Origin: Sphingopyxis sp. H073
GTDB taxonomy: Bacteria; Pseudomonadota; Alphaproteobacteria; Sphingomonadales; Sphingomonadaceae
Length of the DNA stretch: 64,000 bases
Assembly (NCBI RefSeq): GCF_001468395.1
Contig: NZ_LNSG01000007.1
Coordinates: forward strand, 124,001 to 188,000
Direction: 5' to 3'
The notes beneath the pieces were generated by a model, which saw only the letters and a list, made by a program, of their open reading frames with translations, searched no databases and had not been told where the DNA came from. Made by a program: the position numbers and the translations under genes. Position 1 is the stretch's first letter; every line of letters begins with the position of its first letter. Below, one piece after another: positions 1 through 64,000 of the stretch.

Positions 1-660
1 GGTCTTGAAGTCGGGCCGCGCGGCCTTCAGCGCAGCCAGGTCGACATTCATCTGCCGCCGCGGCTCGCGCAAGGTCGTCCACGCAACAAGCGCCATTAAC
101 AGCCCCGGCAGTCCCGCAAACAGAAACGCCGTTCGCCAGCCATAGGCATCGGCGATCAGTCCGCCGAGCGCGAGCCCCAGCAACCCGCCGAGCGGCGTCC
201 CGAGTGCGTAGAAGGCGAGCGCCGACGCGCGCTTCTCGCGCGGTGTGTAATCCGTGATCAGTGAATGCGCGGGCGGCGTGCACCCCGCTTCGCCGATCCC
301 CACCCCGACGCGGCACGCGACGAGTTGCACGAAATTCTGCGCATAGCCGCACGCCAGCGTGAACAGGCTCCACAGCCCCGCCGCCACCGCGATGATCCGC
401 GGCCTGTGCCCCGTCTCGGCATAGCGCGCGATCGGGATGCCGAGCACGGTATAGAACAGCGCGAAGGCGAGGCCGGTCATCACCCCCAGCTGCCAGTCGG
501 CGAGGCCGAGGTCGTGCTTGATCGGTTCGGCGAGGATCGCGACGATCTGCCGGTCGAGGAAATTGAGGATATAGATGACGAGCAGCACGCTCAGCGCGTA
601 GCGGCGATATGCTTTCGACACCGGCGCGATGGCGGGCGGGGCGGGGGCTTCGGCGGTCAT
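1..660 (-). CDS. MFS transporter, partial (C-terminus outside window)
   Basis: The reverse strand is open from an ATG at 660 to the window edge, giving about 220 residues of an inner-membrane major facilitator. The start MTAEAPAPPAIAPVSK leads into a first helix with NFLDRQIV and LADWQLGVMTGLAFALFY, typical of the spinster-type MFS proteins common in sphingomonads. Helices 2-6 follow, with the conserved GIGEAG and a PREKRASA cytoplasmic loop. An AGAGGA ribosome site precedes the ATG. It is divergent from the TIM-barrel gene and probably imports a sugar or an organic acid; the substrate cannot be read from the sequence. Confidence 0.85.
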   Translation of the reverse strand, partial: MTAEAPAPPAIAPVSKAYRRYALSVLLVIYILNFLDRQIVAILAEPIKHDLGLADWQLGVMTGLAFALFYTVLGIPIARYAETGHRPRIIAVAAGLWSLFTLACGYAQNFVQLVACRVGVGIGEAGCTPPAHSLITDYTPREKRASALAFYALGTPLGGLLGLALGGLIADAYGWRTAFLFAGLPGLLMALVAWTTLREPRRQMNVDLAALKAARPDFKT

Positions 661-688
661 CTCATCCTCTCACTCTTCTTCTTTTCTT

Positions 689-766
689 CGTCACCCCGGA
701 CTTGATCCGGGGTCGATCTGCCCTCGTCACGTCCCAATGGATGCCGGATCAAGTCCGGCATGACGA
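689..766. repeat. Dispersed intergenic repeat, family A (copy 1)
   Basis: Two short palindromes face each other: CACCCCGGACTTGATCCGGGG near the left edge and GCCGGATCAAGTCCGGCATG near the right edge. Similar copies lie at 11516-11589 and 58925-58996. This copy sits in the divergent promoter region between the MFS and TIM-barrel genes. Confidence 0.8.
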
Positions 767-834
767 GGTTAGGCAACACGCAATTGACTCCCACCCCCGG
801 CACGATATGACAGCGTTGTCTGAAAAGGAAGTCC

Positions 835-1671
835 ATGCCCGAATTGCTCGTCCTCCAGTCGGTCTGGGGCCTCGACAAATGCCCCGGTTTTGACATCGAC
901 AACCGCCTCGACGACGCGCTCGAGCAAGTCGTCGCCGCGGGCTTCGACGGTGTCGGCGTCAACCTCGCCCGCACCGCGCGTACCGACGGCGTCGCGCGCG
1001 CGATGAACCCGCTCGGCCTCGCATGGGAAGGGCAGGTGCTCGTCGACGACGCTGCCCAGCTCACCCACTGGATCGGCGAGGCGCAGCGCCTCGGCGCGCA
1101 CCATCTCAACGTCCAGATCGCCGGCCCGACCGCCGACTTCCGCGCCGCGCTGCACCTGATCGACAGCCTCGTAGCCGCGGCGAAGGATGCGCCGCTCCCC
1201 GTCTGGTTCGAAACCCACCGCGGCCGCCTCACCAACGATCTGCTCTTCACGTTGCGCCTGCTCGAGGAACGCCCCGGCCTGCCGCTCACCGCCGACCTTT
1301 CGCACTATCCCGTCGCGGGCGAGATGGAGCTGCCGCTTCGCCCCGACCAGCTCGCCGCGATCGAAACGATCCTGCAGGGCAGTCATAATTTTCACGGCCG
1401 CGTTTCGACGACGCATCAGGTGCAGGTCGCGATCGATGCGCCGCAGCACCAAGGCTGGCTCGACCAGCATATCGCCTGGTGGCGCCGCGGCTTCGAGCTG
1501 TGGCTCGAACAGGCGCGCGCGGGCGACGCGCTGACCTTCATGTGCGAGCTCGGCCCGCCGCCCTATGCGATCACCGCGCCCGACGGCAGCGAACTCACGA
1601 ACCGCTGGGACGAAGCGCAGCGCATGCGCGACATCGTGCGCGGTCTGTGGCGCGAGGTGACGGGTAACTAA
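835..1671 (+). CDS. Sugar phosphate isomerase/epimerase-like TIM-barrel protein
   Basis: This 278-residue protein starts at an ATG preceded by AAAAGGAAG. It resembles the xylose-isomerase-like TIM barrel (AP endonuclease 2 family): alternating hydrophobic strands and helices, GFDGVGVNLA near the N-terminus, WFETHRGR in the middle and TADLSHY, in which acidic and His residues are likely metal ligands. No signal peptide is visible, so it is cytosolic. It is divergent from the MFS transporter and convergent with the FGGY kinase. In this context it may isomerise or epimerise a sugar released by the neighbouring GH31 enzyme, but the substrate is unknown. Confidence 0.75.
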   Translation: MPELLVLQSVWGLDKCPGFDIDNRLDDALEQVVAAGFDGVGVNLARTARTDGVARAMNPLGLAWEGQVLVDDAAQLTHWIGEAQRLGAHHLNVQIAGPTADFRAALHLIDSLVAAAKDAPLPVWFETHRGRLTNDLLFTLRLLEERPGLPLTADLSHYPVAGEMELPLRPDQLAAIETILQGSHNFHGRVSTTHQVQVAIDAPQHQGWLDQHIAWWRRGFELWLEQARAGDALTFMCELGPPPYAITAPDGSELTNRWDEAQRMRDIVRGLWREVTGN

Positions 1672-1678
1672 CGCCGCG

Positions 1679-1778
1679 CCCCTGCGAAGGCAGGGGCCCA
1701 TCACCGGCCCTTTCGTTGCCAAGCAGCCGGCGGCAGATAGCAGATGGGTTCGATGATGGGCCCCTGCCTTCGCAGGGG
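1679..1778. repeat. Inverted pair of dispersed repeat family B
   Basis: CCCCTGCGAAGGCAGGGG (about 1679-1696) and its reverse form (about 1761-1778) flank a 60-bp core between two convergent genes. Each arm is itself a hairpin. A near-identical copy with compensatory base changes lies inside gspH at 45969-45990. The pair may serve as a bidirectional hairpin at the convergent gene ends, but no T-tracts are present. Confidence 0.75.
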
Positions 1779-1796
1779 CACAGGGAAGGGCGTTTC

Positions 1797-3224
1797 TCAC
1801 ACCGCCACCGCCTCCCGCCAGCGCGCAAACGCCGCGTCAGCCTCATCGCGCGACACCCTCGGCAGAAACTCGGCATCATATCGCGCCAACCGCTTCAGAT
1901 CGCTTTCCCCGAACAATCCGGCGCCCATCCCCGCCGCCAGCGCCGCGCCATAGGCGCTCGCCTCGCGCACCGCGTGTCGCCGCACCGGCCGCTGCAAGGC
2001 ATCGGCCTGCAACTGCATCAGCGTATCGCTCGCCGACAGCCCGCCCGCGACGGGCAGCGCCTCGGGCACCGGCAGCGCCGCCGCGATCACCTCGGCAATC
2101 TCCCGAAAGCGAAAGGCGATCCCCGCGAGCGCCGCGCGCGCGACCTGACCCGGCCCGTCGGCAAAGCTCAGCCCCGCAATCAGCCCGCGCGCCTCGAACT
2201 TCCCGTGCGGCGCGCCCATGCCCGCGAGCGACGGCCGCACCACAACCTTTCCGGCGTCGGCCACCGAAGCCGCCGCCGCTTCGAGCGCCGCGGGCGAGGC
2301 AAACAGCCCAAGCCCCCCGCACAGCCACTCGATCATCGACCCGGTGGTGATCACCATCCCCTCGACACAGAAGCGCGGCTTCCCGCCCGCGAACGCCAGC
2401 GCCTCGGCGGGCATGCTGCTGTGGATCGTCTGGGGCACCTCGCCGGTCCCCGCCATCAGCACCCCCGACGTGCCATAGGTCGCCTTCCAGTCGCCGCGCT
2501 CCAATGCGCCATGCGCGACCATCGCGGCCTCCTGATCGGCGATCAGCGCGGTGATGGGCACCCGTGCCCCAAGCACTGCGGCGTCGCTCTCCGCAATAGC
2601 GCCCCAGCTTTCGACCTGCGCCGGAAACATCGTCGCGGGCAGCCGCTGGTACCTCAGTAACGCTGCATCCCATCCCGCGCCGTTCGCATAATCATAATAG
2701 CCCGTCAGCCATGCCGCAGAGGCGTCGGTGACATGCGTACCGCTGAGCTTGTAGATCAGCCAGCTGTCGAGCGTCCCCCATTGCAGATCGGCGGCATTGC
2801 GCCCCGATAGCGCGATCGCCGCGGGCAGCTTTGCCGACGGCACCTGCGGCCAGCCGGCAAACCCCGCCGCGCGGAGCCTTTTATATTCGTCCATCCCGCG
2901 CAAATCGCTCCACACCAGCATCGGCGCGACGGGCTCGCCGGTGGCGCGATCCCACAGCACGATGCTCGCGCGCTGCGTCGTCACCCCGATCGCCGCGACG
3001 TCGGCGATGCTGCGCCCCGCCGCAGCGAGCGCGCCGTCGATCACCGCGCGGCAGATGGTCCAGACCTCGGCGGCGTCCTGTTCGACAAGACCGGGCGCGG
3101 GAAAGCGGCTGGCGATCGGCCTTTTGTCCACCCCCAGCACTGCGCCTGCCGGATCGACCAGCATCGCGCGCGCGCCGGTGGTCCCCGCGTCGAGCGCAAG
3201 GAGGAGCTGGCCGTGGATGCTCAC
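1797..3224 (-). CDS. FGGY-family carbohydrate kinase, glycerol-kinase-like
   Basis: The protein has 475 residues from a GTG start (3224) preceded by GAGGG. The FGGY fold is clear: N-terminal phosphate loop LALDAGTTGARAML, FPAPGLVEQD as in glycerol kinases, the catalytic Asp in ADQEAAM (D230, Q231), TYGTSG, and the C-terminal AGGLSASDTLMQLQAD. It should phosphorylate a polyol or sugar with ATP in the cytosol. The residue after Arg85, which is Glu in classical GlpK (NQRET), is Ala here (TQRAS), so glycerol may not be the substrate. It is the last gene of the putative TonB receptor-GH31-glpD-oxidase operon. Confidence 0.85.
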   Translation of the reverse strand: MSIHGQLLLALDAGTTGARAMLVDPAGAVLGVDKRPIASRFPAPGLVEQDAAEVWTICRAVIDGALAAAGRSIADVAAIGVTTQRASIVLWDRATGEPVAPMLVWSDLRGMDEYKRLRAAGFAGWPQVPSAKLPAAIALSGRNAADLQWGTLDSWLIYKLSGTHVTDASAAWLTGYYDYANGAGWDAALLRYQRLPATMFPAQVESWGAIAESDAAVLGARVPITALIADQEAAMVAHGALERGDWKATYGTSGVLMAGTGEVPQTIHSSMPAEALAFAGGKPRFCVEGMVITTGSMIEWLCGGLGLFASPAALEAAAASVADAGKVVVRPSLAGMGAPHGKFEARGLIAGLSFADGPGQVARAALAGIAFRFREIAEVIAAALPVPEALPVAGGLSASDTLMQLQADALQRPVRRHAVREASAYGAALAAGMGAGLFGESDLKRLARYDAEFLPRVSRDEADAAFARWREAVAV

Positions 3225-3240
3225 GTCGCCCTCTCGTCAT

Positions 3241-3323
3241 CGTCATTGCGAGCGAAGCGAAGCAATCCAGGGTGGTATACGCCTGCTCTGGATTGCCGCG
3301 CGGCTTCGCCGCTCGCAATGACG
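3241..3323. repeat. Dispersed intergenic inverted repeat, family C
   Basis: CGTCATTGCGAGCGAAGCGA at the left edge pairs with CGCCGCTCGCAATGACG at the right edge, with internal arms GCAATCCAG and CTGGATTGC. The whole unit fills the gap between the FGGY kinase and the flavoenzyme gene and could fold into one long hairpin in the operon transcript. Similar elements are widespread in alphaproteobacteria. Confidence 0.75.
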
Positions 3324-3329
3324 GAGTTT

Positions 3330-4733
3330 TCAAGCATCCGGAATGAGATTGCCCGGGTTCATGATCCCGTCCGGATCGAGACAAGTCTTCACCCGCCGCA
3401 GCAATGCCACACCGCCGTTGCCCAGATCATGATGCAGATACGGCTTCCTCAGCCGCCCCGCGCCATGATGGTGCGCCACCCCGCCGCCATGCTTCGCGGT
3501 CGCCTCCATGATCGCGCGCCATCCCGCGAAATAGGCGGGCTCCATCTTCGCGCTGTCCTCGAAGGTCGCGGCGAAGCTGAAATAGAGGTTGATGCCCGAT
3601 CGATAGACATGGCTGCTGTGCGCCGACGCGTTGATCACGCCGGGGATCGCGTTCAGCGCCGCGATGCTGTCGTCGTAGATCGCGCCGATCTCGCTCCAGC
3701 GCCCCGAAATCTCGACCGTGTCGGCGACATAGCCGCGCTCGAACATGTCGCGCCAGCTCGGCACATGGTTGCGCTTTTCGATCCACTGCTTCGCCGCCAT
3801 CGGATCGCCCGCTTCGAGGCCGGCAGCGCCGCAAATCTCGTGCATCGCCGCCAGTTCGGCATCGACGCGGGCTTTCGGTCCTTCATGGACCATCAGCAGC
3901 ATCGCCTTGCCGTCCCGCTCATGATCGCGGAACAGCCGCCGCACCTCGCGCCCGTCATACTGGCGCATCACCGGCGGGCGCCAGTCGGCGCGGACGATCT
4001 GGCGCTGCGCCTCGAACCCCGCGCGCATGTCGTTCGCATAGAAGATGCTGTAATCGCGGTGCGATGCCTTGGCGCGGAGCGAGAAGGTCACCCCGGTGAT
4101 CACCCCCATGGTTCCTTCGGCGCCCATCAGCAGATGGCGCAGGTCGGGTCCGGCGGCGGCGCGCACCGCCTTGCCCAGCGTCACCAGCTCGCCGTTCGGT
4201 AGCACCGCCTCGATCGAATGGATGATGTCCTCGATATTGCCGTAGGCGGTCGAGAATTGCCCCGACGCGCGCGTCGCGACCCAGCCGCCGACGCTGCTGA
4301 TCGCGATCGACTGCGGCCAGTGGCCGATCGTCAGCCCGTGCGCCGCGACCGCCTCCTCGGCCTCCATGCCGTTGAGCCCGGCATCGAAGCTCGCGAGCAG
4401 GTCGCCCTCGTCGATATAGCGAACCTTGCTCATCGAACTCATGTCGAGCAGGATGGCATCCGGCGTCGGCTCGATCCCGCCACAGACTCCACTGCCAAGC
4501 CCATAGGGGATCAGCGGCACGCGCTTCTCCGCAGCCAGTCGCACGACCTTCTGCACGTCCATCACCGACTGCGGCCGCACGACGCACCCCGGCGCGGGCA
4601 CGGCCGCGCCGCGCCAGTCGCGCAGATGCTTGACCGCCCACTGGTCGTAGCGGCGGGCATTCAGCGCAGCGGCATCGGTCGCGACGCGGTCGGCGCCGAT
4701 CGCGGCGGCAAGGGCTTCGGCAATCGAACTCAC
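3330..4733 (-). CDS. FAD-linked oxidase, alkylglycerone-phosphate-synthase-like
   Basis: The protein has 467 residues from a GTG start with GAGGGAGAA upstream. It is a VAO/PCMH-type flavoprotein: the N-terminal FAD-binding domain carries VPLIPYGLGSGVCGG and SVGGWVATRASGQFSTAYGN, and the C-terminal FAD-oxidase domain ends with LDPDGIMNPGNLIP. The triple histidine HHHGAGRLRK (421-423) is the signature of the alkyldihydroxyacetonephosphate synthase branch rather than plain glycolate or lactate oxidases. In a glycerol or sugar degradation cluster it more likely oxidises a glycerol- or hydroxyacid-type substrate than makes ether lipid. It lies 91 bp downstream of glpD. Confidence 0.8.
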   Translation of the reverse strand: MSSIAEALAAAIGADRVATDAAALNARRYDQWAVKHLRDWRGAAVPAPGCVVRPQSVMDVQKVVRLAAEKRVPLIPYGLGSGVCGGIEPTPDAILLDMSSMSKVRYIDEGDLLASFDAGLNGMEAEEAVAAHGLTIGHWPQSIAISSVGGWVATRASGQFSTAYGNIEDIIHSIEAVLPNGELVTLGKAVRAAAGPDLRHLLMGAEGTMGVITGVTFSLRAKASHRDYSIFYANDMRAGFEAQRQIVRADWRPPVMRQYDGREVRRLFRDHERDGKAMLLMVHEGPKARVDAELAAMHEICGAAGLEAGDPMAAKQWIEKRNHVPSWRDMFERGYVADTVEISGRWSEIGAIYDDSIAALNAIPGVINASAHSSHVYRSGINLYFSFAATFEDSAKMEPAYFAGWRAIMEATAKHGGGVAHHHGAGRLRKPYLHHDLGNGGVALLRRVKTCLDPDGIMNPGNLIPDA

Positions 4734-4824
4734 GCTATTTCTCCCTCAAAGCCCTTTGCATCCTTCCACTCCGTCGCCCCGAGCGAAGACGAGGGGCTCG
4801 TTCGGGGAAGCGGGTTGTTGGATG

Positions 4825-6387
4825 TCATCTCTCTGTTGCCGCGAGCAGCCTGCGGCTTTCCTCGTTGATCTGTCGGCAATGTGCGATCTCGGCCGCCGTC
4901 ATGGCGTCGTCCCAGCCGAGTAACGCGCCCATCGCCTCGGCGGCGGGCGCCAATGTGGCCAGCCCCGCATCCTCGTCGAACCACGCCCGCGCGCTCCGCC
5001 GCACCCAATAATCTTCAAGGCTGGCAGCGCCCTCGTGCGTGACCGCGCGTGCGGCTTCGGCGGCGACATCACAGCCCGCGATCACGATCTCGTTTGCCTC
5101 GTCGCCATACAGCCCCGCCAGCCGCTCGGCCGCCAGCGGATCGAGTCCGGCAAGTCGCAACTCGCGAAAGCCGCCCGGCAGCGGCACCTCGGCGGTTGCA
5201 CAGGGCAGGGCGCTCTTGCCCAACCGCTCGACCGCCAGATCGACGACGCGTTCGGCCATCGCGCGATAGGCGCTGAGCTTGCCCCCCGCGATCGACACCA
5301 GCCCGGTGGGCGAGGTCCAGATTTCGTCCTTGCGCGACACCTCGTTCGCTTTCTTCCCCGGCTGCGCGATCAGCGGCCGCACCCCCGACCAGAGCGAGAC
5401 GATCTCGGCGTCGCGGATCGGATCGATGGCCAGCGCCGCCTCGGTCGCGCGCAGCAGATAGTCGATGTCGCCCCGCGTCGGCGCGGGCCAGTAATCGGCC
5501 CCCTCGTGGAACACATCGGTCGTCCCGATATAGGTGAACGCCGCGCGCGGCACGACGAAGATGCTGCGCTTGTCGGGCGCGCGAATGATCAGCGTCGAAT
5601 GGACCGGGAGCCGCGCGCGCGACAGCACCAGATGGATCCCGCGGCTCAGCGACAGCCGGGTATCGCCTTCGCCCGTCTCGAGCCCGCGCACCGTGTCGAC
5701 CCATGCGCCCGCCGCGTTCACCACCAGCTTCGCCTTGATCCGGGCGCCCAGCCCGTCGCCCAGCGTCGAGGTCGCGACCAGTCCGCCCTCGATCAGTTCC
5801 GATGCCGCCGCATGATTGACCACCACCGCGCCTGCACCCTGCGCGCTGCGGATGTTCGCGAGTACCAGCCGCGCATCGTCGGTCAGGAATTCGGGATAGA
5901 TCACCGCGCCGCTCAGCCTGTCGGTGCGCAGCAACGGCTCGCGCCGTTGCAACGCCTTCAGCCCGATCACCTCATGCTTCTCGGCCTCGGGCACCCCGCC
6001 GAGTTTCTCGAAGGTCCAGAGGCCGGTCCGCAGCTTCGCGGTCATCGCCATGTTCGTCGTCGGGATCAGAAAGGGGGTCAGCCGAGTCAGGTGCGGGGCG
6101 ATCCGCCGCAACACTTGCCGCTCCGACGCCGCTTCCTTGACCAGCGCGATATCGCCCTGGCCAAGATAGCGTAGCCCGCCGTGGATCATCTTCGACGACC
6201 GGCTGCTCGTCCCGCTCGCATAGTCGCGCGCCTCGACCAGCGCGACCGACAGACCGCGCATCGCCGCATCGCGTGCGATCCCGGCGCCGGTGATCCCGCC
6301 TCCAATTACCGCCAGGTCGAACGTCCGCGCTTCCAGCTCGGCAAAGACCTGTCGTCGCTGCCGCGTGTCGACCGCAGTCCCGCTCAC
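4825..6387 (-). CDS. glpD: FAD-dependent glycerol-3-phosphate dehydrogenase
   Basis: The 520-residue protein is a membrane-associated flavoenzyme that oxidises sn-glycerol 3-phosphate to dihydroxyacetone phosphate. The FAD Rossmann motif LAVIGGGITGAGIARDAAMR is at about 26-45, followed by YASGTSSRSSKMIHGGLRYL, highly characteristic of GlpD/GlpA. The C-terminal DAO domain contains GGKLSAYRAMAE. The GTG start overlaps the GH31 stop by four bases (6384-6387), so translation is probably coupled. This makes GlpD the best evidence that glycerol or glycerol phosphate is a product of the locus. Confidence 0.95.
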   Translation of the reverse strand: MSGTAVDTRQRRQVFAELEARTFDLAVIGGGITGAGIARDAAMRGLSVALVEARDYASGTSSRSSKMIHGGLRYLGQGDIALVKEAASERQVLRRIAPHLTRLTPFLIPTTNMAMTAKLRTGLWTFEKLGGVPEAEKHEVIGLKALQRREPLLRTDRLSGAVIYPEFLTDDARLVLANIRSAQGAGAVVVNHAAASELIEGGLVATSTLGDGLGARIKAKLVVNAAGAWVDTVRGLETGEGDTRLSLSRGIHLVLSRARLPVHSTLIIRAPDKRSIFVVPRAAFTYIGTTDVFHEGADYWPAPTRGDIDYLLRATEAALAIDPIRDAEIVSLWSGVRPLIAQPGKKANEVSRKDEIWTSPTGLVSIAGGKLSAYRAMAERVVDLAVERLGKSALPCATAEVPLPGGFRELRLAGLDPLAAERLAGLYGDEANEIVIAGCDVAAEAARAVTHEGAASLEDYWVRRSARAWFDEDAGLATLAPAAEAMGALLGWDDAMTAAEIAHCRQINEESRRLLAATER

Positions 6388-8393
6388 GCCGCGACGATTC
6401 CGTCGAACAATGCGCTATCCGCCGATCCGGCACGATAGAATACCGGCGGCTGCCCGAACGGCGCCGCGACGGTGACTTCCGCGCCGCCGCCATATGTCTG
6501 GCCCGACCAGATATGCACCCACGCGGCCCCCGCGGGCAGGTAGGTCGTCCACTCGCGCTTCCCCGCCGCAATCACCGGCGCGACCAACAGGTCGGGGCCA
6601 AGCAGATAGGATGTCTGGATCGCATAGGTCTCCGCATCGTCCTCGAAATGCAGGAACAGCGGCCGCTGCACCGGCAATCCCGTCTCCGAAGCCTGCTGCG
6701 ACAGTCGCCGCAGATAGGGCGCTAGATGCGCATAGATCCGCGTCATCTTCGCAAAATGCGCGAGCAGGTCGGGGTCGTCGTCATATTGCACATTCTGCCG
6801 CGGCCGGTTGCCCTCATGCGTGCGCATCATCGACGTGAACGCCGCCATCTCGGCCCAGCGCATCGCGAGCTCGGCATCGCGCACCGTGTCGAACAGGCTC
6901 GTATAACCGCCGCAATCGCTGTGATGATGGGCGTTGCCCAGCATCCCCGCCGACAGCGCGGCGCAGATCACGGTGCCGATCCCGTCGTGGCGCGAAAAAT
7001 CGACCGCCTGGTCGCCCGCCCACAGCATCGGGCAATGGCCCTGCACGCCGGCGGCGCCCGATCGCATGAACACCATCATCTCGCCCGTCTGCCCGCGCCC
7101 GGCGATCCCCTTGGCATTGACCTCGCCCCACAGCGCCGGCCAGCGATTGTGCGCGGTCATCCCGCTCTCGCCATTCGCCAGCCGCACATCGACCGGCAGA
7201 TATTCGCCGAAGTCGGCCATCCAGCCCGACAGCCCGAAATCGATCATCTTCTCGCCGATGATCGTATCGGCGAACCACGCCGCCGCGGCCGGGTTGGTGA
7301 AGTCGACATGCCCGCAGTCGAACTCGCCGAAATCGATGATATAGGGCTCGTCCCTGTCGGGCCGCATCACCATGAAGCCCTGCGCCGCCGCCTCGGCATA
7401 GAGCGGCCCGTCGACCGCCAGATAAGGGTTCACATAACCCAGAAAGCGAATGCCGCGTTCGCGCAGCTCGGCAATCCGCGCCGGCAGGTCGGGGTAACGC
7501 TCGGCGTTCCACTGCCAGTCCCAGAACAGCCGGTTGCCGAAGCTGGTGATGCGAAGGCCCACCCAATCCTCGCACCACAGCCCCGACACCGCGACCCCGG
7601 CCTCCTCATAGGCCTTCAGGCGCGCGAAACTGTTGTCGCCGTCCTTCAGCCCGATCACCGCGCCCTTCAGCAGCCATTCGGGCAGCGGCGGCTGGCGCCC
7701 GAAACGCGCCGACAGCGCCGACACCAGCTCGGTGAACCGCGGCCGCGCCCACAGCTCGATCTTCGCGGGAATCTCCCACACCTCGACCTCGTGGAAATCT
7801 TCATGGCGGAAATCGAACGCGGCATAGGCAAAGCTGTCGACATGCAGCGCATAACGCCGCGAACTCACATAGGTCGGCTGCGGATAATTGGTGTGGGCAT
7901 AGCTGCCGCCGCCGCCCTTGCGGTGCGCCTCGACCTGCCGGAACAGCGCCGACGAGGGATCGCGGCCCACGCCCGGCTCGCTGGACCACAATGGGAAATG
8001 CCGCCCGCGCAGGTCGAAATAGGAGAATTGCTCGCCGCCCCCCCACACATGCTCGCCCGCCTCGGCGGGGACGCGCAGCCACAGCCGGTTGAGCGCCGGG
8101 TCGAGCGCGGTCAGCGCGATCGCGGCATCCTCGTCATCGCTCGATACAGTTGCTTCGAGGAGCCACGGCTTCCCCGCCGCCTCGGCGAAACGCAGCACAT
8201 CGCCATCGCCCTCGACATGCGCCAGCGCGATCCGCTCGATCACCTCCTGGCTCACGTCGAAATGCCCGAGCTTCGCATGGACATGCGGCACCCCGCGCCC
8301 GACCGCGAAACAGGGCGTGCCTTCGCTGTGCGTCAGGATCGCCCGCCCGCCGAGACGGATCGCAAAACCGGTGTCGAGCGCTTCGAGCGCCAT
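6384..8393 (-). CDS. yihQ: GH31 alpha-glycosidase, probable sulfoquinovosidase
   Basis: I chose the ATG at 8393 (669 residues) because AAAGGA lies about 9 bases upstream; an open frame extends 17 codons further. The protein aligns by eye with E. coli YihQ throughout: WCEDWVGLRITSFGNR, LGYVNPYLAVDG, SGWMADFGEYLP with the nucleophile D394, LWAGDQAVDF with the acid/base D461, and HHSDCGGYTSLF with Y497. The sulfonate-binding Arg and Trp of YihQ are present as R288 and W291 in GNRLFWDW. It should release sulfoquinovose from sulfoquinovosyl glycerol or its lipid. No signal peptide is visible, implying cytoplasmic action after import. Confidence 0.85.
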   Translation of the reverse strand: MALEALDTGFAIRLGGRAILTHSEGTPCFAVGRGVPHVHAKLGHFDVSQEVIERIALAHVEGDGDVLRFAEAAGKPWLLEATVSSDDEDAAIALTALDPALNRLWLRVPAEAGEHVWGGGEQFSYFDLRGRHFPLWSSEPGVGRDPSSALFRQVEAHRKGGGGSYAHTNYPQPTYVSSRRYALHVDSFAYAAFDFRHEDFHEVEVWEIPAKIELWARPRFTELVSALSARFGRQPPLPEWLLKGAVIGLKDGDNSFARLKAYEEAGVAVSGLWCEDWVGLRITSFGNRLFWDWQWNAERYPDLPARIAELRERGIRFLGYVNPYLAVDGPLYAEAAAQGFMVMRPDRDEPYIIDFGEFDCGHVDFTNPAAAAWFADTIIGEKMIDFGLSGWMADFGEYLPVDVRLANGESGMTAHNRWPALWGEVNAKGIAGRGQTGEMMVFMRSGAAGVQGHCPMLWAGDQAVDFSRHDGIGTVICAALSAGMLGNAHHHSDCGGYTSLFDTVRDAELAMRWAEMAAFTSMMRTHEGNRPRQNVQYDDDPDLLAHFAKMTRIYAHLAPYLRRLSQQASETGLPVQRPLFLHFEDDAETYAIQTSYLLGPDLLVAPVIAAGKREWTTYLPAGAAWVHIWSGQTYGGGAEVTVAAPFGQPPVFYRAGSADSALFDGIVAA

Positions 8394-8571
8394 GGAGCAG
8401 GATCCTTTCGACTGTTTCCCGTCGTGCCGGGCCCGATCCGGCACCCGCCCTTTCGCTCGCGAAGACGGTCCCCGGATCGAGTCCGTGGCGACGGCTCAGG
8501 ATATCGGGCCGTTGCCCGGCCAGGAAAAGCCCCCGCCGCGTTGGATAGCGACCGCGGCGGGGGCAGGAGGG

Positions 8572-10890
8572 TCAGAAATTCACGCGGCCCGTCACCCCGA
8601 AATAACGCTCGGCGTCGCGCGGGGTGATCTGGCGCATGAAGCTGGTACCGTTCGGGATGCGCTGGATCACGAACTGCTTGTCGGTGATATTCTTGACGAT
8701 GAACGACAGGCTGTACTTGTCGTCCGACGTGCTCACGCGGATGCCGCCGTCCCAGATCGCATAGGCGCTCTGAAAGGCGTTGGGGTTCTGGTTGATGTCG
8801 AAATTGGTCTTGCTCTGATAGACGAGCGAGCTGTTCAGATCGACATTGAACCCGTCGAGGTTCAGCGGCAGGCGCCAGTCCATCGTCACGGTGCCCTTGT
8901 ATTTGGGGGCAAAGGGCAGCGGCTTGCCGTTGATCGCATCGGCGCAGGTCACTGCCGCGCCGGTCGGACAGATGAACTTGTTGATGTGCGCGTCGGTATA
9001 GTTGACCCCGCCCGACAGCGAGAAATCGTCGGTGATCGCGGCGTTGAAATCCAGCTCGACGCCGCGCGTCGATACCGTGCCCGCGTTGGTCAGGCGCGTG
9101 ACGACCTGCCCCGCGACGATGTCGAGGAAATTCGCCTGATAATTGTCATATTTGGCATAGAAGGCGGCAAGGTTCAGCGTCAGGCGGCGGTCGAATAGCC
9201 GCGTCTTCAGGCCCGCTTCATAGGCGTTCGACTTTTCGGGGTCGATGCGGCCGGTGTCGCGCGCCTGCATGTTGAAAAAGACGTTGAGCGCCGGTCCCTT
9301 GTAACCGCGCGTGTACATGCCATAGGCCATGACATCGTCGGTCACGTCATATTGCAGCCCGGCATTGCCCGACCAGCCGTGATCCTTGATCGATCCCGAT
9401 GCGGTGAACGCCGGATTGACCCCGGGGAAGGCAGTCAGCGAGGTCGAGCGGCGCGCGAAGTCATAGGACACCTTGTCCTCGGTATAGCGCAGGCCCAAAA
9501 TGCCGCGGAACGCATCGGTGAAATTGAGCGTGCCCTGGCCGAACGCCGAATAGCTGGTCAGCTTGGTCGTGAAATCGGCATTGCCCTCGTTGGTGGTATA
9601 GGTCGACGATCCCTGCGCGCACGGCGTCAGCCCGCCGACGGTCGGCAGCGTCGATGCGGTGCACGCTGTGACCGTGCGGTTGAAGAAGTCGACTTCCTTC
9701 GTGTGGTAATAATAGAGCCCCGCAACATATTCGAAGAATTGCGGGTTCGACGAGGCGATGCGCAGCTCCTGCGTGAACTGGTCGAATTTCAGGTCGCCGC
9801 GGTCGTGCGAGCGCACGTCGCCCGATGCGGTGCCGGTGTTGACATATTTCGGCGCGTCTGATCGGAAATCGCCGTCGCGCTGCTGGAAGTTGTACCAGTG
9901 GCGATAGGCGGTGATCGAGGTCAGCGTCGCGCCGCCAAGGTCGAGGTCGAACTGCCCCGACACACCGCTGTTCTTGTCCTTGGTATAGGGGTCGAGGTCG
10001 TTGTCGATGTCCTTGTTCTTGCCGTCGAGCACCAGCGGCGCGAGGCTGGGGATGAACACCGCATTGTTGAATGCCGAAGGGAAAACGGTGCCGATGCTGT
10101 CGGCATAGCCATTGTCGCTGTTCTTCGAATAATCGGCGATCAGCGTGATCTTGAGCGCGTCGGTCGGCTCGGCGATCAGCTTGCCGCGCACGCCCCAGTG
10201 CTCGTACCCGTTGACCTTGTGGCCGTTGAACACGTTGCGGCCGTTGCCGTCGTACTGCGACCAGAAACCGGTGAGCGACGCCTTGACGCTGTCCGAAAGC
10301 GCGCCGCCGACGCTGCCGCGGATGCGATATTCATTGCCCTCGTACCAGGCGGCGTCGACATAGCCGCCCAGCGCGTCGCCGGGTTCGCGCGTGACGATGT
10401 TGATCACGCCCGCGCTGGCATTCTTGCCGAACAGGCTGCCCTGCGGGCCGCGCAGCACCTCGATGCGCTCGACGTCCAGAAAGTCCGACGTCTGCTGGCC
10501 GGTGCGCGCATAGACGACGCCGTCGATCACCGTCGACACCGACGGTTCGACCCCCGACGAAAAGCTGATCGTGCCGACGCCGCGGATCGACAGCGCCGAA
10601 TCCTTGTTGGTGTTGCCCTTGCGGAAGGTCAGGGTGGGGACGCGCTGGAACAGCTGCTCGGCCGAATTGACGTTCGCGCGCTCCAGCATGTCGCCCGAAA
10701 CGACCGAGATCGCGACCGGCACGTCCTGCAGATTCTGTTCGCGCTTCTGCGCGGTGACGATGATGTCGTTGCTGGCGAACGGGGCATCGGCTTCGGCCGG
10801 AATGGTCTGGGCGTGGGCCGGGGCGGCGGCCAGCGCCAGTCCCAGTGCCGATGTGACCGCAAGATACGCTTTGGCGTTCGACGAAATCAT
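8572..10890 (-). CDS. TonB-dependent outer-membrane receptor
   Basis: The 772-residue receptor starts at the ATG at 10890, eight bases after GGGAGG. A signal peptide ending AAAPAHAQ is followed by a TonB-box-like IIVTAQKREQNLQDVPVAI, the plug domain with VERIEVLRGPQGSLFGKNASAG, and a long beta-barrel ending in aromatic VNF. It belongs to the sphingomonad substrate-specific receptor type. It heads the unit that continues into GH31 (178 bp gap) and glpD, so it probably imports the GH31 substrate across the outer membrane. Two palindromes lie just upstream of its start. Confidence 0.92.
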   Translation of the reverse strand: MISSNAKAYLAVTSALGLALAAAPAHAQTIPAEADAPFASNDIIVTAQKREQNLQDVPVAISVVSGDMLERANVNSAEQLFQRVPTLTFRKGNTNKDSALSIRGVGTISFSSGVEPSVSTVIDGVVYARTGQQTSDFLDVERIEVLRGPQGSLFGKNASAGVINIVTREPGDALGGYVDAAWYEGNEYRIRGSVGGALSDSVKASLTGFWSQYDGNGRNVFNGHKVNGYEHWGVRGKLIAEPTDALKITLIADYSKNSDNGYADSIGTVFPSAFNNAVFIPSLAPLVLDGKNKDIDNDLDPYTKDKNSGVSGQFDLDLGGATLTSITAYRHWYNFQQRDGDFRSDAPKYVNTGTASGDVRSHDRGDLKFDQFTQELRIASSNPQFFEYVAGLYYYHTKEVDFFNRTVTACTASTLPTVGGLTPCAQGSSTYTTNEGNADFTTKLTSYSAFGQGTLNFTDAFRGILGLRYTEDKVSYDFARRSTSLTAFPGVNPAFTASGSIKDHGWSGNAGLQYDVTDDVMAYGMYTRGYKGPALNVFFNMQARDTGRIDPEKSNAYEAGLKTRLFDRRLTLNLAAFYAKYDNYQANFLDIVAGQVVTRLTNAGTVSTRGVELDFNAAITDDFSLSGGVNYTDAHINKFICPTGAAVTCADAINGKPLPFAPKYKGTVTMDWRLPLNLDGFNVDLNSSLVYQSKTNFDINQNPNAFQSAYAIWDGGIRVSTSDDKYSLSFIVKNITDKQFVIQRIPNGTSFMRQITPRDAERYFGVTGRVNF

Positions 10891-10929
10891 CCTCAAATCC
10901 TCCCTTGGATGCGCTGCTGAATCAACTTC

Positions 10930-10965
10930 TCAATCGATTTGATTGATAATCATGGGCGACCCATG
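10930..10965. promoter_or_regulatory. Two adjacent palindromes upstream of the TonB receptor
   Basis: TCAATC-GATTT-GATTGA (10930-10946) is a perfect 6-bp inverted repeat, and CATGGG-CGA-CCCATG (10951-10965) is a second one five bases further. Both lie 40-75 bp upstream of the receptor start, where an operator would be expected. No dedicated regulator gene is adjacent, so the binding protein is unknown. Confidence 0.45.
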
Positions 10966-10966
10966 C

Positions 10967-11034
10967 GCGCAAATATGTTTGTGGTCCAATAGGGAAATGT
11001 CGCGATGCCATGTGCAAATGCTACGATCTGCGCG
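10967..11034. repeat. Imperfect direct repeat, copy 1 (about 68 bp)
   Basis: This segment shares the pattern GCGCRAATAT..TTG..GTCCAAT..GAAATGTCG..ATGT.CAAATGCTA.GA.CTG with 11212-11279, about 245 bp away. Each copy ends with an ATG opening a frame that starts M(C/S)KCYDL. It may be a duplicated promoter and gene start whose downstream coding sequence has been lost. Confidence 0.5.
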
Positions 11035-11211
11035 ACGGGGCGGCGCGCGACGCGATCGCGTTCTGCTCCCCACCCGGCATAAGGCATCGACGTCTCCCCA
11101 TGTCATCGCGGATCGTCCGTCCGCTTCGACTTGCAAGCCGCGGTCGGGGCATCGCCCACAGCCGCGAATCGACTGACCGGCGCCTGCGCCCGTCAGCCTG
11201 CACAGGGATGC

Positions 11212-11279
11212 GCGCCAATATCATTGCAGTCCAATCGAGAAATGTCGGTATAGTATGTCCAAATGCTATGACCTGAACA
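11212..11279. repeat. Imperfect direct repeat, copy 2 (about 68 bp)
   Basis: This is the second copy of the segment at 10967-11034. Here TTGCAG and TATAGT (19-bp spacing) give a promoter-like pair before the ATG at 11255. The frame MSKCYDLNNGAL soon runs into the GC-rich repeat at 11303, so no intact gene follows. Confidence 0.5.
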
Positions 11280-11302
11280 ATGGCGCTCTCCCGGTCCAGG
11301 GG

Positions 11303-11423
11303 TGGGGAGCGGACCTTGCCGATCCTCCCCGGCACGGGGAGGGGGACCATGCGAAGCATGGTGGAGGGGCACGTGCAGTCTGGCGCGGCCTATGACCTCC
11401 TGTACCCCTCGACCACCCTGCGG
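11303..11423. repeat. GC-rich intergenic repeat, copy 1 (about 120 bp)
   Basis: The segment contains GATCCTCCCCGGCACGGGGA and GGACCATGCGAAGCATGGTGG palindromes. It recurs nearly identically 310 bp downstream at 11613-11733. Short open frames across it on both strands have no coding character. Confidence 0.75.
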
Positions 11424-11515
11424 CCTCGCGGGCAGCAACGCGCCCCGCGCGCTCCTTCGACCCGCTCGCTCCCCCTCTCCCGGGGAGGGGCCGCTTGGGG
11501 TGGTTTCCAGACATT

Positions 11516-11589
11516 CGTCACCCCGGACCTGATCCGGGGTCCACGACTTCAACGCCGCGATGGATCCCGGATCAAGTCCGGGATGACGA
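11516..11589. repeat. Dispersed intergenic repeat, family A (copy 2)
   Basis: TCACCCCGGACCTGATCCGG on the left and ATCCCGGATCAAGTCCGGGA on the right form the same two-palindrome unit as 689-766 and 58925-58996. It lies between the two copies of the 120-bp repeat. Confidence 0.75.
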
Positions 11590-11612
11590 AGAGGGAATGT
11601 CTGAATTTGGGT

Positions 11613-11733
11613 GGGGGAGCGGACTTCGCCGATCCTCCCCGGCACGGGGAGGGGGACCATGCGAAGCATGGTGGAGGGGTACGTGCAGTCTGGCGCGGCC
11701 TATGATCTCCTGTGCCCCTCCACCACCCTGCGG
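11613..11733. repeat. GC-rich intergenic repeat, copy 2 (about 120 bp)
   Basis: This is a direct copy of 11303-11423 with only a handful of substitutions. It is followed by a further GGGGGAGGATCGTC arm at about 11752. Together 10.9-11.8 kb holds only repeats and no supportable gene. Confidence 0.75.
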
Positions 11734-11791
11734 GTGGTCCCCCTCCCCTGGTGGGGGAGGATCGTCTAGGACCGCAATCGGTCGTTTCCAG

Positions 11792-11983
11792 TCAGCGTTC
11801 ACTTACGCTCGATGAAGGTTCACGAAACGCACCATAAAGCCAGAGGAGACCGAGAATCAGGAATATCGGTCCGTAATAGCCTTTGGACCAATCGCGACTT
11901 TGGTAAAGTTCGCTGACCCCCGCAGCACCGCCGACCAACATCAAAATGGCGACGATTAGAAATTTTGGTTTTTTCAGCTTCAT
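11792..11983 (-). CDS. Small two-helix membrane protein
   Basis: The 63-residue protein starts at ATG 11983 with AGGAG about 12 bases upstream; another ATG at 11995 directly abuts that AGGAG and is less likely. It has a KLKKPK N-terminus, a first hydrophobic helix FLIVAILMLVGGAAG, a short polar loop ELYQSRDWSKGYYG and a second helix PIFLILGLLWLYG. I do not recognise a family. Base composition is less GC-rich than the surroundings, which may point to acquisition or weak selection. It stands alone between repeats and the permease gene. Confidence 0.5.
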   Translation of the reverse strand: MKLKKPKFLIVAILMLVGGAAGVSELYQSRDWSKGYYGPIFLILGLLWLYGAFREPSSSVSER

Positions 11984-12258
11984 GATCGTTTCCATCTCCT
12001 GCGGTCTCGATCTTATATGAGCCATTACCGCAAGGTCCGCTACCGGTCGTTCCCGGTCATTAAACCCAGATCGGCCGCAAAGGGCAGCTAAAGCCCGGAA
12101 GGCGACATCCATGGTCCTGCCATTCCCGCCGCCCGCACAGAACCATGCCCGGCATGGCGCGTTTCCACGGCCGGCCCACCCCAGCCTCCGCCGTCGTCAT
12201 TATCTTGCGCTGACGCGTCACTCCCTTACAAGCGGGCCATAGCCTAAGGGGAGCTCGA

Positions 12259-13656
12259 ATGACCGACAGCCTGCTGCGTCGCAAGACCATCGTTCCGGAA
12301 CAGCAGGAGGGGCACGGGCTCGCACGGACGCTCAGCTGGCCGCATCTAGTCGCGCTCGGGGTCGGCGCGATCGTCGGCACCGGTATTTTGACATTGATCG
12401 GCGTCGGCGCCGACAAGGCGGGGCCGGCCGTGATCGTCTCTTTCCTGGTCGCGGGGCTGATCTGCGCCTGCGCCGCGCTCGCCTATGCCGAAATGGCGAC
12501 GATGATTCCCGCCTCGGGCAGCGCCTACACCTACAGCTATGTCGTGATCGGCGAGCTGATCGCGTGGATCGTCGGCTGGAGCCTGATCCTCGAATATTCG
12601 CTTGTCGTCAGCGCGGTCGCGGTCGGTTGGTCGGGCTATGCCGCGCCGCTGCTCCAGGCGTGGGCGAACGTGCCGATGGAACTGATGCAGGGGCCCGAGC
12701 TTGGCGGGATCGTCAACCTGCCCGCGATTGCGATCATCGCGGTGGTCGCGGGAATGCTGCTCTATGGCACGCGCGAGAGTGCCACCGTCAATGCGATCCT
12801 CGTCGTTGTGAAGATCATCGCGCTCGCCGTTTTCGTCGCGGTCGCGCTGCCGGCGTTCGACGCCGCGAACCTCGAACCCTTCAGCCCCTTCGGCTTTGCA
12901 AAGCATGTCGGCCCCGACGGCGTCGAGCGCGGGATCATGGCGGCCGCTGCGATCATCTTCTTCGCCTTCTACGGCTTCGATGCGATCGCGACCGCGGCCG
13001 AGGAGGCGAAGGATCCCGACCGCGACCTCAAGATCGGGATCGTCGGATCGATGCTCGCTTGCGTCGCGATCTATATCCTCGTCGCCATCGCGGCGGTCGG
13101 TGCGATTTCCTACAGCAAATTCGCGAACAGCCCCGAACCGCTCGCGCTGATCCTGCGCGAACTCGGCCAGCCGCTTGCGGCGAAATATCTCGCCATCTCG
13201 GCGATCGTGGCGCTGCCGACGGTGATCCTCGCCTTCTTCTTCGGGCAGAGCCGCATCTTCTTCACCATGGCGCGCGACGGGTTGCTTCCCAAGGGGCTCG
13301 CCAGGCTGTCGGGGCGCGGGACGCCGGTGCGCATCACCATCTTTACCGCGATCGTCGTCGCGATCCTCGCGGGTTTCATTCCGCTCGACGAACTCGCCGC
13401 GCTCGCCAACGCGGGGACCCTCGCGGCCTTCACCGCGGTGTCGCTGTGCATGCTCATCATGCGCCGCCGCGCGCCCGACGCGCCGCGCACCTTCCGCACG
13501 CCGATGCCCTGGGTCGTCGGCGGGATCGCGGTGCTCGGCTGTCTTTATCTATTCCTCAGCCTGCCGGCGAAGACGCAGATCTGGTTCGGCATCTGGAATG
13601 TCGCAGGGCTGGCGGTGTACTTCGCCTACGCGCGGCGAAATGCGGTGGTGGGATAG
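12259..13656 (+). CDS. APC-family amino-acid permease
   Basis: This 465-residue inner-membrane protein has about twelve hydrophobic segments. The N-terminal LGVGAIVGTGILTLIG is the substrate-binding signature of APC transporters, and FFAFYGFDAIATAAEEAKDP is typical of the cationic amino-acid transporter (YfnA/CAT) branch. FFGQSRIFFTMARDGLLP is another conserved stretch. A GGGGAGCTCG ribosome site precedes the ATG. It stands alone and is followed by a large palindromic repeat. It most likely imports an amino acid by proton symport. Confidence 0.9.
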   Translation: MTDSLLRRKTIVPEQQEGHGLARTLSWPHLVALGVGAIVGTGILTLIGVGADKAGPAVIVSFLVAGLICACAALAYAEMATMIPASGSAYTYSYVVIGELIAWIVGWSLILEYSLVVSAVAVGWSGYAAPLLQAWANVPMELMQGPELGGIVNLPAIAIIAVVAGMLLYGTRESATVNAILVVVKIIALAVFVAVALPAFDAANLEPFSPFGFAKHVGPDGVERGIMAAAAIIFFAFYGFDAIATAAEEAKDPDRDLKIGIVGSMLACVAIYILVAIAAVGAISYSKFANSPEPLALILRELGQPLAAKYLAISAIVALPTVILAFFFGQSRIFFTMARDGLLPKGLARLSGRGTPVRITIFTAIVVAILAGFIPLDELAALANAGTLAAFTAVSLCMLIMRRRAPDAPRTFRTPMPWVVGGIAVLGCLYLFLSLPAKTQIWFGIWNVAGLAVYFAYARRNAVVG

Positions 13657-13657
13657 G

Positions 13658-13784
13658 ATCCTCCCTGCCGCGAAGCGGTGGGGAGGGGGACCGCGCGCGG
13701 AGCGCGTGGTGGAGGGGCAGCGTCATCGCCCCTCCGTCAGCGCTCCGCGCTGCCACCTCCCCATGCCTGCGGCACAGGGAGGAA
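13658..13784. repeat. Large palindromic intergenic repeat, family D (copy 1)
   Basis: The unit opens with ATCCTCCCTGCCGCGAAGC and closes with GCGGCACAGGGAGGAATG, with inner arms rich in GGGGAGG and CCTCCCC. It fills the gap between two convergent genes. A second copy is at 59481-59619, upstream of ruvC, and the arms at 11303-11760 are related. Confidence 0.75.
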
Positions 13785-13791
13785 TGCTCGG

Positions 13792-14082
13792 TCAATCGAA
13801 CAGATCGCTGAGGAAGCTCTTGGTATAGCTCTTCTTCTTGTAGGGCTTTGCATAGTGTCGATCGTCGTCGTAGCGCGGCTCGCGATATTGCGGCTGCGGC
13901 GCGGCCTGCCGCGGCGGCGGCGCCCCGGCGCCTTCGCTGCGCTCGATGATCTTGTCGAGCTCGCCGCGGTCGAGCCAGACGCCGCGGCACTGCGGGCAAT
14001 AGTCGATCTCGATCCCCTGACGCTCCGACATCGTCAAATTTACGCGGCAGGTGGGGCAAAGCAGACCTTGAGGTTCGGACAC
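13792..14082 (-). CDS. Zinc-ribbon (TFIIB-type) protein
   Basis: The 96-residue protein starts at GTG 14082, preceded by AAGGAAAGGAAATTCC; an in-frame ATG 11 codons upstream lacks a ribosome site. CPTC and CPQC pairs (LLCPTCRVNLTM, IDYCPQCRGVWLDRGELDKI) form one zf-TFIIB zinc ribbon. The second half is low-complexity, rich in Pro, Tyr, Arg and Lys (YREPRYDDDRHYAKPYKKK). This small cytosolic family is common in proteobacteria and its function is not established. Confidence 0.8.
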   Translation of the reverse strand: MSEPQGLLCPTCRVNLTMSERQGIEIDYCPQCRGVWLDRGELDKIIERSEGAGAPPPRQAAPQPQYREPRYDDDRHYAKPYKKKSYTKSFLSDLFD

Positions 14083-14147
14083 GGAATTTCCTTTCCTTGA
14101 CGAAGAAACTGGCAAATTTTGCCGATTCTCCCACCTCGCCTGCTGCT

Positions 14148-14471
14148 TTAGGATGAAACGCGCTGCCAGTCGAACGCCAAAGGCGCTTCCCGAAACGCAA
14201 ACCGGTCGAGGTGCCGGGCCACCACGCCCGTCATCGCCTCGACATGCGCGTCGCTGCTGGCATCGATGCGCACCGTCAGCGCGTCGGCGCCCGCATCGAA
14301 GGTGACCAGCGCGTCGCCAGCCCAGGTGGCACCGCGTGCATCCTTGGGGAAGGTCACGGTGCCACGATCGGCGGTGAATTCGACCGTCAGGCTATGCTGC
14401 CAGTGCTTGCACAGCTGCTGCAGATATTTGCTCGCGTGCCCGGTCGGGACGTTTGCGACGACATTTGCCAT
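14148..14471 (-). CDS. DUF2218 family protein
   Basis: This 107-residue protein, MANVVANVPTGHASKYLQ to DWQRVSS, matches the DUF2218 family: an N-terminal helix with HASKYLQQLCKHW, then alternating strands and a final HLDRFAFREAPLAFDWQR. Its ATG overlaps the stop of the PadR regulator in an ATGA (14469-14473), so the two are co-translated. In other proteobacteria DUF2218 genes occur beside siderophore-interacting ferric reductases and YqjI regulators, suggesting a role in metal homeostasis. The biochemical function is unknown. Confidence 0.8.
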   Translation of the reverse strand: MANVVANVPTGHASKYLQQLCKHWQHSLTVEFTADRGTVTFPKDARGATWAGDALVTFDAGADALTVRIDASSDAHVEAMTGVVARHLDRFAFREAPLAFDWQRVSS

Positions 14472-15091
14472 CACAGCCGCTCGATCTTCTGCGCGGCCTC
14501 GTCGATCAGTGCAACGACGGCGTGCAGCGTCGGCTCGTCGAGGGCGCGGTCGCCCAGCCGGTTCATCAGCACGGCGCGGAGATTGCCCATCGCGCGGCGG
14601 ACCGAGGCGCTGTCGGCGCGCTGGCGCTCGTCGCCGACCTCGGCCAGCCGGGCGATCAGCGCCTCGACCGCGTCCTTGTTCGCATCGAGTTCGGCCTGGC
14701 CGGCTGCGGTGATCGCGAACAGCTTTTTCGCGCCGTCGCTGTCGGCCGCCTCGATCAGCCCCATGTCGCCCAAGAGGGTGAGGGTGGGGTAGATCACGCC
14801 CGGGCTCGGCGCATAGGCGCCGCCGGTCAGCTCCTCGATCTGGCGGATGAGGTCGTATCCGTGGCGCGGTTCGTCGGCGATCAGCTTCAACAGCACGAGC
14901 CGCAGCTCGCCGCTGTCGAACATCCGCCGGCGCCGGCCGCGGCCGTCGTCGTCGCCGCGCCCGTGGCGCCCGCCAAAGCCATATCCGAAACCGCGGCCGC
15001 CCCCGCGCATTCCATGCCGCATCGCCTCGCGCATCATCCGATGCATGGCATGGCGCTCGCCGCAACCATGCCGGTTCATTCCATGTCGCAT
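14471..15091 (-). CDS. yqjI: PadR-family regulator, YqjI-like (nickel-responsive type)
   Basis: I chose ATG 15091 because GAAGGAG lies six bases upstream, giving 206 residues. The first 55 or so are rich in His, Met, Gly and Cys (MRHGMNRHGCGERHAMHRMM), a probable metal-binding leader like that of E. coli YqjI. The PadR winged helix follows: FDSGELRLVLLKLIADEPRH, GYDLI and YAPSPGVIYPTLTLLGDMGL. E. coli YqjI represses its own gene and the yqjH ferric reductase and is inactivated by nickel. Here the partner is DUF2218, and a palindromic operator lies just upstream. Confidence 0.85.
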   Translation of the reverse strand: MRHGMNRHGCGERHAMHRMMREAMRHGMRGGGRGFGYGFGGRHGRGDDDGRGRRRRMFDSGELRLVLLKLIADEPRHGYDLIRQIEELTGGAYAPSPGVIYPTLTLLGDMGLIEAADSDGAKKLFAITAAGQAELDANKDAVEALIARLAEVGDERQRADSASVRRAMGNLRAVLMNRLGDRALDEPTLHAVVALIDEAAQKIERL

Positions 15092-15112
15092 AGCAAACTC
15101 CTTCATGCGATT

Positions 15113-15133
15113 CGATGTATCTAAGATATATCG
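15113..15133. promoter_or_regulatory. Probable autoregulatory operator of the YqjI-like regulator
   Basis: CGATGTATC-TAA-GATATATCG is an inverted repeat with 8 of 9 arm bases paired. It starts about 20 bp upstream of the yqjI start codon. AT-rich TATC/GATA palindromes of this sort are the known target type of YqjI and related PadR proteins. Confidence 0.65.
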
Positions 15134-15234
15134 TAAAACAGACTTTGCAAGGGGCAACCGTCGCGATGTGCGCGAAGTTAGCCAACTTCCGCCGATTTCC
15201 TTGACTCCCCGCCCATTCCCGCTATGAGCGCCCC

Positions 15235-15490
15235 CGTGTTGCCGCGGGTTCGCCTGCGGCAATTCCGTCCGAGACAGTTGGTGAAGGGGATTTGCCCTTC
15301 TTAATTTCCAGCCGAGACGGGGAACAGTCTTTTATCGGTCGCCCGCCTGCGATGCAGGTGACGCGGCTTGACCGACCCCATCGGACATCGTTGCGCGAAC
15401 GACAGGCGAGCCTTGGCTCGCGTCTGTCTTAGCGTGTGTTAGCCGCCCGGCGGCGCGTGCGTTTCGGCGCCCCGCGCATCCGGGCAGATG
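15235..15490 (+). ncRNA. Ribosomal protein L10 leader of the rplJ-rplL mRNA
   Basis: The roughly 270-bp untranslated region before rplJ contains CCGAGACAGTTGGTGAAGGG and TTTGCCCTTCTTAATTTCC followed by several GC-rich stems. This is the form of the alphaproteobacterial L10 leader, which binds the L10(L12)4 complex and represses translation of rplJL. The exact ends were not determined. The rest of the 15.1-15.5 kb gap also contains the yqjI promoter on the other strand. Confidence 0.6.
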
Positions 15491-15504
15491 AGTGGAGTAT
15501 AGGC

Positions 15505-16020
15505 ATGGATCGTACGGAAAAGGCCGAAGCCGTATCCTCGCTGAACGCTACGCTGGCAAATGCCGCTTCGGTTGTGGTCGTCCGCAACCTCGGCATGACC
15601 GTCGCTCAGTCGACGGTTCTGCGCCAGCAGATGCGCGACGCAGGAGCCGACTTTCGCGTCACGAAGAACCGTCTTGCCAAAATCGCGCTCGATGGCACGT
15701 CCTACACCGGTATCGGCGACCTGCTGACCGGTCCCACGGCCCTTGCAACCTCGACCGATCCGGTCTCGGCTGCGAAGATCGCCGTGGAATTTGCCAAGAC
15801 CAACGACAAGCTTGAAATCGTTGGCGGCGGCATGGGCGACGTGGTCCTCGACGTGAATGGCGTGAAAGCGCTGGCTTCGCTTCCCTCGCTCGACGAGCTG
15901 CGCGCCAAGATCATCGGTCTGGTGCAGGCTCCGGCCACCAAGGTTGCGCAGATTGCCGCAGCCCCGGCGGGTCAGCTGGCGCGGGTTTTTGGCGCATATG
16001 CCGCCAAAGAAGCAGCGTGA
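15505..16020 (+). CDS. rplJ: 50S ribosomal protein L10
   Basis: The 171-residue protein starts MDRTEKAEAVSSLNATLANA at ATG 15505 with GTGGAG upstream; an open frame extends further 5' but lies in the leader. ADFRVTKNRLAKIALDG and LLTGPTALATS are L10 signatures. L10 anchors the L7/L12 stalk on the large subunit. It is co-transcribed with rplL. The usual upstream rplK-rplA genes are absent here; the upstream neighbour is the divergent yqjI regulator. Confidence 0.97.
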   Translation: MDRTEKAEAVSSLNATLANAASVVVVRNLGMTVAQSTVLRQQMRDAGADFRVTKNRLAKIALDGTSYTGIGDLLTGPTALATSTDPVSAAKIAVEFAKTNDKLEIVGGGMGDVVLDVNGVKALASLPSLDELRAKIIGLVQAPATKVAQIAAAPAGQLARVFGAYAAKEAA

Positions 16021-16045
16021 TTTCGAACTAACCTTGAAACTACCT

Positions 16046-16061
16046 ACCGGGATATCCCGGT
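16046..16061 (+). promoter_or_regulatory. Hairpin between rplJ and rplL
   Basis: ACCGGGATATCCCGGT is a perfect palindrome in the 58-bp spacer, ending seven bases before the rplL ribosome site GGAG. It could be a processing or stabilising stem that helps set the excess of L12 over L10. Confidence 0.45.
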
Positions 16062-16078
16062 TCTGATGGAGAATGAAC

Positions 16079-16450
16079 ATGGCTGATCTCGCAAAGATCG
16101 TTGAAGACCTGTCGGCGCTGACCGTTCTGGAAGCGGCTGACCTTTCGAAGATGCTCGAAGAAAAGTGGGGCGTTTCGGCTGCCGCTGCTGTTGCTGCCGC
16201 TCCGGCCGCTGCCGCTGCCGGCCCGGCTGCTGAAGAGCAGACCGAATTCGACGTCATCCTGACGGGTGACGGCGGCAACAAGATCAACGTGATCAAGGAA
16301 GTCCGTGCGATCACCGGTCTGGGCCTCGGCGAAGCCAAGGCGCTCGTCGAAGGCGCGCCGAAGGCCGTCAAGGAAGGCGTGAACAAGGCTGAAGCTGAAG
16401 AGCTGAAGGCCAAGCTGATCGCCGCCGGCGCGACCGTCGAACTGAAGTAA
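16079..16450 (+). CDS. rplL: 50S ribosomal protein L7/L12
   Basis: The 123-residue protein [20 protein letters not shown] begins at ATG 16079 with GGAG seven bases upstream; an ATG at 16073 is too close to that site. The N-terminal dimerisation domain, an Ala-rich hinge (about 38-55) and the C-terminal domain with [18 protein letters not shown] are all complete. It forms the stalk that recruits translation factors. A strong terminator follows about 40 bp after the stop. Confidence 0.97.
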
Positions 16451-16491
16451 TTCGGTTCGGGTCCGGCGGGTTCGCCCGCCGTGCTTGCGAC

Positions 16492-16532
16492 AAAGAAAAG
16501 GGCGGTGCCTCGCGGCGCCGCCCTTTTTCTTT
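16492..16532 (+). terminator. Intrinsic terminator of the rplJ-rplL operon
   Basis: AAAGAAAAGGGCGG and CCGCCCTTTTTCTTT form a long stem around a GC loop, with A- and T-tracts on either side. It ends rplJL transcription and could also work for the convergent gene that begins at 17603. Confidence 0.85.
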
Positions 16533-16550
16533 GGCCCGCGAGCGGGCGGA

Positions 16551-17603
16551 TCAGTTGCGCGTCCAGCCGGGCTTCAGAACCTTGCGGATACCTCCGGGCT
16601 GCAGGCGGCGGACCTCCTGCTCGGCGGGGGCCGGGACGGTATGACGCTGCGAGATTTCCCACGCGCTGACCGGCTTGCGCACCGGCACCTGTTCGGTCTG
16701 CGGCTGGCTGGTCGCCAGCGCCGCGTCATAGTCGGCGCGTTCCTGGCGATCGAGGAACCGCGCACGGGCAAGGCGCTTGCTCAGCGTCGTGAAGGGATTG
16801 TCCGGCGTCGGACCCGCCATGGCGAGAGTTTCGTGGCGACCCATGCTGCGGGTCGGCACCCGGGGGAAGCCGGGCGCGGCGGCGGTAACCGGCTGCGCGG
16901 GCACAGGATCGGCGACGGGGGCCGCGGCGATGTCGTCACGCGCAATTTCCTCGCGGGCAAAGGCCGGTTCCGCCGCCGGCACCCATTCGGCGCTGCGATG
17001 ACTCTCGTCGAATTCCCAGACTTCGTTCGCGGCGCGGCGGCGGCGCATCAGCGCGAAACCTGCGGCGCCCGCAACCAGCAACGCGGCAGCGCCACCGGCG
17101 ATTTCCCAAGGGAAGCTGTCGCCGCCGTTCGTCGCCTTCTGGACCGGCGCCGGCGCGGGTTCGGCGATCGGCTGGACGGGCTCGGCGACCGGTGCCGCGA
17201 GCGGCGCGACCTCCTCGGTCAGGACCGGGGCAGCGGGTTCGGCCGGCACGGTGGCGCGGGCGCGGACCGGGGCCGGGGCCGCAGCGCGCTGGCGCGGCGC
17301 TGGACGGGCCTCGCGGGGCGGAGCGGCGGCCGCGCTCGGTTCGGCGGCCTTCGGCGCCGGCGGCGTTTCTATCACCGTCGGGACGCGGATCACCGGCGGC
17401 GCCGCGGGCTCGGCGGCGGCAGGCGAAGCGGTCGGCGCCGTCGGGCTCGGCGGCTGCACGGTCGGCGGCGCCGCCGGTTCGGCGACCGGCGGCGTCATCG
17501 GGACGACCGGCGCTTCCTGCGCGAAGGCAGTGGGGGTGGACAGGGCCAGGAACGCGGCAATCGCGCTCGTGGCGGAGCGAGAGAGGGGGAGATTTTTCGT
17601 CAT
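16551..17603 (-). CDS. Pro/Ala-rich single-pass membrane protein of unknown function
   Basis: The 350-residue protein starts at ATG 17603. A signal peptide (SATSAIAAFLALSTPTAFAQ) is followed by a Pro/Ala-rich stretch of about 130 residues that is probably extended in the periplasm. One helix, GGAAALLVAGAAGFALMRRR, comes near residue 180, with arginines marking the cytoplasmic side. The tail contains NPFTTLSKRLARARFLDRQE and ends LKPGWTRN. I do not recognise a family; the layout suggests an envelope-spanning scaffold. It runs convergent to rplL. Confidence 0.65.
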   Translation of the reverse strand: MTKNLPLSRSATSAIAAFLALSTPTAFAQEAPVVPMTPPVAEPAAPPTVQPPSPTAPTASPAAAEPAAPPVIRVPTVIETPPAPKAAEPSAAAAPPREARPAPRQRAAAPAPVRARATVPAEPAAPVLTEEVAPLAAPVAEPVQPIAEPAPAPVQKATNGGDSFPWEIAGGAAALLVAGAAGFALMRRRRAANEVWEFDESHRSAEWVPAAEPAFAREEIARDDIAAAPVADPVPAQPVTAAAPGFPRVPTRSMGRHETLAMAGPTPDNPFTTLSKRLARARFLDRQERADYDAALATSQPQTEQVPVRKPVSAWEISQRHTVPAPAEQEVRRLQPGGIRKVLKPGWTRN

Positions 17604-17734
17604 AGCGAGGGACAAACGAGCGGCAGTCGGAAAGCGCTGCAAAAATGCGGCGGATTCCACGACGAGCCGTGCCGGCCGGACGGCGCGGCGACGATTCCGG
17701 TCCCGTTCGTCGTGTTCCGGAATCGCTTTCCGGT

Positions 17735-19249
17735 TCAATCGACCGGGGCGGGCCGTGGCGCCGCGAAGCGCACCGCGCCTGCGGCCGAGATCGCCGCGCC
17801 GATGAGCGACATGTCGCGATCGAGACGCGCATCAAGCGCGCCGTCAGGCAGCCCGGCCATCTCGGTGAGCAACGGCATCGAAAGCGACAGGCGGAGCGTA
17901 CCCGCGATCCGGCCATCAAAAAGCGTGTGGGTCTTCACCGGCTGGCCGAGCCGGATCTCCTGCCCCAGCCACTGCCGCGTCTCGCGCGCGATCAGCCCGT
18001 GCATGTCTTTCGCCGCATCGAAATCACATTGCGGCCAACGTGCCGACAGATCGAGCGTGCGAAGCGTCTCGGTGGCGAGGCAACTCGTCCCGGCGCCAGA
18101 CACCTCCGCGAGTTCGAGCCGTTCAACGAGGCGCATCACATGGTGGCTAAACCGCGCGGCGACATGCGCAACGCGGTCCTCGGGCAGCGCGGCAAAGCGC
18201 TCCATTTCGAAGAGCGCTGCTTGCAGACGGAGCAGGAGCCCGAAGTTGCCCGTCGCGTGCAGGCGATCGGTGCCGGGCCAATCCTCCGGCCACTCGGCGC
18301 GATTTGAAAGGCGCCGAAATCCTTCCGGCAAAGGCTGCGCACGATCCCGCGCTGAGGCTGGAACCAGCGCAAAGCCGCTGAACGGCGGACCGCCAGCGAA
18401 TTTCGATCCGGTCATCAATACCACGCAGCCGAGCGCGATATACCGGCGGACCACCTCCGGGGTAATGCGGAGTTGGCAGGCATCGACGACGATCGTCATC
18501 GCATCACCATGCGTCGCGACGAGTCGCTCGACATCGTTGAGCGCGGGAAGGGTGAGCCCCGACTTCGATCCGTGCACGACGTGCACGACCGCGCGCCGCC
18601 GGTGCGCCGCCGCACGCTCGATATGGAGCGACAGTTCGGCGGTCACCGCTGCCGAAGCGCGAGGATTGCCTGTTGCGTCGCGCACCGCGACGTCGATCAG
18701 TTCGGTTCCGGCAAATGTTGGGTCGATCGCAGCTTGCGCGACGACGCGCGCGCCGGTTGCGGTTTCTCCTGCGAAGAAGCGGCCGGCGGCGCTATGGACG
18801 CAGCCGCTGCCGACTTCGTCACGGCCAAGCAGCACTGCGGTCAAGGGATGACCGTCATAAGCGGCGGCGAGACCGACATATTCCAGATCGGTTCCCGACG
18901 CTGCAAAGACGATCGCGGCCTCGCCCGCGAGGCCGAAATAGTCGCCGAGCCGTTCGCGGATCGCGCCCAGCCCCTCGACATAGTCGGCGCTCGCCACCGG
19001 CTGGTCGAGCCGGTCGCGCCAGTGGCCGATCAGCATGTCGAATGCGTGGGCCGAAATGCTGCTGATGGTCGATGAGCCATAGGCGAGCGCGTCGCTCGGC
19101 GCGGCGCTCGCATGATATTGATTGCGCCCCTGCGCATCGAGCCGGATGCGTCCGTCGCCTCCACTGACCAGCGCGGAGGCGAGGCGGGCCGCGTATCGGG
19201 TGCTCGCGCGCGAGGAGGGGTAGTCTAAACTTTGCGAATTCAGGAGCAT
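17735..19249 (-). CDS. PLP-dependent fold-type I enzyme, class V aminotransferase-like
   Basis: This 504-residue protein has the features of aspartate-aminotransferase-fold PLP enzymes: ASGTDLEY (118-125) for phosphate binding, VVDACQL with Asp256 for the pyridine nitrogen, and LMTGSKFAGGPPF with Lys283 as the probable Schiff-base lysine. It is longer than typical cysteine-desulfurase-type members, and its N-terminus YHASAAPSDALAYGSSTIS is unusual. It lies divergent from an ATP-grasp and a nucleotidyltransferase gene, 131 bp away, and may act with them. The reaction is unknown; the family could catalyse transamination, desulfuration or lysis. Confidence 0.7.
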   Translation of the reverse strand: MLLNSQSLDYPSSRASTRYAARLASALVSGGDGRIRLDAQGRNQYHASAAPSDALAYGSSTISSISAHAFDMLIGHWRDRLDQPVASADYVEGLGAIRERLGDYFGLAGEAAIVFAASGTDLEYVGLAAAYDGHPLTAVLLGRDEVGSGCVHSAAGRFFAGETATGARVVAQAAIDPTFAGTELIDVAVRDATGNPRASAAVTAELSLHIERAAAHRRRAVVHVVHGSKSGLTLPALNDVERLVATHGDAMTIVVDACQLRITPEVVRRYIALGCVVLMTGSKFAGGPPFSGFALVPASARDRAQPLPEGFRRLSNRAEWPEDWPGTDRLHATGNFGLLLRLQAALFEMERFAALPEDRVAHVAARFSHHVMRLVERLELAEVSGAGTSCLATETLRTLDLSARWPQCDFDAAKDMHGLIARETRQWLGQEIRLGQPVKTHTLFDGRIAGTLRLSLSMPLLTEMAGLPDGALDARLDRDMSLIGAAISAAGAVRFAAPRPAPVD

Positions 19250-19329
19250 GGGGAGCTATCCGGAATGGAGGAGATTTCCTGCAAACTACCGGCGCAGGAT
19301 GACACTGATTTGGCGGTTTGGTGTCAGCC

Positions 19330-19358
19330 CGGTCATTGAAAAGTCATCGCGGTGCAAC
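19330..19358 (+). promoter_or_regulatory. Weak Pho-box-like heptamers before the ATP-grasp gene
   Basis: CGGTCAT (19330), AAGTCAT (19341) and GTGCAAC (19352) recur every 11 bp in the divergent promoter region. The match is poorer than at 34861 and 39560, and no CCCTAG follows. It is recorded only as a possible degenerate PhoB site. Confidence 0.2.
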
Positions 19359-19380
19359 CTTGCCATGGTGAATCCGTCAC

Positions 19381-20409
19381 ATGCGAACCACCGACCTCGT
19401 GCCGACCCGGCTCCCCCAACGCCTGCGCGACACGCAGCGGCTCCTTTTCATCGCCAAACATGCGCGCTGGACCGGCGGATTGCATCCCGACGACGGCAAT
19501 CACGCGCTTTATCATCGCGAGACGCGCGAGATACTCGAGGCGCTGGGGATACCGCTCGTCATCGCGGATGACTATGCCGACCTATTCGCGAGGCCCGACG
19601 CCGATTTCGTCTTCCCGCTGCTCAACAGGGGCGGCTTCTTTAATTCGGAGATGCTCCTGCCGCTGCTCTGTAACCGGCTGGGGCTGCCCTATGTCGGGGC
19701 ATCGCCAATCATCCGCGGGCTCTCCGACGACAAGCATCTGACCAAGCTGGAAGCGGCGGCGCGGGGTATTCCGACCGCGCCCTGGTCGCTTTTTCGCCGC
19801 GGCGCGCTGGTCGACGTCGCACGATGCCCGCCCGCGCGGCGCTGGGTGATCAAGCCGAACAACAGCTCGGCCTCATGGGGTATTCGCGACGCCCAAGACC
19901 GGAGCGAACTCGCGCAGGCGGTCGCCGAAATTCATGCGCTGGATCATGACGCGATCGTCGAACCGTTTATCGAGGGGAGCGACGTAGAGGTGCCCGTCAT
20001 CACGACCGATGGCGTCCCCGCAATGTTGCCGATGATGATATTCGAACAGGCCGACCCCAGCCACCTGCGTACCTATCAGGAAAAGCGCGACCTCGTAGAC
20101 CGCAGCCAGAAATACAGTCTCAAATTGTTCGACGACGCCGAGGTCGGTGCGCGGCTCGTTCGCTATACGATGGAGATGGCGGAGGTTTTCCGGCCCTTCG
20201 ACTATGGCCGCTTCGAATTTCGTGTCGATTTCGCGACGGGCGAAATCCGGCTTCTCGAAGTCAATCTCAACTGCAATCTCTGGTCGGAGAAGGTGTTCGG
20301 CCGCGCCGCGATCGCCGCGGGTTTCACCCAGGCCGACCTGATCGAGACGATCGTGGCCGAGAGCATGATTCGCCAGCTTGTGGGCTTTGCGCGGAGGAAT
20401 GCGGCATGA
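19381..20409 (+). CDS. ATP-grasp ligase, D-Ala-D-Ala-ligase-like
   Basis: The 342-residue protein has an ATP-grasp layout: an N-terminal pre-ATP domain (LLFIAKHARWTGGLHPDD), the first nucleotide-binding Lys in RRWVIKPNNSSASWGI, IVEPFIEGSDVEVPVITTDG for the second lobe, and the metal-binding end FRVDFATGEIRLLEVNLNCN. Such enzymes join a carboxylate to an amine or thiol using ATP. The pre-ATP domain differs from true Ddl. The start has no good ribosome site. Its stop overlaps the next gene by four bases, so the two form a unit. Confidence 0.75.
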   Translation: MRTTDLVPTRLPQRLRDTQRLLFIAKHARWTGGLHPDDGNHALYHRETREILEALGIPLVIADDYADLFARPDADFVFPLLNRGGFFNSEMLLPLLCNRLGLPYVGASPIIRGLSDDKHLTKLEAAARGIPTAPWSLFRRGALVDVARCPPARRWVIKPNNSSASWGIRDAQDRSELAQAVAEIHALDHDAIVEPFIEGSDVEVPVITTDGVPAMLPMMIFEQADPSHLRTYQEKRDLVDRSQKYSLKLFDDAEVGARLVRYTMEMAEVFRPFDYGRFEFRVDFATGEIRLLEVNLNCNLWSEKVFGRAAIAAGFTQADLIETIVAESMIRQLVGFARRNAA

Positions 20410-21266
20410 GCGGCTCGATCCTCATCCTCGCGGGGCGCCGGCCGGGCGCGGTCGACGCGCTGGCCGAGGCGCATGGCGTTCGCGACAAATGCCTGGTTCC
20501 GGTCGCGGGCCGCCCGATGATCGCGCATGTGCTCGACAGCGCGGCGCAGACCAATGCCGCGCATATCTTCGTCTCGACGCATCATCAGAAACTGCTTGAT
20601 GACCTTGCCGACGAGGTGGTCGAGCGACTGGGCGACCGGCTCACGATTGTGCCGGCGGCCGACAATCTGGCGGACTCGGTGCTGGCGGTTGCCGAACAGG
20701 CCGAGTTTCCGCTGTTCATCACCACGGCCGACAATTGCCTGCTGACCCCCGCGACAATCGCCGAGATCGGCGCCGAGGCGGCGCGGCTCGGCGTCGGGGC
20801 GGGGGTTGCGCTCGCACGGCGCGAGGATGTGCTCGCGGTTCATCCCGAGGGGCAGCGGCGCTTCTATGAATTTTCCGACGTCGCGGTCTCGAATTGCAAC
20901 GCCTACTGGATCGGCGACCGGTCGGCGCTCCGCGCGGCCGAGGCGTTTCGCGGCGGTGGTCAGTTCGTCAAGAAGCCCGTCCGCATCATCCGTGCCTTCG
21001 GCCTTGTCAACCTGCTGCGCTTCCGCTTCGGGCTCGGGCCGATCCACCACATCTTCCAGCGCATTTCGCGCCACCTGAAAGTCGACATCGCCCCGCTGCT
21101 GGTGAGCAACGGGGCGACGGCGATCGATGTCGACAACGAGCGGTCGCTGCGCGTTACCGAGGCGCTGATCAGGCGCCCCGATATGGTCAATCCGCGACCC
21201 AGTTTCCGTGAAATCCCGGCGGAACACGGTGCGGCAGGTGAACCACAGCTTGCGGTGACCCGGTAA
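20406..21266 (+). CDS. Nucleotidyltransferase (MobA/sugar-nucleotide type)
   Basis: The 286-residue protein starts in an ATGA overlap with the ATP-grasp gene. It begins ILILAGRRPGAVDALAEAHG, with DKCLVPVAGRPMIAHVLDS and TTADNCLLTP, the positions of the NTP-binding loop and metal Asp in MobA/GlmU-type transferases. The usual GGxGxR loop is altered to AGRRPGAVD. It probably activates a small molecule as a nucleotide conjugate. Residues 195-230 (LLRFRFGLGPIHHIFQRISR) look amphipathic and basic. Its 3' end overlaps the opposite-strand dioxygenase gene by 80 bp. Confidence 0.7.
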   Translation: MSGSILILAGRRPGAVDALAEAHGVRDKCLVPVAGRPMIAHVLDSAAQTNAAHIFVSTHHQKLLDDLADEVVERLGDRLTIVPAADNLADSVLAVAEQAEFPLFITTADNCLLTPATIAEIGAEAARLGVGAGVALARREDVLAVHPEGQRRFYEFSDVAVSNCNAYWIGDRSALRAAEAFRGGGQFVKKPVRIIRAFGLVNLLRFRFGLGPIHHIFQRISRHLKVDIAPLLVSNGATAIDVDNERSLRVTEALIRRPDMVNPRPSFREIPAEHGAAGEPQLAVTR

Positions 21267-22629
21267 AATCGTCGGCGTTCAGGATGACGAGATCGGTGGT
21301 CTCGTCATTCATGTCGACGACGAGGCCAATCAGCCAGCCGTCATCCTCGGCGCCCTGTTCGCTGCGCGGGACGAAGACGAACTCGCCGGGATGGCGACCG
21401 GGGCCGAAGTCGTGGATGTCGGTCACGCCCTTATAGAGGTCGTGGCGGAACAACCGCGTATCGGCGAGCTGCCATTCCGACCTGGCCGCGTCGGGAATCG
21501 CGATCGTATAGATATAGCGATAGGGCTTGGTGGTCAGCCGCTCGTCGTAACGCGGGAATTCCTGGGCATGGCCGTGGATGACGGAGCGCATCGAGGTTCG
21601 CGCGACCGGATCGAGCGTCCAGCGCTCCATCTGCGCCTTCTGGCTGTCGGGGCCACGCGTGGATTCCGCGAACATCGTCTCGTGCGCGACGACATCGACG
21701 ATCACCTTGCCGTCCACGGTCTCGAACGCGTTGGCGGGGTGGAAGACATAGCAGGGATCGATCGGGATCCAGACGATGTCGTCCGCGTTGCCTTTCCTGG
21801 GGAGAAGGCCGACGCGCGAGGGATGCTTCTCGTTCCACGCATAGGGGAAGCTATGGCCCGCGAGCAGGCGCTTCATCGAGAAGGTGACGGGCAGGTCGAG
21901 GACGAGCACATGATTTTCGGTGATCGCGCAGTCGTGGATCGACGGGCCGTCGCTGACCGGGATGGCCAGCTCGCGGATCACATGGGCCTTGCTGTCGACG
22001 ACGACGTGCCAGACGGTGTTGAAGTCGTCGCCCTTGTAGGTGATCGAATGCATCTCGCCCGTCGCGGGGTCGAGGTGCGGGTGCGCGGTGTACGGGCCCT
22101 TCAGCGTCCCGTCGAACGGGTTGTGCGCGATCGTGTTCAGCTCATAGCCGAGTTCGACGGGCTTGCCGCCCGCCTCGACGATCGCAAAGGTACGGCCGTC
22201 GACGCCGATGACATTGGTGTTCGGGGCGTCGTTGCTTGCCTCACGCGGTCCGGCCGGGATTTCCTCGCCAAGCACGGCGCAGGCTTCGGTGCCGCGGACC
22301 CAGCGGTTGCGATACCAGTCGGCCTTGCCGCCTTCGATGCGGATGCCGTGGACCATGCCCGCGCCGGTGAACCAGTGGTAGCTCGCGGGATCGGGGGCGA
22401 CCGCCGGGTTTGGGCCGTTGCGCAGATAGCGGCCGGTCAGCGCCGCGGGGATTTCGCCGTCGACGCGCAGCGCCTCCAGCGTCAGTTCCTCGTCCATCGG
22501 CGTGTGGATACCGGTGAGATAGGGATGCGCGTCGGCGGGGGTGGGGAGGCGCTTGCGGTTGAAGTCGGCGACGGCGCCGATGCCTTTCTTCACCGCGCCG
22601 CGGATCAGGCTTTCTACGTTGCTCGCCAT
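21187..22629 (-). CDS. Carotenoid/stilbene-cleaving dioxygenase (RPE65/CCD family)
   Basis: The 480-residue protein is a non-haem iron dioxygenase of the carotenoid oxygenase superfamily. The four iron-ligand histidines are visible: H183 in TAHPH, H232 in SIHDCAIT, H297 in YVFHPANAFE and H474 in PPGFHGNWV at the very end. RYLRNGPNPAVAPD near residue 68 is another hallmark. It splits a conjugated C=C bond in an apocarotenoid or, as for sphingomonad lignostilbene/resveratrol enzymes, a phenolic stilbene. It is divergent from a TetR regulator that probably controls it. Confidence 0.9.
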   Translation of the reverse strand: MASNVESLIRGAVKKGIGAVADFNRKRLPTPADAHPYLTGIHTPMDEELTLEALRVDGEIPAALTGRYLRNGPNPAVAPDPASYHWFTGAGMVHGIRIEGGKADWYRNRWVRGTEACAVLGEEIPAGPREASNDAPNTNVIGVDGRTFAIVEAGGKPVELGYELNTIAHNPFDGTLKGPYTAHPHLDPATGEMHSITYKGDDFNTVWHVVVDSKAHVIRELAIPVSDGPSIHDCAITENHVLVLDLPVTFSMKRLLAGHSFPYAWNEKHPSRVGLLPRKGNADDIVWIPIDPCYVFHPANAFETVDGKVIVDVVAHETMFAESTRGPDSQKAQMERWTLDPVARTSMRSVIHGHAQEFPRYDERLTTKPYRYIYTIAIPDAARSEWQLADTRLFRHDLYKGVTDIHDFGPGRHPGEFVFVPRSEQGAEDDGWLIGLVVDMNDETTDLVILNADDFTGSPQAVVHLPHRVPPGFHGNWVAD

Positions 22630-22703
22630 GTCGATGCTCCTTAAGTGGAAGGTTACGAAGGTGCCGCGCGGTGTGGGGGTTGCGCGGGCGACTCGGAATG
22701 TTT

Positions 22704-22744
22704 ACGGTGACAACATGACCGAACAAGATAACAGTGTCAACATG
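22704..22744. promoter_or_regulatory. Direct repeat at the TetR gene start
   Basis: ACGGTGACAACATG (22704) and ACAGTGTCAACATG (22731) match at 12 of 14 positions, 27 bp apart. Each ends in an in-frame ATG of the TetR gene. They may be operator half-sites, or alternative starts created by a duplication. Confidence 0.35.
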
Positions 22745-23329
22745 GAAAATGCCGGTGGGAAAACCGCGGGCGCCTATCACCACGGCGACTTGCGCGCGGC
22801 GGTGATCGCGGCGGGGCTGAGGCGACTGGAGGAAGGCGACGGCGCCGAGCTCAGCCTGCGCGCGCTGGCACGCGACGTCGGGGTCAGCGCGACCGCGCTT
22901 TACCGCCATTTTCCGGACAAGGAGGCGCTGCTCGACGCGCTGGCCGACGAGGGGCTGCGCCGGCTCGGCGCGCTGCAGGCGCAGGCGTGGCTGCGCGCCG
23001 GCGGCGGCCGCACCGGCTTCCTGGCGATCGGCGTCGCCTATGTCCGCTTCGCGCACGACGAGCCTGCGGTGTTCCGCCTGAGCTTCACGCGCCAGATGCC
23101 CGAACGCTATCAGGAAAAGGGCAGCGACGGCGGCGATGTCGCCTATGGCCTGCTCCGCGCCGGCGTCCAGCAATCGCTGCCCCATCTGGAAGAAAAGGTC
23201 GATGTCGCGGCGCTGCACGCCTGGTCGCTGGTCCACGGCCTTGCGATGCTGGTGCTTGACCGCCGCATCGAATGGGACGAGGCGATGGTCGAGCAGGTGG
23301 TCGGAATGACCTTTGGCGGGGTCGACTGA
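22715..23329 (+). CDS. TetR-family transcriptional regulator
   Basis: The 204-residue protein is read from ATG 22715; ATG 22742 is an alternative. YHHGDLRAAVIAAGLRRLEE and LSLRALARDVGVSATALYRH form the N-terminal helix-turn-helix, and the C-terminal part (FLAIGVAYVRFAHDEPAVFR) is of the WHG/TetR_C_33 kind. The gene is divergent from the carotenoid-cleavage-type dioxygenase, with an 85-bp intergenic region, so it is probably its repressor, responding to a lipophilic or phenolic ligand. Confidence 0.88.
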   Translation: MTEQDNSVNMENAGGKTAGAYHHGDLRAAVIAAGLRRLEEGDGAELSLRALARDVGVSATALYRHFPDKEALLDALADEGLRRLGALQAQAWLRAGGGRTGFLAIGVAYVRFAHDEPAVFRLSFTRQMPERYQEKGSDGGDVAYGLLRAGVQQSLPHLEEKVDVAALHAWSLVHGLAMLVLDRRIEWDEAMVEQVVGMTFGGVD

Positions 23330-23430
23330 CACCGCGACCCAGCCTGCCCGGGGGAGGTATGGCGGCAAAATGGTACAAAACGGGGAAAATCTTAGCGCTT
23401 TATTTGCCAGCGTCGACCTAGGGTAACCCG

Positions 23431-25227
23431 ATGACGCGGTCGCACTCTCCCCGAGTCGAAGTGGCGGTATGGGCGCTGCTGACGGCGTTCGGCTATTTCC
23501 TGCTGGCCGCCGTGTCGCTCCATGCCACCAAGGGGGCCGACAACACCGCCGCGGTCTGGCCGCCGAGCGGTTACCTGCTCGCGCTGCTGTTGCTGATGCC
23601 CGCCCATGCCCGCCTCGCGTCGCTGGCCGGCATGGCCGTGGCGAGCCTGGCCGCGAACATGCTCGGCGGATCGAGTCTCGCCCTGTCGGCCGCCTTCACC
23701 GTCGCCAATGGCTGCGAGGCCTGTACCGCGCTGTGGCTGATCCGCCGCCGCGAAGCCGGCGAACTGTCGTTCATGGTCCCGCGCTCCTTCGCCAATTTCT
23801 GCATCGCCGCGCTGTCGGCAAGCGCACTCAGCGCCTCGATCGCGACCGCGCTCGTCGGCGCCAGTCTGGGCGGGCGCAGCCTCGACTTCTTCCTGTCGTG
23901 GCTGACGACGGTCGCGCTCGGCATTCTGATCGTGACGCCGCCGATCGTGACGCTGGCGCGGCTGATCGGCTCGAAGGCGCTGGAGCACGCCCCGGCGCGG
24001 ATGAAGGGCGAGGCGGTGCTGATCCTGACCGCCACCGCCGCGGTGACCGCAACCGCCTTTTCGCAGGCGCATTTCCCCTCGACCTTCCTGCCGTGTATCG
24101 CGGTGGTCGCTGCCGCCTATCGCGTCGGCCCGTTCGGCGCCGCGACCGCGATGCTGATCGTGACGATCATTACCTCGCTGTTGACCGGTCAGGGAATGGG
24201 ACCGGTGGCCGCGATCGAGGCCGATCGGACGACGCGCGTCCTGTTCCTGCAATTCTACCTGCTCGCGATGCTGTTCACGACGCTGCCGCTCGCCGCGCTG
24301 CTCGTCGCCCAGCGGCGGCTGGCGAGGCGGCTCGAACAGAGCAATCGTTCCTTGTTGCAGGCCGAAGCCGCGGCGCTCGTCGGCCATTGGCGCGTCGACC
24401 TGGTGCGCTGGGCGATCGAATGGTCCGATCAGACCTATCGCATCCACGGGCTCGCCCCCGGCACGCCAGTCGACGTCGAATACAGCATGGAGCAATATCT
24501 GCCCGAGGACCGGGAAATCGCGCAAAGCATATTGCGGGAGGCGGTGCAAAGCGGTCAGCCCTTCGAATATCAGGGCCGGCTGCGGCGCGCCGACGGCGAG
24601 GTCAGGCACGTCAAGTCGCACGGACTGATCGAGACGGGACGCGGTGGCAAGCCCGTCGGCATCTTCGGAACGCTGCAGGACGTCACCGAGACGGTCGAGA
24701 ATGCCCGCATCCTCGAAGCCGCGCGGAACGCGGCCGAGCGGGTCGCCAACACCGACATGCTGACCGGCCTGCCGAACCGGCGCCACACGCTGGCCTTCCT
24801 CGAAAAGGCGATGGTCGGCGCGCGCGACCATGGCGCGCCGCTGGCGGTCGCGATCTTCGACATCGACCATTTCAAGCGCATCAACGACGAGTTCGGCCAC
24901 GCGGTCGGCGACGAAGTGATCCGCCGCGTCGCGCGGCGCGCCAAGGCGTCGCTGCGCGACGAGGACATGGTCGGGCGCTTCGGCGGCGAGGAGTTCGTCT
25001 GCATCCTCCAGCGGTCGAGCGCGCAGGCGGCCGAACTGGTCGCCGAACGGCTGCGCAAGGCGATCGAGGCCGACGACGGCGGCGGCGACCTGCCGCCCGC
25101 GACGGTCAGCATCGGGCTGGCGGTCTATGACGGCGAGCTCGACGCCGAGGAATTGCTCCACCGCGCCGACCAGGCACTCTATACGGCGAAGCGCGAGGGA
25201 CGGAACCGGCTGCGCATGGCGGCCTGA
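23431..25227 (+). CDS. MASE1-PAS-GGDEF diguanylate cyclase
   Basis: This 598-residue sensor has eight or so N-terminal membrane helices (about 10-305) of the MASE1 type, with NTAAVWPPSGYLLALLLL. A PAS domain with PAC follows at about 315-425 (RLRRADGEVRHVKSHGLIET, FGTLQDVTE), then a GGDEF domain. The active site GGEEF is at 518-522, and an RDED inhibitory site lies exactly five residues before it, so it should make c-di-GMP under product inhibition. No EAL domain is present. It stands alone; the membrane signal is unknown. Confidence 0.92.
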   Translation: MTRSHSPRVEVAVWALLTAFGYFLLAAVSLHATKGADNTAAVWPPSGYLLALLLLMPAHARLASLAGMAVASLAANMLGGSSLALSAAFTVANGCEACTALWLIRRREAGELSFMVPRSFANFCIAALSASALSASIATALVGASLGGRSLDFFLSWLTTVALGILIVTPPIVTLARLIGSKALEHAPARMKGEAVLILTATAAVTATAFSQAHFPSTFLPCIAVVAAAYRVGPFGAATAMLIVTIITSLLTGQGMGPVAAIEADRTTRVLFLQFYLLAMLFTTLPLAALLVAQRRLARRLEQSNRSLLQAEAAALVGHWRVDLVRWAIEWSDQTYRIHGLAPGTPVDVEYSMEQYLPEDREIAQSILREAVQSGQPFEYQGRLRRADGEVRHVKSHGLIETGRGGKPVGIFGTLQDVTETVENARILEAARNAAERVANTDMLTGLPNRRHTLAFLEKAMVGARDHGAPLAVAIFDIDHFKRINDEFGHAVGDEVIRRVARRAKASLRDEDMVGRFGGEEFVCILQRSSAQAAELVAERLRKAIEADDGGGDLPPATVSIGLAVYDGELDAEELLHRADQALYTAKREGRNRLRMAA

Positions 25228-25270
25228 CCGGACTGCGCCGGGCATCTGACAGCCACCCAACCACCGGACG

Positions 25271-26191
25271 CTAATTGGAAGAAACGACCTTTCGCACATG
25301 CGCGAGGCACGCTGTCGTCTCGCGCGCCACATCGGCATTCAGCCACGCGACGATCTCGGGCGTTGGCCCGATGTCGGGCTCGAGCAGCGCGAAATCGAGA
25401 TAGACCGGCGGCGCGATCGGCCGCACCGCAACGTTCAGCCGGTGGAACAGCGGGGCGCTGAACGGTTCGGCGATCGACACGCCGAGCCCCGCCTCGACGA
25501 AGGCATATAATATCTGCGAATGCTGCGTCTCCAGCCGCCGCGACACCGGGATGCCCGAATGGTCGAGCGCAGCGTCGATCCCGTTCCACAGCGCGTCGGC
25601 CTCGTGCATCGGGCCGATGAACTCCTCCCCCGCCAGATCCGCCACCGCGAGTTGCGGCCGCGCCGCAAGCGGGTGGTTCGCGGGCAGGATGCAGACATAT
25701 TCGGCGCGCGCGAGCAGCGTCGACCTGATGCCTTCGCGCCCCGGCGCATCGACCCCGATGCCAAGGTCCGCCTGCCCCAGGAAGACGCGTTCCTCGATCG
25801 CGCGCTGGCCCAGCGATTCGACCGTGATCTTGATCTCAGGATAGAGGATGCGAAAGCGCGCGATCACCGCGGGCAGCACCGACATGGCGATGGCGGCCAG
25901 CGCCGCGATGCGCACCGTGCCGACCGGGTGCGCGCGGATACGCCGCGCCGCCTGGTCGAGCAGGTCGAGCCCCGCGTAGCTTCGCCGCACCGCTTCGTAC
26001 AGCGCCTGCGCCTGCGCGGTCGGATGGACGCGCGCGCCGCGTCGGTCGAAGAGCCGGAACCCCACGGCCCGCTCCATGTCGGCGATCAGCCGGCTCACCG
26101 ATGGCTGGCTGATGTTCAGCATCGTCGCGGCGGCGGTGATGCCCCCGCTTATCATCACGGCGCGAAACGCCTCGACCTGCCTCATTCGCAT
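25271..26191 (-). CDS. LysR-family transcriptional regulator
   Basis: The 306-residue protein has the N-terminal LysR helix-turn-helix (MRMRQVEAFRAVMISGGITA, then AATMLNISQPSVSRLIADME) and a two-lobe inducer-binding domain with EYVCILPANHPLA and FVEAGLGVSIAEP. It is divergent from the dioxygenase-led operon at 26295, with a perfect palindrome in the 103-bp gap. It is expected to activate that operon when its substrate or a metabolite is present. Confidence 0.92.
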   Translation of the reverse strand: MRMRQVEAFRAVMISGGITAAATMLNISQPSVSRLIADMERAVGFRLFDRRGARVHPTAQAQALYEAVRRSYAGLDLLDQAARRIRAHPVGTVRIAALAAIAMSVLPAVIARFRILYPEIKITVESLGQRAIEERVFLGQADLGIGVDAPGREGIRSTLLARAEYVCILPANHPLAARPQLAVADLAGEEFIGPMHEADALWNGIDAALDHSGIPVSRRLETQHSQILYAFVEAGLGVSIAEPFSAPLFHRLNVAVRPIAPPVYLDFALLEPDIGPTPEIVAWLNADVARETTACLAHVRKVVSSN

Positions 26192-26192
26192 G

Positions 26193-26215
26193 AGCCATAG
26201 TATAGACGTATGGCT
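26193..26215. promoter_or_regulatory. LysR operator in the divergent promoter
   Basis: AGCCATA and TATGGCT form a perfect 7-bp inverted repeat around a 9-bp spacer. It contains the T-N11-A pattern of LysR boxes. It lies right before the LysR start and about 80 bp upstream of the PhyH gene. Confidence 0.7.
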
Positions 26216-26294
26216 GAGGGATGCAATTCGATTGGATACGATGGCCGATTTGGGGGTATCGAGTCGCTATCGGATAAATCCGGGAGAGACGGAA

Positions 26295-27059
26295 ATGGAT
26301 TACGCGGCTCAGCGCGAACAGTTCGCGACCGAAGGCTATGCAGTGTTCGAACGCATTCTCGAAGGCCCGCTGCTCGACCTGCTGCGCGAGGAATGCGGTC
26401 GCGTCATCGAGCGCGAGGACGCCCGGCTCGACGCTTTGGGGGTCGAGGTCGACGGTATCAGCCACAAGGGCAAGCGCTATTTCGCCGGCGAATGCCAGCG
26501 CAAGCAGCCCGACCTCAGGAAGATGCTGTTCAGCGAAACGATGGCCGACATCTGCCGCGCGACGCTCGGCGACGACGCCTATTTCTTCTACGACCAATAT
26601 GTCGTGAAGGGCGCCAGCGAAGGCATGCCGTTCAGCTGGCACCAGGATTCGGGCTATGTCGTCGGCAATGGCGGCCCCGCCGACCACAAGCCGTACCTCA
26701 CTTGCTGGTGCACGCTCGACGATACCACGGTGGCGAACGGCACCGTGCGCATCATGCCCTTTTCGCAGGCGCCCGAGACGCGCAAAGGCATCGTCCCGCA
26801 CGTCCGTCAGCCGGGGAGCAACGATCTGGTCGGCTACACCGGCGACGATGAGGGTGTGACGCTCGAAGTCCCTGCGGGCAGCGTTGTCGCCTTTTCCAGC
26901 CTTGCGCTCCACGCGACCGGATCGAATTCAACCCCGAACATGCGCCGCGTCTATCTGGCGCAATATTCGCCCGAGCCGATCCTCAATCCCGGCACCAACC
27001 ACCTTCGCCGCAACGCGATCGCCTTCCTGCGCGGCGGTAGCCAGGTGACCTTCAACTAA
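26295..27059 (+). CDS. Phytanoyl-CoA dioxygenase (PhyH) family protein
   Basis: The protein has 254 residues from ATG 26295, preceded by GGGAGAGACGG; the frame is open further upstream but that part overlaps the LysR promoter. The 2-oxoglutarate/Fe(II) motif is present: W-H116-Q-D118 in FSWHQDSGY, the distal H206 in ALHATGSNS, and Arg217/218 for the cosubstrate carboxylate. It hydroxylates an unidentified organic substrate. It is the first gene of an operon with an FMN reductase, an aminotransferase and two acyl-CoA dehydrogenases. Confidence 0.87.
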   Translation: MDYAAQREQFATEGYAVFERILEGPLLDLLREECGRVIEREDARLDALGVEVDGISHKGKRYFAGECQRKQPDLRKMLFSETMADICRATLGDDAYFFYDQYVVKGASEGMPFSWHQDSGYVVGNGGPADHKPYLTCWCTLDDTTVANGTVRIMPFSQAPETRKGIVPHVRQPGSNDLVGYTGDDEGVTLEVPAGSVVAFSSLALHATGSNSTPNMRRVYLAQYSPEPILNPGTNHLRRNAIAFLRGGSQVTFN

Positions 27060-27070
27060 GGGAGAGCGTG

Positions 27071-27700
27071 ATGATCGATCGTCCCATTTCCGTCCGCCGT
27101 CCGCGCATCGTCGCGCTGGGGGGCAATGCCACGACCGGCGGCTCGGCAGAGCGGCTGCTCCGCCACGCGCTTGCGCGCTGCGAGGCGCGGGGTGCCGATA
27201 CGATGCTGTTCGCGGGCGAAGCGATCGACCTGCCGCTCTATGCCCCCCACCATAGCGAGCGGTGCGCGAAGGCAGAGGCGCTGACCGGCGCGCTGCGCGA
27301 TGCCGAGGGGATCATCGTCGCGTCGCCCGCCTATCACGGTACCGTGTCGGGGGTGGTCAAGAATGCGCTCGACTATGCGCAGGATCTCGTCTCCGACGCG
27401 CAGCCCTATTTCGATGGCCGTGCCGTCGGGCTGGTCGCGGTCGCGGGCGGCTGGCAGGCGGCGGGAAGCACGCTCGCGACCTTGCGTTCGATCACCCATG
27501 CGCTGCGCGGCTGGCCGACCCCGATGGCGGTCACCGCGAACAGCAGCCAGCCGCTGTTCGATCCCGACGGGCTGCTGACCGACGAGGGTATCGCGGTGCA
27601 GATCGACATCATGACGAGCCAGGTGATGATGTTCGCCCGGATGAAGGCGGCTTACGACCCCGCCGGGGCCCAGCGGCAGCCGGAGGTCCAGCGGGCATAG
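27071..27700 (+). CDS. NADPH-dependent FMN reductase
   Basis: The 209-residue protein starts at ATG 27071 with AGGGAG six bases upstream, 11 bp after the dioxygenase stop. The flavodoxin-like fold is clear: IVALGGNATTGGSAERLL for the FMN phosphate, SPAYHGTVSGVVKNALDYAQ for the isoalloxazine loop, and GLVAVAGGWQAAGSTLATL. It supplies reduced flavin or reduces a quinone; in this operon it may feed a partner outside the window or act on an intermediate. Confidence 0.88.
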   Translation: MIDRPISVRRPRIVALGGNATTGGSAERLLRHALARCEARGADTMLFAGEAIDLPLYAPHHSERCAKAEALTGALRDAEGIIVASPAYHGTVSGVVKNALDYAQDLVSDAQPYFDGRAVGLVAVAGGWQAAGSTLATLRSITHALRGWPTPMAVTANSSQPLFDPDGLLTDEGIAVQIDIMTSQVMMFARMKAAYDPAGAQRQPEVQRA

Positions 27701-27789
27701 AATCCGCGGCCCGGTTGCCCGAAGGGCGACGCACGGCTGCCCCCTTTACAGCGTCCCTCGGTGCGAACATCGTGTGCAAACCGCCACCC

Positions 27790-28983
27790 ATGACGCGCCG
27801 GAGCATGATGCCCGCCATTCACCCGATTTACGACGCAATGGCGCCGACGATCTTCGAGCATATGTCGGGGCTCGCCCGCGCGCACGGCGCGATCAATCTG
27901 GGGCAGGGGTTTCCCGACGGGCCGCCGTCGCCCGACATGCTGAACGCCGCCGTGCGCGCGCTGCACGAAAGGTCGCAGCAATATCCCCCGGCCTGGGGGA
28001 TCCCCGAACTGCGCGAGGCGATCTGCCGCTTCTATGCGCGGCGGCAGGGAATGGCCCTCGAGAGCGAGCAGGTGATCGTGACGTCGGGCGCGACCGAGGC
28101 GCTTGCCGCCACCTTCCTGTCGCTGGTCGGGCCGGGCGACGAGGTCATCCTGTTCCAGCCCGCCTATGACAGCTATGCGCCGATGATCCGGCGGGCGGGC
28201 GGCACGCCGGTGTCGGTCCATCTTCGCCCGCCCGGCTGGCACTATGACGCCGATACGTTGGCGCGCGCGATCACGCCGCGCACGCGGGCGCTGGTGCTGA
28301 ACGATCCGCTCAACCCGGCGGGCACGGTCGCGAGCGCCGCCAAGCTTGCGATGATCGCCGACCTGTGCCGGCGGCACGATCTGGTCGCGATCTGCGACGA
28401 GGTGTGGGAGGATGTCCGCTTCGACGGAATCGCGCACCGGTCGCTCGCCTCGCTGCCCGGCATGGCGGCGCGTGTGGTCAAGATCGGGTCGGCGGGGAAG
28501 ATTTTCGGGCTGACGGGGTGGAAGGTCGGATGGCTCTGCGCTTCGCCCGGCATGGCGCGCGCGATCGGGCGTGCGCACCAGTTCCTGACCTTCACGACGC
28601 CGCCGGCGTTGCAATGGGCGGTCGCCGAGGGTCTGGACCGGCCAGAGGGCTGGTTCGCGCCGCAGCGTGCTGCCTGGGCCGCGGGCCGCGAACGTTTGGC
28701 GCAGGGTTTGACCGGCGCGGGCTTCGCCGTCCTGCCCGGCGCGGCGACATGGTTCCTGTGCGTCGACCTCGCGGCATCGGGACTCGCGATCGACGACCGC
28801 CTGTTCAGCGAGCGCGCGGTGCGGGAGGCGGGGGTGGCGTCGATCCCAGTTTCGGCGCTGTGCGAGGGCGGCGGCCCGACGTCTATCGTCCGCCTGTGTT
28901 TCGCCAAGGAGGGTGCGGTCCTCGACGAAGCGGCCGCGCGCCTCGCGCGCTTTCGGGAGCGATTGGCGGAGGAAATCGGTTGA
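27790..28983 (+). CDS. Class I/II aminotransferase
   Basis: The protein has up to 397 residues. ATG 27790 gives the longest version; ATG 27805 or 27808 follows a CCGGAG and fits the family start (AIHPIYDAMAPTIFEHMSGL) better. GAINLGQGFPDGPPSPDM, VTSGATEALAATFLSLV, LNDPLNPAGT and the Schiff-base Lys in KIGSAGKIFGLTGWKVGW are all intact. This is the YbdL/kynurenine-aminotransferase type that transaminates methionine or aromatic amino acids to 2-oxo acids. It is the third gene of the operon. Confidence 0.87.
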   Translation: MTRRSMMPAIHPIYDAMAPTIFEHMSGLARAHGAINLGQGFPDGPPSPDMLNAAVRALHERSQQYPPAWGIPELREAICRFYARRQGMALESEQVIVTSGATEALAATFLSLVGPGDEVILFQPAYDSYAPMIRRAGGTPVSVHLRPPGWHYDADTLARAITPRTRALVLNDPLNPAGTVASAAKLAMIADLCRRHDLVAICDEVWEDVRFDGIAHRSLASLPGMAARVVKIGSAGKIFGLTGWKVGWLCASPGMARAIGRAHQFLTFTTPPALQWAVAEGLDRPEGWFAPQRAAWAAGRERLAQGLTGAGFAVLPGAATWFLCVDLAASGLAIDDRLFSERAVREAGVASIPVSALCEGGGPTSIVRLCFAKEGAVLDEAAARLARFRERLAEEIG

Positions 28984-29053
28984 TCCCGATGCGCGCGGCT
29001 GCAATGTGCCGCCAGCCGCGTGTAGGTGCGGGCGAGAAGCGGGAGGCGGGACG

Positions 29054-30205
29054 CTGTTCGACACATTGAGCCTGGCGGCGTTGCCGCCCGAAGACGAGGC
29101 GATCCGTCCCGCGATCCGCGCGCTCGTCGCCGAGGCGGTCGCGGCGCTGCCCGACGATCGCCGCGCCCGGTCGTGGGCGGGGTTCGATGCCGCGTTCAGC
29201 CGGCGGCTCGGCGAGGCCGGCTTTCTGGGGCTGACGCTCCCCAAGCGCTATGGCGGGCACGAGCGCGGACCCTTCGCGCGCTTTGTGGTCGTGGAGGAGC
29301 TGTTGTCGGCAGGGGCGCCGGTCGCGGCGCACTGGATCGCCGACCGGCAGAGCGCGCCGCTGATCCTCAATTTCGGGACCGAGGAGCAGCGGCAATATTA
29401 TATCCCGCGCATCTGCCGCGGCGAGCTGTTCTTCTGCATCGGAATGAGCGAGCCGGGGTCGGGATCGGACCTCGCCAGCGTCCGCACCCGCGCGGCGCGG
29501 ACCGAGACCGGCTGGCGCGTCAACGGGCAGAAGATATGGACCACCAACGCGATGCACAGCGACTATATGATCGCGCTGCTCCGCACCTCGGGCAGCAGCG
29601 AGGATCGGCACGCGGGCCTGTCGCAGCTGATCATCGACCTGAAGGCGCCGGGCGTCACGGTGCGGCCGATCGTCGATCTGGCCGGCGACGCGCATTTTGC
29701 CGAGGTGTTCTTCGAGGATGTCGACCTTCCCGCCGAGGCGCTGATCGGCCATGAGGGCGAGGGCTGGAAGCAGGTGACCGCCGAGTTGGCGTTCGAACGC
29801 AGCGGGCCCGAGCGCATCTATTCGAGCGTCGTGCTGCTCGATGCGTGGATCCGCCACCTGCGTGGCGCCGGGCGCGACGACACCGCGACGCTCGATCTGG
29901 TCGGCGATTTCACCGCGCGGCTTGGCGTGCTGCGCGCGATGTCGATCGCCTGCACCGCGCGCCTCGCCGCGGGGGAGAGCCCGGTCGTCGAGGCATCGCT
30001 GGTGAAGGACCTGGGCACCAGTTTCGAACAGGAGCTGCCGGTGGCGATCGGCGCCGATCTTGCCGCGTGGCCGGACGAGGCGGTCGATGCCGAGCTCTAC
30101 CGGACGCTACTCTACGTCACCCACCTCGCGCCCAGCTTTTCGCTGCGCGGCGGGACGCGGGAAATCCTGCGCGGCATCGTCGCGCGCGGCATGGGATTAC
30201 GCTGA
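29054..30205 (+). CDS. Acyl-CoA dehydrogenase (first of a pair)
   Basis: The protein has about 383 residues. No ATG precedes the conserved region. CTG 29054 has GGAGG seven bases upstream and gives a natural N-terminus (FDTLSLAALPPEDEAIR); TTG 29066 and GTG 29006 are alternatives. The ACAD fold is plain: FFCIGMSEPGSGSDLASVRT and KIWTTNAMHSDYMIALLRT for flavin and substrate, ending SFSLRGGTREILRGIVARGM. It oxidises a CoA thioester to the enoyl form. It overlaps the second dehydrogenase by one base. Confidence 0.85.
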   Translation: MFDTLSLAALPPEDEAIRPAIRALVAEAVAALPDDRRARSWAGFDAAFSRRLGEAGFLGLTLPKRYGGHERGPFARFVVVEELLSAGAPVAAHWIADRQSAPLILNFGTEEQRQYYIPRICRGELFFCIGMSEPGSGSDLASVRTRAARTETGWRVNGQKIWTTNAMHSDYMIALLRTSGSSEDRHAGLSQLIIDLKAPGVTVRPIVDLAGDAHFAEVFFEDVDLPAEALIGHEGEGWKQVTAELAFERSGPERIYSSVVLLDAWIRHLRGAGRDDTATLDLVGDFTARLGVLRAMSIACTARLAAGESPVVEASLVKDLGTSFEQELPVAIGADLAAWPDEAVDAELYRTLLYVTHLAPSFSLRGGTREILRGIVARGMGLR

Positions 30206-31188
30206 TGGACGCTGCGGATCTGATCGAACCCTTCGCGCGGATGCTCGATACGATCGCGGCGCCCGCCGCGGTGCGCGCCGTCGAGCATGGCGGCAGCGCC
30301 GATGCGATGTGGGCCGAGGTTGCGGCATCGGGCTTTCTCGACGCGCTGGTCGGCGAGGATGCGGGCGGCGCCGGCCTGCCGCTCGCGGTCGCCAATGCGC
30401 TGTGGCAGGAACTCGGGCGGCGCGCCGTGCCGCTGCCGGTCGGCGAGACAATGATCGCGCGCGCGCTGCTCGCCGCGGCCGGACGGCCGATCCCCGACGG
30501 ACCGGTCGCGCTCGCCGTTGCCGGCCCGGATCGGCGCACCGTCGTGCCGTTCGGGCGGGTCGCGCACCATGTTCTGGTCGAGAGCGAGGGGAGGCTGCAT
30601 CTGGTCGCGGTTGCCTCGGGCGACCCCGAAGCAACCGGCGTGACCGGCGACCTCTCGGCGGTGATGCGCTGGGACGCTTTGCCGGACGCCGACGCCTCCG
30701 CCGCGCCCGAAACCGGACTGCGCGCGGTGGCAGCGGTGCTGCGCGCCGCCTTGATCGCGGGGGCGGCCGACCGGCTCGTCGAAATGACCGCAGCCTATGC
30801 GAACGAGCGCATCCAGTTCGGCAAGCCGATCGGGCGCCAGCAGGCGCTGCAGCAGACGATGGCGGTCATGGCCGAGGACGCGGTTGCCGCGCGCATCGCG
30901 TCGCAGCTCGGCTGCGCGGGCGCCTTCCCGCCGGCGCTCGCGGCCGCCGCCACGGCGAAGTCGGTCGCCAGCAAGGCGGCGGCGCGGATCGCGGCGAGCG
31001 CGCACGCCGTTCATGGCGCGATCGGAATCAGCGAGGAATACGACCTCCAGCTCTTCACCCGCCGCCTGCACGCGTGGCGGCTGGCCGACGGGTCGGAAAG
31101 CTATTGGAACCGGCGGCTTGGCAGGCTGCGTATGGGCAGCGAGGCGGGATCGGTCGATTTCACGCGCGCCGAGCTGTTCTCGGCATAA
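30205..31188 (+). CDS. Acyl-CoA dehydrogenase-like protein (second of a pair)
   Basis: The 327-residue protein starts at ATG 30205, sharing one base with the preceding TGA. It is shorter and more diverged than its neighbour: ASGFLDALVGEDAGGAGLPL at the N-terminus, ANERIQFGKPIGRQQALQQT for the C-terminal helical domain and HAVHGAIGISEEYDLQLFTR near the end. Tightly coupled unequal ACAD pairs often form alpha2beta2 heterotetramers with one flavin site per pair, as in steroid-degrading actinobacteria. The pairing suggests action on a bulky CoA ester. Confidence 0.85.
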   Translation: MDAADLIEPFARMLDTIAAPAAVRAVEHGGSADAMWAEVAASGFLDALVGEDAGGAGLPLAVANALWQELGRRAVPLPVGETMIARALLAAAGRPIPDGPVALAVAGPDRRTVVPFGRVAHHVLVESEGRLHLVAVASGDPEATGVTGDLSAVMRWDALPDADASAAPETGLRAVAAVLRAALIAGAADRLVEMTAAYANERIQFGKPIGRQQALQQTMAVMAEDAVAARIASQLGCAGAFPPALAAAATAKSVASKAAARIAASAHAVHGAIGISEEYDLQLFTRRLHAWRLADGSESYWNRRLGRLRMGSEAGSVDFTRAELFSA

Positions 31189-31214
31189 GCGGCCCCCGGC
31201 CCGCCGTTGCGGCG

Positions 31215-31390
31215 CTGCCAAAACTCTCTAGCAAGAGTGTGATATCAGGGGACGATTTGGCGCTTTCGTCCAATCGCGACCCGGTCGCGGGGTGTAATTG
31301 CGCCTTGCGACCCAGAAGAGTTCTTCCTCGTTCGAGGACGGAAATCTTCATCTGGCGCCCGCCGGTTCCATTCCGGCCGGCGCTTTTTTT
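31215..31390 (+). ncRNA. Candidate structured small RNA with terminator
   Basis: No gene covers 31189-31717. From about 31240 the plus strand contains successive stems: GGACGA with TCGTCC, GGGT with ACCC, CCTCG-TT-CGAGG nested within GAAGA and TCTTC, then an intrinsic terminator. The total length of about 150 nt is like 6S-type RNAs, but I cannot assign a family. It could also be the trailer of the acyl-CoA dehydrogenase operon. Confidence 0.3.
31354..31390 (+). terminator. Intrinsic terminator
   Basis: GGCGCCCGCCGG and CCGGCCGGCGC form a strong GC stem around TTCCATT, followed directly by a run of seven T. It ends either the acyl-CoA dehydrogenase operon or the candidate small RNA. Confidence 0.75.
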
Positions 31391-31692
31391 GTCCGCGATC
31401 GCCGCCCCGCCCGAATGGCCGTTAGAAAAGCCGCCGGAGCGACACCCAAAGATCATGCTTCACGTCGATCGCGGAGACCGGCGTTTAGCCTCGGCAAGGC
31501 GCGCCCTTGCGGGGCGATCCTGGATCACTGCTGCTTTTTTCGAAGTCCCGCAGGACTGTTTGGTGCGGTCGAGAGGGAAAAATTAAGATCCCAGCGCAGC
31601 GCAGCGCACCTCACCGATCATCGAATTTACTCTCATATTTTGATATGCTTACCTCATCCAATATCACTCCGTCTCATCCAATCTTATGCGTT

Positions 31693-31711
31693 GAGGTGGA
31701 CTAGAAGGTGG
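31693..31711. repeat. AGGTGGAC repeat, left copy (island edge)
   Basis: AGGTGGAC-TAG-AAGGTGGAC occurs just before the recombinase remnant. The same AGGTGGAC-N3-AAGGTGGAC arrangement is at 34541-34560 beside tRNA-Leu. They may be recombinase arm sites or the edges of a lost element. Confidence 0.4.
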
Positions 31712-31717
31712 ACCCGT

Positions 31718-32765
31718 TTGCGCATAAACGCCCTTTCGAAATCGAGTTCGGTTTCGCTCCCGCCTGGCAAGCATGCCGACGGCCAAGGGTTGTGGTTTGT
31801 GAAGCGAACACAGGGAACGGGTAAGTGGTTTTTATGCCTCACCATAAATGGCCGCCGCCGTGAAATGGGGCTTGGGCGATGGCCGGATGTATCCATAGCT
31901 GAGGCGCGGGAAAAAGCAGAGGCTGCTCGGCGAACCTTTCGCGAGGGGAAAGACCCGGTCTTCGAAAGAGCTAAGCTAAAGTGCGTAGCCAAGCCGCTGA
32001 CGGCCAGGGAGGTAATTGACGACTGCTTCGAGGCCAGGAAAGCCGAACTGAAGGGGGAAGGCAAAAACGGTAGGTGGATGAGCCCGCTTCTCGTCCACGT
32101 GATTCCCAAGATTGGCCAATATCCCATCGAGGAGGTAGATCAGCATGTACTGAAACAGACGCTGGCGCCGATTTGGCATGAGAAAGCGGAGTCTGCTGAA
32201 AAGGCACTCAACCGCATCCAAATCGCGCTGCGGCACCCAGCCACGCTCGGGCTGTCGGTCGACCTTCAGGCTACGATGAAGGCCAAGGCGCTCCTTGGCA
32301 AGCAGCGGCGAACCACGACCCATATTCCTTCCATGCCCGATGCTGAGGTGCCCTCCTTTTATAAATGGTTGAAGGGACAAACGACGGTGTCAGCAAGCGC
32401 GCTTCGCCTTCTGATCCTGACGGTGTCCCGTACTACCGAGGTCCGCCTCTCGGCTTTCCCAGAATTCTAAGAGGAAATTTGGACCCTACCGGACGAGCGC
32501 ACGAAAACGGGCATTGGCCGCTGAATTCCACTCGTTGCCGAAGCGCAGGAGATTGTGCGAAATCGCGTTGCAGCATCAGGCACGAACTTTCTGTTTCCAG
32601 CATACTGCGGCCAGCCAATTTCGGACGCCGCAATGGCGACGTTGATGAAACGCGCCGGTCTCGAAACCCGGCCGCATGGATTCCGGGCGAGCTTTCGAAC
32701 TTGGGTCGAGGAGAAGACGGATGCCCAGTTCGAAGTCAAAGAATCTTGCCTGGGTCGTCGCGGTC
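31718..32765 (+). pseudogene. Decayed P4-type tyrosine recombinase (integrase)
   Basis: The frame begins near TTG 31718 with an arm-binding DUF4102-like domain (KHADGQGLWFVKRTQGTGKW, RREMGLGRWPDVSIAEARE). It continues through the core domain and then meets TAA at 32468 and TGA at 32522 in the same frame. Beyond them the catalytic-domain motif HGFRASFRTWVEEKTD is still readable. The expected LGHR is LGRR and the catalytic tyrosine region is missing where the frame runs into the neighbouring gene. It is a dead integrase marking an old island next to tRNA-Leu. Confidence 0.85.
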
Positions 32766-33251
32766 GTAATAACCGTTCGCTGATGCGGGCACCCATTCGC
32801 CGCCCGGTCGATAGTCGCCTTCTCCGCGACTGGACGCCGCGTAAGTGACCCAGCGGCCATCGCTGCCATATCGACCGTTGGGCGGACCATCGACCCATAT
32901 CCCGTCACGATTATAATAGCCGCGGGCATCGGAGGAGTTCACCCCGGTGGCGTGCCAGCGATTTTCATTGTCGTAATAGCCAAAGGCATCGCGGCAATCG
33001 CGCGTCGGTTTGGCGATCTGGTTGGCGAGAACGGCTCCTGCGGCGGCGCCGACCACGGTTCCGACCGTCTTGTCGCCACGACCGGCGACGACATTGCCGA
33101 GCACGCCGCCGGCCGCCGCTCCACCGATGGTGGCGACGACGCGCGTCGAGCGCTGTTCTTCGCAGGTCGCCTGCGACTGCGTTCGTGCGCCGGCGATGGA
33201 CGGAACAAGGGCGATGGCGGCGATATTCGCCGCGAGAATAAACCTGTACAT
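32736..33251 (-). CDS. Glycine-zipper exported protein
   Basis: The 171-residue protein starts at ATG 33251 with AGGAG seven bases upstream. A signal peptide (MYRFILAANIAAIALVPSIA) is followed by Cys and a glycine-zipper 2TM region (VVATIGGAAAGGVLGNVVAG, then VGTVVGAAAGAVLANQIAK). The C-terminal half has repeats of the type GYYDNENRWHATG and GYYNRDGIWVDG. The last residues (DPGKIL) are encoded by sequence overlapping the recombinase remnant, so the natural 3' end may have been replaced. It is probably an outer-membrane or periplasmic envelope protein. Confidence 0.75.
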   Translation of the reverse strand: MYRFILAANIAAIALVPSIAGARTQSQATCEEQRSTRVVATIGGAAAGGVLGNVVAGRGDKTVGTVVGAAAGAVLANQIAKPTRDCRDAFGYYDNENRWHATGVNSSDARGYYNRDGIWVDGPPNGRYGSDGRWVTYAASSRGEGDYRPGGEWVPASANGYYDRDDPGKIL

Positions 33252-33299
33252 TTGGGGGCTCCTGGAGCTGACAAGATGCCGCTCGCAATTAAACAACGC

Positions 33300-33440
33300 T
33301 CAGTATTTTTTATAGTTCCCCTATTTCCCCCGTTTCCTGAAATTATGGTTTCAAGATTCGATTTATTTTTTCATATCATGATAAATATATTGGGTAATTT
33401 ATATTGTTTCTAATCGGGATTTTATCAACGGTCTTGGTAG
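33300..33440. other. AT-rich gene-free stretch in the island
   Basis: This stretch has long A/T runs (TTTTTTATAG, GATTTATTTTTTC) and is strikingly less GC-rich than the rest of the window. No coding frame is supportable. It marks foreign DNA between the glycine-zipper gene and the hydrolase remnant. Confidence 0.6.
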
Positions 33441-33547
33441 ACGGGTGGGAGATTTGATGAGATGTGCGCAGAATATCCCCGTCGCCGCCTGAGCCGGCAC
33501 GCGAAAAATCAGGCTGAAATGACGGGCGGGAGTGAACGCACCGCTGG

Positions 33548-34366
33548 CCTTGCACCAAACAGCCTGCCGCGGGCGATCAGTCGCGCCCTGCGGCCCATAT
33601 CGTCGTCACAGTTGGCTACGACCCCGATCGAATTACAGTACGTCAATTATTGAGTCACAGCGCTGGACTTTTCGATCACGCCAGTGACCCGCGATTTGCC
33701 GAAACCTTTATGGCCGATCCCGGACGCGTTTGGACTCCGTCTGACCTCTTAGGGCTAATGACCGAATATGGTGATCCGCGGAGCGTACCCGGAATGGAGT
33801 TCAGTTATTCGGACGATGGCTATATCCTGCTCGGCAATATCATCGAACGCATTACCGGCAAATCGCTGGCTTCGGCAGTTCGTGAGGAGCTTGGCTTTTC
33901 TCGCATCGGGGTGCTCGACACATGGTGGGAAATTCTGGAAGAGCCGCCCGCCGGCGTCGTTCCTAGGACCCGTCAGTGGATCGGGAATCGTGAGGTAACG
34001 AACGTTCACGCCTCCGTCGATCTCTTTGGAGGTGGGGGCTTGCTAATGTCGGCGCGCGACATGGCGATATTCTGGAAGGCGCTCTTCGAGGGCAAGATAT
34101 TTGCTCAACCCGGTACCCTCGATGAGATGCTGCGGCAGGGATCACATAAAGACTCTGATCGCTACCGGCTGGGAATGTTCGCCGAACAATTCAATGGCCG
34201 AACATTCTACTGGCACAGCGGGTTTTGGGGAACTTATGCACTTTACGATCCGGCCACTCGGACAGCAGTAGCCGGAGTAACGACGCAGCAGTTGGCCTTT
34301 CGAGATTTGGTGGCCATCGCGCGTAGGCAGGTGCAAGGGCTTGAGAGCCAAGGGACTGAACATTAG
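33548..34366 (+). pseudogene. 5'-truncated beta-lactamase-family serine hydrolase
   Basis: The open frame can be read from about 33548 (YDPDRITVRQLLSHSAGLFD) to TAA at 34366 without a plausible start; TTG 33650 is the first start-like codon and lies inside a conserved motif. GMEFSYSDDGYILLGNIIER carries the YxN-like position (YSD) of class C-type esterases, and FYWHSGFWGTYALYDPATR the HxG motif. The N-terminal SxxK nucleophile is missing, so the protein should be inactive. Composition is like the rest of the island. Confidence 0.8.
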
Positions 34367-34540
34367 GCGCCACGGTTTAACGACCGCTAACTGAAACTCC
34401 TCTCCATTAGCTGCCTGACCGCTGTCGGCCAGTTGCTGCCATATTTGTTTGCGATGCGTTCAAAAATAACAACAATTTGAATGAGATATCCTGGCGACAT
34501 CGCGCTGACGCCGGAAGGTCGATGCTGGACTGCATTCACA

Positions 34541-34560
34541 AGGTGGACCGTAAGGTGGAC
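34541..34560. repeat. AGGTGGAC repeat, right copy
   Basis: AGGTGGAC-CGT-AAGGTGGAC lies about 60 bp from the 3' end of tRNA-Leu and mirrors the copy at 31693. The remaining sequence between the hydrolase remnant and the tRNA (34367-34616) contains no supportable gene. Confidence 0.4.
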
Positions 34561-34616
34561 TGCAAATTGCAAAAATCGACCTAAGACTTTGAAAATACGC
34601 CATATTCTGGCGATGA

Positions 34617-34703
34617 TGGTGCGGTCGAGAAGACTCGAACTTCCACGGCCTTTCGGCCACAACGACCTCAACGTTGCGCGTCTACCAGTTCCGCCACGAC
34701 CGC
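34617..34703 (-). tRNA. tRNA-Leu, anticodon GAG, CCA encoded
   Basis: Read on the reverse strand, GCGGTCG (5') pairs with CGACCGC (3'), followed by discriminator A and an encoded CCA. The anticodon stem CAACG/CGTTG encloses TTGAGGT, giving GAG (decodes CUC and CUU). A variable arm GTGGCCGAAAGGCC is present, as expected of a class II tRNA. tRNA-Leu genes are frequent integration sites, consistent with the decayed island next to it. Confidence 0.95.
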
Positions 34704-34860
34704 ACATCATGATGGTCCGGATCGCGTCCGGCACCAGGTAGGAGCGGGCGCCTAGCAAAGCTTTTCGGGCGATGCAAGCGAGCTGGGGCGCTTTTATTTT
34801 TTTGCAGGTGCGAAGCCAGAAGTCCGCGGCTTCGGCGGGTGTCACCAAATGGACTCCAAA

Positions 34861-34913
34861 GAGTCATCCAACTGTCATCGCTCTGGCGTCAGACCGTCAT
34901 CGAATCACCCTAG
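34861..34913 (+). promoter_or_regulatory. Pho box and promoter of the lipoprotein-TonB receptor unit
   Basis: Four heptamers recur every 11 bp: GAGTCAT (34861), CTGTCAT (34872), CTGGCGT (34883) and CCGTCAT (34894). This matches the PhoB consensus CTGTCAT-N4 in period and sequence. CCCTAG follows seven bases after the last heptamer, where a -10 element is expected. The lipoprotein start lies about 100 bp downstream. The other half of this intergenic region shows nothing further. Confidence 0.75.
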
Positions 34914-35009
34914 TGGCGGCGGCACCGGGGGCAAGGTGGTGCTCATCCTTCGTTCGCCGGTGGTTTATCACAGCGCCCAACGCGGCGCACACCGGGAACG
35001 GAGAATTTC

Positions 35010-36602
35010 ATGGCGGCTTTCGCACGCGTTCGTTTGATCATGCTCACCAGCGTGGCCTGTTCCACCCTTGCCGCGTGCGGCGCCGACGACATCGCGTCGC
35101 CGGGTGAAGGTGGCACGATCATTATCAACCCGACCCCGACCCCGCCGTCGGTGACTCCGGCTGCGGGCTGTCCGACGATCAGCGGTGGTTCGCTGACCGA
35201 CAGCGGCACGATCAACAATCCGTCGATCGGCAGCTTCCGCGTCTGCACCCTGCCGTCCGTCATCACCGGCAGCACCACGCTGCCCAAGATCGCCGGCTTG
35301 GTCTATCGCATCAACGGCCGCGTCGATGTCGGTTCGGACCAGGGGCCGACCGAAGAAACGTCCGATCCGGCCGACGTCGTGCTGACGATCGAACCGGGTG
35401 TCATCCTTTACGGCGAATCGGGTCCGTCGTGGCTGAACGTCAACCGCGGCAACCGCATCTCGGCCGTCGGCACGCCCACGCGCCCGATCATCTTCACCAG
35501 CCGTGACAATATCCAGGGCCTGAACACCGAGAATTCGTCGGGCCAGTGGGGCGGTGTGGTGCTGAGCGGCCGCTCGCAGATCACCGACTGCGCATCGGGC
35601 ACCGCGACGCCGGGCACCAACGCCTGCGAACGCCAGACCGAAGGCGCGGTCGACCCCGCGCTCTATGGCGGCGTGCTCAACAACGACAACAGCGGCCGGA
35701 TGAGCTATGTCCAGATCCGCTTCTCGGGCTATATCCTGTCGGGCAACAGCGAACTCCAGTCGCTGACGCTGCAGGCGATCGGTTCGGCGACGCAGATCGA
35801 CCATATCATGTCGTACAACAGCTCGGACGACGCGCTCGAAGTCTTCGGCGGGCACGCCCATGTGAAGCATTTGATCGGTATCGGCGCCGAGGACGATAAC
35901 CTCGACACCGACGTCGGCGCGAAGGCGAACTTCCAGTACGGCATCATCGTGCAGCGTCCGAACGTCGGCGACGCGATGATCGAGGCCGACACCGACAATG
36001 CGTTCGACGGCAACACGCCGCGCCAGAACACCCGCGTCGCGAACTTCGTCTTCTACCAGAATTCGCAGAACGCCTCGGCGGACCAGGCGTCGATGCTGCT
36101 GCGCGGCGGCACCGACTATGGCGTGTACAACTCTGTGCTGGTCAGCCCGAACAACCCCTGCCTGCGCATCAGCCGCACGCAGACTGCCTCGGGTACCCAG
36201 GACGCGGCGATCGACGAGTTCGGCGCCCCGATCTTCCGTTCGGTGCTGATGCAGTGTTCGTCGACGAAATATATCGACAGCGGCATCACCGCCGGTGCGA
36301 CGGCGGCCATCTTCGGCACGGGTACGAACGGCAACAATGACGCCTATACGCCGACGCTGACCAGCCTCTACATCAACGGCGCGACCGAAACGGCCGTGAC
36401 GCCGTTCAACGTCTCGACGCTCAACGGCCAGACGTTCAACTCGATCGAACTGACCCGCGCCGGCTTCTTCGACCAGACGACCTATATCGGCGCGGTCAAG
36501 GATGCGACCGACACGTGGTTCCAGGGTTGGACCTGCAACAGCGCCACCGCCAACTTCGGTACGGGCAACACCGGTCTGTGCACCTCGCTGCCGACCTTCT
36601 GA
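35010..36602 (+). CDS. Secreted beta-helix lipoprotein
   Basis: The 530-residue protein starts at ATG 35010 with CGGAGAA upstream. The lipobox LAAC puts the lipidated Cys at position 23, followed by GADD and a Pro/Thr linker. From about residue 115 the pattern VVLTIEPGVILYGESGPSWL, ISAVGTPTRPIIFTSRDN and SGQWGGVVLSGRSQITDC is that of right-handed parallel beta-helix proteins. No protease or phosphatase site is evident. With a Pho box in front, a TonB receptor behind and a type II secretion operon downstream, it is a good candidate for a surface-exposed, T2SS-exported lipoprotein in phosphate starvation. Confidence 0.75.
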   Translation: MAAFARVRLIMLTSVACSTLAACGADDIASPGEGGTIIINPTPTPPSVTPAAGCPTISGGSLTDSGTINNPSIGSFRVCTLPSVITGSTTLPKIAGLVYRINGRVDVGSDQGPTEETSDPADVVLTIEPGVILYGESGPSWLNVNRGNRISAVGTPTRPIIFTSRDNIQGLNTENSSGQWGGVVLSGRSQITDCASGTATPGTNACERQTEGAVDPALYGGVLNNDNSGRMSYVQIRFSGYILSGNSELQSLTLQAIGSATQIDHIMSYNSSDDALEVFGGHAHVKHLIGIGAEDDNLDTDVGAKANFQYGIIVQRPNVGDAMIEADTDNAFDGNTPRQNTRVANFVFYQNSQNASADQASMLLRGGTDYGVYNSVLVSPNNPCLRISRTQTASGTQDAAIDEFGAPIFRSVLMQCSSTKYIDSGITAGATAAIFGTGTNGNNDAYTPTLTSLYINGATETAVTPFNVSTLNGQTFNSIELTRAGFFDQTTYIGAVKDATDTWFQGWTCNSATANFGTGNTGLCTSLPTF

Positions 36603-36621
36603 GGCTTTTGGCTTCGACCGG

Positions 36622-36647
36622 GAGGGAGCGGCGCGCGCCGCTCCCTC
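36622..36647 (+). promoter_or_regulatory. Perfect 26-bp palindrome between lipoprotein and receptor genes
   Basis: The stem GAGGGAGCGGCGC pairs with its full complement directly after the lipoprotein stop. No T-run follows, so it is more likely a stabilising or attenuating hairpin that favours the lipoprotein over the receptor than a full terminator. Confidence 0.55.
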
Positions 36648-36691
36648 TCGCATATCTTCCAGATTTTTAAGGATCCCAAGGGGTGATCGCC

Positions 36692-39484
36692 ATGTCCAAG
36701 CCGCTCCCGCTCGCCAGCCTGTTGTTGATTTCCACGGCGCTCGTCGCGCCCGCCACGGCCATGGCGCAGTCCGAGCCGGGCACGGAAACCCCCGCGCCGC
36801 CCGCGGCCGACCCCGCCGCCGAAACGCCGGTCGATCCGGCCGACCCCGCCGCCGAAACGCCGGCCGACGTGGCCGCCGAAGAGGCCGCCCAAGACGAAAC
36901 CGACGTGTCGATCCCGGGGGCCGAGATCGTCGTCACCGGCCGCCGCAACGCCAATATCGAGCGCACCGCGCCGCAGGTCGTCTCGGTACTCGGCGCCGCC
37001 GATATCGCGCGGACGGGCGAGGGCAATATTGCCGGCGCGCTGGGGCGCGTCACCGGCCTCAGCGTCGTCGGCAACGGCTTCGTCTATGTCCGCGGCCTTG
37101 GCGACCGCTATTCGCTCGCGCTGCTCAACGGTTCGCCGTTGCCGAGCCCCGAGCCGCTGAAGCGCGTCGTGCCGCTCGATATCTTCCCGAGCGGCATCAT
37201 TGCCTCGTCGCTGGTGCAGAAAAGCTATTCGGCGAATTTCCCCGGCGAGTTCGGCGGCGGCGTGATCAACCTCACGACCAAGGCAGTCCCCCGCGATCCC
37301 TTCCTGACGATCGGTGGCAGCATCGGCGGCAATTCGGAAACCACCGGCCAGCTCGGCTACACCTATTACGGCACCGGCAGCGACTGGACCGGCTTCGGCG
37401 ATGGCGGCCGCAACCTGCCGTCGGCCTATCGCGCGTGGCGCGCCTCGGGCCTTCGCATCAACGATCCCAGCGTGAACCAGCAGGCGATCGCCGGCCAGTT
37501 CGTGACCGCGCGCAATGCGCTCGTCCAGACGAACAACGACATGCCCGTCAACTGGGGCGCGAACATCACCGGCGGCAAGTCGTGGACGATCGGCGGCACC
37601 GAGATCGGCCTGATCGCGACAGCGGGCTATACCAGCAAGTGGCGCACGCGCGACGTGACGCAGCAGACCGCGAACGCGCTCGACCTGTCGTCGCTCAACA
37701 CCAATATCAATCGCGTGATCACCGACAACCGCGTCGTCGTGAACGGCCTGCTGGGCCTCAGCGCCGAATTCGGCGAAAACAAGGTTCGCTGGACCAGCCT
37801 TTATATTCGCGACACGATCAAGCAAGCGCGTCTAGGCGCCGAGGATCGCCCGTTGACCGCCGACTCCAACCCTGGCGTCAGCTTCCAGTACCAGGACACC
37901 GCCTGGTATGCGCGCCAGTTGATCGACACCCAGTTCGTCGGCGAATTCCAGCCGTTCGACGACCTCGATATCGACGTCCGCGCGAGCTATGCCAATTCGC
38001 AGCGCGAAGCACCGTTCGAGCTGAGCTTCCTCTATAGCCGGTCGAACAGCGCGACCGATCCCTTTGGCCAGTTCTTCACCAACACGCTGAACACCGGCCA
38101 GCGTCCGGGCAGCGCATCGATCGCCTTTTCGGACCTCAACGAAAACCTCTATTCGGCGGGGATCGACTTCACCTACGAGATCGCGCCGGGCATCAAGGCG
38201 GTCTATGGCTATGCCTATAGCGACACGAACCGCGTCACCGAACGCCGCGACTTCCTGTTCCAGGGCAACAACGATATCCCGCTGGCCGTGTCGCTGCTGC
38301 GTCCCGACCTGCTGCTGTCGCAGGCGGTGATCTGTTTCCCGCCGCTCAATCCGCCGACCGACCCCAATTGCCCGGCCAACCCGAGCCCGACGGGGATCAG
38401 CCTGGTCGACAGCACGGGTTCGAACCCGACGTTCCGCGCGATCCTGCGCAACCATGCGGCCTATTTCCAGATTCAGGCCGACCTTCTCGACGGGCTGAAC
38501 GTCAACATCGGCGCGCGCTACGAAACCGCGGTCGAGCGCGTGAGCGCGGTGCAGGTCTATACCGTCAACCCGACGCTGCCGCCCGACACCAACCTCAATC
38601 GCAATTACCTGCTTCCCGCCGCGACGATCACCTACGAAATCCAGCCGCAGATGCAGGTTCGCCTCAGCGCCTCGAAGACGATCGCGCGGCCGCAGTTCCG
38701 CGAACTTGTGTTCCAGTCCTATTATGACCCGGACACCAACCGGAGCTTCCAGGGCAACCCGCAGCTTGTCGACAGCCAGCTCTACAATGCCGAAGGCCGC
38801 CTCGAATGGTATTTCGCGCCCGAACAGCGCGTGTCGATCGGCGGCTTTTGGAAGAAGATCAAGAATCCGATCGAAACCTATGCCAGCTTCGACGGCAACA
38901 GCGTGACGACGCGCTTTGCCAACGCGCCCGAAGCGACGCTCTATGGCGCCGAGTTCGAAGTGCAGAAACATTTCGATCTCAGCGGCTGGGGCGACGGCTT
39001 TTTCGCGACGCGCCGCGGTGTGTTCATCGGCAACTATACCTGGTCGAATTCGAAGCTGAAGGTCGGCGCCGACGATCCGGTCAAGGCCTTCCCCTTCACC
39101 GGCGCAACCCTGGCCAGCCAGTTCTTCCGCGACGGGGCGCCGCTGACCGGCCAGTCGGACCATCTGGTGAACGTCGAATTCGGCCTCGAGGATACCGAAA
39201 AGCTGTCGCAGCAGACGATCCTGATCTCCTACGCGTCGGACCGCATCACGCGGCGTGGCCCGTCGGGTCAGCCCGATATCTTCGAAAAGCCCGGCATCCA
39301 GGTCGATTTCGTCGCGCGGCAGGGCTTCCCGCTGTTCGGCAAGGAGCTGGAGATCAAGTTCGAGGCGCGCAATATTTTCGGAACCAAGTACAAGGAACTG
39401 CAGCAGAATGGTGACAACACCATCTACTACAACCTGTACAAGACCGGCACGACCTTCTCGCTTGGCGGGTCGCTGAAATTCTGA
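36692..39484 (+). CDS. TonB-dependent outer-membrane receptor, phosphate-module partner
   Basis: The 930-residue receptor starts at ATG 36692 with AAGGGG eight bases upstream. A signal peptide (LLLISTALVAPATAMAQ) is followed by a Pro/Ala/Glu-rich linker of about 70 residues, then IVVTGRRNANIERTAPQVVS and the plug with FVYVRGLGDRYSLALLNGSP, a subclass motif differing from that of the receptor at 8572. The beta-barrel ends in SLKF. It lies 90 bp after the lipoprotein gene under the same Pho-box promoter. It may import a phosphorus-containing compound captured or processed by the lipoprotein. Confidence 0.9.
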   Translation: MSKPLPLASLLLISTALVAPATAMAQSEPGTETPAPPAADPAAETPVDPADPAAETPADVAAEEAAQDETDVSIPGAEIVVTGRRNANIERTAPQVVSVLGAADIARTGEGNIAGALGRVTGLSVVGNGFVYVRGLGDRYSLALLNGSPLPSPEPLKRVVPLDIFPSGIIASSLVQKSYSANFPGEFGGGVINLTTKAVPRDPFLTIGGSIGGNSETTGQLGYTYYGTGSDWTGFGDGGRNLPSAYRAWRASGLRINDPSVNQQAIAGQFVTARNALVQTNNDMPVNWGANITGGKSWTIGGTEIGLIATAGYTSKWRTRDVTQQTANALDLSSLNTNINRVITDNRVVVNGLLGLSAEFGENKVRWTSLYIRDTIKQARLGAEDRPLTADSNPGVSFQYQDTAWYARQLIDTQFVGEFQPFDDLDIDVRASYANSQREAPFELSFLYSRSNSATDPFGQFFTNTLNTGQRPGSASIAFSDLNENLYSAGIDFTYEIAPGIKAVYGYAYSDTNRVTERRDFLFQGNNDIPLAVSLLRPDLLLSQAVICFPPLNPPTDPNCPANPSPTGISLVDSTGSNPTFRAILRNHAAYFQIQADLLDGLNVNIGARYETAVERVSAVQVYTVNPTLPPDTNLNRNYLLPAATITYEIQPQMQVRLSASKTIARPQFRELVFQSYYDPDTNRSFQGNPQLVDSQLYNAEGRLEWYFAPEQRVSIGGFWKKIKNPIETYASFDGNSVTTRFANAPEATLYGAEFEVQKHFDLSGWGDGFFATRRGVFIGNYTWSNSKLKVGADDPVKAFPFTGATLASQFFRDGAPLTGQSDHLVNVEFGLEDTEKLSQQTILISYASDRITRRGPSGQPDIFEKPGIQVDFVARQGFPLFGKELEIKFEARNIFGTKYKELQQNGDNTIYYNLYKTGTTFSLGGSLKF

Positions 39485-39498
39485 AGAAATCCCCGTGC

Positions 39499-39526
39499 GT
39501 GATCCCGGCTGTGGCCGGGGTCACGC
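39499..39526. repeat. Hairpin after the TonB receptor gene
   Basis: CGTGATCCCGGC and GCCGGGGTCACG pair around TGTG. The sequence is related to the family A dispersed repeats. No T-tract follows; it may act as a 3' stabilising stem. Confidence 0.5.
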
Positions 39527-39559
39527 CCGAGGCAAGCCGTGCAGGGCGGACTCGCCCGG

Positions 39560-39612
39560 CTGACAAAAAACTGTAATCTTCCTGTCAACTGATTGTCACC
39601 GATCGTCCCTAG
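39560..39612 (+). promoter_or_regulatory. Pho box and promoter of the type II secretion operon
   Basis: Four heptamers recur every 11 bp: CTGACAA (39560), CTGTAAT (39571), CTGTCAA (39582) and TTGTCAC (39593). CCCTAG follows seven bases after the last one, the same spacing and element as at 34861-34913. gspC starts about 47 bp downstream. This is the clearest regulatory array in the window and predicts PhoB control of secretion. Confidence 0.82.
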
Positions 39613-39658
39613 GCGATTCGCGAGACCGTTTTTCAGTCTGGGGGACAGGGACAAGTTC

Positions 39659-40540
39659 ATGGCAACGCTGATGTCCGGATCGGCCGTTCGGTTGCCGCGC
39701 GTGCTGCCCGCCTGGCTCCGCGCCGGCAAGCGGTCGCCGCGCGCGATCCTCCCGCTGCTCGTCATCGGACTGCTCGGCGCGCTGCTCGTCTGGCAGAGCG
39801 TCCGATTGCTGTGGACGCTCGTCGTGCCGCTGTCGCCGCTCGGCGCATGGCAGCCGCAGACCGCGGTGATCGCATCGCCCGCCGAACGCCGCGCGCTCTT
39901 CGCCGGCTTCGATCCTTTCTTCCGTAACGCCGTGCAGGGGCCCGCGAGCGCCACCGTCACCTCGGCAGGGCTGACCCTGTTCGGGGTCAACATCAACGAG
40001 GCTACCGGCGGCGGTTCGGCGATCATCGCGGGCGAGGACGGAATCCAGACCAGCTATGCCGTCGGCGACGAGATCGCGCCGGGGCTGAAGCTTGTCGGCG
40101 TCGCCTTCGACCATGTGCTGCTCGACCGCGGCGGGGCGCGCGAAAGCCTGTTCCTCGACCAGAGCGCCGCGGCGCCGGTCGCAACCCCGGGCGCGGCGCT
40201 TCCGGCGCCGACGCCCGAGCCCGGGTCGGCGGGCGCGAACGGCGTCTCGCCGAGCGGCGAGATTTCGCCCGACGCCCTGAAGGCGGGGGTTGCCTTCGCG
40301 CCGCGGGCCGAGAATGGCAAGGTCACCGGCCTGCTCGTCCAGCCGCAGGGCGACGGCGCCGTCTTCCGCGCCGCTGGCCTGCGCCCCGGCGACGTCATCC
40401 GCTCGGTCGGCGGCCGCCCGATCGGTTCGGCCAGCGACGCCGCCTCGCTCGCGAACCAGCTTTCGCCCGGCGCGCGGATCTCGGTCGAGGTCGAACGCGG
40501 CGCCAGCGTCGTCCCCATCGCTCTCATCCTCTCGAAATAA
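39659..40540 (+). CDS. gspC: Type II secretion protein GspC
   Basis: The 293-residue protein starts at ATG 39659. One membrane helix (ILPLLVIGLLGALLVWQSVR) is followed by the periplasmic homology region (TLFGVNINEATGGGSAIIAG and YAVGDEIAPGLKLVGVAFDH). A C-terminal PDZ domain (VFRAAGLRPGDVIRSVGGRP) comes last. GspC connects the inner-membrane platform with the GspD secretin and helps recruit substrates. It opens an unbroken run of overlapping gsp genes. Confidence 0.93.
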   Translation: MATLMSGSAVRLPRVLPAWLRAGKRSPRAILPLLVIGLLGALLVWQSVRLLWTLVVPLSPLGAWQPQTAVIASPAERRALFAGFDPFFRNAVQGPASATVTSAGLTLFGVNINEATGGGSAIIAGEDGIQTSYAVGDEIAPGLKLVGVAFDHVLLDRGGARESLFLDQSAAAPVATPGAALPAPTPEPGSAGANGVSPSGEISPDALKAGVAFAPRAENGKVTGLLVQPQGDGAVFRAAGLRPGDVIRSVGGRPIGSASDAASLANQLSPGARISVEVERGASVVPIALILSK

Positions 40541-40548
40541 CGGATATC

Positions 40549-42759
40549 ATGCGCCTCAAACTGTCACTGATGCTTGCCGCCGCGCTCGTTTCCGCTGCGC
40601 CAGCCCCCGCGTTCGCGCAATATACGCTGAACGTGCGCGACGCCGATATCCGCGCCTTCATCCAGGACGCGGCGCGGATCACCGGGCGCACGTTCGTGAT
40701 CGACGGCCGCGTCAACGGCAAGGTCTCGGTCGTCACCGACCGGCCGCTGTCGCGCAGCGAATATTTCGAGATTTTCCTTGCCACCTTGCGCTCGAACGGG
40801 CTTGTCGCGGTGCCGGGTCCGAACGGCAGCTACCGTGTCCAGCCGATCGACGGCGCCGCAGCGCAGCCGGGCCGCATCGGCAGCAGCGGCGCGGCGCAGA
40901 ACCAGTTCGTGACCGAGATCATCCGCCTGAAGCATATCGACGCCGTCGCGGCGGTCGAAACGCTGCGCCCGCTCGTCAGCCCGCAAGGGTCGCTCACCGC
41001 GAACCGCAACGCGAACAGTCTCGTGGTGGCGGACTTCGCGGACAATATCCGCCGCATTCGCGCGCTCGCGGCGAGCATCGACCGCGACAGCTCGACCAGC
41101 CAGATCGTGACGCTGAAAAACGCCGGCGCGCGCGAGATCGCCGCCGCGCTCACCGCGCTCGTCCCCGCGGCGGGCGAGGGGGCGAAGGCGCCGATCGCGA
41201 TCGTGCCGGTCGACAGCAGCAACGCGATCGCGCTGCGCGGCGACCAGGCGCTCGTCGCGCGTTTCGTCTCGATGGCGCACGACCTCGACGCGAAGGCGGC
41301 GGGCGGCACCGAGCTGCGCGTCTATTGGCTCGAACATGCCAATGCCGAGACCTTGCTGCCGACGTTGCAACAGCTCGTGGGGGGCGGCAGCGACCCCGCG
41401 CAGAAGGCCGGCTTGCCCCCGGCATCCTCCTCCTCGTCGACGACCACGGGCGGCAGCACGCCGGCGCCTGTGGCTGCCACCACCAGCACCCCGACCTCGG
41501 TCAGCGGCTCGGGCGGCAGCATCGCGACGCGCGGCCCTGCGATCGTCACGCGCTATGAGGGCGCCAACGCGATCATCGTCGCGGCGAACAGCGAGGTGCA
41601 GCGGATGCTCGGCGAGCTGATCCGCCAGCTCGACAGCCGCCGCGAGCAGGTTCTCGTCGAGGCGATCGTCGTCGAGATCGGCGACGACGCCGCGAAGCGC
41701 CTCGGCGTCCAGTTCCTGCTCGGCGGCAAGAATATCCCGTTCGTCGCGACGAACTACAGCAATGCGCAGCCGAATATCTTCACGCTTGGCGGCGCTTACG
41801 CTGCGACCAAGCTCACCGAGGACAAGACGACGGTCGACGGCACCACGGTCGTCACGCAGACGTCGAGCGCGCTCGGCAGCAGCCTGCAGGAAGCTGCTGC
41901 AGCTTCCTTGCTTTCGGCGACCGGCGGCTTCGCGGGGTTCGCGGGCGATATCGGCAAGAACACGATCTTCGGCGCGATCATCAACGCAGTGAAGTCCGAC
42001 ACGACTTCGAACCTGCTTGCAACGCCGCATATCGTCACGCTCGACAATCAGGCCGCGAAATTCCTCGTTGGGCAGGAAGTGCCGATCACGACGGGCGAAG
42101 CGCTCAGCGACAATTTCGACAACGCCTTCCGCACCGTCCAGCGCGAAGAGGTCGGCATCAAGCTGGAGGTCACGCCGCAAGTCAATGGCGCCGGCGAGGT
42201 CAAGCTCTTCCTCCGTCAGGAAGTGTCGAGCGTGGCGGGACCGGTCTCGTCGCGCAACAGCGACCTGATCCTCAACAAGCGCTCGTTCGAAACCGTGCTG
42301 ACCGTCGACGACGGCGAGATCCTGGCGATCGGTGGCCTGCTCAACGACGACGAGCGCAAGACGATCGAGCGCATCCCGCTTTTGAGCGACATCCCGCTGC
42401 TCGGCGAACTGTTCAAATCGCGCAGCCGGAGCCGGTCGAAGACGAACCTGATGGTGTTCATCCGTCCGACGGTGCTGCGCAATCGCGAGGATAATGCCGC
42501 GCTGACCGCGCGCCGCTATGGCTATATCCGCGACTTCCAGCTCCAGCGGAATCCGGGCGAGGAGCCCGCGATCGATACGCTGGTGCGCGATTATCTGGGC
42601 ACGGTGCCGCCGGTTCCGAGCGCGGCGACCCCGACCGACGTCACGGTCGGTCCCGTCAACCTGCAGGAACTGCGCGGTCCCGACGGCAAGGTGATCAGCA
42701 CCGGCGTGCCGCCCTCGATTTCGCAGGCGCCCGCCCCTCCCGCCGGAGACTATCCGTGA
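40549..42759 (+). CDS. gspD: Type II secretin GspD
   Basis: The 736-residue protein has a signal peptide (LMLAAALVSAAPAPAFAQ), the N0 domain (YTLNVRDADIRAFIQDAARI), N1-N3 domains and the secretin core with QEVPITTGEALSDNFDNAF and VGIKLEVTPQVNGAGEVKLF. A Ser/Thr/Gly-rich insert (about 290-325) interrupts the N3 domain, as is usual. It forms the outer-membrane channel. The C-terminal tail is Pro-rich, and no pilotin gene (gspS) is nearby, so assembly may be pilotin-independent or use another lipoprotein. Confidence 0.96.
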   Translation: MRLKLSLMLAAALVSAAPAPAFAQYTLNVRDADIRAFIQDAARITGRTFVIDGRVNGKVSVVTDRPLSRSEYFEIFLATLRSNGLVAVPGPNGSYRVQPIDGAAAQPGRIGSSGAAQNQFVTEIIRLKHIDAVAAVETLRPLVSPQGSLTANRNANSLVVADFADNIRRIRALAASIDRDSSTSQIVTLKNAGAREIAAALTALVPAAGEGAKAPIAIVPVDSSNAIALRGDQALVARFVSMAHDLDAKAAGGTELRVYWLEHANAETLLPTLQQLVGGGSDPAQKAGLPPASSSSSTTTGGSTPAPVAATTSTPTSVSGSGGSIATRGPAIVTRYEGANAIIVAANSEVQRMLGELIRQLDSRREQVLVEAIVVEIGDDAAKRLGVQFLLGGKNIPFVATNYSNAQPNIFTLGGAYAATKLTEDKTTVDGTTVVTQTSSALGSSLQEAAAASLLSATGGFAGFAGDIGKNTIFGAIINAVKSDTTSNLLATPHIVTLDNQAAKFLVGQEVPITTGEALSDNFDNAFRTVQREEVGIKLEVTPQVNGAGEVKLFLRQEVSSVAGPVSSRNSDLILNKRSFETVLTVDDGEILAIGGLLNDDERKTIERIPLLSDIPLLGELFKSRSRSRSKTNLMVFIRPTVLRNREDNAALTARRYGYIRDFQLQRNPGEEPAIDTLVRDYLGTVPPVPSAATPTDVTVGPVNLQELRGPDGKVISTGVPPSISQAPAPPAGDYP

Positions 42760-44249
42760 GCGACATCGAACCGGTGGCGCCTTCCCCGGCGCCGGTTGAT
42801 ATTCCCTATGGCTTCGCGCGAAACCACGGCGTCGTGATCGCGCAGGAAGAGGGCGGGCGCTGGCTCGCTACGCTGCGCGAAGGCAGCGACCCCGCGGTGC
42901 TGATCGAGGTCAAACGCTTTCTCGCGCAGCCGATCCGGGTTGCGACCGCGAACGCGGCGGATTTCGACCGGCTGCTTTCGGACCATTATGCGGTCGACGC
43001 CTCCGCAGCGGCGATGGCGGGGACGCTCGATGGCAGCGACCTCGAACTCGGCATTCCGAGCGCCGAGGATCTGCTCGACAGCGCCGACGACGCCCCGGCG
43101 ATCCGGCTGATCAACGCGATCATCGCCGAAGCGGTGCGGCAGGGCGTCAGCGACATCCATATCGAACCCTATGAAAGCGGGCTCGTCGTGCGGATGCGCA
43201 CCGACGGCGTGCTGCGCGAGCATCTGCGGATGCCGCCGCACGTCGCCCCCGTCGTCGTCAGCCGCATCAAGGTCATGGCGCGCCTCGACATCGCCGAGCG
43301 CCGCGTGCCGCAGGACGGGCGCATCGCGCTGACGCTGGCGGGCAAGGCGGTCGACGTTCGCGTCTCGACCCTGCCGAGCCGGGCCGGCGAGCGCGTCGTG
43401 ATGCGTATCCTCGACAAGGACACGGCAGGGATCGACTTCGACGTTCTGGGACTGTCGGGCGAGGCGGACCGGATTTTGCGCGAGGCGCTGGCCGAACCCA
43501 ACGGGATCATCCTCGTCACCGGCCCGACGGGTTCGGGCAAGACGACGACGCTCTATGCGGCGCTGAAGCAGCTCAATGACGGCCAGCGCAACATCCTGAC
43601 GGTCGAGGATCCGGTCGAATATGCCGTCGACGGCATCGGCCAGACGCAGGTGAATGCGAAGGTCGGGCTCGACTTCGCGGCGGGGCTGCGCGCGATCCTG
43701 CGCCAGGACCCCGACGTCGTGATGGTCGGCGAAATCCGCGACCGCGAGACCGCCGATATCGCGGTGCAGGCGTCGCTTACGGGTCACCTCGTGCTCTCGA
43801 CGGTCCACACCAACGATGCGGTCGGTGCGATCACGCGCCTGAAAGACCTGAAGGTCGAGCCCTTCCTGCTCGCCTCGACCCTGCGCGCGGTCTTGGCGCA
43901 GCGGCTTGTCCGCAAGCTGTGCGACCATTGCCGCGAGCCGGTGCAGGCCGACAACAGCGTCGCGGCGATGCTCGGGCTCGACATCGGCACGGTGATCTGG
44001 CGCCCGAAGGGCTGCGACCAGTGCGGCCACACGGGCTTCAAGGGCCGGATCGGAGTGTTCGAAGCAATCAAGGTCGACGAGACCGTGCGCCGCTATATCT
44101 ATGCCGGCGGTGATGAATCGATGATCGCAAAGCACGCCTTCCTGAAGGCCCCGACGCTGGCGTCGGCGGCGCGCGCGATGGTCGCCAAGGGGCTTACCAC
44201 GCCCGAGGAGGCGATCCGCATCGCGCGGCGCGAGGATGTCGATGCCTGA
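42756..44249 (+). CDS. gspE: Type II secretion ATPase GspE
   Basis: The 497-residue protein starts in a GTGA overlap with gspD. The Walker A motif GPTGSGKT is at 256-263, with the Asp box RNILTVEDPVEY, Walker B VVMVGEIRDRETADI and His box LVLSTVHTNDA after it. The tetracysteine zinc site is CDHC and CDQCGHTGFKGRIG. It is the cytoplasmic motor that drives pseudopilus assembly, docking on GspL and GspF. Confidence 0.97.
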   Translation: MSDIEPVAPSPAPVDIPYGFARNHGVVIAQEEGGRWLATLREGSDPAVLIEVKRFLAQPIRVATANAADFDRLLSDHYAVDASAAAMAGTLDGSDLELGIPSAEDLLDSADDAPAIRLINAIIAEAVRQGVSDIHIEPYESGLVVRMRTDGVLREHLRMPPHVAPVVVSRIKVMARLDIAERRVPQDGRIALTLAGKAVDVRVSTLPSRAGERVVMRILDKDTAGIDFDVLGLSGEADRILREALAEPNGIILVTGPTGSGKTTTLYAALKQLNDGQRNILTVEDPVEYAVDGIGQTQVNAKVGLDFAAGLRAILRQDPDVVMVGEIRDRETADIAVQASLTGHLVLSTVHTNDAVGAITRLKDLKVEPFLLASTLRAVLAQRLVRKLCDHCREPVQADNSVAAMLGLDIGTVIWRPKGCDQCGHTGFKGRIGVFEAIKVDETVRRYIYAGGDESMIAKHAFLKAPTLASAARAMVAKGLTTPEEAIRIARREDVDA

Positions 44250-45459
44250 TTATCGCTATGTTGCGATCGACAGCCAGGGCCGCGAGCGCAAGGGGCGGCT
44301 GGCCGCCGCGAACGACGATGCCGCCCGCGCCGACCTGGTCCGCCGCAAGTTCCATATCGTCGCGGTCGAGGAGGCGGGGACGAAGCCGACAACCGGCCGC
44401 TCGTTGCTCGCCTTTCGCCGGGGCAAGCTTTCTTCCAAGGAGCTCGCGCTGTTCACGCGCCAGCTCGCCACGCTTGTCGAGGTCGCGCCGCTCGAAGAGG
44501 CGCTGCGCACGCTGACGCGGCAGAGCGAGGCCGAAAGCGCGCGTGCGGTGATCGGCGACGTCCATGCCGGCCTGCTCGAAGGGCGCCGTCTTGCCGACGC
44601 GATGGCCCGCCAGCCGGGCAGCTTTCCGCCGCTCTATCGTGCGATGGTCGCGGCGGGGGAGACGACGGGCAGCCTGACGACGATCCTCGCGCGGCTTGCC
44701 GACCTGCTCGAACGCCAGGCCGAGGTGCGCGGCAAGTTGATAGCCGCGCTCGCCTATCCGGTCGTGCTCGCGGTGGTAGCGATCGGCGTCGTCGCCGCGC
44801 TGATGATCTTCGTCGTGCCGCGCGTCGTCGAACAGTTCAACGACGTCGGGCAGCAGCTTCCCTTCCTGACCCGCGCGGTCATCGCCATCTCGAGCTTCGC
44901 CGCGAGCTGGTGGTGGCTCATCGCGCTGCTGATCGCCGTCGCCACCTTCGGCTGGGTCAGCGCGATGCGCCGCCCGGCGTTCAAGGCCGCGGTCGACGCG
45001 CGGTTGCTGGGGCTGCCGCTGTTCGGGCGACTGCTGCGCGATCTTTACGCCGCGCGCTTCGCGCGCACGCTGTCGACGATGGTGTCGAGTCGCCTGCCGC
45101 TGGTCGAGGGGCTCAGGCTCACCGTGCCGACGATCCGCAACGCCGCGCTCGCCGGCGCCACTGCCAGCATCGTCGATCAGGTGCGCGCGGGCGGCAGCCT
45201 GTCGGCCGCGCTCCGCGACGCCGGAGTCTTTCCGCCCTTGCTCGTCTATATGACCGCGAGCGGCGAAAGCGCCGGGCGGGTCGAGCAGATGCTCGAGCGC
45301 GCCGCCGACTATCTCGAACGCGAGTTCGACCGTTTCACCGCCGCGTCCATGGCCCTTCTCGAACCTGTCATAATTGTCGTTATGGGGTCGTGCGTCGCAC
45401 TCATCATCCTCGCCATCCTGCTTCCGATCCTCCAGTTGCAGAACCTTGCAGGGCTATAA
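44242..45459 (+). CDS. gspF: Type II secretion platform protein GspF
   Basis: The protein has 405 residues from ATG 44242 (MPDYRYVAIDSQGRERKG), with GAGG upstream, overlapping gspE by eight bases. The two T2SS_F repeats are visible (FTRQLATLVEVAPLEEALRT and ARTLSTMVSSRLPLVEGLRL), each ahead of membrane helices (VVLAVVAIGVVAALMIFVVP; IIVVMGSCVALIILAILLPI). It is the polytopic core of the inner-membrane platform. Confidence 0.96.
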   Translation: MPDYRYVAIDSQGRERKGRLAAANDDAARADLVRRKFHIVAVEEAGTKPTTGRSLLAFRRGKLSSKELALFTRQLATLVEVAPLEEALRTLTRQSEAESARAVIGDVHAGLLEGRRLADAMARQPGSFPPLYRAMVAAGETTGSLTTILARLADLLERQAEVRGKLIAALAYPVVLAVVAIGVVAALMIFVVPRVVEQFNDVGQQLPFLTRAVIAISSFAASWWWLIALLIAVATFGWVSAMRRPAFKAAVDARLLGLPLFGRLLRDLYAARFARTLSTMVSSRLPLVEGLRLTVPTIRNAALAGATASIVDQVRAGGSLSAALRDAGVFPPLLVYMTASGESAGRVEQMLERAADYLEREFDRFTAASMALLEPVIIVVMGSCVALIILAILLPILQLQNLAGL

Positions 45460-45463
45460 ATAC

Positions 45464-45952
45464 ATGTCGCTGATGCAGCTTTTCCTTCGCCTCATGATCG
45501 ATCCCGCACGTCCCGACAGCCGTCGGCGCAAGAAGGACGAGCGCGGCTTTACCCTGACCGAACTGATGGTCGTCATCTTCATCATCGGCCTGCTTGCGAC
45601 GGTCGTTCTGATCAACGTCCTGCCCAGTCAGGACAAGGCGATGGTCACCAAGGCGAAGGCCGATATCGCCACGCTGGAAAGCGCGCTCGAGCAATATCGC
45701 CTCGACAATCTCAGCTATCCGGCGACGACCGACGGCCTGAACGCATTGACCACCGCGCCGCCGGCGCTCGCGCAGCCCGAGCGCTATCGCCGCGGCGGTT
45801 ACATCAAGAAACTGCCGCAGGATCCCTGGGGCCGCCCCTATAATTATCAGGCGCCCGGCGCGAACGGAAAGGCGTTCGACGTGTGGTCGATGGGCGCCGA
45901 CGGCGCGCCTGGCGGGACCGACGAAAATGCGGATATTCGCAGCGAAGGATAA
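45464..45952 (+). CDS. gspG: Major pseudopilin GspG
   Basis: This is a 162-residue prepilin from ATG 45464; later ATGs at 45473 and 45494 are possible. The leader is unusually long (about 30 residues, with RRRKKDERG) before the prepilin peptidase site G/FTLTELMVVIFIIG. The mature part has the GspG features YPATTDGLNALTTAP and LPQDPWGRPYNYQAPG with the calcium-site end GTDENADIRS. It forms the bulk of the pseudopilus. Confidence 0.95.
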   Translation: MSLMQLFLRLMIDPARPDSRRRKKDERGFTLTELMVVIFIIGLLATVVLINVLPSQDKAMVTKAKADIATLESALEQYRLDNLSYPATTDGLNALTTAPPALAQPERYRRGGYIKKLPQDPWGRPYNYQAPGANGKAFDVWSMGADGAPGGTDENADIRSEG

Positions 45953-45959
45953 GCCGCCG

Positions 45960-46445
45960 ATGTTCGACTGGGCCCCCGCCTTCGCGGGGGCGCGTTCGCC
46001 GGTAAGCGAACGCGGCTTCACGCTCGTCGAACTGATGGTCGTGCTGGCGATCATGGCGCTCGCAGCGACCGCGGTCGTGCTGACCATTCCCGGCGAAGAG
46101 CGCAATGTGCGCAGCGAGGCCGACCGGCTCGCCGCGCGCCTTGCCGCCGCGCGCGATGTCGCGGTGATCGAGGGGCGCAGCGTGTCGGTCAATCTCGCGC
46201 CCTCCGGCTATGGCTTCGAGCGGCGGGTCGAGGGCGCCTGGCAGCCGCTGCCCGGCCGCGCGTTCGAACAGCGGAACTGGCCGTCCGATGTCCGCTTCGT
46301 CGCGGGCGACGGGCTGGGCGCGGCGCGCATCCTGTTCGACCGCGTCGGCACCAGCCCGACCCCCCAGGCGGTTGTGCTGTCGGGCGGCGACGCGCGCGAG
46401 ATTGTCCGCGTTTCCGCGACGGGGGATGTCAGTCGTGGAGAATAA
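45960..46445 (+). CDS. gspH: Minor pseudopilin GspH
   Basis: The protein has 161 residues from ATG 45960, with AAGGAT upstream in the gspG stop region. The prepilin site is SERG/FTLVELMVVLAIMALA. The leader sequence FDWAPAFAGAR is encoded by a copy of dispersed repeat family B, so the repeat has been captured as coding sequence. The mature domain (EADRLAARLAAARDVAVIEG) is of the usual GspH type. It is part of the pseudopilus tip. Confidence 0.9.
   Translation: MFDWAPAFAGARSPVSERGFTLVELMVVLAIMALAATAVVLTIPGEERNVRSEADRLAARLAAARDVAVIEGRSVSVNLAPSGYGFERRVEGAWQPLPGRAFEQRNWPSDVRFVAGDGLGAARILFDRVGTSPTPQAVVLSGGDAREIVRVSATGDVSRGE
45969..45990. repeat. Dispersed repeat family B inside gspH
   Basis: GGCCCCCGCCTTCGCGGGGG matches the copy at 1757-1778 at 20 of 22 positions over the full element. 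Its two differences are complementary and keep the hairpin paired. It encodes part of the prepilin leader that is cut off. Confidence 0.8.
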
Positions 46446-46797
46446 TCAACGAGGCTTCACTCTGCTCGAAATGCTGGTGGCGCTCAGCATCATCAGCATC
46501 GCGGCGCTGACGCTGGTGCGGCTCGATGCCTATGCGGTGCGTACCGCCGGCGATCTCGACGAAAGCACAATGGCGGGCATCGTGGCGCAGAACCGCGCCG
46601 TCGAACTCTGGACCGACCCGTCGCCGCCGACGATCGGTGCGAGCGCGGGCAACGTTGCCAATGCGGGGCGCAACTGGCGCGTCGAACAGCGTGTCGCGAA
46701 GACCGCCGACGACAGCCTGCTGCGCATCGACCTGATCGTCCGGCCCGAAAGCGGGCGCGGGCAGGCGACGCTGACGATCATCAGGCCGTCGCGATGA
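46426..46797 (+). CDS. gspI: Minor pseudopilin GspI
   Basis: The protein has 123 residues from ATG 46426, or 120 from GTG 46435, which has GGGGG at a better distance. Both overlap gspH. The prepilin motif is NNQRG/FTLLEMLVALSIISIA. The mature part (DESTMAGIVAQNRAVELWTD) fits GspI. It joins GspJ and GspK at the pseudopilus tip. Confidence 0.9.
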   Translation: MSVVENNQRGFTLLEMLVALSIISIAALTLVRLDAYAVRTAGDLDESTMAGIVAQNRAVELWTDPSPPTIGASAGNVANAGRNWRVEQRVAKTADDSLLRIDLIVRPESGRGQATLTIIRPSR

Positions 46798-47405
46798 AGG
46801 ACGAACGCGGCTTCACCCTCGTCGAGATGCTCGTCGCGCTATCGATCTTCGCGGTGATCGCGGCGATGGGGGTCAGCCTGCTGCGCAGCAGCGTCGACAC
46901 GCAGGATGCCGTGCAGGCGCGGCTTCAGGGCATGAGCGGGATCAACCGCGTCCGCGCGGTGATGGCGAACGACCTTGCGCAGGCGGTGCAGCGGTCGACG
47001 CGCGGGCAGGCGGGCGAGCCCGTCCCCGCCTTTGTCGGATCGTCCAACGGCTTCGCCTTCGTTCACGCGGGCGCTGGGTCGCTGGACGGCAGCCCGCGCC
47101 CGAACGTCGAGCGCGTCGGCTACGCGCTGACCGGCGGCGAATGGCGCCGCGCGACCCAGCCGATGCTCGACGGCACCGCGCTGTCGGATGGCGACCGGCT
47201 GATCGGCGACGTCACCGCGGCTGCGGTGCGCTATCGCGATGCGCAGGGGAACTGGAGCGAAAGCTGGAGCAGCGATCCCGGCGACCGCCTGCCGCGTGCG
47301 GTCGAGGTGCGGCTGACGCGGACCGGCCGCGCGCCGTTGACGATGCTGTTCCTGACCGGGCCGACGCTGCCGCCGCCCGTCGCTGCGGGAGCGCCGCCCG
47401 CATGA
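46794..47405 (+). CDS. gspJ: Minor pseudopilin GspJ
   Basis: This 203-residue protein starts in an ATGA overlap with gspI. The leader MKDERG precedes FTLVEMLVALSIFAVIAAMG. NRVRAVMANDLAQAVQRSTR and a Pro-rich end (TGPTLPPPVAAGAPPA) follow. It is the GspJ tip component. Confidence 0.92.
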   Translation: MKDERGFTLVEMLVALSIFAVIAAMGVSLLRSSVDTQDAVQARLQGMSGINRVRAVMANDLAQAVQRSTRGQAGEPVPAFVGSSNGFAFVHAGAGSLDGSPRPNVERVGYALTGGEWRRATQPMLDGTALSDGDRLIGDVTAAAVRYRDAQGNWSESWSSDPGDRLPRAVEVRLTRTGRAPLTMLFLTGPTLPPPVAAGAPPA

Positions 47406-48409
47406 CCCGCCATCCGAAAGGCGAACGCGGCGCGGCGCTGCTCACGGTGTTGCTGCTCGTCGCGGTGATGGCGGTGATCGCCGCGACCGCGCTCGACCGC
47501 CTGACGCTCGCGACGCGGATCGCGGGCAGCGCATCGACGGTCGATCAGGGGCGCGCCTATGCCTTCGCCGCCGAGCAGATTGCGCTGCGCCGGGTTTCCA
47601 GCCTTGTGTCGCGCGATCCGACGCGGCTGACGCTCGACGGGGGGTGGCTCGGGCGCGATTTCACCCTGCCGCTGCCGGGCGGGCAGGGGCAGGCGCGGCT
47701 GACCGATGCGAACAATTGTTTCAACCTCAACAGCCTCGCCGCCGAAACCGCACCGGGAAGGCTGAGCCAGCGGTCGGGTTCGGTGCGCCAATTCGCCGCG
47801 CTGATGAAACTGATCGGCATCGGCGAGGGACAGGCGCAGCAGATCGCCGGCGCGGCGGCCGACTGGGTCGACAGCGACAGTAACGACGGCCCGCTCGGCG
47901 CCGAAGACAATGTCTATCGCGGGATGCAGACGAGCTATCTCGCGGCGAACCGCAAGATGGCGGACGTCAGCGAACTGCGCGCCGTGCGGGGGGTGACGCC
48001 GAAAATCTATGCGCAGCTCAAACCCTGGGTCTGCGTGTTGCCGGTGACCGACGCGGTGAAGCTCAACGTCAACACGCTGACCCCCGAACAGGCGCCGCTG
48101 ATCGCAATGCTGCTGCCCGGCCAGATCAGTGTCGCCGACGCGCGGGCGGCGCTGGCGGCACGGCCTGCGGGCGGCTATGGCAGCAGCGTGCGATTCTGGG
48201 AGGGCCGGGCCTTTGAGGGCCGCGAACCGCCGCAGGATGTCGCCGAACAGGCCGGGGTGAACAGCCGCTGGCTCGCGCTGACGACGAATGTTACGATAGG
48301 GGACGGGGTTTTGACGGCAAGATCGCTCATCGACGCGAACGGCGGGGCGGCCAGCGCCGGCCAGGCCGCCCCGACGATCGTCCGCCGCGACTGGGGCGAG
48401 ACCGACTGA
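47402..48409 (+). CDS. gspK: Minor pseudopilin GspK
   Basis: The protein has 335 residues from ATG 47402 in an ATGA overlap with gspJ. The short leader KGERG precedes AALLTVLLLVAVMAVIAATA, so the residue after the cleavage site is Ala and the usual Glu at +5 is replaced, as is typical of GspK. The large helical domain has FNLNSLAAE, WVDSDSNDGPLGAEDNVYRG and VKLNVNTLTPEQAPLIAMLL. It caps the pseudopilus. Confidence 0.94.
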   Translation: MTRHPKGERGAALLTVLLLVAVMAVIAATALDRLTLATRIAGSASTVDQGRAYAFAAEQIALRRVSSLVSRDPTRLTLDGGWLGRDFTLPLPGGQGQARLTDANNCFNLNSLAAETAPGRLSQRSGSVRQFAALMKLIGIGEGQAQQIAGAAADWVDSDSNDGPLGAEDNVYRGMQTSYLAANRKMADVSELRAVRGVTPKIYAQLKPWVCVLPVTDAVKLNVNTLTPEQAPLIAMLLPGQISVADARAALAARPAGGYGSSVRFWEGRAFEGREPPQDVAEQAGVNSRWLALTTNVTIGDGVLTARSLIDANGGAASAGQAAPTIVRRDWGETD

Positions 48410-48410
48410 C

Positions 48411-49556
48411 GTGAGCCGCACGCTTGTTCTCTGGCTGCCCCCGCTGGCGGCGTTGTCGGGCGAGGATGCCTTCCGCCCCGCTTGGTTGCGCGTCGATGAT
48501 GGCGTCATCGTCGATTCGGGGCAGGACGATGGCTGGATCGACGCCTGGGAGAAACCGGCGGACGGCGAAGCCGAGGACCGGCTGGTCGCGCTGGCCCCCG
48601 CCGCCGATATTCCGGTTCGCTGGTATCACTATCCCGACGCCGCGCCCGCGCAGGCGGCCGCCGCGGCGCGGGTCGACGCGCTGCGCGGCAGTCTGGGCGA
48701 CGCGGCGGCGCTCCATGTCGTTGCCGGGCAGCCGACGGGGGACGGGCAGGCGGTTCCGGTCGCGGTGACGACCCATGCGGCGATGGCGGCCTGGCGCGAC
48801 TGGCTCGAGGCACGGGGGCTTTCGGCGGCAGCGATCGTTCCGTCGGCCGCGACCGTCCCGCCGCCCGAGCCCGATGCGCTGTGGACCGCCGATGTCGGCG
48901 GTGAAGCGATTGTGCGCACCGCCGACCGCGCCTTTCTGTCCGATCCCGAGCTCGACCAGCTGATCGCGGGCGAGCGGGTGATTGCGCCGCTGGCGGCCGA
49001 GCCGATGCGCGAGGCGCTGTTGCTGTCGCTTGCCACCCCGCCGATCGACCTGCTGACCGGCGCGTGGAAGCCGAAGCGGAGCTGGTCGCTCGATCCCGCG
49101 CTGGTGCGGATCGGCAAGCGGCTGTTGATCGCGCTCGTCGCGGTGAGCCTGCTGATCCCGATCGTCCATGCGGTGCGGTTGACGAGCGATACCAGCCGTG
49201 CCGACGATGCGACTGTCGATCTTGCGCAAAAGGCCGGCATCAAAGCCCAGGATGCCGAAGCGGCCGAGGCCGAACTCGATCGCCGCCTCGCCGCGGCGGG
49301 CGGCGGACCGCTCGCTTTCTCCGTACCCGCGTCGGCGCTCTATGACGCGATGCGCGATACGCCGGGGGTGGCGCTGAAGACGCTGTCGCACCGCACCGAC
49401 GGCACGCTGTCGACGACGCTCGCCGCCCCGCGCGTCGAAGACATCAACAAGGTGCTGCTGGCGCTGCAGGCGCGCGGATATCGCATCACCGCGCAGCCGA
49501 TGGCGGGCACCGACGGCCAGCAGATGGCCAATGTGACGATTCGGGCGGTACCATGA
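48411..49556 (+). CDS. gspL: Type II secretion protein GspL
   Basis: The protein has 381 residues from GTG 48411, one base after the gspK stop. The cytoplasmic actin-like domain begins RTLVLWLPPLAALSGEDAFR. One membrane helix (LLIALVAVSLLIPIVHAVRL) lies near residue 240, and a periplasmic ferredoxin-like domain follows. GspL links the GspE ATPase to the membrane platform and to GspM. Confidence 0.9.
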   Translation: MSRTLVLWLPPLAALSGEDAFRPAWLRVDDGVIVDSGQDDGWIDAWEKPADGEAEDRLVALAPAADIPVRWYHYPDAAPAQAAAAARVDALRGSLGDAAALHVVAGQPTGDGQAVPVAVTTHAAMAAWRDWLEARGLSAAAIVPSAATVPPPEPDALWTADVGGEAIVRTADRAFLSDPELDQLIAGERVIAPLAAEPMREALLLSLATPPIDLLTGAWKPKRSWSLDPALVRIGKRLLIALVAVSLLIPIVHAVRLTSDTSRADDATVDLAQKAGIKAQDAEAAEAELDRRLAAAGGGPLAFSVPASALYDAMRDTPGVALKTLSHRTDGTLSTTLAAPRVEDINKVLLALQARGYRITAQPMAGTDGQQMANVTIRAVP

Positions 49557-50035
49557 TGGAAGCGATGAAAAACTGGTGGAGCGGGCTGTCGACACGCGAA
49601 CGCTGGCTGGTCGGCGTTGCAGGCGCGCTGGCGGTCGCCGTGCTCGGCTGGGCGCTCGGGCGCCCGGCGGTCGCAGCGTTCCTTGACCTCGAAAGCCGCC
49701 ATCGCGCCGCGATCGAGCGCGAGGGGCGCGTCGCGGCCAAGGTCGGGCTGCTTTCCCGGCGCCCGGCGAAGTCGGTCGCGGCGGCGGTCGATGCGGTGGC
49801 GATCGACCAGTATCTTGCGCAGTCGGCGGGAGAGATCGGCCTGACGCTCGACCGCAACGAGGCGCGCGGCGAGCGGCAGGTGACGATCGCGATCGCGACG
49901 GCGAAGGCGCCGGTGCTGACCGACTGGCTCGCCGGCCTGGAAGCGCAGGGTTTCGTCGTCGACCAGCTGACGATCACGCCGGCCGCGGACGGAACCGTCG
50001 GGATGACCGCCGAACTCAGAAAGGGCGGGCAATGA
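49553..50035 (+). CDS. gspM: Type II secretion protein GspM
   Basis: The 160-residue protein overlaps the gspL stop (ATGA). MKNWWSGLSTRERWLVGVAG leads into a single helix (ALAVAVLGWALG), then a periplasmic ferredoxin-like domain. It partners GspL in the inner-membrane platform. Confidence 0.9.
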   Translation: MMEAMKNWWSGLSTRERWLVGVAGALAVAVLGWALGRPAVAAFLDLESRHRAAIEREGRVAAKVGLLSRRPAKSVAAAVDAVAIDQYLAQSAGEIGLTLDRNEARGERQVTIAIATAKAPVLTDWLAGLEAQGFVVDQLTITPAADGTVGMTAELRKGGQ

Positions 50036-50748
50036 GCGCGCGGCGACGCTGGGCGATCGCGGCCGCGCTGTTGGCGCTGCTGCTGATCGTCGCGACCTTT
50101 CCGATGCGGCTGGCGCTGTCGCTGGCCGGCGCCGCCGACGCGGGCGTATCGGCGCGCGAAATTCGCGGCTCGATATGGTCTGGCGCGCTGATCGACGCGC
50201 GGCTGGGCGCGCTGCCGCTCGGCACGGTGCGTGCGAGCCTGTCGCCGATCGACTTGCTGGGCGGCAGCACCGAACTGACCTTCGAACGCGCCGACGAACG
50301 GCTCGGCCCGCTGTCGGGGCGCCTCTATGGCAGCGACCCGCGCGGCATGTCCGATGTCAACGGCACGACCTCGATTGCGGGCGGCCTGGGCCTGATCCCC
50401 GCCGACACGATCCGCTTCGAGGGCGCGACGGTGCGTTTCGACGATGGCGGCAAATGCGCCGAAGCGACGGGACGCATCCAGCTGTCGGTCGCGGCGCCGA
50501 TCGCCGGGCTCGACCTGTCGCAGGGGCTGTCGGGGCCGCTGCGATGCGCGGGGGGGCGGGCGCAGGCGGCGCTTGCGAGCCAGTCCGGGATGGAGCGGCT
50601 GACGCTCGCCTTCGACGGCAAGGGCGCCTATCGCGCCGAGTTCGCGATCAACGTCGACCGCGATCCGGCGATGGCGGCGGCGCTGGCGGTACTCGGCTTC
50701 AAGTCCGGAGCGAACGGGTTCGTGCTGGCGACCTCGGGCCGCTTCTGA
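50032..50748 (+). CDS. gspN: Type II secretion protein GspN
   Basis: The 238-residue protein overlaps gspM by four bases. An N-terminal helix (WAIAAALLALLLIVATFPMR) is followed by a periplasmic domain with GVSAREIRGSIWSGALIDAR and LGTVRASLSPIDLLGG, the GspN signature. It is an accessory platform component found only in some T2SS loci. The single-helix topology fits the family. Confidence 0.88.
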   Translation: MSARRRWAIAAALLALLLIVATFPMRLALSLAGAADAGVSAREIRGSIWSGALIDARLGALPLGTVRASLSPIDLLGGSTELTFERADERLGPLSGRLYGSDPRGMSDVNGTTSIAGGLGLIPADTIRFEGATVRFDDGGKCAEATGRIQLSVAAPIAGLDLSQGLSGPLRCAGGRAQAALASQSGMERLTLAFDGKGAYRAEFAINVDRDPAMAAALAVLGFKSGANGFVLATSGRF

Positions 50749-50749
50749 C

Positions 50750-51520
50750 GTGACCATCCTCGACGCCTTGCCCATCGGCGCGGGCGTCTTTCTGGCAGGG
50801 CTGATCGGGCTTGTCCTCGGCAGCTTTATCGCGACGCTGGTATTGCGCTGGCCGGCAGGCAGGTCCGTCCTCGGGCGGTCGCAGTGCGATGGCTGCGGGC
50901 GCCAGCTAGGTGCGCTCGATCTCGTGCCGCTGCTGTCGGCGCTCGCATCACGCGGGCGATGCCGCGAATGCGGTCGAGCCATCGATCCCTTTCATTGGCG
51001 CGTCGAGCTCGGGTCGGCGCTGCTGGGCGTCGCGGCGCTGGCGATCATGCCCGGCACGGCAGGATGGCTCTGGGCGCTGTTCGGCTGGCTGCTCTTGCCA
51101 TTGGCTTTGCTCGACGCGCGGCATTTCTGGCTCCCCGACGGGCTCAACGCGCTGCTTGGCGTTGCAGGGCTGCTCATCGCGGGGCCGTTGCTGCAAACGA
51201 CGCTCGTCGACCGCTGGGTCGGCGCTGTAGTCTGCGGGCTGACGCTTGCCGGAATCGCGGCTCTCTATCGCAAGCTGCGCCTGAAGGACGGGATGGGCGG
51301 CGGCGATCCGAAGCTCGTCGCGGCGATCGGCGCATGGCTCGGCTGGCAGGCGTTGCCGCTCATGCTGCTGCTCGCGAGCCTCGGAGGGGTTGTTTTTGCG
51401 GTGCTCGGCAAGAAAAAAGGGGACCGGCCGCTTGGTGAGCAGCAGATCCCCTTCGGTCTTTTCGCGTGCGCCGCGGCGTGGGTCGCGGTGCCGCTGTGGC
51501 CTGTCCTTATCGCCCGATGA
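50750..51520 (+). CDS. gspO: Prepilin peptidase GspO
   Basis: The 256-residue protein starts at GTG 50750. A polytopic aspartic protease, it has the cytoplasmic zinc-binding pairs CDGC and CREC, and the two catalytic-Asp regions LLDARHFWLPDG and GMGGGDPKLVAAIGAWLG. It cleaves and N-methylates GspG-K. The N-terminal methylase part looks complete. Its 3' end overlaps pal on the other strand by 14 bp, closing the T2SS operon. Confidence 0.94.
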   Translation: MTILDALPIGAGVFLAGLIGLVLGSFIATLVLRWPAGRSVLGRSQCDGCGRQLGALDLVPLLSALASRGRCRECGRAIDPFHWRVELGSALLGVAALAIMPGTAGWLWALFGWLLLPLALLDARHFWLPDGLNALLGVAGLLIAGPLLQTTLVDRWVGAVVCGLTLAGIAALYRKLRLKDGMGGGDPKLVAAIGAWLGWQALPLMLLLASLGGVVFAVLGKKKGDRPLGEQQIPFGLFACAAAWVAVPLWPVLIAR

Positions 51521-52025
51521 CGACGGTCACCGCGCGGCGGTTCTGCGCCCAGGCTTCCTCGGTCGAGCCGAGCGCCGCCGGGCGTTCCTTGCCATAGCTG
51601 ATGACGTCGATGCGCGACGGATCGACGCCGATCGAGGCGAGATAGTTTTTCGCGGCATTGGCGCGGCGTTCGCCGAGCGCGATATTATAGTCGCGTGTGC
51701 CGCGTTCGTCAGCATGGCCCTCCAGCGTCACGCGGACCGCGGGGTTGCGGGCGAGCCACTGCGCCTGGCTCTGCAGCGTCGCCTGATCCTGCGCATCGAC
51801 ATTGTACTGGTCGAGATCGAAGAAGATGCGGTCGCCCATGGCGCCGACGCTGGCGAGGAAGTCTTCCTGTGATCCCGGAACGACGCCGGTGCCGGTTCCG
51901 GCCCCCGTGTCGGTGCCGCTGCCATCGGGCGCGGGCGGAAGCGTATCGGGCGCTTTTTTCGCGCAAGCCCCGACAGTCAGCATGGTGATCGCCGCGATCA
52001 TCGCGGTGGTTTTGCGTATCGTCAT
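51507..52025 (-). CDS. pal: Peptidoglycan-associated lipoprotein Pal
   Basis: The 172-residue protein has lipobox VGAC (lipidated Cys21), a Gly/Thr-rich linker and an OmpA-like domain with FFDLDQYNVDAQDQATLQSQ, VTLEGHADERGTRDYNIALG and RRANAAKNYLASIGV. It binds peptidoglycan and TolB to keep the outer membrane tethered. AGAGGAC precedes the ATG. It is the last gene of the tol-pal cluster, 96 bp after tolB; the usual following cpoB gene is not here. Confidence 0.96.
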   Translation of the reverse strand: MTIRKTTAMIAAITMLTVGACAKKAPDTLPPAPDGSGTDTGAGTGTGVVPGSQEDFLASVGAMGDRIFFDLDQYNVDAQDQATLQSQAQWLARNPAVRVTLEGHADERGTRDYNIALGERRANAAKNYLASIGVDPSRIDVISYGKERPAALGSTEEAWAQNRRAVTVVIGR

Positions 52026-52121
52026 GGGTTCTGTCCTCTTGTTGCTCAGTCTTCAGTCGTGGGGGTCGGGGATGAACTCAAGTTGAACCCCCCGGTTTTC
52101 CTTTGGTTCCGCGCCCGCGCT

Positions 52122-53495
52122 TCAGGGCAGGATCGGCCCCCAGCTCGGGTCCGATCCGTCCTGCGGCGTCGGCAGGCGGCGCAGGTTCACGCCGGTCAGG
52201 TCGACCTGCCACAGGGTCGATTTGCCCTCGCGCCCCGGCGAGGTGCGGAAGAACTGGATGACGCGGCCGTTCGGCGACCAGGTCGGCGCCTCATCCTGCC
52301 AGCTGTTGGTCAATAGCCGCTCGCCGCCCCCCGACGGCGTCATGACGCCGACGCGGAACTCGCCGCCGCCCATCCTGGTGAAGGCGATCAGGTCGCCGCG
52401 CGGCGACCATTCGGGGGTCGCATAGCGCCCGCCGCCAAAGCTGATCCGCTGCTGGTTCGAACCGTCGATATTCATCGTATAGATTTGCTGGCTGCCCGAC
52501 CGGTCGCTTTCGAACACGATCTTGCGCCCGTCGGGCGAAAAACTGCCGCCGACGTCGATCCCCGGCGTGCTCGTCAGCCGAACCGGCGTGCCGCCGTCGG
52601 CCGAGACTCGATAGATGTCGGTGTTGCCGCCGACCGCCATCGAATAGAGGATCTGCCGCCCGTCGGGCGACCAACGCGGCGCGAAGGTCGCGTTGCTGCT
52701 TTCGGTGACGAGCTTCTGCGTCCCCGCGTTGATGTCATAGATGAACACGCGAACGCGGTTGTTCAGGTAGCTGACGTACACGATCTTCTTGTAATCGGGC
52801 GAGAAACGCGGGCTGATCGCGAGCGCCTGGCCATTGGTGATGAAGCGGTGGTTGCCGCCGTCCGAATCCATGATCGCGAGGCGTTTGATGCGGTTCCCCT
52901 TGGGCCCGCTCTCGGCGATATAGGCGACGCGGCTGTCGAAGAAGGGCGATTCGCCCGACAGGCGCGAATAGATGGCGTCGGCGCATTTGTGCGCGGCGCG
53001 GCGCCAGTCGCCGGGCTGTATCTCGTAACCCTGGCGCACCAGTTCGGTCTGGAGCGCGGTGTCGTAGAGATAGCAGCCGACGACGAGCCCACCGGTACTG
53101 CTCGCCTGGACGAAGCCATGGACGACATTGTCGGCGTTGCGCGCCTGCCAGTCGGCGAACTGCGGCGCGCGCACTTCGCCCATCGTGATCGCGCGCACGC
53201 TGCCGGGGCCAAGCGGCGCGTAGAGTCCGCTGCGTTCAAGGTCGGCGGCGATGACGTCGGCGATCTGGCGGCCGAGCGTGCCGGTGCTGAGCCCCGCGAC
53301 ATTGACGACGGCGGGGGTCGCAAAGGCGGGGACCGCGATCACCGTGCGCTCGGTCGAGACTTCGGCGACGACCTCGGCGGTGCGCGGCGTGTCCTCGGTG
53401 GTCGCGGGCGGCGTCTGAGCCGCCGCGGGAAGCGCTGCGAACGCGCCCATCGCGGCGGCGAGAAGGGTGAGCCGGGTGGCCAGCGAGCGTTTCAT
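52122..53495 (-). CDS. tolB: Tol-Pal system protein TolB
   Basis: The protein has 457 residues from ATG 53495, which overlaps the tolA stop (ATGA). A signal peptide (TLLAAAMGAFAALPAAAQ) is followed by the N-terminal domain (IAVPAFATPAVVNVAGLSTG) and five WD40-like beta-propeller blades (RWSPDGRQILYSM, FSPDGRKIVFESDRSGSQQI, WSPRGDLIAFTRM). It is a periplasmic partner of TolA and Pal. Confidence 0.96.
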   Translation of the reverse strand: MKRSLATRLTLLAAAMGAFAALPAAAQTPPATTEDTPRTAEVVAEVSTERTVIAVPAFATPAVVNVAGLSTGTLGRQIADVIAADLERSGLYAPLGPGSVRAITMGEVRAPQFADWQARNADNVVHGFVQASSTGGLVVGCYLYDTALQTELVRQGYEIQPGDWRRAAHKCADAIYSRLSGESPFFDSRVAYIAESGPKGNRIKRLAIMDSDGGNHRFITNGQALAISPRFSPDYKKIVYVSYLNNRVRVFIYDINAGTQKLVTESSNATFAPRWSPDGRQILYSMAVGGNTDIYRVSADGGTPVRLTSTPGIDVGGSFSPDGRKIVFESDRSGSQQIYTMNIDGSNQQRISFGGGRYATPEWSPRGDLIAFTRMGGGEFRVGVMTPSGGGERLLTNSWQDEAPTWSPNGRVIQFFRTSPGREGKSTLWQVDLTGVNLRRLPTPQDGSDPSWGPILP

Positions 53496-54331
53496 CACAT
53501 TCCTTTCGCTCGGAAGGTCACGTCCCAGACCCTCCACTGATCATAATATTCGTCGGGCAGGTCGAACGGCGAGGCCTGCCGGATCGACCGCTCAGCGCGC
53601 TCGACGAACAATTTCTGCTGCGGCGCATTGCTGTCGGTCTTGCCGGTGAGTTCGCCGACCTGGGCGATGCTCGTGATCCGCCCGTCGCGGCTGAGCTGGA
53701 TGCGCAGCACGACGCGGAGCTGGTCGATATCGACGCCCGAGGGCACGTTGCGGCGCCAGAAGGGCAGGATCTTGCCGTCGATCGCGACGTCGATCGATCG
53801 CTTGACCTCGGCCGCGGTGGCGGCCGCGGGCGCACCCTTGGTTTGCGTCGACTTGCTCGGCGCCCTGCTCAGCCCTTCGGTGATGCCGTCGAGACGGCCG
53901 GTCGGGCGCGTCGGTGTTTTCTTCGGCGGCGGTGCAGCCTTGGGCGCGGGTTTAGGCTGCGCCTTCTGCGCGGGTGGTTGCTTCTTCGCGGGTGTCGGGG
54001 TCGGACGCTGCACCAGCCTGGGCGCGGGCGCCGGGGTCGGGCGGACGATCGGCTCGGGGACCGGAGGAGCGGGCATGGGTTCGGGCGCGGCGATGTCCGT
54101 CGCGTCTTCTTCGCCCAGCCTTGTGGCTGGAGCCTCCTCGGTGATCACCGGCGCGGTCGATTGCGGCGCGGTCTCGGCGACCAGATCGACCTCCATCGGC
54201 GGATTGTCGAAGCGGCGGTCGCCGCGCGTCCACTGCACCGAGAGCAGGCCGATCACGACGACATGCAGCAGCACCGCCACCGCGATGCCGATCCGCTGAT
54301 TTGCCCCTGGCGCCGTTTCCGCAACCATCAT
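53495..54331 (-). CDS. tolA: Tol-Pal system protein TolA
   Basis: This 278-residue protein has one inner-membrane helix (IGIAVAVLLHVVVIGLLSVQ), a Pro-rich central region with Ala/Pro/Lys repeats (PAKKQPPAQKAQPKPAPKAA) in place of the long enterobacterial helix, and a C-terminal TonB-like domain (RRNVPSGVDIDQLRVVLRIQ). It transmits proton-motive energy from TolQR to the outer membrane. The start could also be the second codon (ATGATG). Confidence 0.92.
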   Translation of the reverse strand: MMVAETAPGANQRIGIAVAVLLHVVVIGLLSVQWTRGDRRFDNPPMEVDLVAETAPQSTAPVITEEAPATRLGEEDATDIAAPEPMPAPPVPEPIVRPTPAPAPRLVQRPTPTPAKKQPPAQKAQPKPAPKAAPPPKKTPTRPTGRLDGITEGLSRAPSKSTQTKGAPAAATAAEVKRSIDVAIDGKILPFWRRNVPSGVDIDQLRVVLRIQLSRDGRITSIAQVGELTGKTDSNAPQQKLFVERAERSIRQASPFDLPDEYYDQWRVWDVTFRAKGM

Positions 54332-54337
54332 CCGACC

Positions 54338-54838
54338 CTATTGGCCGCTATCTGAACCGGTGGTGACCGCAGCCGGCGCGTCGTCCGATCCCGTGGTGAC
54401 GAGCGCGATGCGCGTCAGCCCCGCGCGGTTGAGTTCGCCCATCACGCGCATCACGCGGCCGTAGTCGAGAGTCTTGTCGGCGCGCAGCATGATCTGGCGC
54501 GGCTTGTCCTGGCCCTCATTCTCGCGCGCGATCGCGTCGAGGCGAGCGGGAAGCTCGGCCTCGGCCACGACCTGATCGCCGATGTAGATCGTGTCGTCGC
54601 CATTGATCGACAGCTGGACCGGTTCCTGCTCCTCGGTCTCGACCGGTTTCGCGCGGCTTTCGGGCAGGTCGATCGGCACCGCGGAGGCGAGCAGGGGCGC
54701 GGTGATCATGAAGATGATCAGCAGCACCAGCATCACGTCGACGAGCGGGGTGACATTGATGTCGGCCATCGGCGCGCGGCGTCCGCCGCGACCGCGCCGC
54801 CGTCCGCCGGCGCCGCCGGAAGGGCCCGACATCGCCAT
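54338..54838 (-). CDS. tolR: Tol-Pal system protein TolR
   Basis: The 166-residue protein starts in an ATGA overlap with tolQ. A basic Gly/Arg-rich N-terminus (GGRRRGRGGRRAPMADINVT) precedes one helix with the key Asp in PLVDVMLVLLIIFMITAPLL. A periplasmic ExbD/TolR domain follows. It forms the proton-conducting stator with TolQ. Confidence 0.95.
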   Translation of the reverse strand: MAMSGPSGGAGGRRRGRGGRRAPMADINVTPLVDVMLVLLIIFMITAPLLASAVPIDLPESRAKPVETEEQEPVQLSINGDDTIYIGDQVVAEAELPARLDAIARENEGQDKPRQIMLRADKTLDYGRVMRVMGELNRAGLTRIALVTTGSDDAPAAVTTGSDSGQ

Positions 54839-55536
54839 CAGGCGTCCGCCTCCAGCTCTCGGCTGAAGGTCGCGTGCAGCCCGTCGGCGAAGCGGCCGAG
54901 GCGCGATTCGAGGCGGTTCAGCCGCTGCGAGAAGGCGTTGTAGGCGATCACCGCCGGGATCGCCGCGAACAGGCCGATCGCGGTCGCGAACAGCGCCTCG
55001 GCAATCCCCGGCGCGACGACGGCGAGGCTGCTGTTGTTCTCAGCCGCGATCGCGGTGAAGCTGCGCATGATGCCCCAGACGGTGCCGAACAGACCGACGA
55101 ACGGTGCGACGGCGCCGATGGTCGCCAGCGTGCCGATCTTCTCGGCGAGGCGGTCGACCTCGCCCTCGACCGCCGAATTCATCGCGACGCCCAGCCGCTC
55201 GCGCGTTCCGTCGCGGTCGATCACCTTGCCCTTGGTCGAGCGGCGCCATTCGCTGATCCCGGCGCCCAGCACCTTCGCGCTCGGCAGCTCTTCGCCGCCA
55301 TTCTTGTCGAAAAAGGCGTCGATATTCTCGGCGCGCCAGAAATCGCGCTCGAATTGTTCCGATGCGCGCATCAGCTTGCCGACGCTGCGGCCGTGTGTGA
55401 AGATCACCGCCCAGACATATATGGAGGCGAGCAGCAGCCCGATCATCACCGCCTTCACGACGATGTCGGCCTGGATGAACAGCGCGACGGGGGACAGCGT
55501 CGCCGCATCGGCGGCCAGCTTGATATTGTCTAGCAA
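54838..55536 (-). CDS. tolQ: Tol-Pal system protein TolQ
   Basis: The protein has 232 residues from a TTG start at 55536 with GGAGAG about nine bases upstream, inside the end of ybgC. Three helices of the MotA/TolQ/ExbB family are visible: VMIGLLLASIYVWAVIFTHG, IGAVAPFVGLFGTVWGIMRS and GIAEALFATAIGLFAAIPAV. The TTG start and seven-base overlap (55530-55536) suggest coupled, tuned translation. Confidence 0.95.
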   Translation of the reverse strand: MLDNIKLAADAATLSPVALFIQADIVVKAVMIGLLLASIYVWAVIFTHGRSVGKLMRASEQFERDFWRAENIDAFFDKNGGEELPSAKVLGAGISEWRRSTKGKVIDRDGTRERLGVAMNSAVEGEVDRLAEKIGTLATIGAVAPFVGLFGTVWGIMRSFTAIAAENNSSLAVVAPGIAEALFATAIGLFAAIPAVIAYNAFSQRLNRLESRLGRFADGLHATFSRELEADA

Positions 55537-56009
55537 GGGTTCGTCTCTCCATTCATGATCGCGGTAAAGCGTTCGGCCCAGCCTGCGGGCTGACGGCGCG
55601 GCCGGCCTTCGGGCGACAGGAAGGCCGCGGTAACACGTCCGCCTGTCAGCACTTCTGGCGTTAACTCATCCTGACCGCGAAGGATGCGCTGCGCGATGAT
55701 GACGCTCGCGCCGCGCACCGTCTCGACGGTGCTGACAACGGTCAGGTCGTCGTCGAGCTTCGCAGGCCTCAGATATTTGATGGCAAGGTCGGTAACCGCC
55801 CAGGCGCCTTCGCCCGCTTCCATCGCCGCGCGCTGGTCGATGCCCGCAAGGCGCAGCATGTCCGAGCGCGCGCGCTCCATATAGCGCAGGTAATTGGCGT
55901 GATAGACGATGCCGCTGAGGTCGGTGTCCTCGAAATAGACGCGCAACCGGTAAAAATGCGCCGCCCCGACGAAGGCGCCGGGGACGAAGGGGGGAGGGCC
56001 GCTGACCAT
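55530..56009 (-). CDS. ybgC: Acyl-CoA thioesterase YbgC (tol-pal associated)
   Basis: The protein has 159 residues from ATG 56009. The hot-dog thioesterase motif is YFEDTDLSGIVYHANYLRYM with the catalytic Asp, then ERARSDMLRLAG. It acts on acyl-CoA or acyl-ACP and is linked to membrane-lipid supply near the Tol complex. It leads the tol cluster, and the gap to ruvB is about 100 bp. Confidence 0.93.
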   Translation of the reverse strand: MVSGPPPFVPGAFVGAAHFYRLRVYFEDTDLSGIVYHANYLRYMERARSDMLRLAGIDQRAAMEAGEGAWAVTDLAIKYLRPAKLDDDLTVVSTVETVRGASVIIAQRILRGQDELTPEVLTGGRVTAAFLSPEGRPRRQPAGWAERFTAIMNGETNPC

Positions 56010-56111
56010 GGTTAAGACCGATAGCGGGTGGGTGAGTCGGCGGGAACCCCTCTTCAACGGTTCGTCGTACCCAAGAGCCGGTTGGTGGAATGAAAGGCGC
56101 AGGAATCGGCG

Positions 56112-57140
56112 CTATTTTCCCTCGTCGAATAGCCCGTCCTGCGTGCCTTGGGGCGGATTGAGCCCAAGGTGCTTCCACGCGCTGGCGTTGAGCATCCGCC
56201 CGCGCGCGGTGCGGGCGATCAGGCCGGCCTGCAGCAAATAGGGCTCGATCACATCCTCGATCGTGTCGCGCGGTTCGCTGAGCCCGGCGGCGAGGGTCTC
56301 GACCCCGACGGGGCCGCCGCGATAGATGTCGGCGATCATGGCGAGGTAGCGGCGGTCCATCGCGTCGAGCCCGAGCGCGTCGACCTCGAGCCGGTTGAGC
56401 GCGGCGTCGGCAGCTTTCGCATCGACGACCGCGTGCCCCGCGACGGTCGCGAAATCGCGCACGCGGCGGAGCAGGCGGCCGGCGATGCGCGGAGTCCCGC
56501 GCGAGCGCTTCGCGATCTCCAGCGCGCCGTCGGCGGCGATCGGCAGCGCGAGTAGCCGCGCGGCGCGCGATATGACCTGTTCGAGCTCGCCATGCGTGTA
56601 GAAATTGAGCCGCACCGGAATGCCGAAGCGGTCGCGGAGCGGCGTCGTCAACAGGCCCTGCCGCGTCGTCGCGCCGACGAGGGTGAATTTCGGCAGGTCG
56701 ATCCGCACGCTGCGCGCCGACGGCCCTTCGCCGATCATGATGTCGAGCGCGCGGTCCTCCATCGCGGGATAGAGGATTTCCTCTACCGCGGGCGACAGCC
56801 GGTGGATCTCGTCGATGAACAGGACGTCGCCGTCCTCCAGATTGGTGAGCAGTGCCGCGAGGTCGCCGGCCTTCGCGATCACCGGGCCGCTGGTCGACCG
56901 GAACCCGACGCCGAGCTCCTTCGCGACGATCTGCGCCAGCGTCGTCTTGCCGAGACCGGGAGGACCATAGAAGAGTACATGGTCGAGCGCATCCGACCGG
57001 GCTTTCGCGGCCTCGATGAATATCCGCAAATTCTCGCGCGCCGCCGCCTGTCCGACGAATTCGGCAAGCGACTTCGGCCGCAGCGCGGCGTCGGCATCCT
57101 CGGGGGTACGGATCGGGGTCGTGAGGGCGGGCTCAGTCAT
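56112..57140 (-). CDS. ruvB: Holliday-junction helicase RuvB
   Basis: The 342-residue protein starts at ATG 57140, overlapping the GFA gene by four bases. Walker A GPPGLGKT and Walker [12 protein letters not shown] are present, with the arginine-finger region [20 protein letters not shown] and the C-terminal winged helix ([20 protein letters not shown]). It drives branch migration with RuvA. Between it and ruvA two unrelated genes are inserted. Confidence 0.97.
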
Positions 57141-57538
57141 AACCGTTCTATTGCCTCGCCGACGATGCAAACCCAAGGTTCCTGACGATCCTCATAGACC
57201 GAAAATTGAAGTTCGAAATCATGGCCGGGTTCGAAATTGCCGATCGGCACCGCGTAACTGTCCATCTCTGGGCGGTTGAGGAACCAGAGCGTCGAGCCGC
57301 AATTGCCGCAAAAATAGAAATCCGCGAGAGTGCCGCTGCCACCGGCATGTTGGTAGAGCTTCGCTTCGCCTTCGGTGCGCACATTTGCTGCGGGAAAACG
57401 CGCCTGCGCGGCAAAGGCGCTGCCGCTTCGCGCCTTGCAGTTGCGACAGTGGCACACCGACACGCGGATCGGCTCGCCGGTGCAGGCGATGCGGATCTGG
57501 CCGCAGCGGCAGGAGGCGTGGCGGATGCGGTCGCTCAT
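57137..57538 (-). CDS. GFA-family zinc protein
   Basis: This 133-residue protein has the GFA (glutathione-dependent formaldehyde-activating-like) zinc pattern: [33 protein letters not shown] and [11 protein letters not shown]. Most members of this family have no proven formaldehyde role. It overlaps the ParA gene upstream and ruvB downstream by four bases each, so it is tightly co-expressed with the recombination genes. Its role there is unknown. Confidence 0.85.
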
Positions 57539-58278
57539 GATGCGCTGGCTGCCAGCCGCTTTTCGACCGTCTGCCAGAGGGCGGCGATCGCCGCGACGGG
57601 AGCGCTCTTCCGGCCACCGAGCATCCCGATTGGCGCGCGCGCTTCCGTCATCCGCTCGTAGGCGCTCGCCATCGGTATGACGGGCCAGTCGGGCGCGTCG
57701 GCGAGAGTCTCGCGGTGGAGCGCGCGGCGGCGGTCGACCATCGAGAACACCGGGAGCAGCGGGACGCGCAGCGCTTTCCTGCCGCCCATATGCTCCTCGA
57801 TCGCCTCCAGCGCCCGGCGCGCGAGCGGTGACGGGATGACGGGGACGATTACAAGATCGGCGGCGCGGAGAATCTGTTCGGAGGTGTCGGTAAGTCCCGG
57901 CGGGCAGTCGATGAGGATGCGCTCGAATCCGCGCGCAAAGTCCCCGGCAATTTTCGCGAGCCGCTTCTTTTTGTCGAGCTCGTGAAACTCGACGTCGAGC
58001 CCGCGCAGCGACCGGTCGGCGGGAAGCAGGCTCAGCCGGTCGGTCGCGGTCGGCGCGATCAGCTTCGCCGGATCGAGATCGCGGCGGATCGCGGCCTGCG
58101 CCTTTTTGCCCGTTCCCTCGTGGCCGAGGATGTAGGTTGCGGCAGCTTGCCCGTCGAGGTCCCAGAGCAGGGTGCGGCGGCTCGAGAGGGTCGCAGCCGC
58201 CCAGGCAAGATTGACCGCGAGCGTCGTCTTTCCGACTCCGCCCTTGAGGCTATAGACCGCGATCGTCCTGCCGTTCAT
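57535..58278 (-). CDS. ParA/MinD-family ATPase
   Basis: The 247-residue protein has the deviant Walker A KGGVGKTT with the signature lysine ([20 protein letters not shown]), [16 protein letters not shown] for the A' motif and [20 protein letters not shown] for Walker B. It belongs to chromosome or protein-positioning ATPases but has no parB partner nearby. Its ATG overlaps the ruvA stop and its stop overlaps the GFA gene. The C-terminal part ([20 protein letters not shown]) may bind a partner. Confidence 0.9.
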
Positions 58279-58874
58279 TTCGCCGCTTTCTTCAGCGCCA
58301 CACGAACCAGCGCGTCGAGGCTGGCATCTGCGCCCAATTCCTCGCTTGCAGCCGCGACCGCCGCGCTTGCCTCGCCGGGCTTGAAGCCGAGGCCGGTAAG
58401 CGCGGTGACGGCGTCGCCGAGTGGGCCGGAGGTGGTGCCCCTGGCCGGACTCGAACCGGCGATGCCGCCCAGCGCCCCCGCCTTGTCCTTGAGCTCATGC
58501 GTGATCCGCTGCGCGAGTTTCGGGCCGACGCCATTGGCGCGCGCGATCATCGCGCTGTCGCCGCTCGCGAGCGCGCGTTGCAGGTCGCCGATCTCGAGCG
58601 CCGAGAGAATCGCGAGCGCGACCTTCGCGCCGACGCCCTGGACGCTGGTGAGCAGGCGGAACCAGTCGCGTTCCGCGGCCTTGGCAAAGCCGAGCAGGCG
58701 GAGGAAATCCTCGCCGACCAGCATTTCGGTGTGGATGGTGACGTCGCCGCCGACCGGACCGAGCGCGTCCAACGTGCGCGCCGATGCCTCGACCAGATAA
58801 CCGACGCCGCCGACGTCGATCACCGCATGGCCTGCGCCGCTTGAATCGAGCCGTCCCGTCAGTTTTGCGATCAT
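58275..58874 (-). CDS. ruvA: Holliday-junction protein RuvA
   Basis: The 199-residue protein starts [20 protein letters not shown]. The domain I barrel, a domain II helix-hairpin-helix pair ([40 protein letters not shown]) and a C-terminal RuvB-binding domain ([20 protein letters not shown]) are all visible. It binds four-way junctions and loads RuvB. Confidence 0.97.
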
Positions 58875-58924
58875 GCGTCCGTGCTAGCGCGGGGAGAACG
58901 AAAAGGGAATCAATTTCCCGTCCT

Positions 58925-58996
58925 CGTCATGCCGGACTTGATCCGGCATCCATCGCGGCGCTGGGTATGGACCCCGGATCAAGTCCGGGGTGACGA
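58925..58996. repeat. Dispersed intergenic repeat, family A (copy 3)
   Basis: CATGCCGGACTTGATCCGGC and ACCCCGGATCAAGTCCGGGG frame the unit, matching 689-766 and 11516-11589. It lies in the gap between ruvC and ruvA. Confidence 0.8.
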
Positions 58997-59000
58997 ATGT

Positions 59001-59474
59001 CTAGACGCGCGGCCGGTGGTTCGCGTGGCAGATCGCGACCGCCAGCGCGTCGGCCGCATCGGCGCCCGCGACCTTCGCACCGGGCAGCAGCACGCGCAGC
59101 ATCGCCTGCACCTGCTCCTTCGCCGCGCCGCCGGTGCCGACGACGGCTTTCTTGACGAGGCGCGGAGCATATTCGCCCACCGGCAAGCCGCCGCGCGCGC
59201 AGGCGAGCAGCGCGACGCCGCGGGCGTGCGCCAGCTTCAGCGTCGATTGCGGATTGTCGTTGACGAACACTTCCTCGACCGCCGCACATGTCGGCGCATG
59301 ATCGGCGATCACCGCCGCGAGCACGGTGTCGAGATGCGCCAACCGGTCGGGCAGGGGCGCCTTGGCGTCGGTCTTGATCTGGCCGTTGGCGATATGGCTG
59401 ATCCGGCTGCCCTCGACGCGGATCACGCCCCAGCCGGTGCAGCTGAGCGAGGGGTCGAGACCGAGGATGATCAT
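59001..59474 (-). CDS. ruvC: Crossover-junction endonuclease RuvC
   Basis: The protein has 157 residues from ATG 59474; the frame is open further 5' only through the repeat. The first catalytic Asp is in [18 protein letters not shown], the Glu in [20 protein letters not shown], and the last acidic pair in [16 protein letters not shown]. It resolves Holliday junctions. Its ribosome site (GGGAGG, nine bases upstream) is part of the adjacent palindromic repeat. Confidence 0.96.
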
Positions 59475-59480
59475 ATTTTC

Positions 59481-59619
59481 AATCCTCCCTGTGCCATAGG
59501 CATGGGGAGGTGGCAGCGCGAAGCGCTGACGGAGGGGCTTTGGCGCGAACGTCGCCGCTCCTCCACCACTCGCTTCGCGAGCGGTCCCCCTCCCCATGGC
59601 TTCGCCACAGGGAGGAAAT
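59481..59619. repeat. Large palindromic intergenic repeat, family D (copy 2)
   Basis: The unit opens with AATCCTCCCTGTGCCATAGG and closes with ATGGCTTCGCCACAGGGAGG, like 13658-13784. It fills the space between yebC and ruvC. On the reverse strand its end supplies the GGGAGG that serves as the ruvC ribosome site. Confidence 0.75.
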
Positions 59620-59622
59620 TCA

Positions 59623-60369
59623 TCAACCCAGTTTCTCCATCACCGCGTCGGGGATTTCGTAGTTGCCCCATACAGTCTGGACGTCGTCGTCGTCGTCGAG
59701 CGTGTCGATCAGCTTGAACAGCGTCTGTGCGATGCTCTCGTCGGCCACTTCGCTCTTCAGCGTCGGGCGCCACGCGAGCTTCACGCCCTCGGCTTCGCCG
59801 AGCTTCGCCTCGAGCGCCTTCGCGACCTCGTGCAGGCTGTCGACGCTGGTCCAGATGTCGTGGCCTTCATCGGACGACTCGACGTCGTCGGCGCCCGCGT
59901 CGAGCGCGGCTTCGAAAACCGTGTCGGCGTCGCCCGCCTTGGCAGGATAGTTGATCAGGCCGAGGCGGTCGAAGCCGTGGCTGACGCTGCCCGAGGTGCC
60001 GAGGTTGCCGCCATTTTTCGAGAAGGCGGTGCGGACGTTGGTCGCGGTGCGGTTGCGGTTGTCGGTAAGCGCCTCGACGATCAGCGACACGCCGCCGGGG
60101 CCATAGCCCTCGTAGCGGATTTCCTCGTAATTCTCGCCCTCGCCGCCCGACGCCTTGTCGATCGCGCGCTGGATATTGTCCTTCGGCATTGACTGCGCCT
60201 TCGCCGCGTTCACCGCGGCGCGCAGGCGCGCGTTCGCATCGGGATCGGGCAGGCCCATCTTCGCCGCGACGGTGATTTCACGCGCAAGCTTCGAAAAAAG
60301 GGCGCTGCGCTTTTTGTCCTGCGCGCCCTTGCGGTGCATGATGTTCTTGAATTTACTATGGCCGGCCAC
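59623..60369 (-). CDS. yebC: YebC/PmpR-family protein (TACO1 family)
   Basis: The protein has 248 residues from GTG 60369 with GGAGGTAGGCC upstream. [20 protein letters not shown] is the family start, with [20 protein letters not shown] and a low-GC-looking acidic end ([20 protein letters not shown]). Members act as transcription regulators or as ribosome factors for proline-rich stalls. It is followed by ruvC, a neighbour often seen in proteobacteria. Confidence 0.96.
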
Positions 60370-60424
60370 GGCCTACCTCCATCGAAACGGGAAATGTGGC
60401 GTCGCCCTAGCGTGCCGACGCCGA

Positions 60425-60742
60425 TCAGACAACCACGGCGGTTCCCGACGCGCTGACCATCAGCATCGAGCCGTTCTGGCCGAGCACTTCATAGTCGAGG
60501 TCGACGCCGACCACCGCATTGCCGCCGAGGCGCGCGGCTTCGGCTTCCATCTCGCCGATCGCTTCCTTGCGCGCGCGGGCGAGGACGTCCTCATATTTGC
60601 CCGAGCGGCCGCCGACGATGTCGGTGATGCTGGCAAACAAGTCGCGGAACAGGTTGGCGCCGACGATCACCTCGCCGGTGACGATGCCCAGATATTCGCG
60701 GACCGGATGGCCTTCGATAGTATTGGTCGTGGTGCTGAACAT
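60425..60742 (-). CDS. ybjQ: YbjQ (UPF0145) family protein
   Basis: The protein has 105 residues from ATG 60742 with GGGAG upstream; the GTG two codons before is too close to that site. [20 protein letters not shown] and the [16 protein letters not shown] region are diagnostic. It forms pentameric or decameric rings in known structures; its function is unknown. Confidence 0.92.
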
Positions 60743-60787
60743 CGTCACTCTCCCTGGGTGGTTGATGGGGGGGCTGGTTGATCGGGC

Positions 60788-61030
60788 TCAGACGATGCCG
60801 AGCGCTGATTTGTAAACGTCGAGGATCGCTTCCATTTCCTTGCGGTCGTGGACGGGCATTTTGCGCAGGCGGACGATCTGGCGCATGATCTTGGGATCAT
60901 AGCCCTGCGACTTCGATTCCAGATAGACGTCGCGGATATCGTCGGCGATGCCCTTTTTCTCTTCTTCCAGCCGCTCGATGCGCTCGATGAAAAGGCGCAG
61001 TTGTTCGTCGGCAGTCGTGGCTTCGCTCAT
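60788..61030 (-). CDS. gapR: GapR nucleoid-associated protein (DUF2312)
   Basis: The 80-residue protein is of DUF2312, the family of Caulobacter Gap[21 protein letters not shown] forms the long coiled-coil helix, and [20 protein letters not shown] carries the basic DNA-contacting surface. GapR clamps overtwisted DNA ahead of replication and transcription forks and is essential in Caulobacter. A good GGAG ribosome site lies seven bases before the ATG. Confidence 0.93.
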
Positions 61031-61093
61031 TGTGTACTCCGCTGGGATGGATGGTGGGTTGGCGAGAATCGCCCCGGCGCCCGATTAGCGGGG

Positions 61094-61414
61094 TCAGGGA
61101 TTCTTGGCCATGCTTTCTTCCATCCGCTTGAGCTGTTCGGGGGTCGCGGCGACATGAAAGCGCGCTTTCCAGTCGGCGGTCGGCATGCCGTGGACGATCG
61201 CGCGGCCGGCTTCCTTGTCGATGCCGCCGGCTTCGGCGATCCAGTCGCCGAGGCAATTGCGGCAGAAGCCGGCAAGCCCCATCAGGTCGATGTTCGCCGC
61301 ATCGCTGCGGTGCTGGAGCAGGCGGACGAGACGGCGAAAGGCCGCTGCAGCGACCGCGTCGTCGAGCGTATCGAGTGCGTCGGTCGGGGCGGTCGTATCG
61401 TTGCTGCAGGACAT
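61094..61414 (-). CDS. DUF1244 family protein
   Basis: This 106-residue protein has the DUF1244 core: AAAFRRLVRLLQHRSDAANI, then GLAGFCRNCLGDWIAEAGGI and IVHGMPTADWKARFHVAATP. Two Cys in FCRNC may bind metal. It is a small conserved proteobacterial family with no known role. It is followed by gapR 63 bp away, in the same direction. Confidence 0.9.
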   Translation of the reverse strand: MSCSNDTTAPTDALDTLDDAVAAAAFRRLVRLLQHRSDAANIDLMGLAGFCRNCLGDWIAEAGGIDKEAGRAIVHGMPTADWKARFHVAATPEQLKRMEESMAKNP

Positions 61415-61522
61415 GATGGCTTTCCTTCTGCTCGGCGGATGAATAGCTATACGCGGCTTGCCTTGGCCGGGGCAACGAGACTAGGCAAGCGGTCTGAATT
61501 CCCCCACGTCATCGGAGCATTT

Positions 61523-62977
61523 GTGGCCCAGAGTTTCACCCCCCGCCAGCGCAAGGTGCGCATTCTGGCGACCCTCGGCCCCGCCAGCGCGAATCCCGAA
61601 ATGATCGCGGCGCTGCATCGCGCCGGGGCCGACGCCTTCCGGGTGAATATGAGCCATGGCGACCATGAGGGCCACGCGCAGGTCATCGCCGCGATCCGCG
61701 CGCTGGAGAAGGAAACCGGCCGTCCGACGACGATCCTCGTCGACCTGCAGGGGCCGAAGCTGCGCGTCGGGACGTTCAGGGACGGTCCCGCCGAGCTGGT
61801 GAAGGGCAAATCCTTCGTCCTCGACACCGACAAGGCGCCGGGCGACGCGACGCGCGTCCACCTGCCGCATCCCGAACTCTTCGCTGCACTCGAACCCGAT
61901 ACGCGGCTGCTCGTCGACGATGGCAAGCTGGTGCTGCGCGTGAGGAGCGTCGCGAAGGACCGCATCGAGACGATCGTGGAGGTCGGCGGCAAGATCTCCG
62001 ACCGCAAGGGCGTCAACGTCCCCGACGTCGTCGTGCCGCTCGCGGCGCTGACCGAAAAGGACCGCAAGGACTTGGCCTTCGCGCTCGAACAGCATGTCGA
62101 CTGGATCGCGCTGTCCTTCGTCCAGCGTCCCGAAGACGTCGCCGAGGCGCGGCGGCTGATCGGCGGCAAGGCGGCGCTGCTCGTGAAGTTCGAGAAGCCT
62201 TCGGGGGTTCAGCGGATGGACGAGATATTGGAGATCGCCGACGCGGCGATGGTCGCGCGCGGCGACCTGGGCGTCGAGCTGCCGCCCGAGGCGGTGCCGC
62301 CGCTACAGAAGCGCATCGTCGCGACCGCGCGGCGGATGGGCAAGCCCGTCGTCGTTGCGACGCAGATGCTGGAGTCGATGATCGTCTCGCCGACGCCCAC
62401 CCGCGCCGAAGTGTCCGATGTCGCGACCGCCATCTATGACGGCGCCGATGCGATCATGCTGTCGGCCGAAACCGCGGCGGGCGCCTGGCCGGTCGAAGCC
62501 GTCACCATGATGGATTCGATCGCGCGTTCGGTCGAAGGCGATCCCGACTATTTCCGCCGCCTGCATTTCACCGAGACGCAGCCCGATGCGACGACCGCCG
62601 ACGCGCTGGCCGAGGCGGCGGGCGACATCACCGCGACGGTGGGCGCCGACGCGATCATCTGCTTCACCTTTTCGGGATCGACCGCGCGCCGCGTGGCGCG
62701 CGAGCGCCCGGGAGCGCCCTTGCTCGTCCTGACCCCGAAGAAGGAGGCGGCGCGGCGCATGGGGCTGCTGTGGGGCGCCCATGCGGTGCCGACGAAGGAT
62801 ATCGGCAGCTTTGAGGAGATGATCGCCAAGGGCAAGCGCATGGCGCTTCGTCATGGCGTCGCGTCGGCGGGGTCGAAGCTGGTGATGATGGCGGGCGTTC
62901 CCTTCGGTACGCCGGGGTCGACCAACGTGCTGCACGTGGCGACGCTGACCGGCGAGGAACTGCGCGGATATAGCTGA
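61523..62977 (+). CDS. pyk: Pyruvate kinase
   Basis: The protein has 484 residues from GTG 61523 with CGGAG six bases upstream; in-frame starts further 5' overlap the neighbour. RKVRILATLGPASANPEMIA, FRVNMSHG, DLQGPKLRVGTF, LLVKFEKPSGVQRMDEILEI and the family signature AAMVARGDLGVELPPEAVPP are all intact. It catalyses the final ATP-yielding step of glycolysis. It is divergent from DUF1244-gapR. Confidence 0.96.
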   Translation: MAQSFTPRQRKVRILATLGPASANPEMIAALHRAGADAFRVNMSHGDHEGHAQVIAAIRALEKETGRPTTILVDLQGPKLRVGTFRDGPAELVKGKSFVLDTDKAPGDATRVHLPHPELFAALEPDTRLLVDDGKLVLRVRSVAKDRIETIVEVGGKISDRKGVNVPDVVVPLAALTEKDRKDLAFALEQHVDWIALSFVQRPEDVAEARRLIGGKAALLVKFEKPSGVQRMDEILEIADAAMVARGDLGVELPPEAVPPLQKRIVATARRMGKPVVVATQMLESMIVSPTPTRAEVSDVATAIYDGADAIMLSAETAAGAWPVEAVTMMDSIARSVEGDPDYFRRLHFTETQPDATTADALAEAAGDITATVGADAIICFTFSGSTARRVARERPGAPLLVLTPKKEAARRMGLLWGAHAVPTKDIGSFEEMIAKGKRMALRHGVASAGSKLVMMAGVPFGTPGSTNVLHVATLTGEELRGYS

Positions 62978-63078
62978 CCGGGGGCTCGCCCGTCTTCGCC
63001 GTCCCGCCTTCACCGGGGTGACGATCTGAGAAGCATGGTCCGGACCGGCGATGCCGCTGACCTCCCCCCGCGCCTTTT

Positions 63079-63144
63079 TGATTCAGTCCGGCACAAAAGT
63101 TACCGCGCGATTCAGAAAATTTCGGGACTGATTCAGTTCGGCAC
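63079..63144. promoter_or_regulatory. 16-bp direct repeats upstream of bpt
   Basis: TGATTCAGTCCGGCAC (63079) and TGATTCAGTTCGGCAC (63129) differ at one position and are exactly 50 bp apart, close to five helical turns. A shorter GATTCAG sits between them at 63109. They lie 120-180 bp before the bpt start and may be regulator sites. Confidence 0.45.
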
Positions 63145-63261
63145 GAACAAAAATGGTAAATAGACTTTGCACCATTGACCGGGCACGGCATATTCGCTGC
63201 ATGTCGTGCATCGGACCCGCATCGGGGGGATCCGCATCATCAGCTGGGAGGTCCAATCCGC

Positions 63262-64000
63262 GTGTCCGCACCGTTCCGTTTCCCACGCTTTTTCGTCACG
63301 AGTCCCGCGCCGTGCCCCTATCTTGAGGGCAAGACCGAGCGGAAGGTTTTCACCGAACTCAGCGGTAACAATGCGAGCGAGCTCAACGACGCGCTCGGCC
63401 GCATCGGCTTTCGCCGCAGCCAGTCGGTCGCCTATCGTCCGAGCTGTGCCGATTGTTCGGCGTGCGTGTCGGTGCGCGTGTGCGCGAGCGAGTTCGTCCC
63501 CAGCAACTCGCAGAAGCGGACGATCCGTCGCAACCGCGATCTCGTCGCCACCGCGTGCAAGCCGTGGGCGACCGAGGAGCAATATGCGCTGCTCCGCGCT
63601 TATCTCGGCTCGCGCCATCCCAATGGCGGGATGGCCGACATGGACGAGCAGGATTTCGCCGACATGGTCGAACAGACCCCGGTCGACAGCTATATGATCG
63701 AATATCGCGAGCCGACCACCGACGGCAGCCGCGGCCGCCTCGTCGGTTGCTGCCTGACCGACCGGCAGGGCGACGGGCTGTCGATGATCTACAGCTTCTT
63801 CGATTCCGCGCATCCGATGCGCGAAGGGCTCGGGACGTACATCATCGCCGACCATGTCCTGCGCGCGGCGAAGGCTGGGCTGCCCTATGTCTATCTCGGC
63901 TACTGGATCGAGGGGTCGTCGCGCATGGCGTACAAGGCGCGTTTCCGCCCGCTCGAAAAGCTGGGCCCCGACGGCTGGTCGCGCTTCGAGCCGGCGACAT
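63262..64000 (+). CDS. bpt: Aspartate/glutamate leucyltransferase Bpt, partial (3' end outside window)
   Basis: The open frame starts at GTG 63262 with GGGAGG about ten bases upstream and runs off the window. It begins [20 protein letters not shown] and shows the bacterial ATE-type features: the N-terminal Cys pairs ([16 protein letters not shown]), [32 protein letters not shown] and [20 protein letters not shown]. It adds Leu to proteins with N-terminal Asp or Glu for degradation by ClpAP. Confidence 0.93.

Follow-up and report, generated by a model that had tools for sequence, protein, structure and literature searches.

The Hxc system of P. aeruginosa, a gammaproteobacterium, is a type II secretion system (T2SS) that is linked to phosphate limitation and serves the phosphatase LapA; we know of no elpS/TonB receptor pair in it. 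The preliminary description of the locus reported here named Hxc as the precedent. The T2SS of our locus would share with Hxc the tie to phosphate limitation, but it differs from this phosphatase LapA system in its elpS/receptor pair, and a closer precedent in Caulobacter had been overlooked. Hxc further uses a self-piloting liposecretin, HxcQ (PMC2996285, accessible text).

For Caulobacter crescentus, the accessible text of Le Blastier et al. 2010 (PMC2996285) describes a cluster of cc0170 (elpS), cc0171 (TonB receptor) and cc0172-0184 (gspC-N). According to the same text, ElpS production is specific to phosphate starvation, the protein is located at the cell surface, its release is T2SS-dependent, probably via a secreted protease, its secretion is tied to alkaline phosphatase activity, and the cc0170-T2SS tandem is also found in Sphingomonas alaskensis, Hyphomonas neptunium, and Xanthomonas campestris. 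Expression of gspE and gspL was seen in rich as well as poor medium and differed 1.7-fold, mGFP-GspL levels were similar in both media, and the T2SS was called constitutive; cc0171 was also expressed in both media (PMC2996285). The small change of gspE/gspL and the expression of cc0171 in both media therefore speak against strict control of the machine and the receptor. A 47-gene PhoB regulon of Caulobacter, in the accessible part of a 2024 article, has the T2SS and various TonB receptors among its categories (PMC11208175, citing Lubin et al. 2016).

The preliminary description regarded the lipoprotein, TonB receptor and phosphate-controlled T2SS as a different module. This did not hold up, as the gene set and its phosphate induction are already known from Caulobacter (PMC2996285, PMC11208175). 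The present analysis adds a separate conserved Pho-type T2SS promoter, a beta-helix model of ElpS, a recurrent hairpin behind elpS and, in two genomes of the same genus, a diverged elpS-receptor pair. Our literature search, which covered mostly articles outside subscription, did not find the sphingomonad promoter anatomy of the elpS/T2SS cluster, anything joining Sphingopyxis, type II secretion and phosphate starvation, or anything joining Pho box, CTGTCAT and alphaproteobacteria. We consider it highly probable that the locus represents the Caulobacter elpS-TonB receptor-T2SS cluster in its sphingomonad form, with PhoB acting at both arrays described below on two phosphate-starvation promoters.

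Architecture of the locus

The window is the whole stretch of Sphingopyxis sp. H073 DNA that was analysed (64,000 nucleotides). It holds the following features, all on the plus strand.

34839: extra heptamer GTGTCAC in phase with array 1 (array plus extra heptamer, 34839-34900), plus strand, sequence reading
34861-34900: Pho-box array 1, heptamers starting at 34861, 34872, 34883 and 34894 (11-bp step), plus strand, sequence reading
34908-34913: CCCTAG, likely -10 element of the elpS promoter, plus strand, 7 bases past the last heptamer of array 1
35010-36602: elpS homologue, 530-aa lipoprotein, predicted right-handed beta-helix, plus strand, lipobox and structure model
36619-36650: GC-rich hairpin in the elpS-receptor intergenic region, plus strand, without a T-run directly after
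36692-39484: TonB-dependent receptor, cc0171-like by position, plus strand, plug and barrel domains
39560-39599: Pho-box array 2, likewise of four heptamers with an 11-bp period, plus strand, sequence reading
39607-39612: CCCTAG, likely T2SS promoter -10 element, plus strand, 7 bases past the last heptamer of array 2
39659-40540: gspC, plus strand, PF11356
40549-42759: gspD secretin, plus strand, TIGR02517 above cut-off
42756-44249: gspE, plus strand, PF00437 and GSPE_N1E
44236-45459: gspF, plus strand, PF00482
45374-51520: gspG, H, I, J, K, L, M, N and prepilin peptidase (gspO), plus strand, profile matches, ORF starts unrefined

The TonB receptor gene lies directly 3' of the lipoprotein gene and is followed by gspC onward, the same lipoprotein, TonB receptor, T2SS order as in the Caulobacter cluster. 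The receptor ORF is listed from GTG 36683, and its likely start is ATG 36692. The T2SS genes (gspC, D, E, F, pseudopilins G-K, L, M, and prepilin peptidase) are present, with gspL, whose match was under the Pfam cut-off, assigned by position. The gspO gene has the same orientation as the cluster in the window and the reverse orientation in Caulobacter. Array 1 precedes elpS and the receptor gene, and array 2 precedes gspC, gspD-N and the prepilin peptidase gene; the gene calls agree here with the preliminary description, and the sequence with its two four-heptamer arrays at 34861 and 39560, their 11-bp period, the seven bases and CCCTAG. The window has a strong Pho-type promoter for gspC itself, whereas the accessible text of PMC2996285 mentions no Pho box, and the PhoB regulon of PMC11208175 is defined by expression in a bacterium of another order, with no promoter sites named for these genes in the part accessible.

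ElpS has the lipobox LAAC, and its Cys23 is invariant across 36 rows. We detected no sequence match to it in Pfam, NCBIfam or PDB. The structure model supports a beta-helix as the fold class, which had been proposed from the sequence. The window ElpS is 94% identical (best segment) to ElpS of Sphingopyxis soli and about 50% identical to the homologues of Asticcacaulis (Caulobacteraceae). Sphingomonas alaskensis is the species now named Sphingopyxis alaskensis. The window lipoprotein is a candidate homologue of cc0170, judged from gene order and the statement on S. alaskensis in PMC2996285. In 32/61 loci examined, the intergenic hairpin behind elpS has stems better than those of shuffled sequence (p<=0.02), although its sequence diverges, and the hairpin at 36619-36650 may set different levels of ElpS and receptor.

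The DNA next to the elpS promoter contains ORFs at 31298-32470 (integrase-like) and 33650-34366 (beta-lactamase fold, partial) and, on the minus strand, tRNA-Leu(gag) (34617-34703). The region 31298-34703 is possibly the edge of an integrated element.

Pho-type arrays and -10-like elements

Array 1 reads GAGTCAT ccaa CTGTCAT cgct CTGGCGT caga CCGTCAT and array 2 reads CTGACAA aaaa CTGTAAT cttc CTGTCAA ctga TTGTCAC. Both are 11-bp direct repeats with a heptamer near CTGTCAT, and this heptamer and step, the PhoB consensus and spacing in the accessible text of PMC2648988, were used as an outside yardstick. Arrays were scored by matches to four CTGTCAT copies at a fixed step, to a maximum of 28. 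Array 1 scored 23/28, the top score of the window, and array 2 scored 22/28. At least 20/28 was reached in the window by the 11-bp step alone, the steps of 8, 9, 10, 12, 13, and 14 giving at most 19. Dinucleotide shuffles of the whole window (n=200) had maxima of 16-20 (20 once, 19 six times, the others lower), and the binomial expectation is 0.0005 window sites scoring >=22, so that the matched architecture exceeds chance, as the preliminary description had argued.

CCCTAG occurs four times in the window on both strands, and two of the copies follow arrays 1 and 2 at one and the same distance; the -10-like element had no role in the selection of the arrays. In the E. coli pstS promoter the Pho boxes substitute for the -35 element and stand about 10 bases from the -10 element.

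Genome-wide search for Pho boxes

The genome (4,309,020 bases, 27 contigs) was searched on both strands with a consensus pattern rather than a trained weight matrix. The three-heptamer pattern with <=3 mismatches gave 7 matches and its backward-read control gave 0. Two of the seven are the window arrays (array 2 with 2 mismatches), and two others, which overlap each other (C4:309154-309193), precede the genes of a PhoU_div protein and a PHO4-type phosphate transporter. The rest lie before a phosphomannomutase gene, before a cupin gene, and within an ORF with a sub-threshold integrase match.

By four-heptamer score the elpS (23) and gspC (22) arrays rank highest in the genome, alongside the promoters of a phosphate-selective porin near phoB (21) and the PhoU_div-PHO4 pair (21), with the cupin gene also at 21; phosphomannomutase scored 16. 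A genome scan had been proposed for ranking the arrays with the pst/pho genes. The arrays stand at the top together with PhoU_div-PHO4 and the phosphate porin, but pstS, the canonical PhoB target, has just a weak two-heptamer site here (four-heptamer score 13), the PhoX and PhoD genes have no array, and the cupin gene reaches the same score as the phosphate promoters. The PhoX gene and two PhoD genes were considered as co-regulated T2SS cargo and rejected, being without an upstream array (scores 15, 13, and 13).

The strong array before PhoU_div-PHO4 belongs to L043, about 3982-5194 (G000:C4, about 307981-309193), where it precedes an ORF with NUDIX and PhoU_div (DUF47) matches and then the PHO4 transporter gene; a NUDIX-PhoU_div fusion in one ORF is, to our knowledge, unusual. 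The cupin array is in L045, about 4687-5733 (G000:C1, about 149686-150732), before a cupin/JmjC-like gene without a plain phosphate link.

The two-heptamer search was rejected as too noisy (166 matches with <=3 mismatches, 58 in the backward control). Among the 19 two-heptamer sites with <=2 mismatches, 3 are in the window, 1 is before the phosphate porin gene, 1 is before the PhoU_div-PHO4 pair, and 1 is upstream of pstS, the listed match being oriented away from pstS. For the other 13 sites a gene was scanned in 11 cases (all except L016 and L026), and no plain phosphate link was detected.

A single PhoB was found above the family cut-off (C5:229970-230641, 338.1 bits, cut-off 296.2), with pstS about 5 kb away at C5:235199-236047. 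OmpR-family regulators other than PhoB likewise bind tandem sites, the genome has seven further matches to the OmpR-type DNA-binding domain, and the matches near the cupin and phosphomannomutase genes are not plainly phosphate-linked, so another direct-repeat regulator of this family could use the arrays in response to a signal other than phosphate. We regard this as quite improbable. PhoB sites have just this heptamer, CTGTCAT, and this 11-bp step (PMC2648988), the pattern finds the PhoU_div-PHO4 promoter and, in its two-heptamer form, the phosphate-porin promoter near phoB, and in Caulobacter ElpS answers phosphate and the T2SS answers PhoB (PMC2996285, PMC11208175). Direct control of both promoters by PhoB is very likely, judged from these sequence patterns.

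Recurrence in related genomes

ElpS matches were detected in 138/199 Sphingomonadaceae genomes. The locus set (n=126) consists of stretches from 80 of the 138 genomes, 45 named loci and the window, with a few records present twice. A TonB receptor gene is downstream of elpS within <=600 bases in 126/126 loci, a count that is conditional because the loci were chosen by ElpS. One locus short of upstream DNA and four exact duplicates were dropped, leaving 121 elpS promoters, and 36 gspC promoters remained after duplicates from 39 loci with a same-strand gspC <=2,500 bases from the receptor gene.

An array at p<=0.01 (100 shuffles each) was found in 65/121 elpS and 27/36 gspC promoters, and in both promoters of 25/36 loci, while 56/121 and 9/36 missed this threshold; these promoter counts are not independent events because many rows are close kin, several of them Sphingopyxis. 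The 11-bp step was strictly best against 9, 10, 12, and 13 in 83/121 elpS and 34/36 gspC promoters. Scores >=18 occurred in 59/121 elpS and 23/36 gspC promoters compared with 0/483 control stretches, of which up to four were taken per locus (inside elpS, the elpS-receptor junction, and two inside the receptor gene). Three Asticcacaulis loci of the Caulobacteraceae have arrays scoring 20-21. In the 56 elpS promoters that have no four-heptamer array, the scores for two heptamers were slightly above the inside-elpS control, yet the 9-bp step equalled this, and we base no conclusion on it.

The arrays might instead be functionless chance or compositional repeats, and two-heptamer matches are indeed common by chance, several of the best ones falling inside ORFs. 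This reading is contradicted because the shuffles and control stretches stay below the array scores: the four-heptamer scores exceed all 200 shuffled windows and recur among relatives, and we give it almost no weight.

The -10-like element recurs as well, at one offset in the gspC promoter set and in one phase in the elpS set. Of the gspC promoters with an array (n=27), 14 have CTA[GT] at offset 49, counted from the array start, any other offset occurring at most once, and the column profile has a T (81%) at 50 and an A (96%) at 51 that are as prominent as the heptamer cores. In the elpS promoters with an array (n=65), the motif stands at offset 49 in 17, 71 in 13, and 60 in 5, all in one phase, because the best-scoring register can slip by whole steps. 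The three Asticcacaulis loci have CTAT where CTAG is expected.

PhoB might drive the elpS promoter alone, with the gspC array weak or modulatory and the T2SS essentially constitutive, as concluded for Caulobacter in 2010 from the 1.7-fold rise of gspE/gspL mRNA in poor medium and the steady mGFP-GspL (PMC2996285). We consider this unlikely, since the gspC array matches the elpS array in strength and is present in 27/36 loci with a fixed -10-like element, and the T2SS was placed in the Caulobacter PhoB regulon in 2024 (PMC11208175). The strong separate gspC array favours a PhoB-regulated T2SS in sphingomonads, as in PMC11208175, over the view of PMC2996285.

Linkage between an elpS array and a T2SS within one stretch (32/37 compared with 33/83 rows, Fisher p 1.3e-6; short row L217 excluded; stretch lengths unequal, so that a T2SS just outside is missed) is not claimed, because only 8 independent pairs are available on the starred branches of the ElpS tree, with a median sign-test p of 0.625.

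A class-wide search detected ElpS in 6/190 genomes, the genome of the window among them. No array was found in the ElpS loci of G260 and G346 (scores 15 and 16), which belong to other families of the Alphaproteobacteria. In the family of G379 (f146), outside the Sphingomonadaceae, 55/61 genomes have an ElpS match. Among the 29 loci L242-L270, 9 score 19-22, these including two near-identical pairs and one site beyond the assumed start. The other 20 score 11-17. Upstream sequence was shorter than 200 bases in 12 of the 29. Many ElpS copies in f146 are doubled within one open frame of about 950 residues (L254-L270 and others).

Possible exchange of the elpS-receptor pair

Two loci of the same genus, L106 and L116, compared with window positions 34839-42759, combine conserved flanks with a divergent elpS-receptor pair. 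Their GspD is 88-89% identical to that of the window, compared with 89% for Sphingopyxis terrae (L179); the gspC promoter is 79 and 83% identical (L179, 82%) and the elpS promoter 75 and 78% (L179, 77%). In contrast, ElpS is 51-53% identical compared with 77% for L179, and the receptor 58% compared with 83%. In both trees L106 and L116 fall outside the Sphingopyxis set with the same nearest rows (L115, L136, L126, and L205), in groups of 6 rows each at 98 (ElpS tree) and 97 (receptor tree, by FastTree).

These comparisons, a case of two genomes, are most simply read as a joint swap of elpS and its receptor gene under a retained promoter; accelerated evolution of both genes is a possible alternative. 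Exchange of the two genes together would favour a matched pair.

Discussion

The joint PhoB control that had been predicted for the two promoters is well supported in silico by the shuffles, the genome rank, the recurrence, and the single PhoB gene about 5 kb from pstS. The arrays with their significance and recurrence, the gene identities and the fold class of the ElpS model are results of the analysis, and PhoB binding, promoter activity, surface location and physiology are inferred as follows. Under phosphate limitation PhoR would phosphorylate PhoB. PhoB~P would occupy the heptamers of both arrays in head-to-tail order, replacing the -35 element, and would recruit RNA polymerase to the CTAG-type -10 element 7 bases downstream. 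The first promoter would give the surface beta-helix lipoprotein ElpS and then, beyond the intercistronic hairpin, the TonB receptor, and the second would give the T2SS. ElpS and the receptor would take part in phosphate scavenging at the cell surface, and the T2SS would export phosphate-mobilising or ElpS-releasing enzymes.

A more speculative extension, which we offer tentatively and hold to be rather doubtful, is that PhoB drives the T2SS and the surface pair from separate conserved promoters, with elpS-receptor as an exchangeable cassette between them. The pair would be a matched capture pair for phosphate-bearing polymers, SusD/SusC-like in its working and unrelated in fold, and the hairpin would set an excess of ElpS.

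Taken together, the findings carry the Caulobacter phosphate-secretion cluster over to sphingomonads, where its PhoB-type promoters are explicit and conserved, and the promoter anatomy suggests that the T2SS itself, beyond ElpS alone, is under PhoB. This ElpS, without a sequence match in Pfam, NCBIfam or PDB, and its always-adjacent, apparently co-exchanged receptor provide a testable lead on phosphorus collection.
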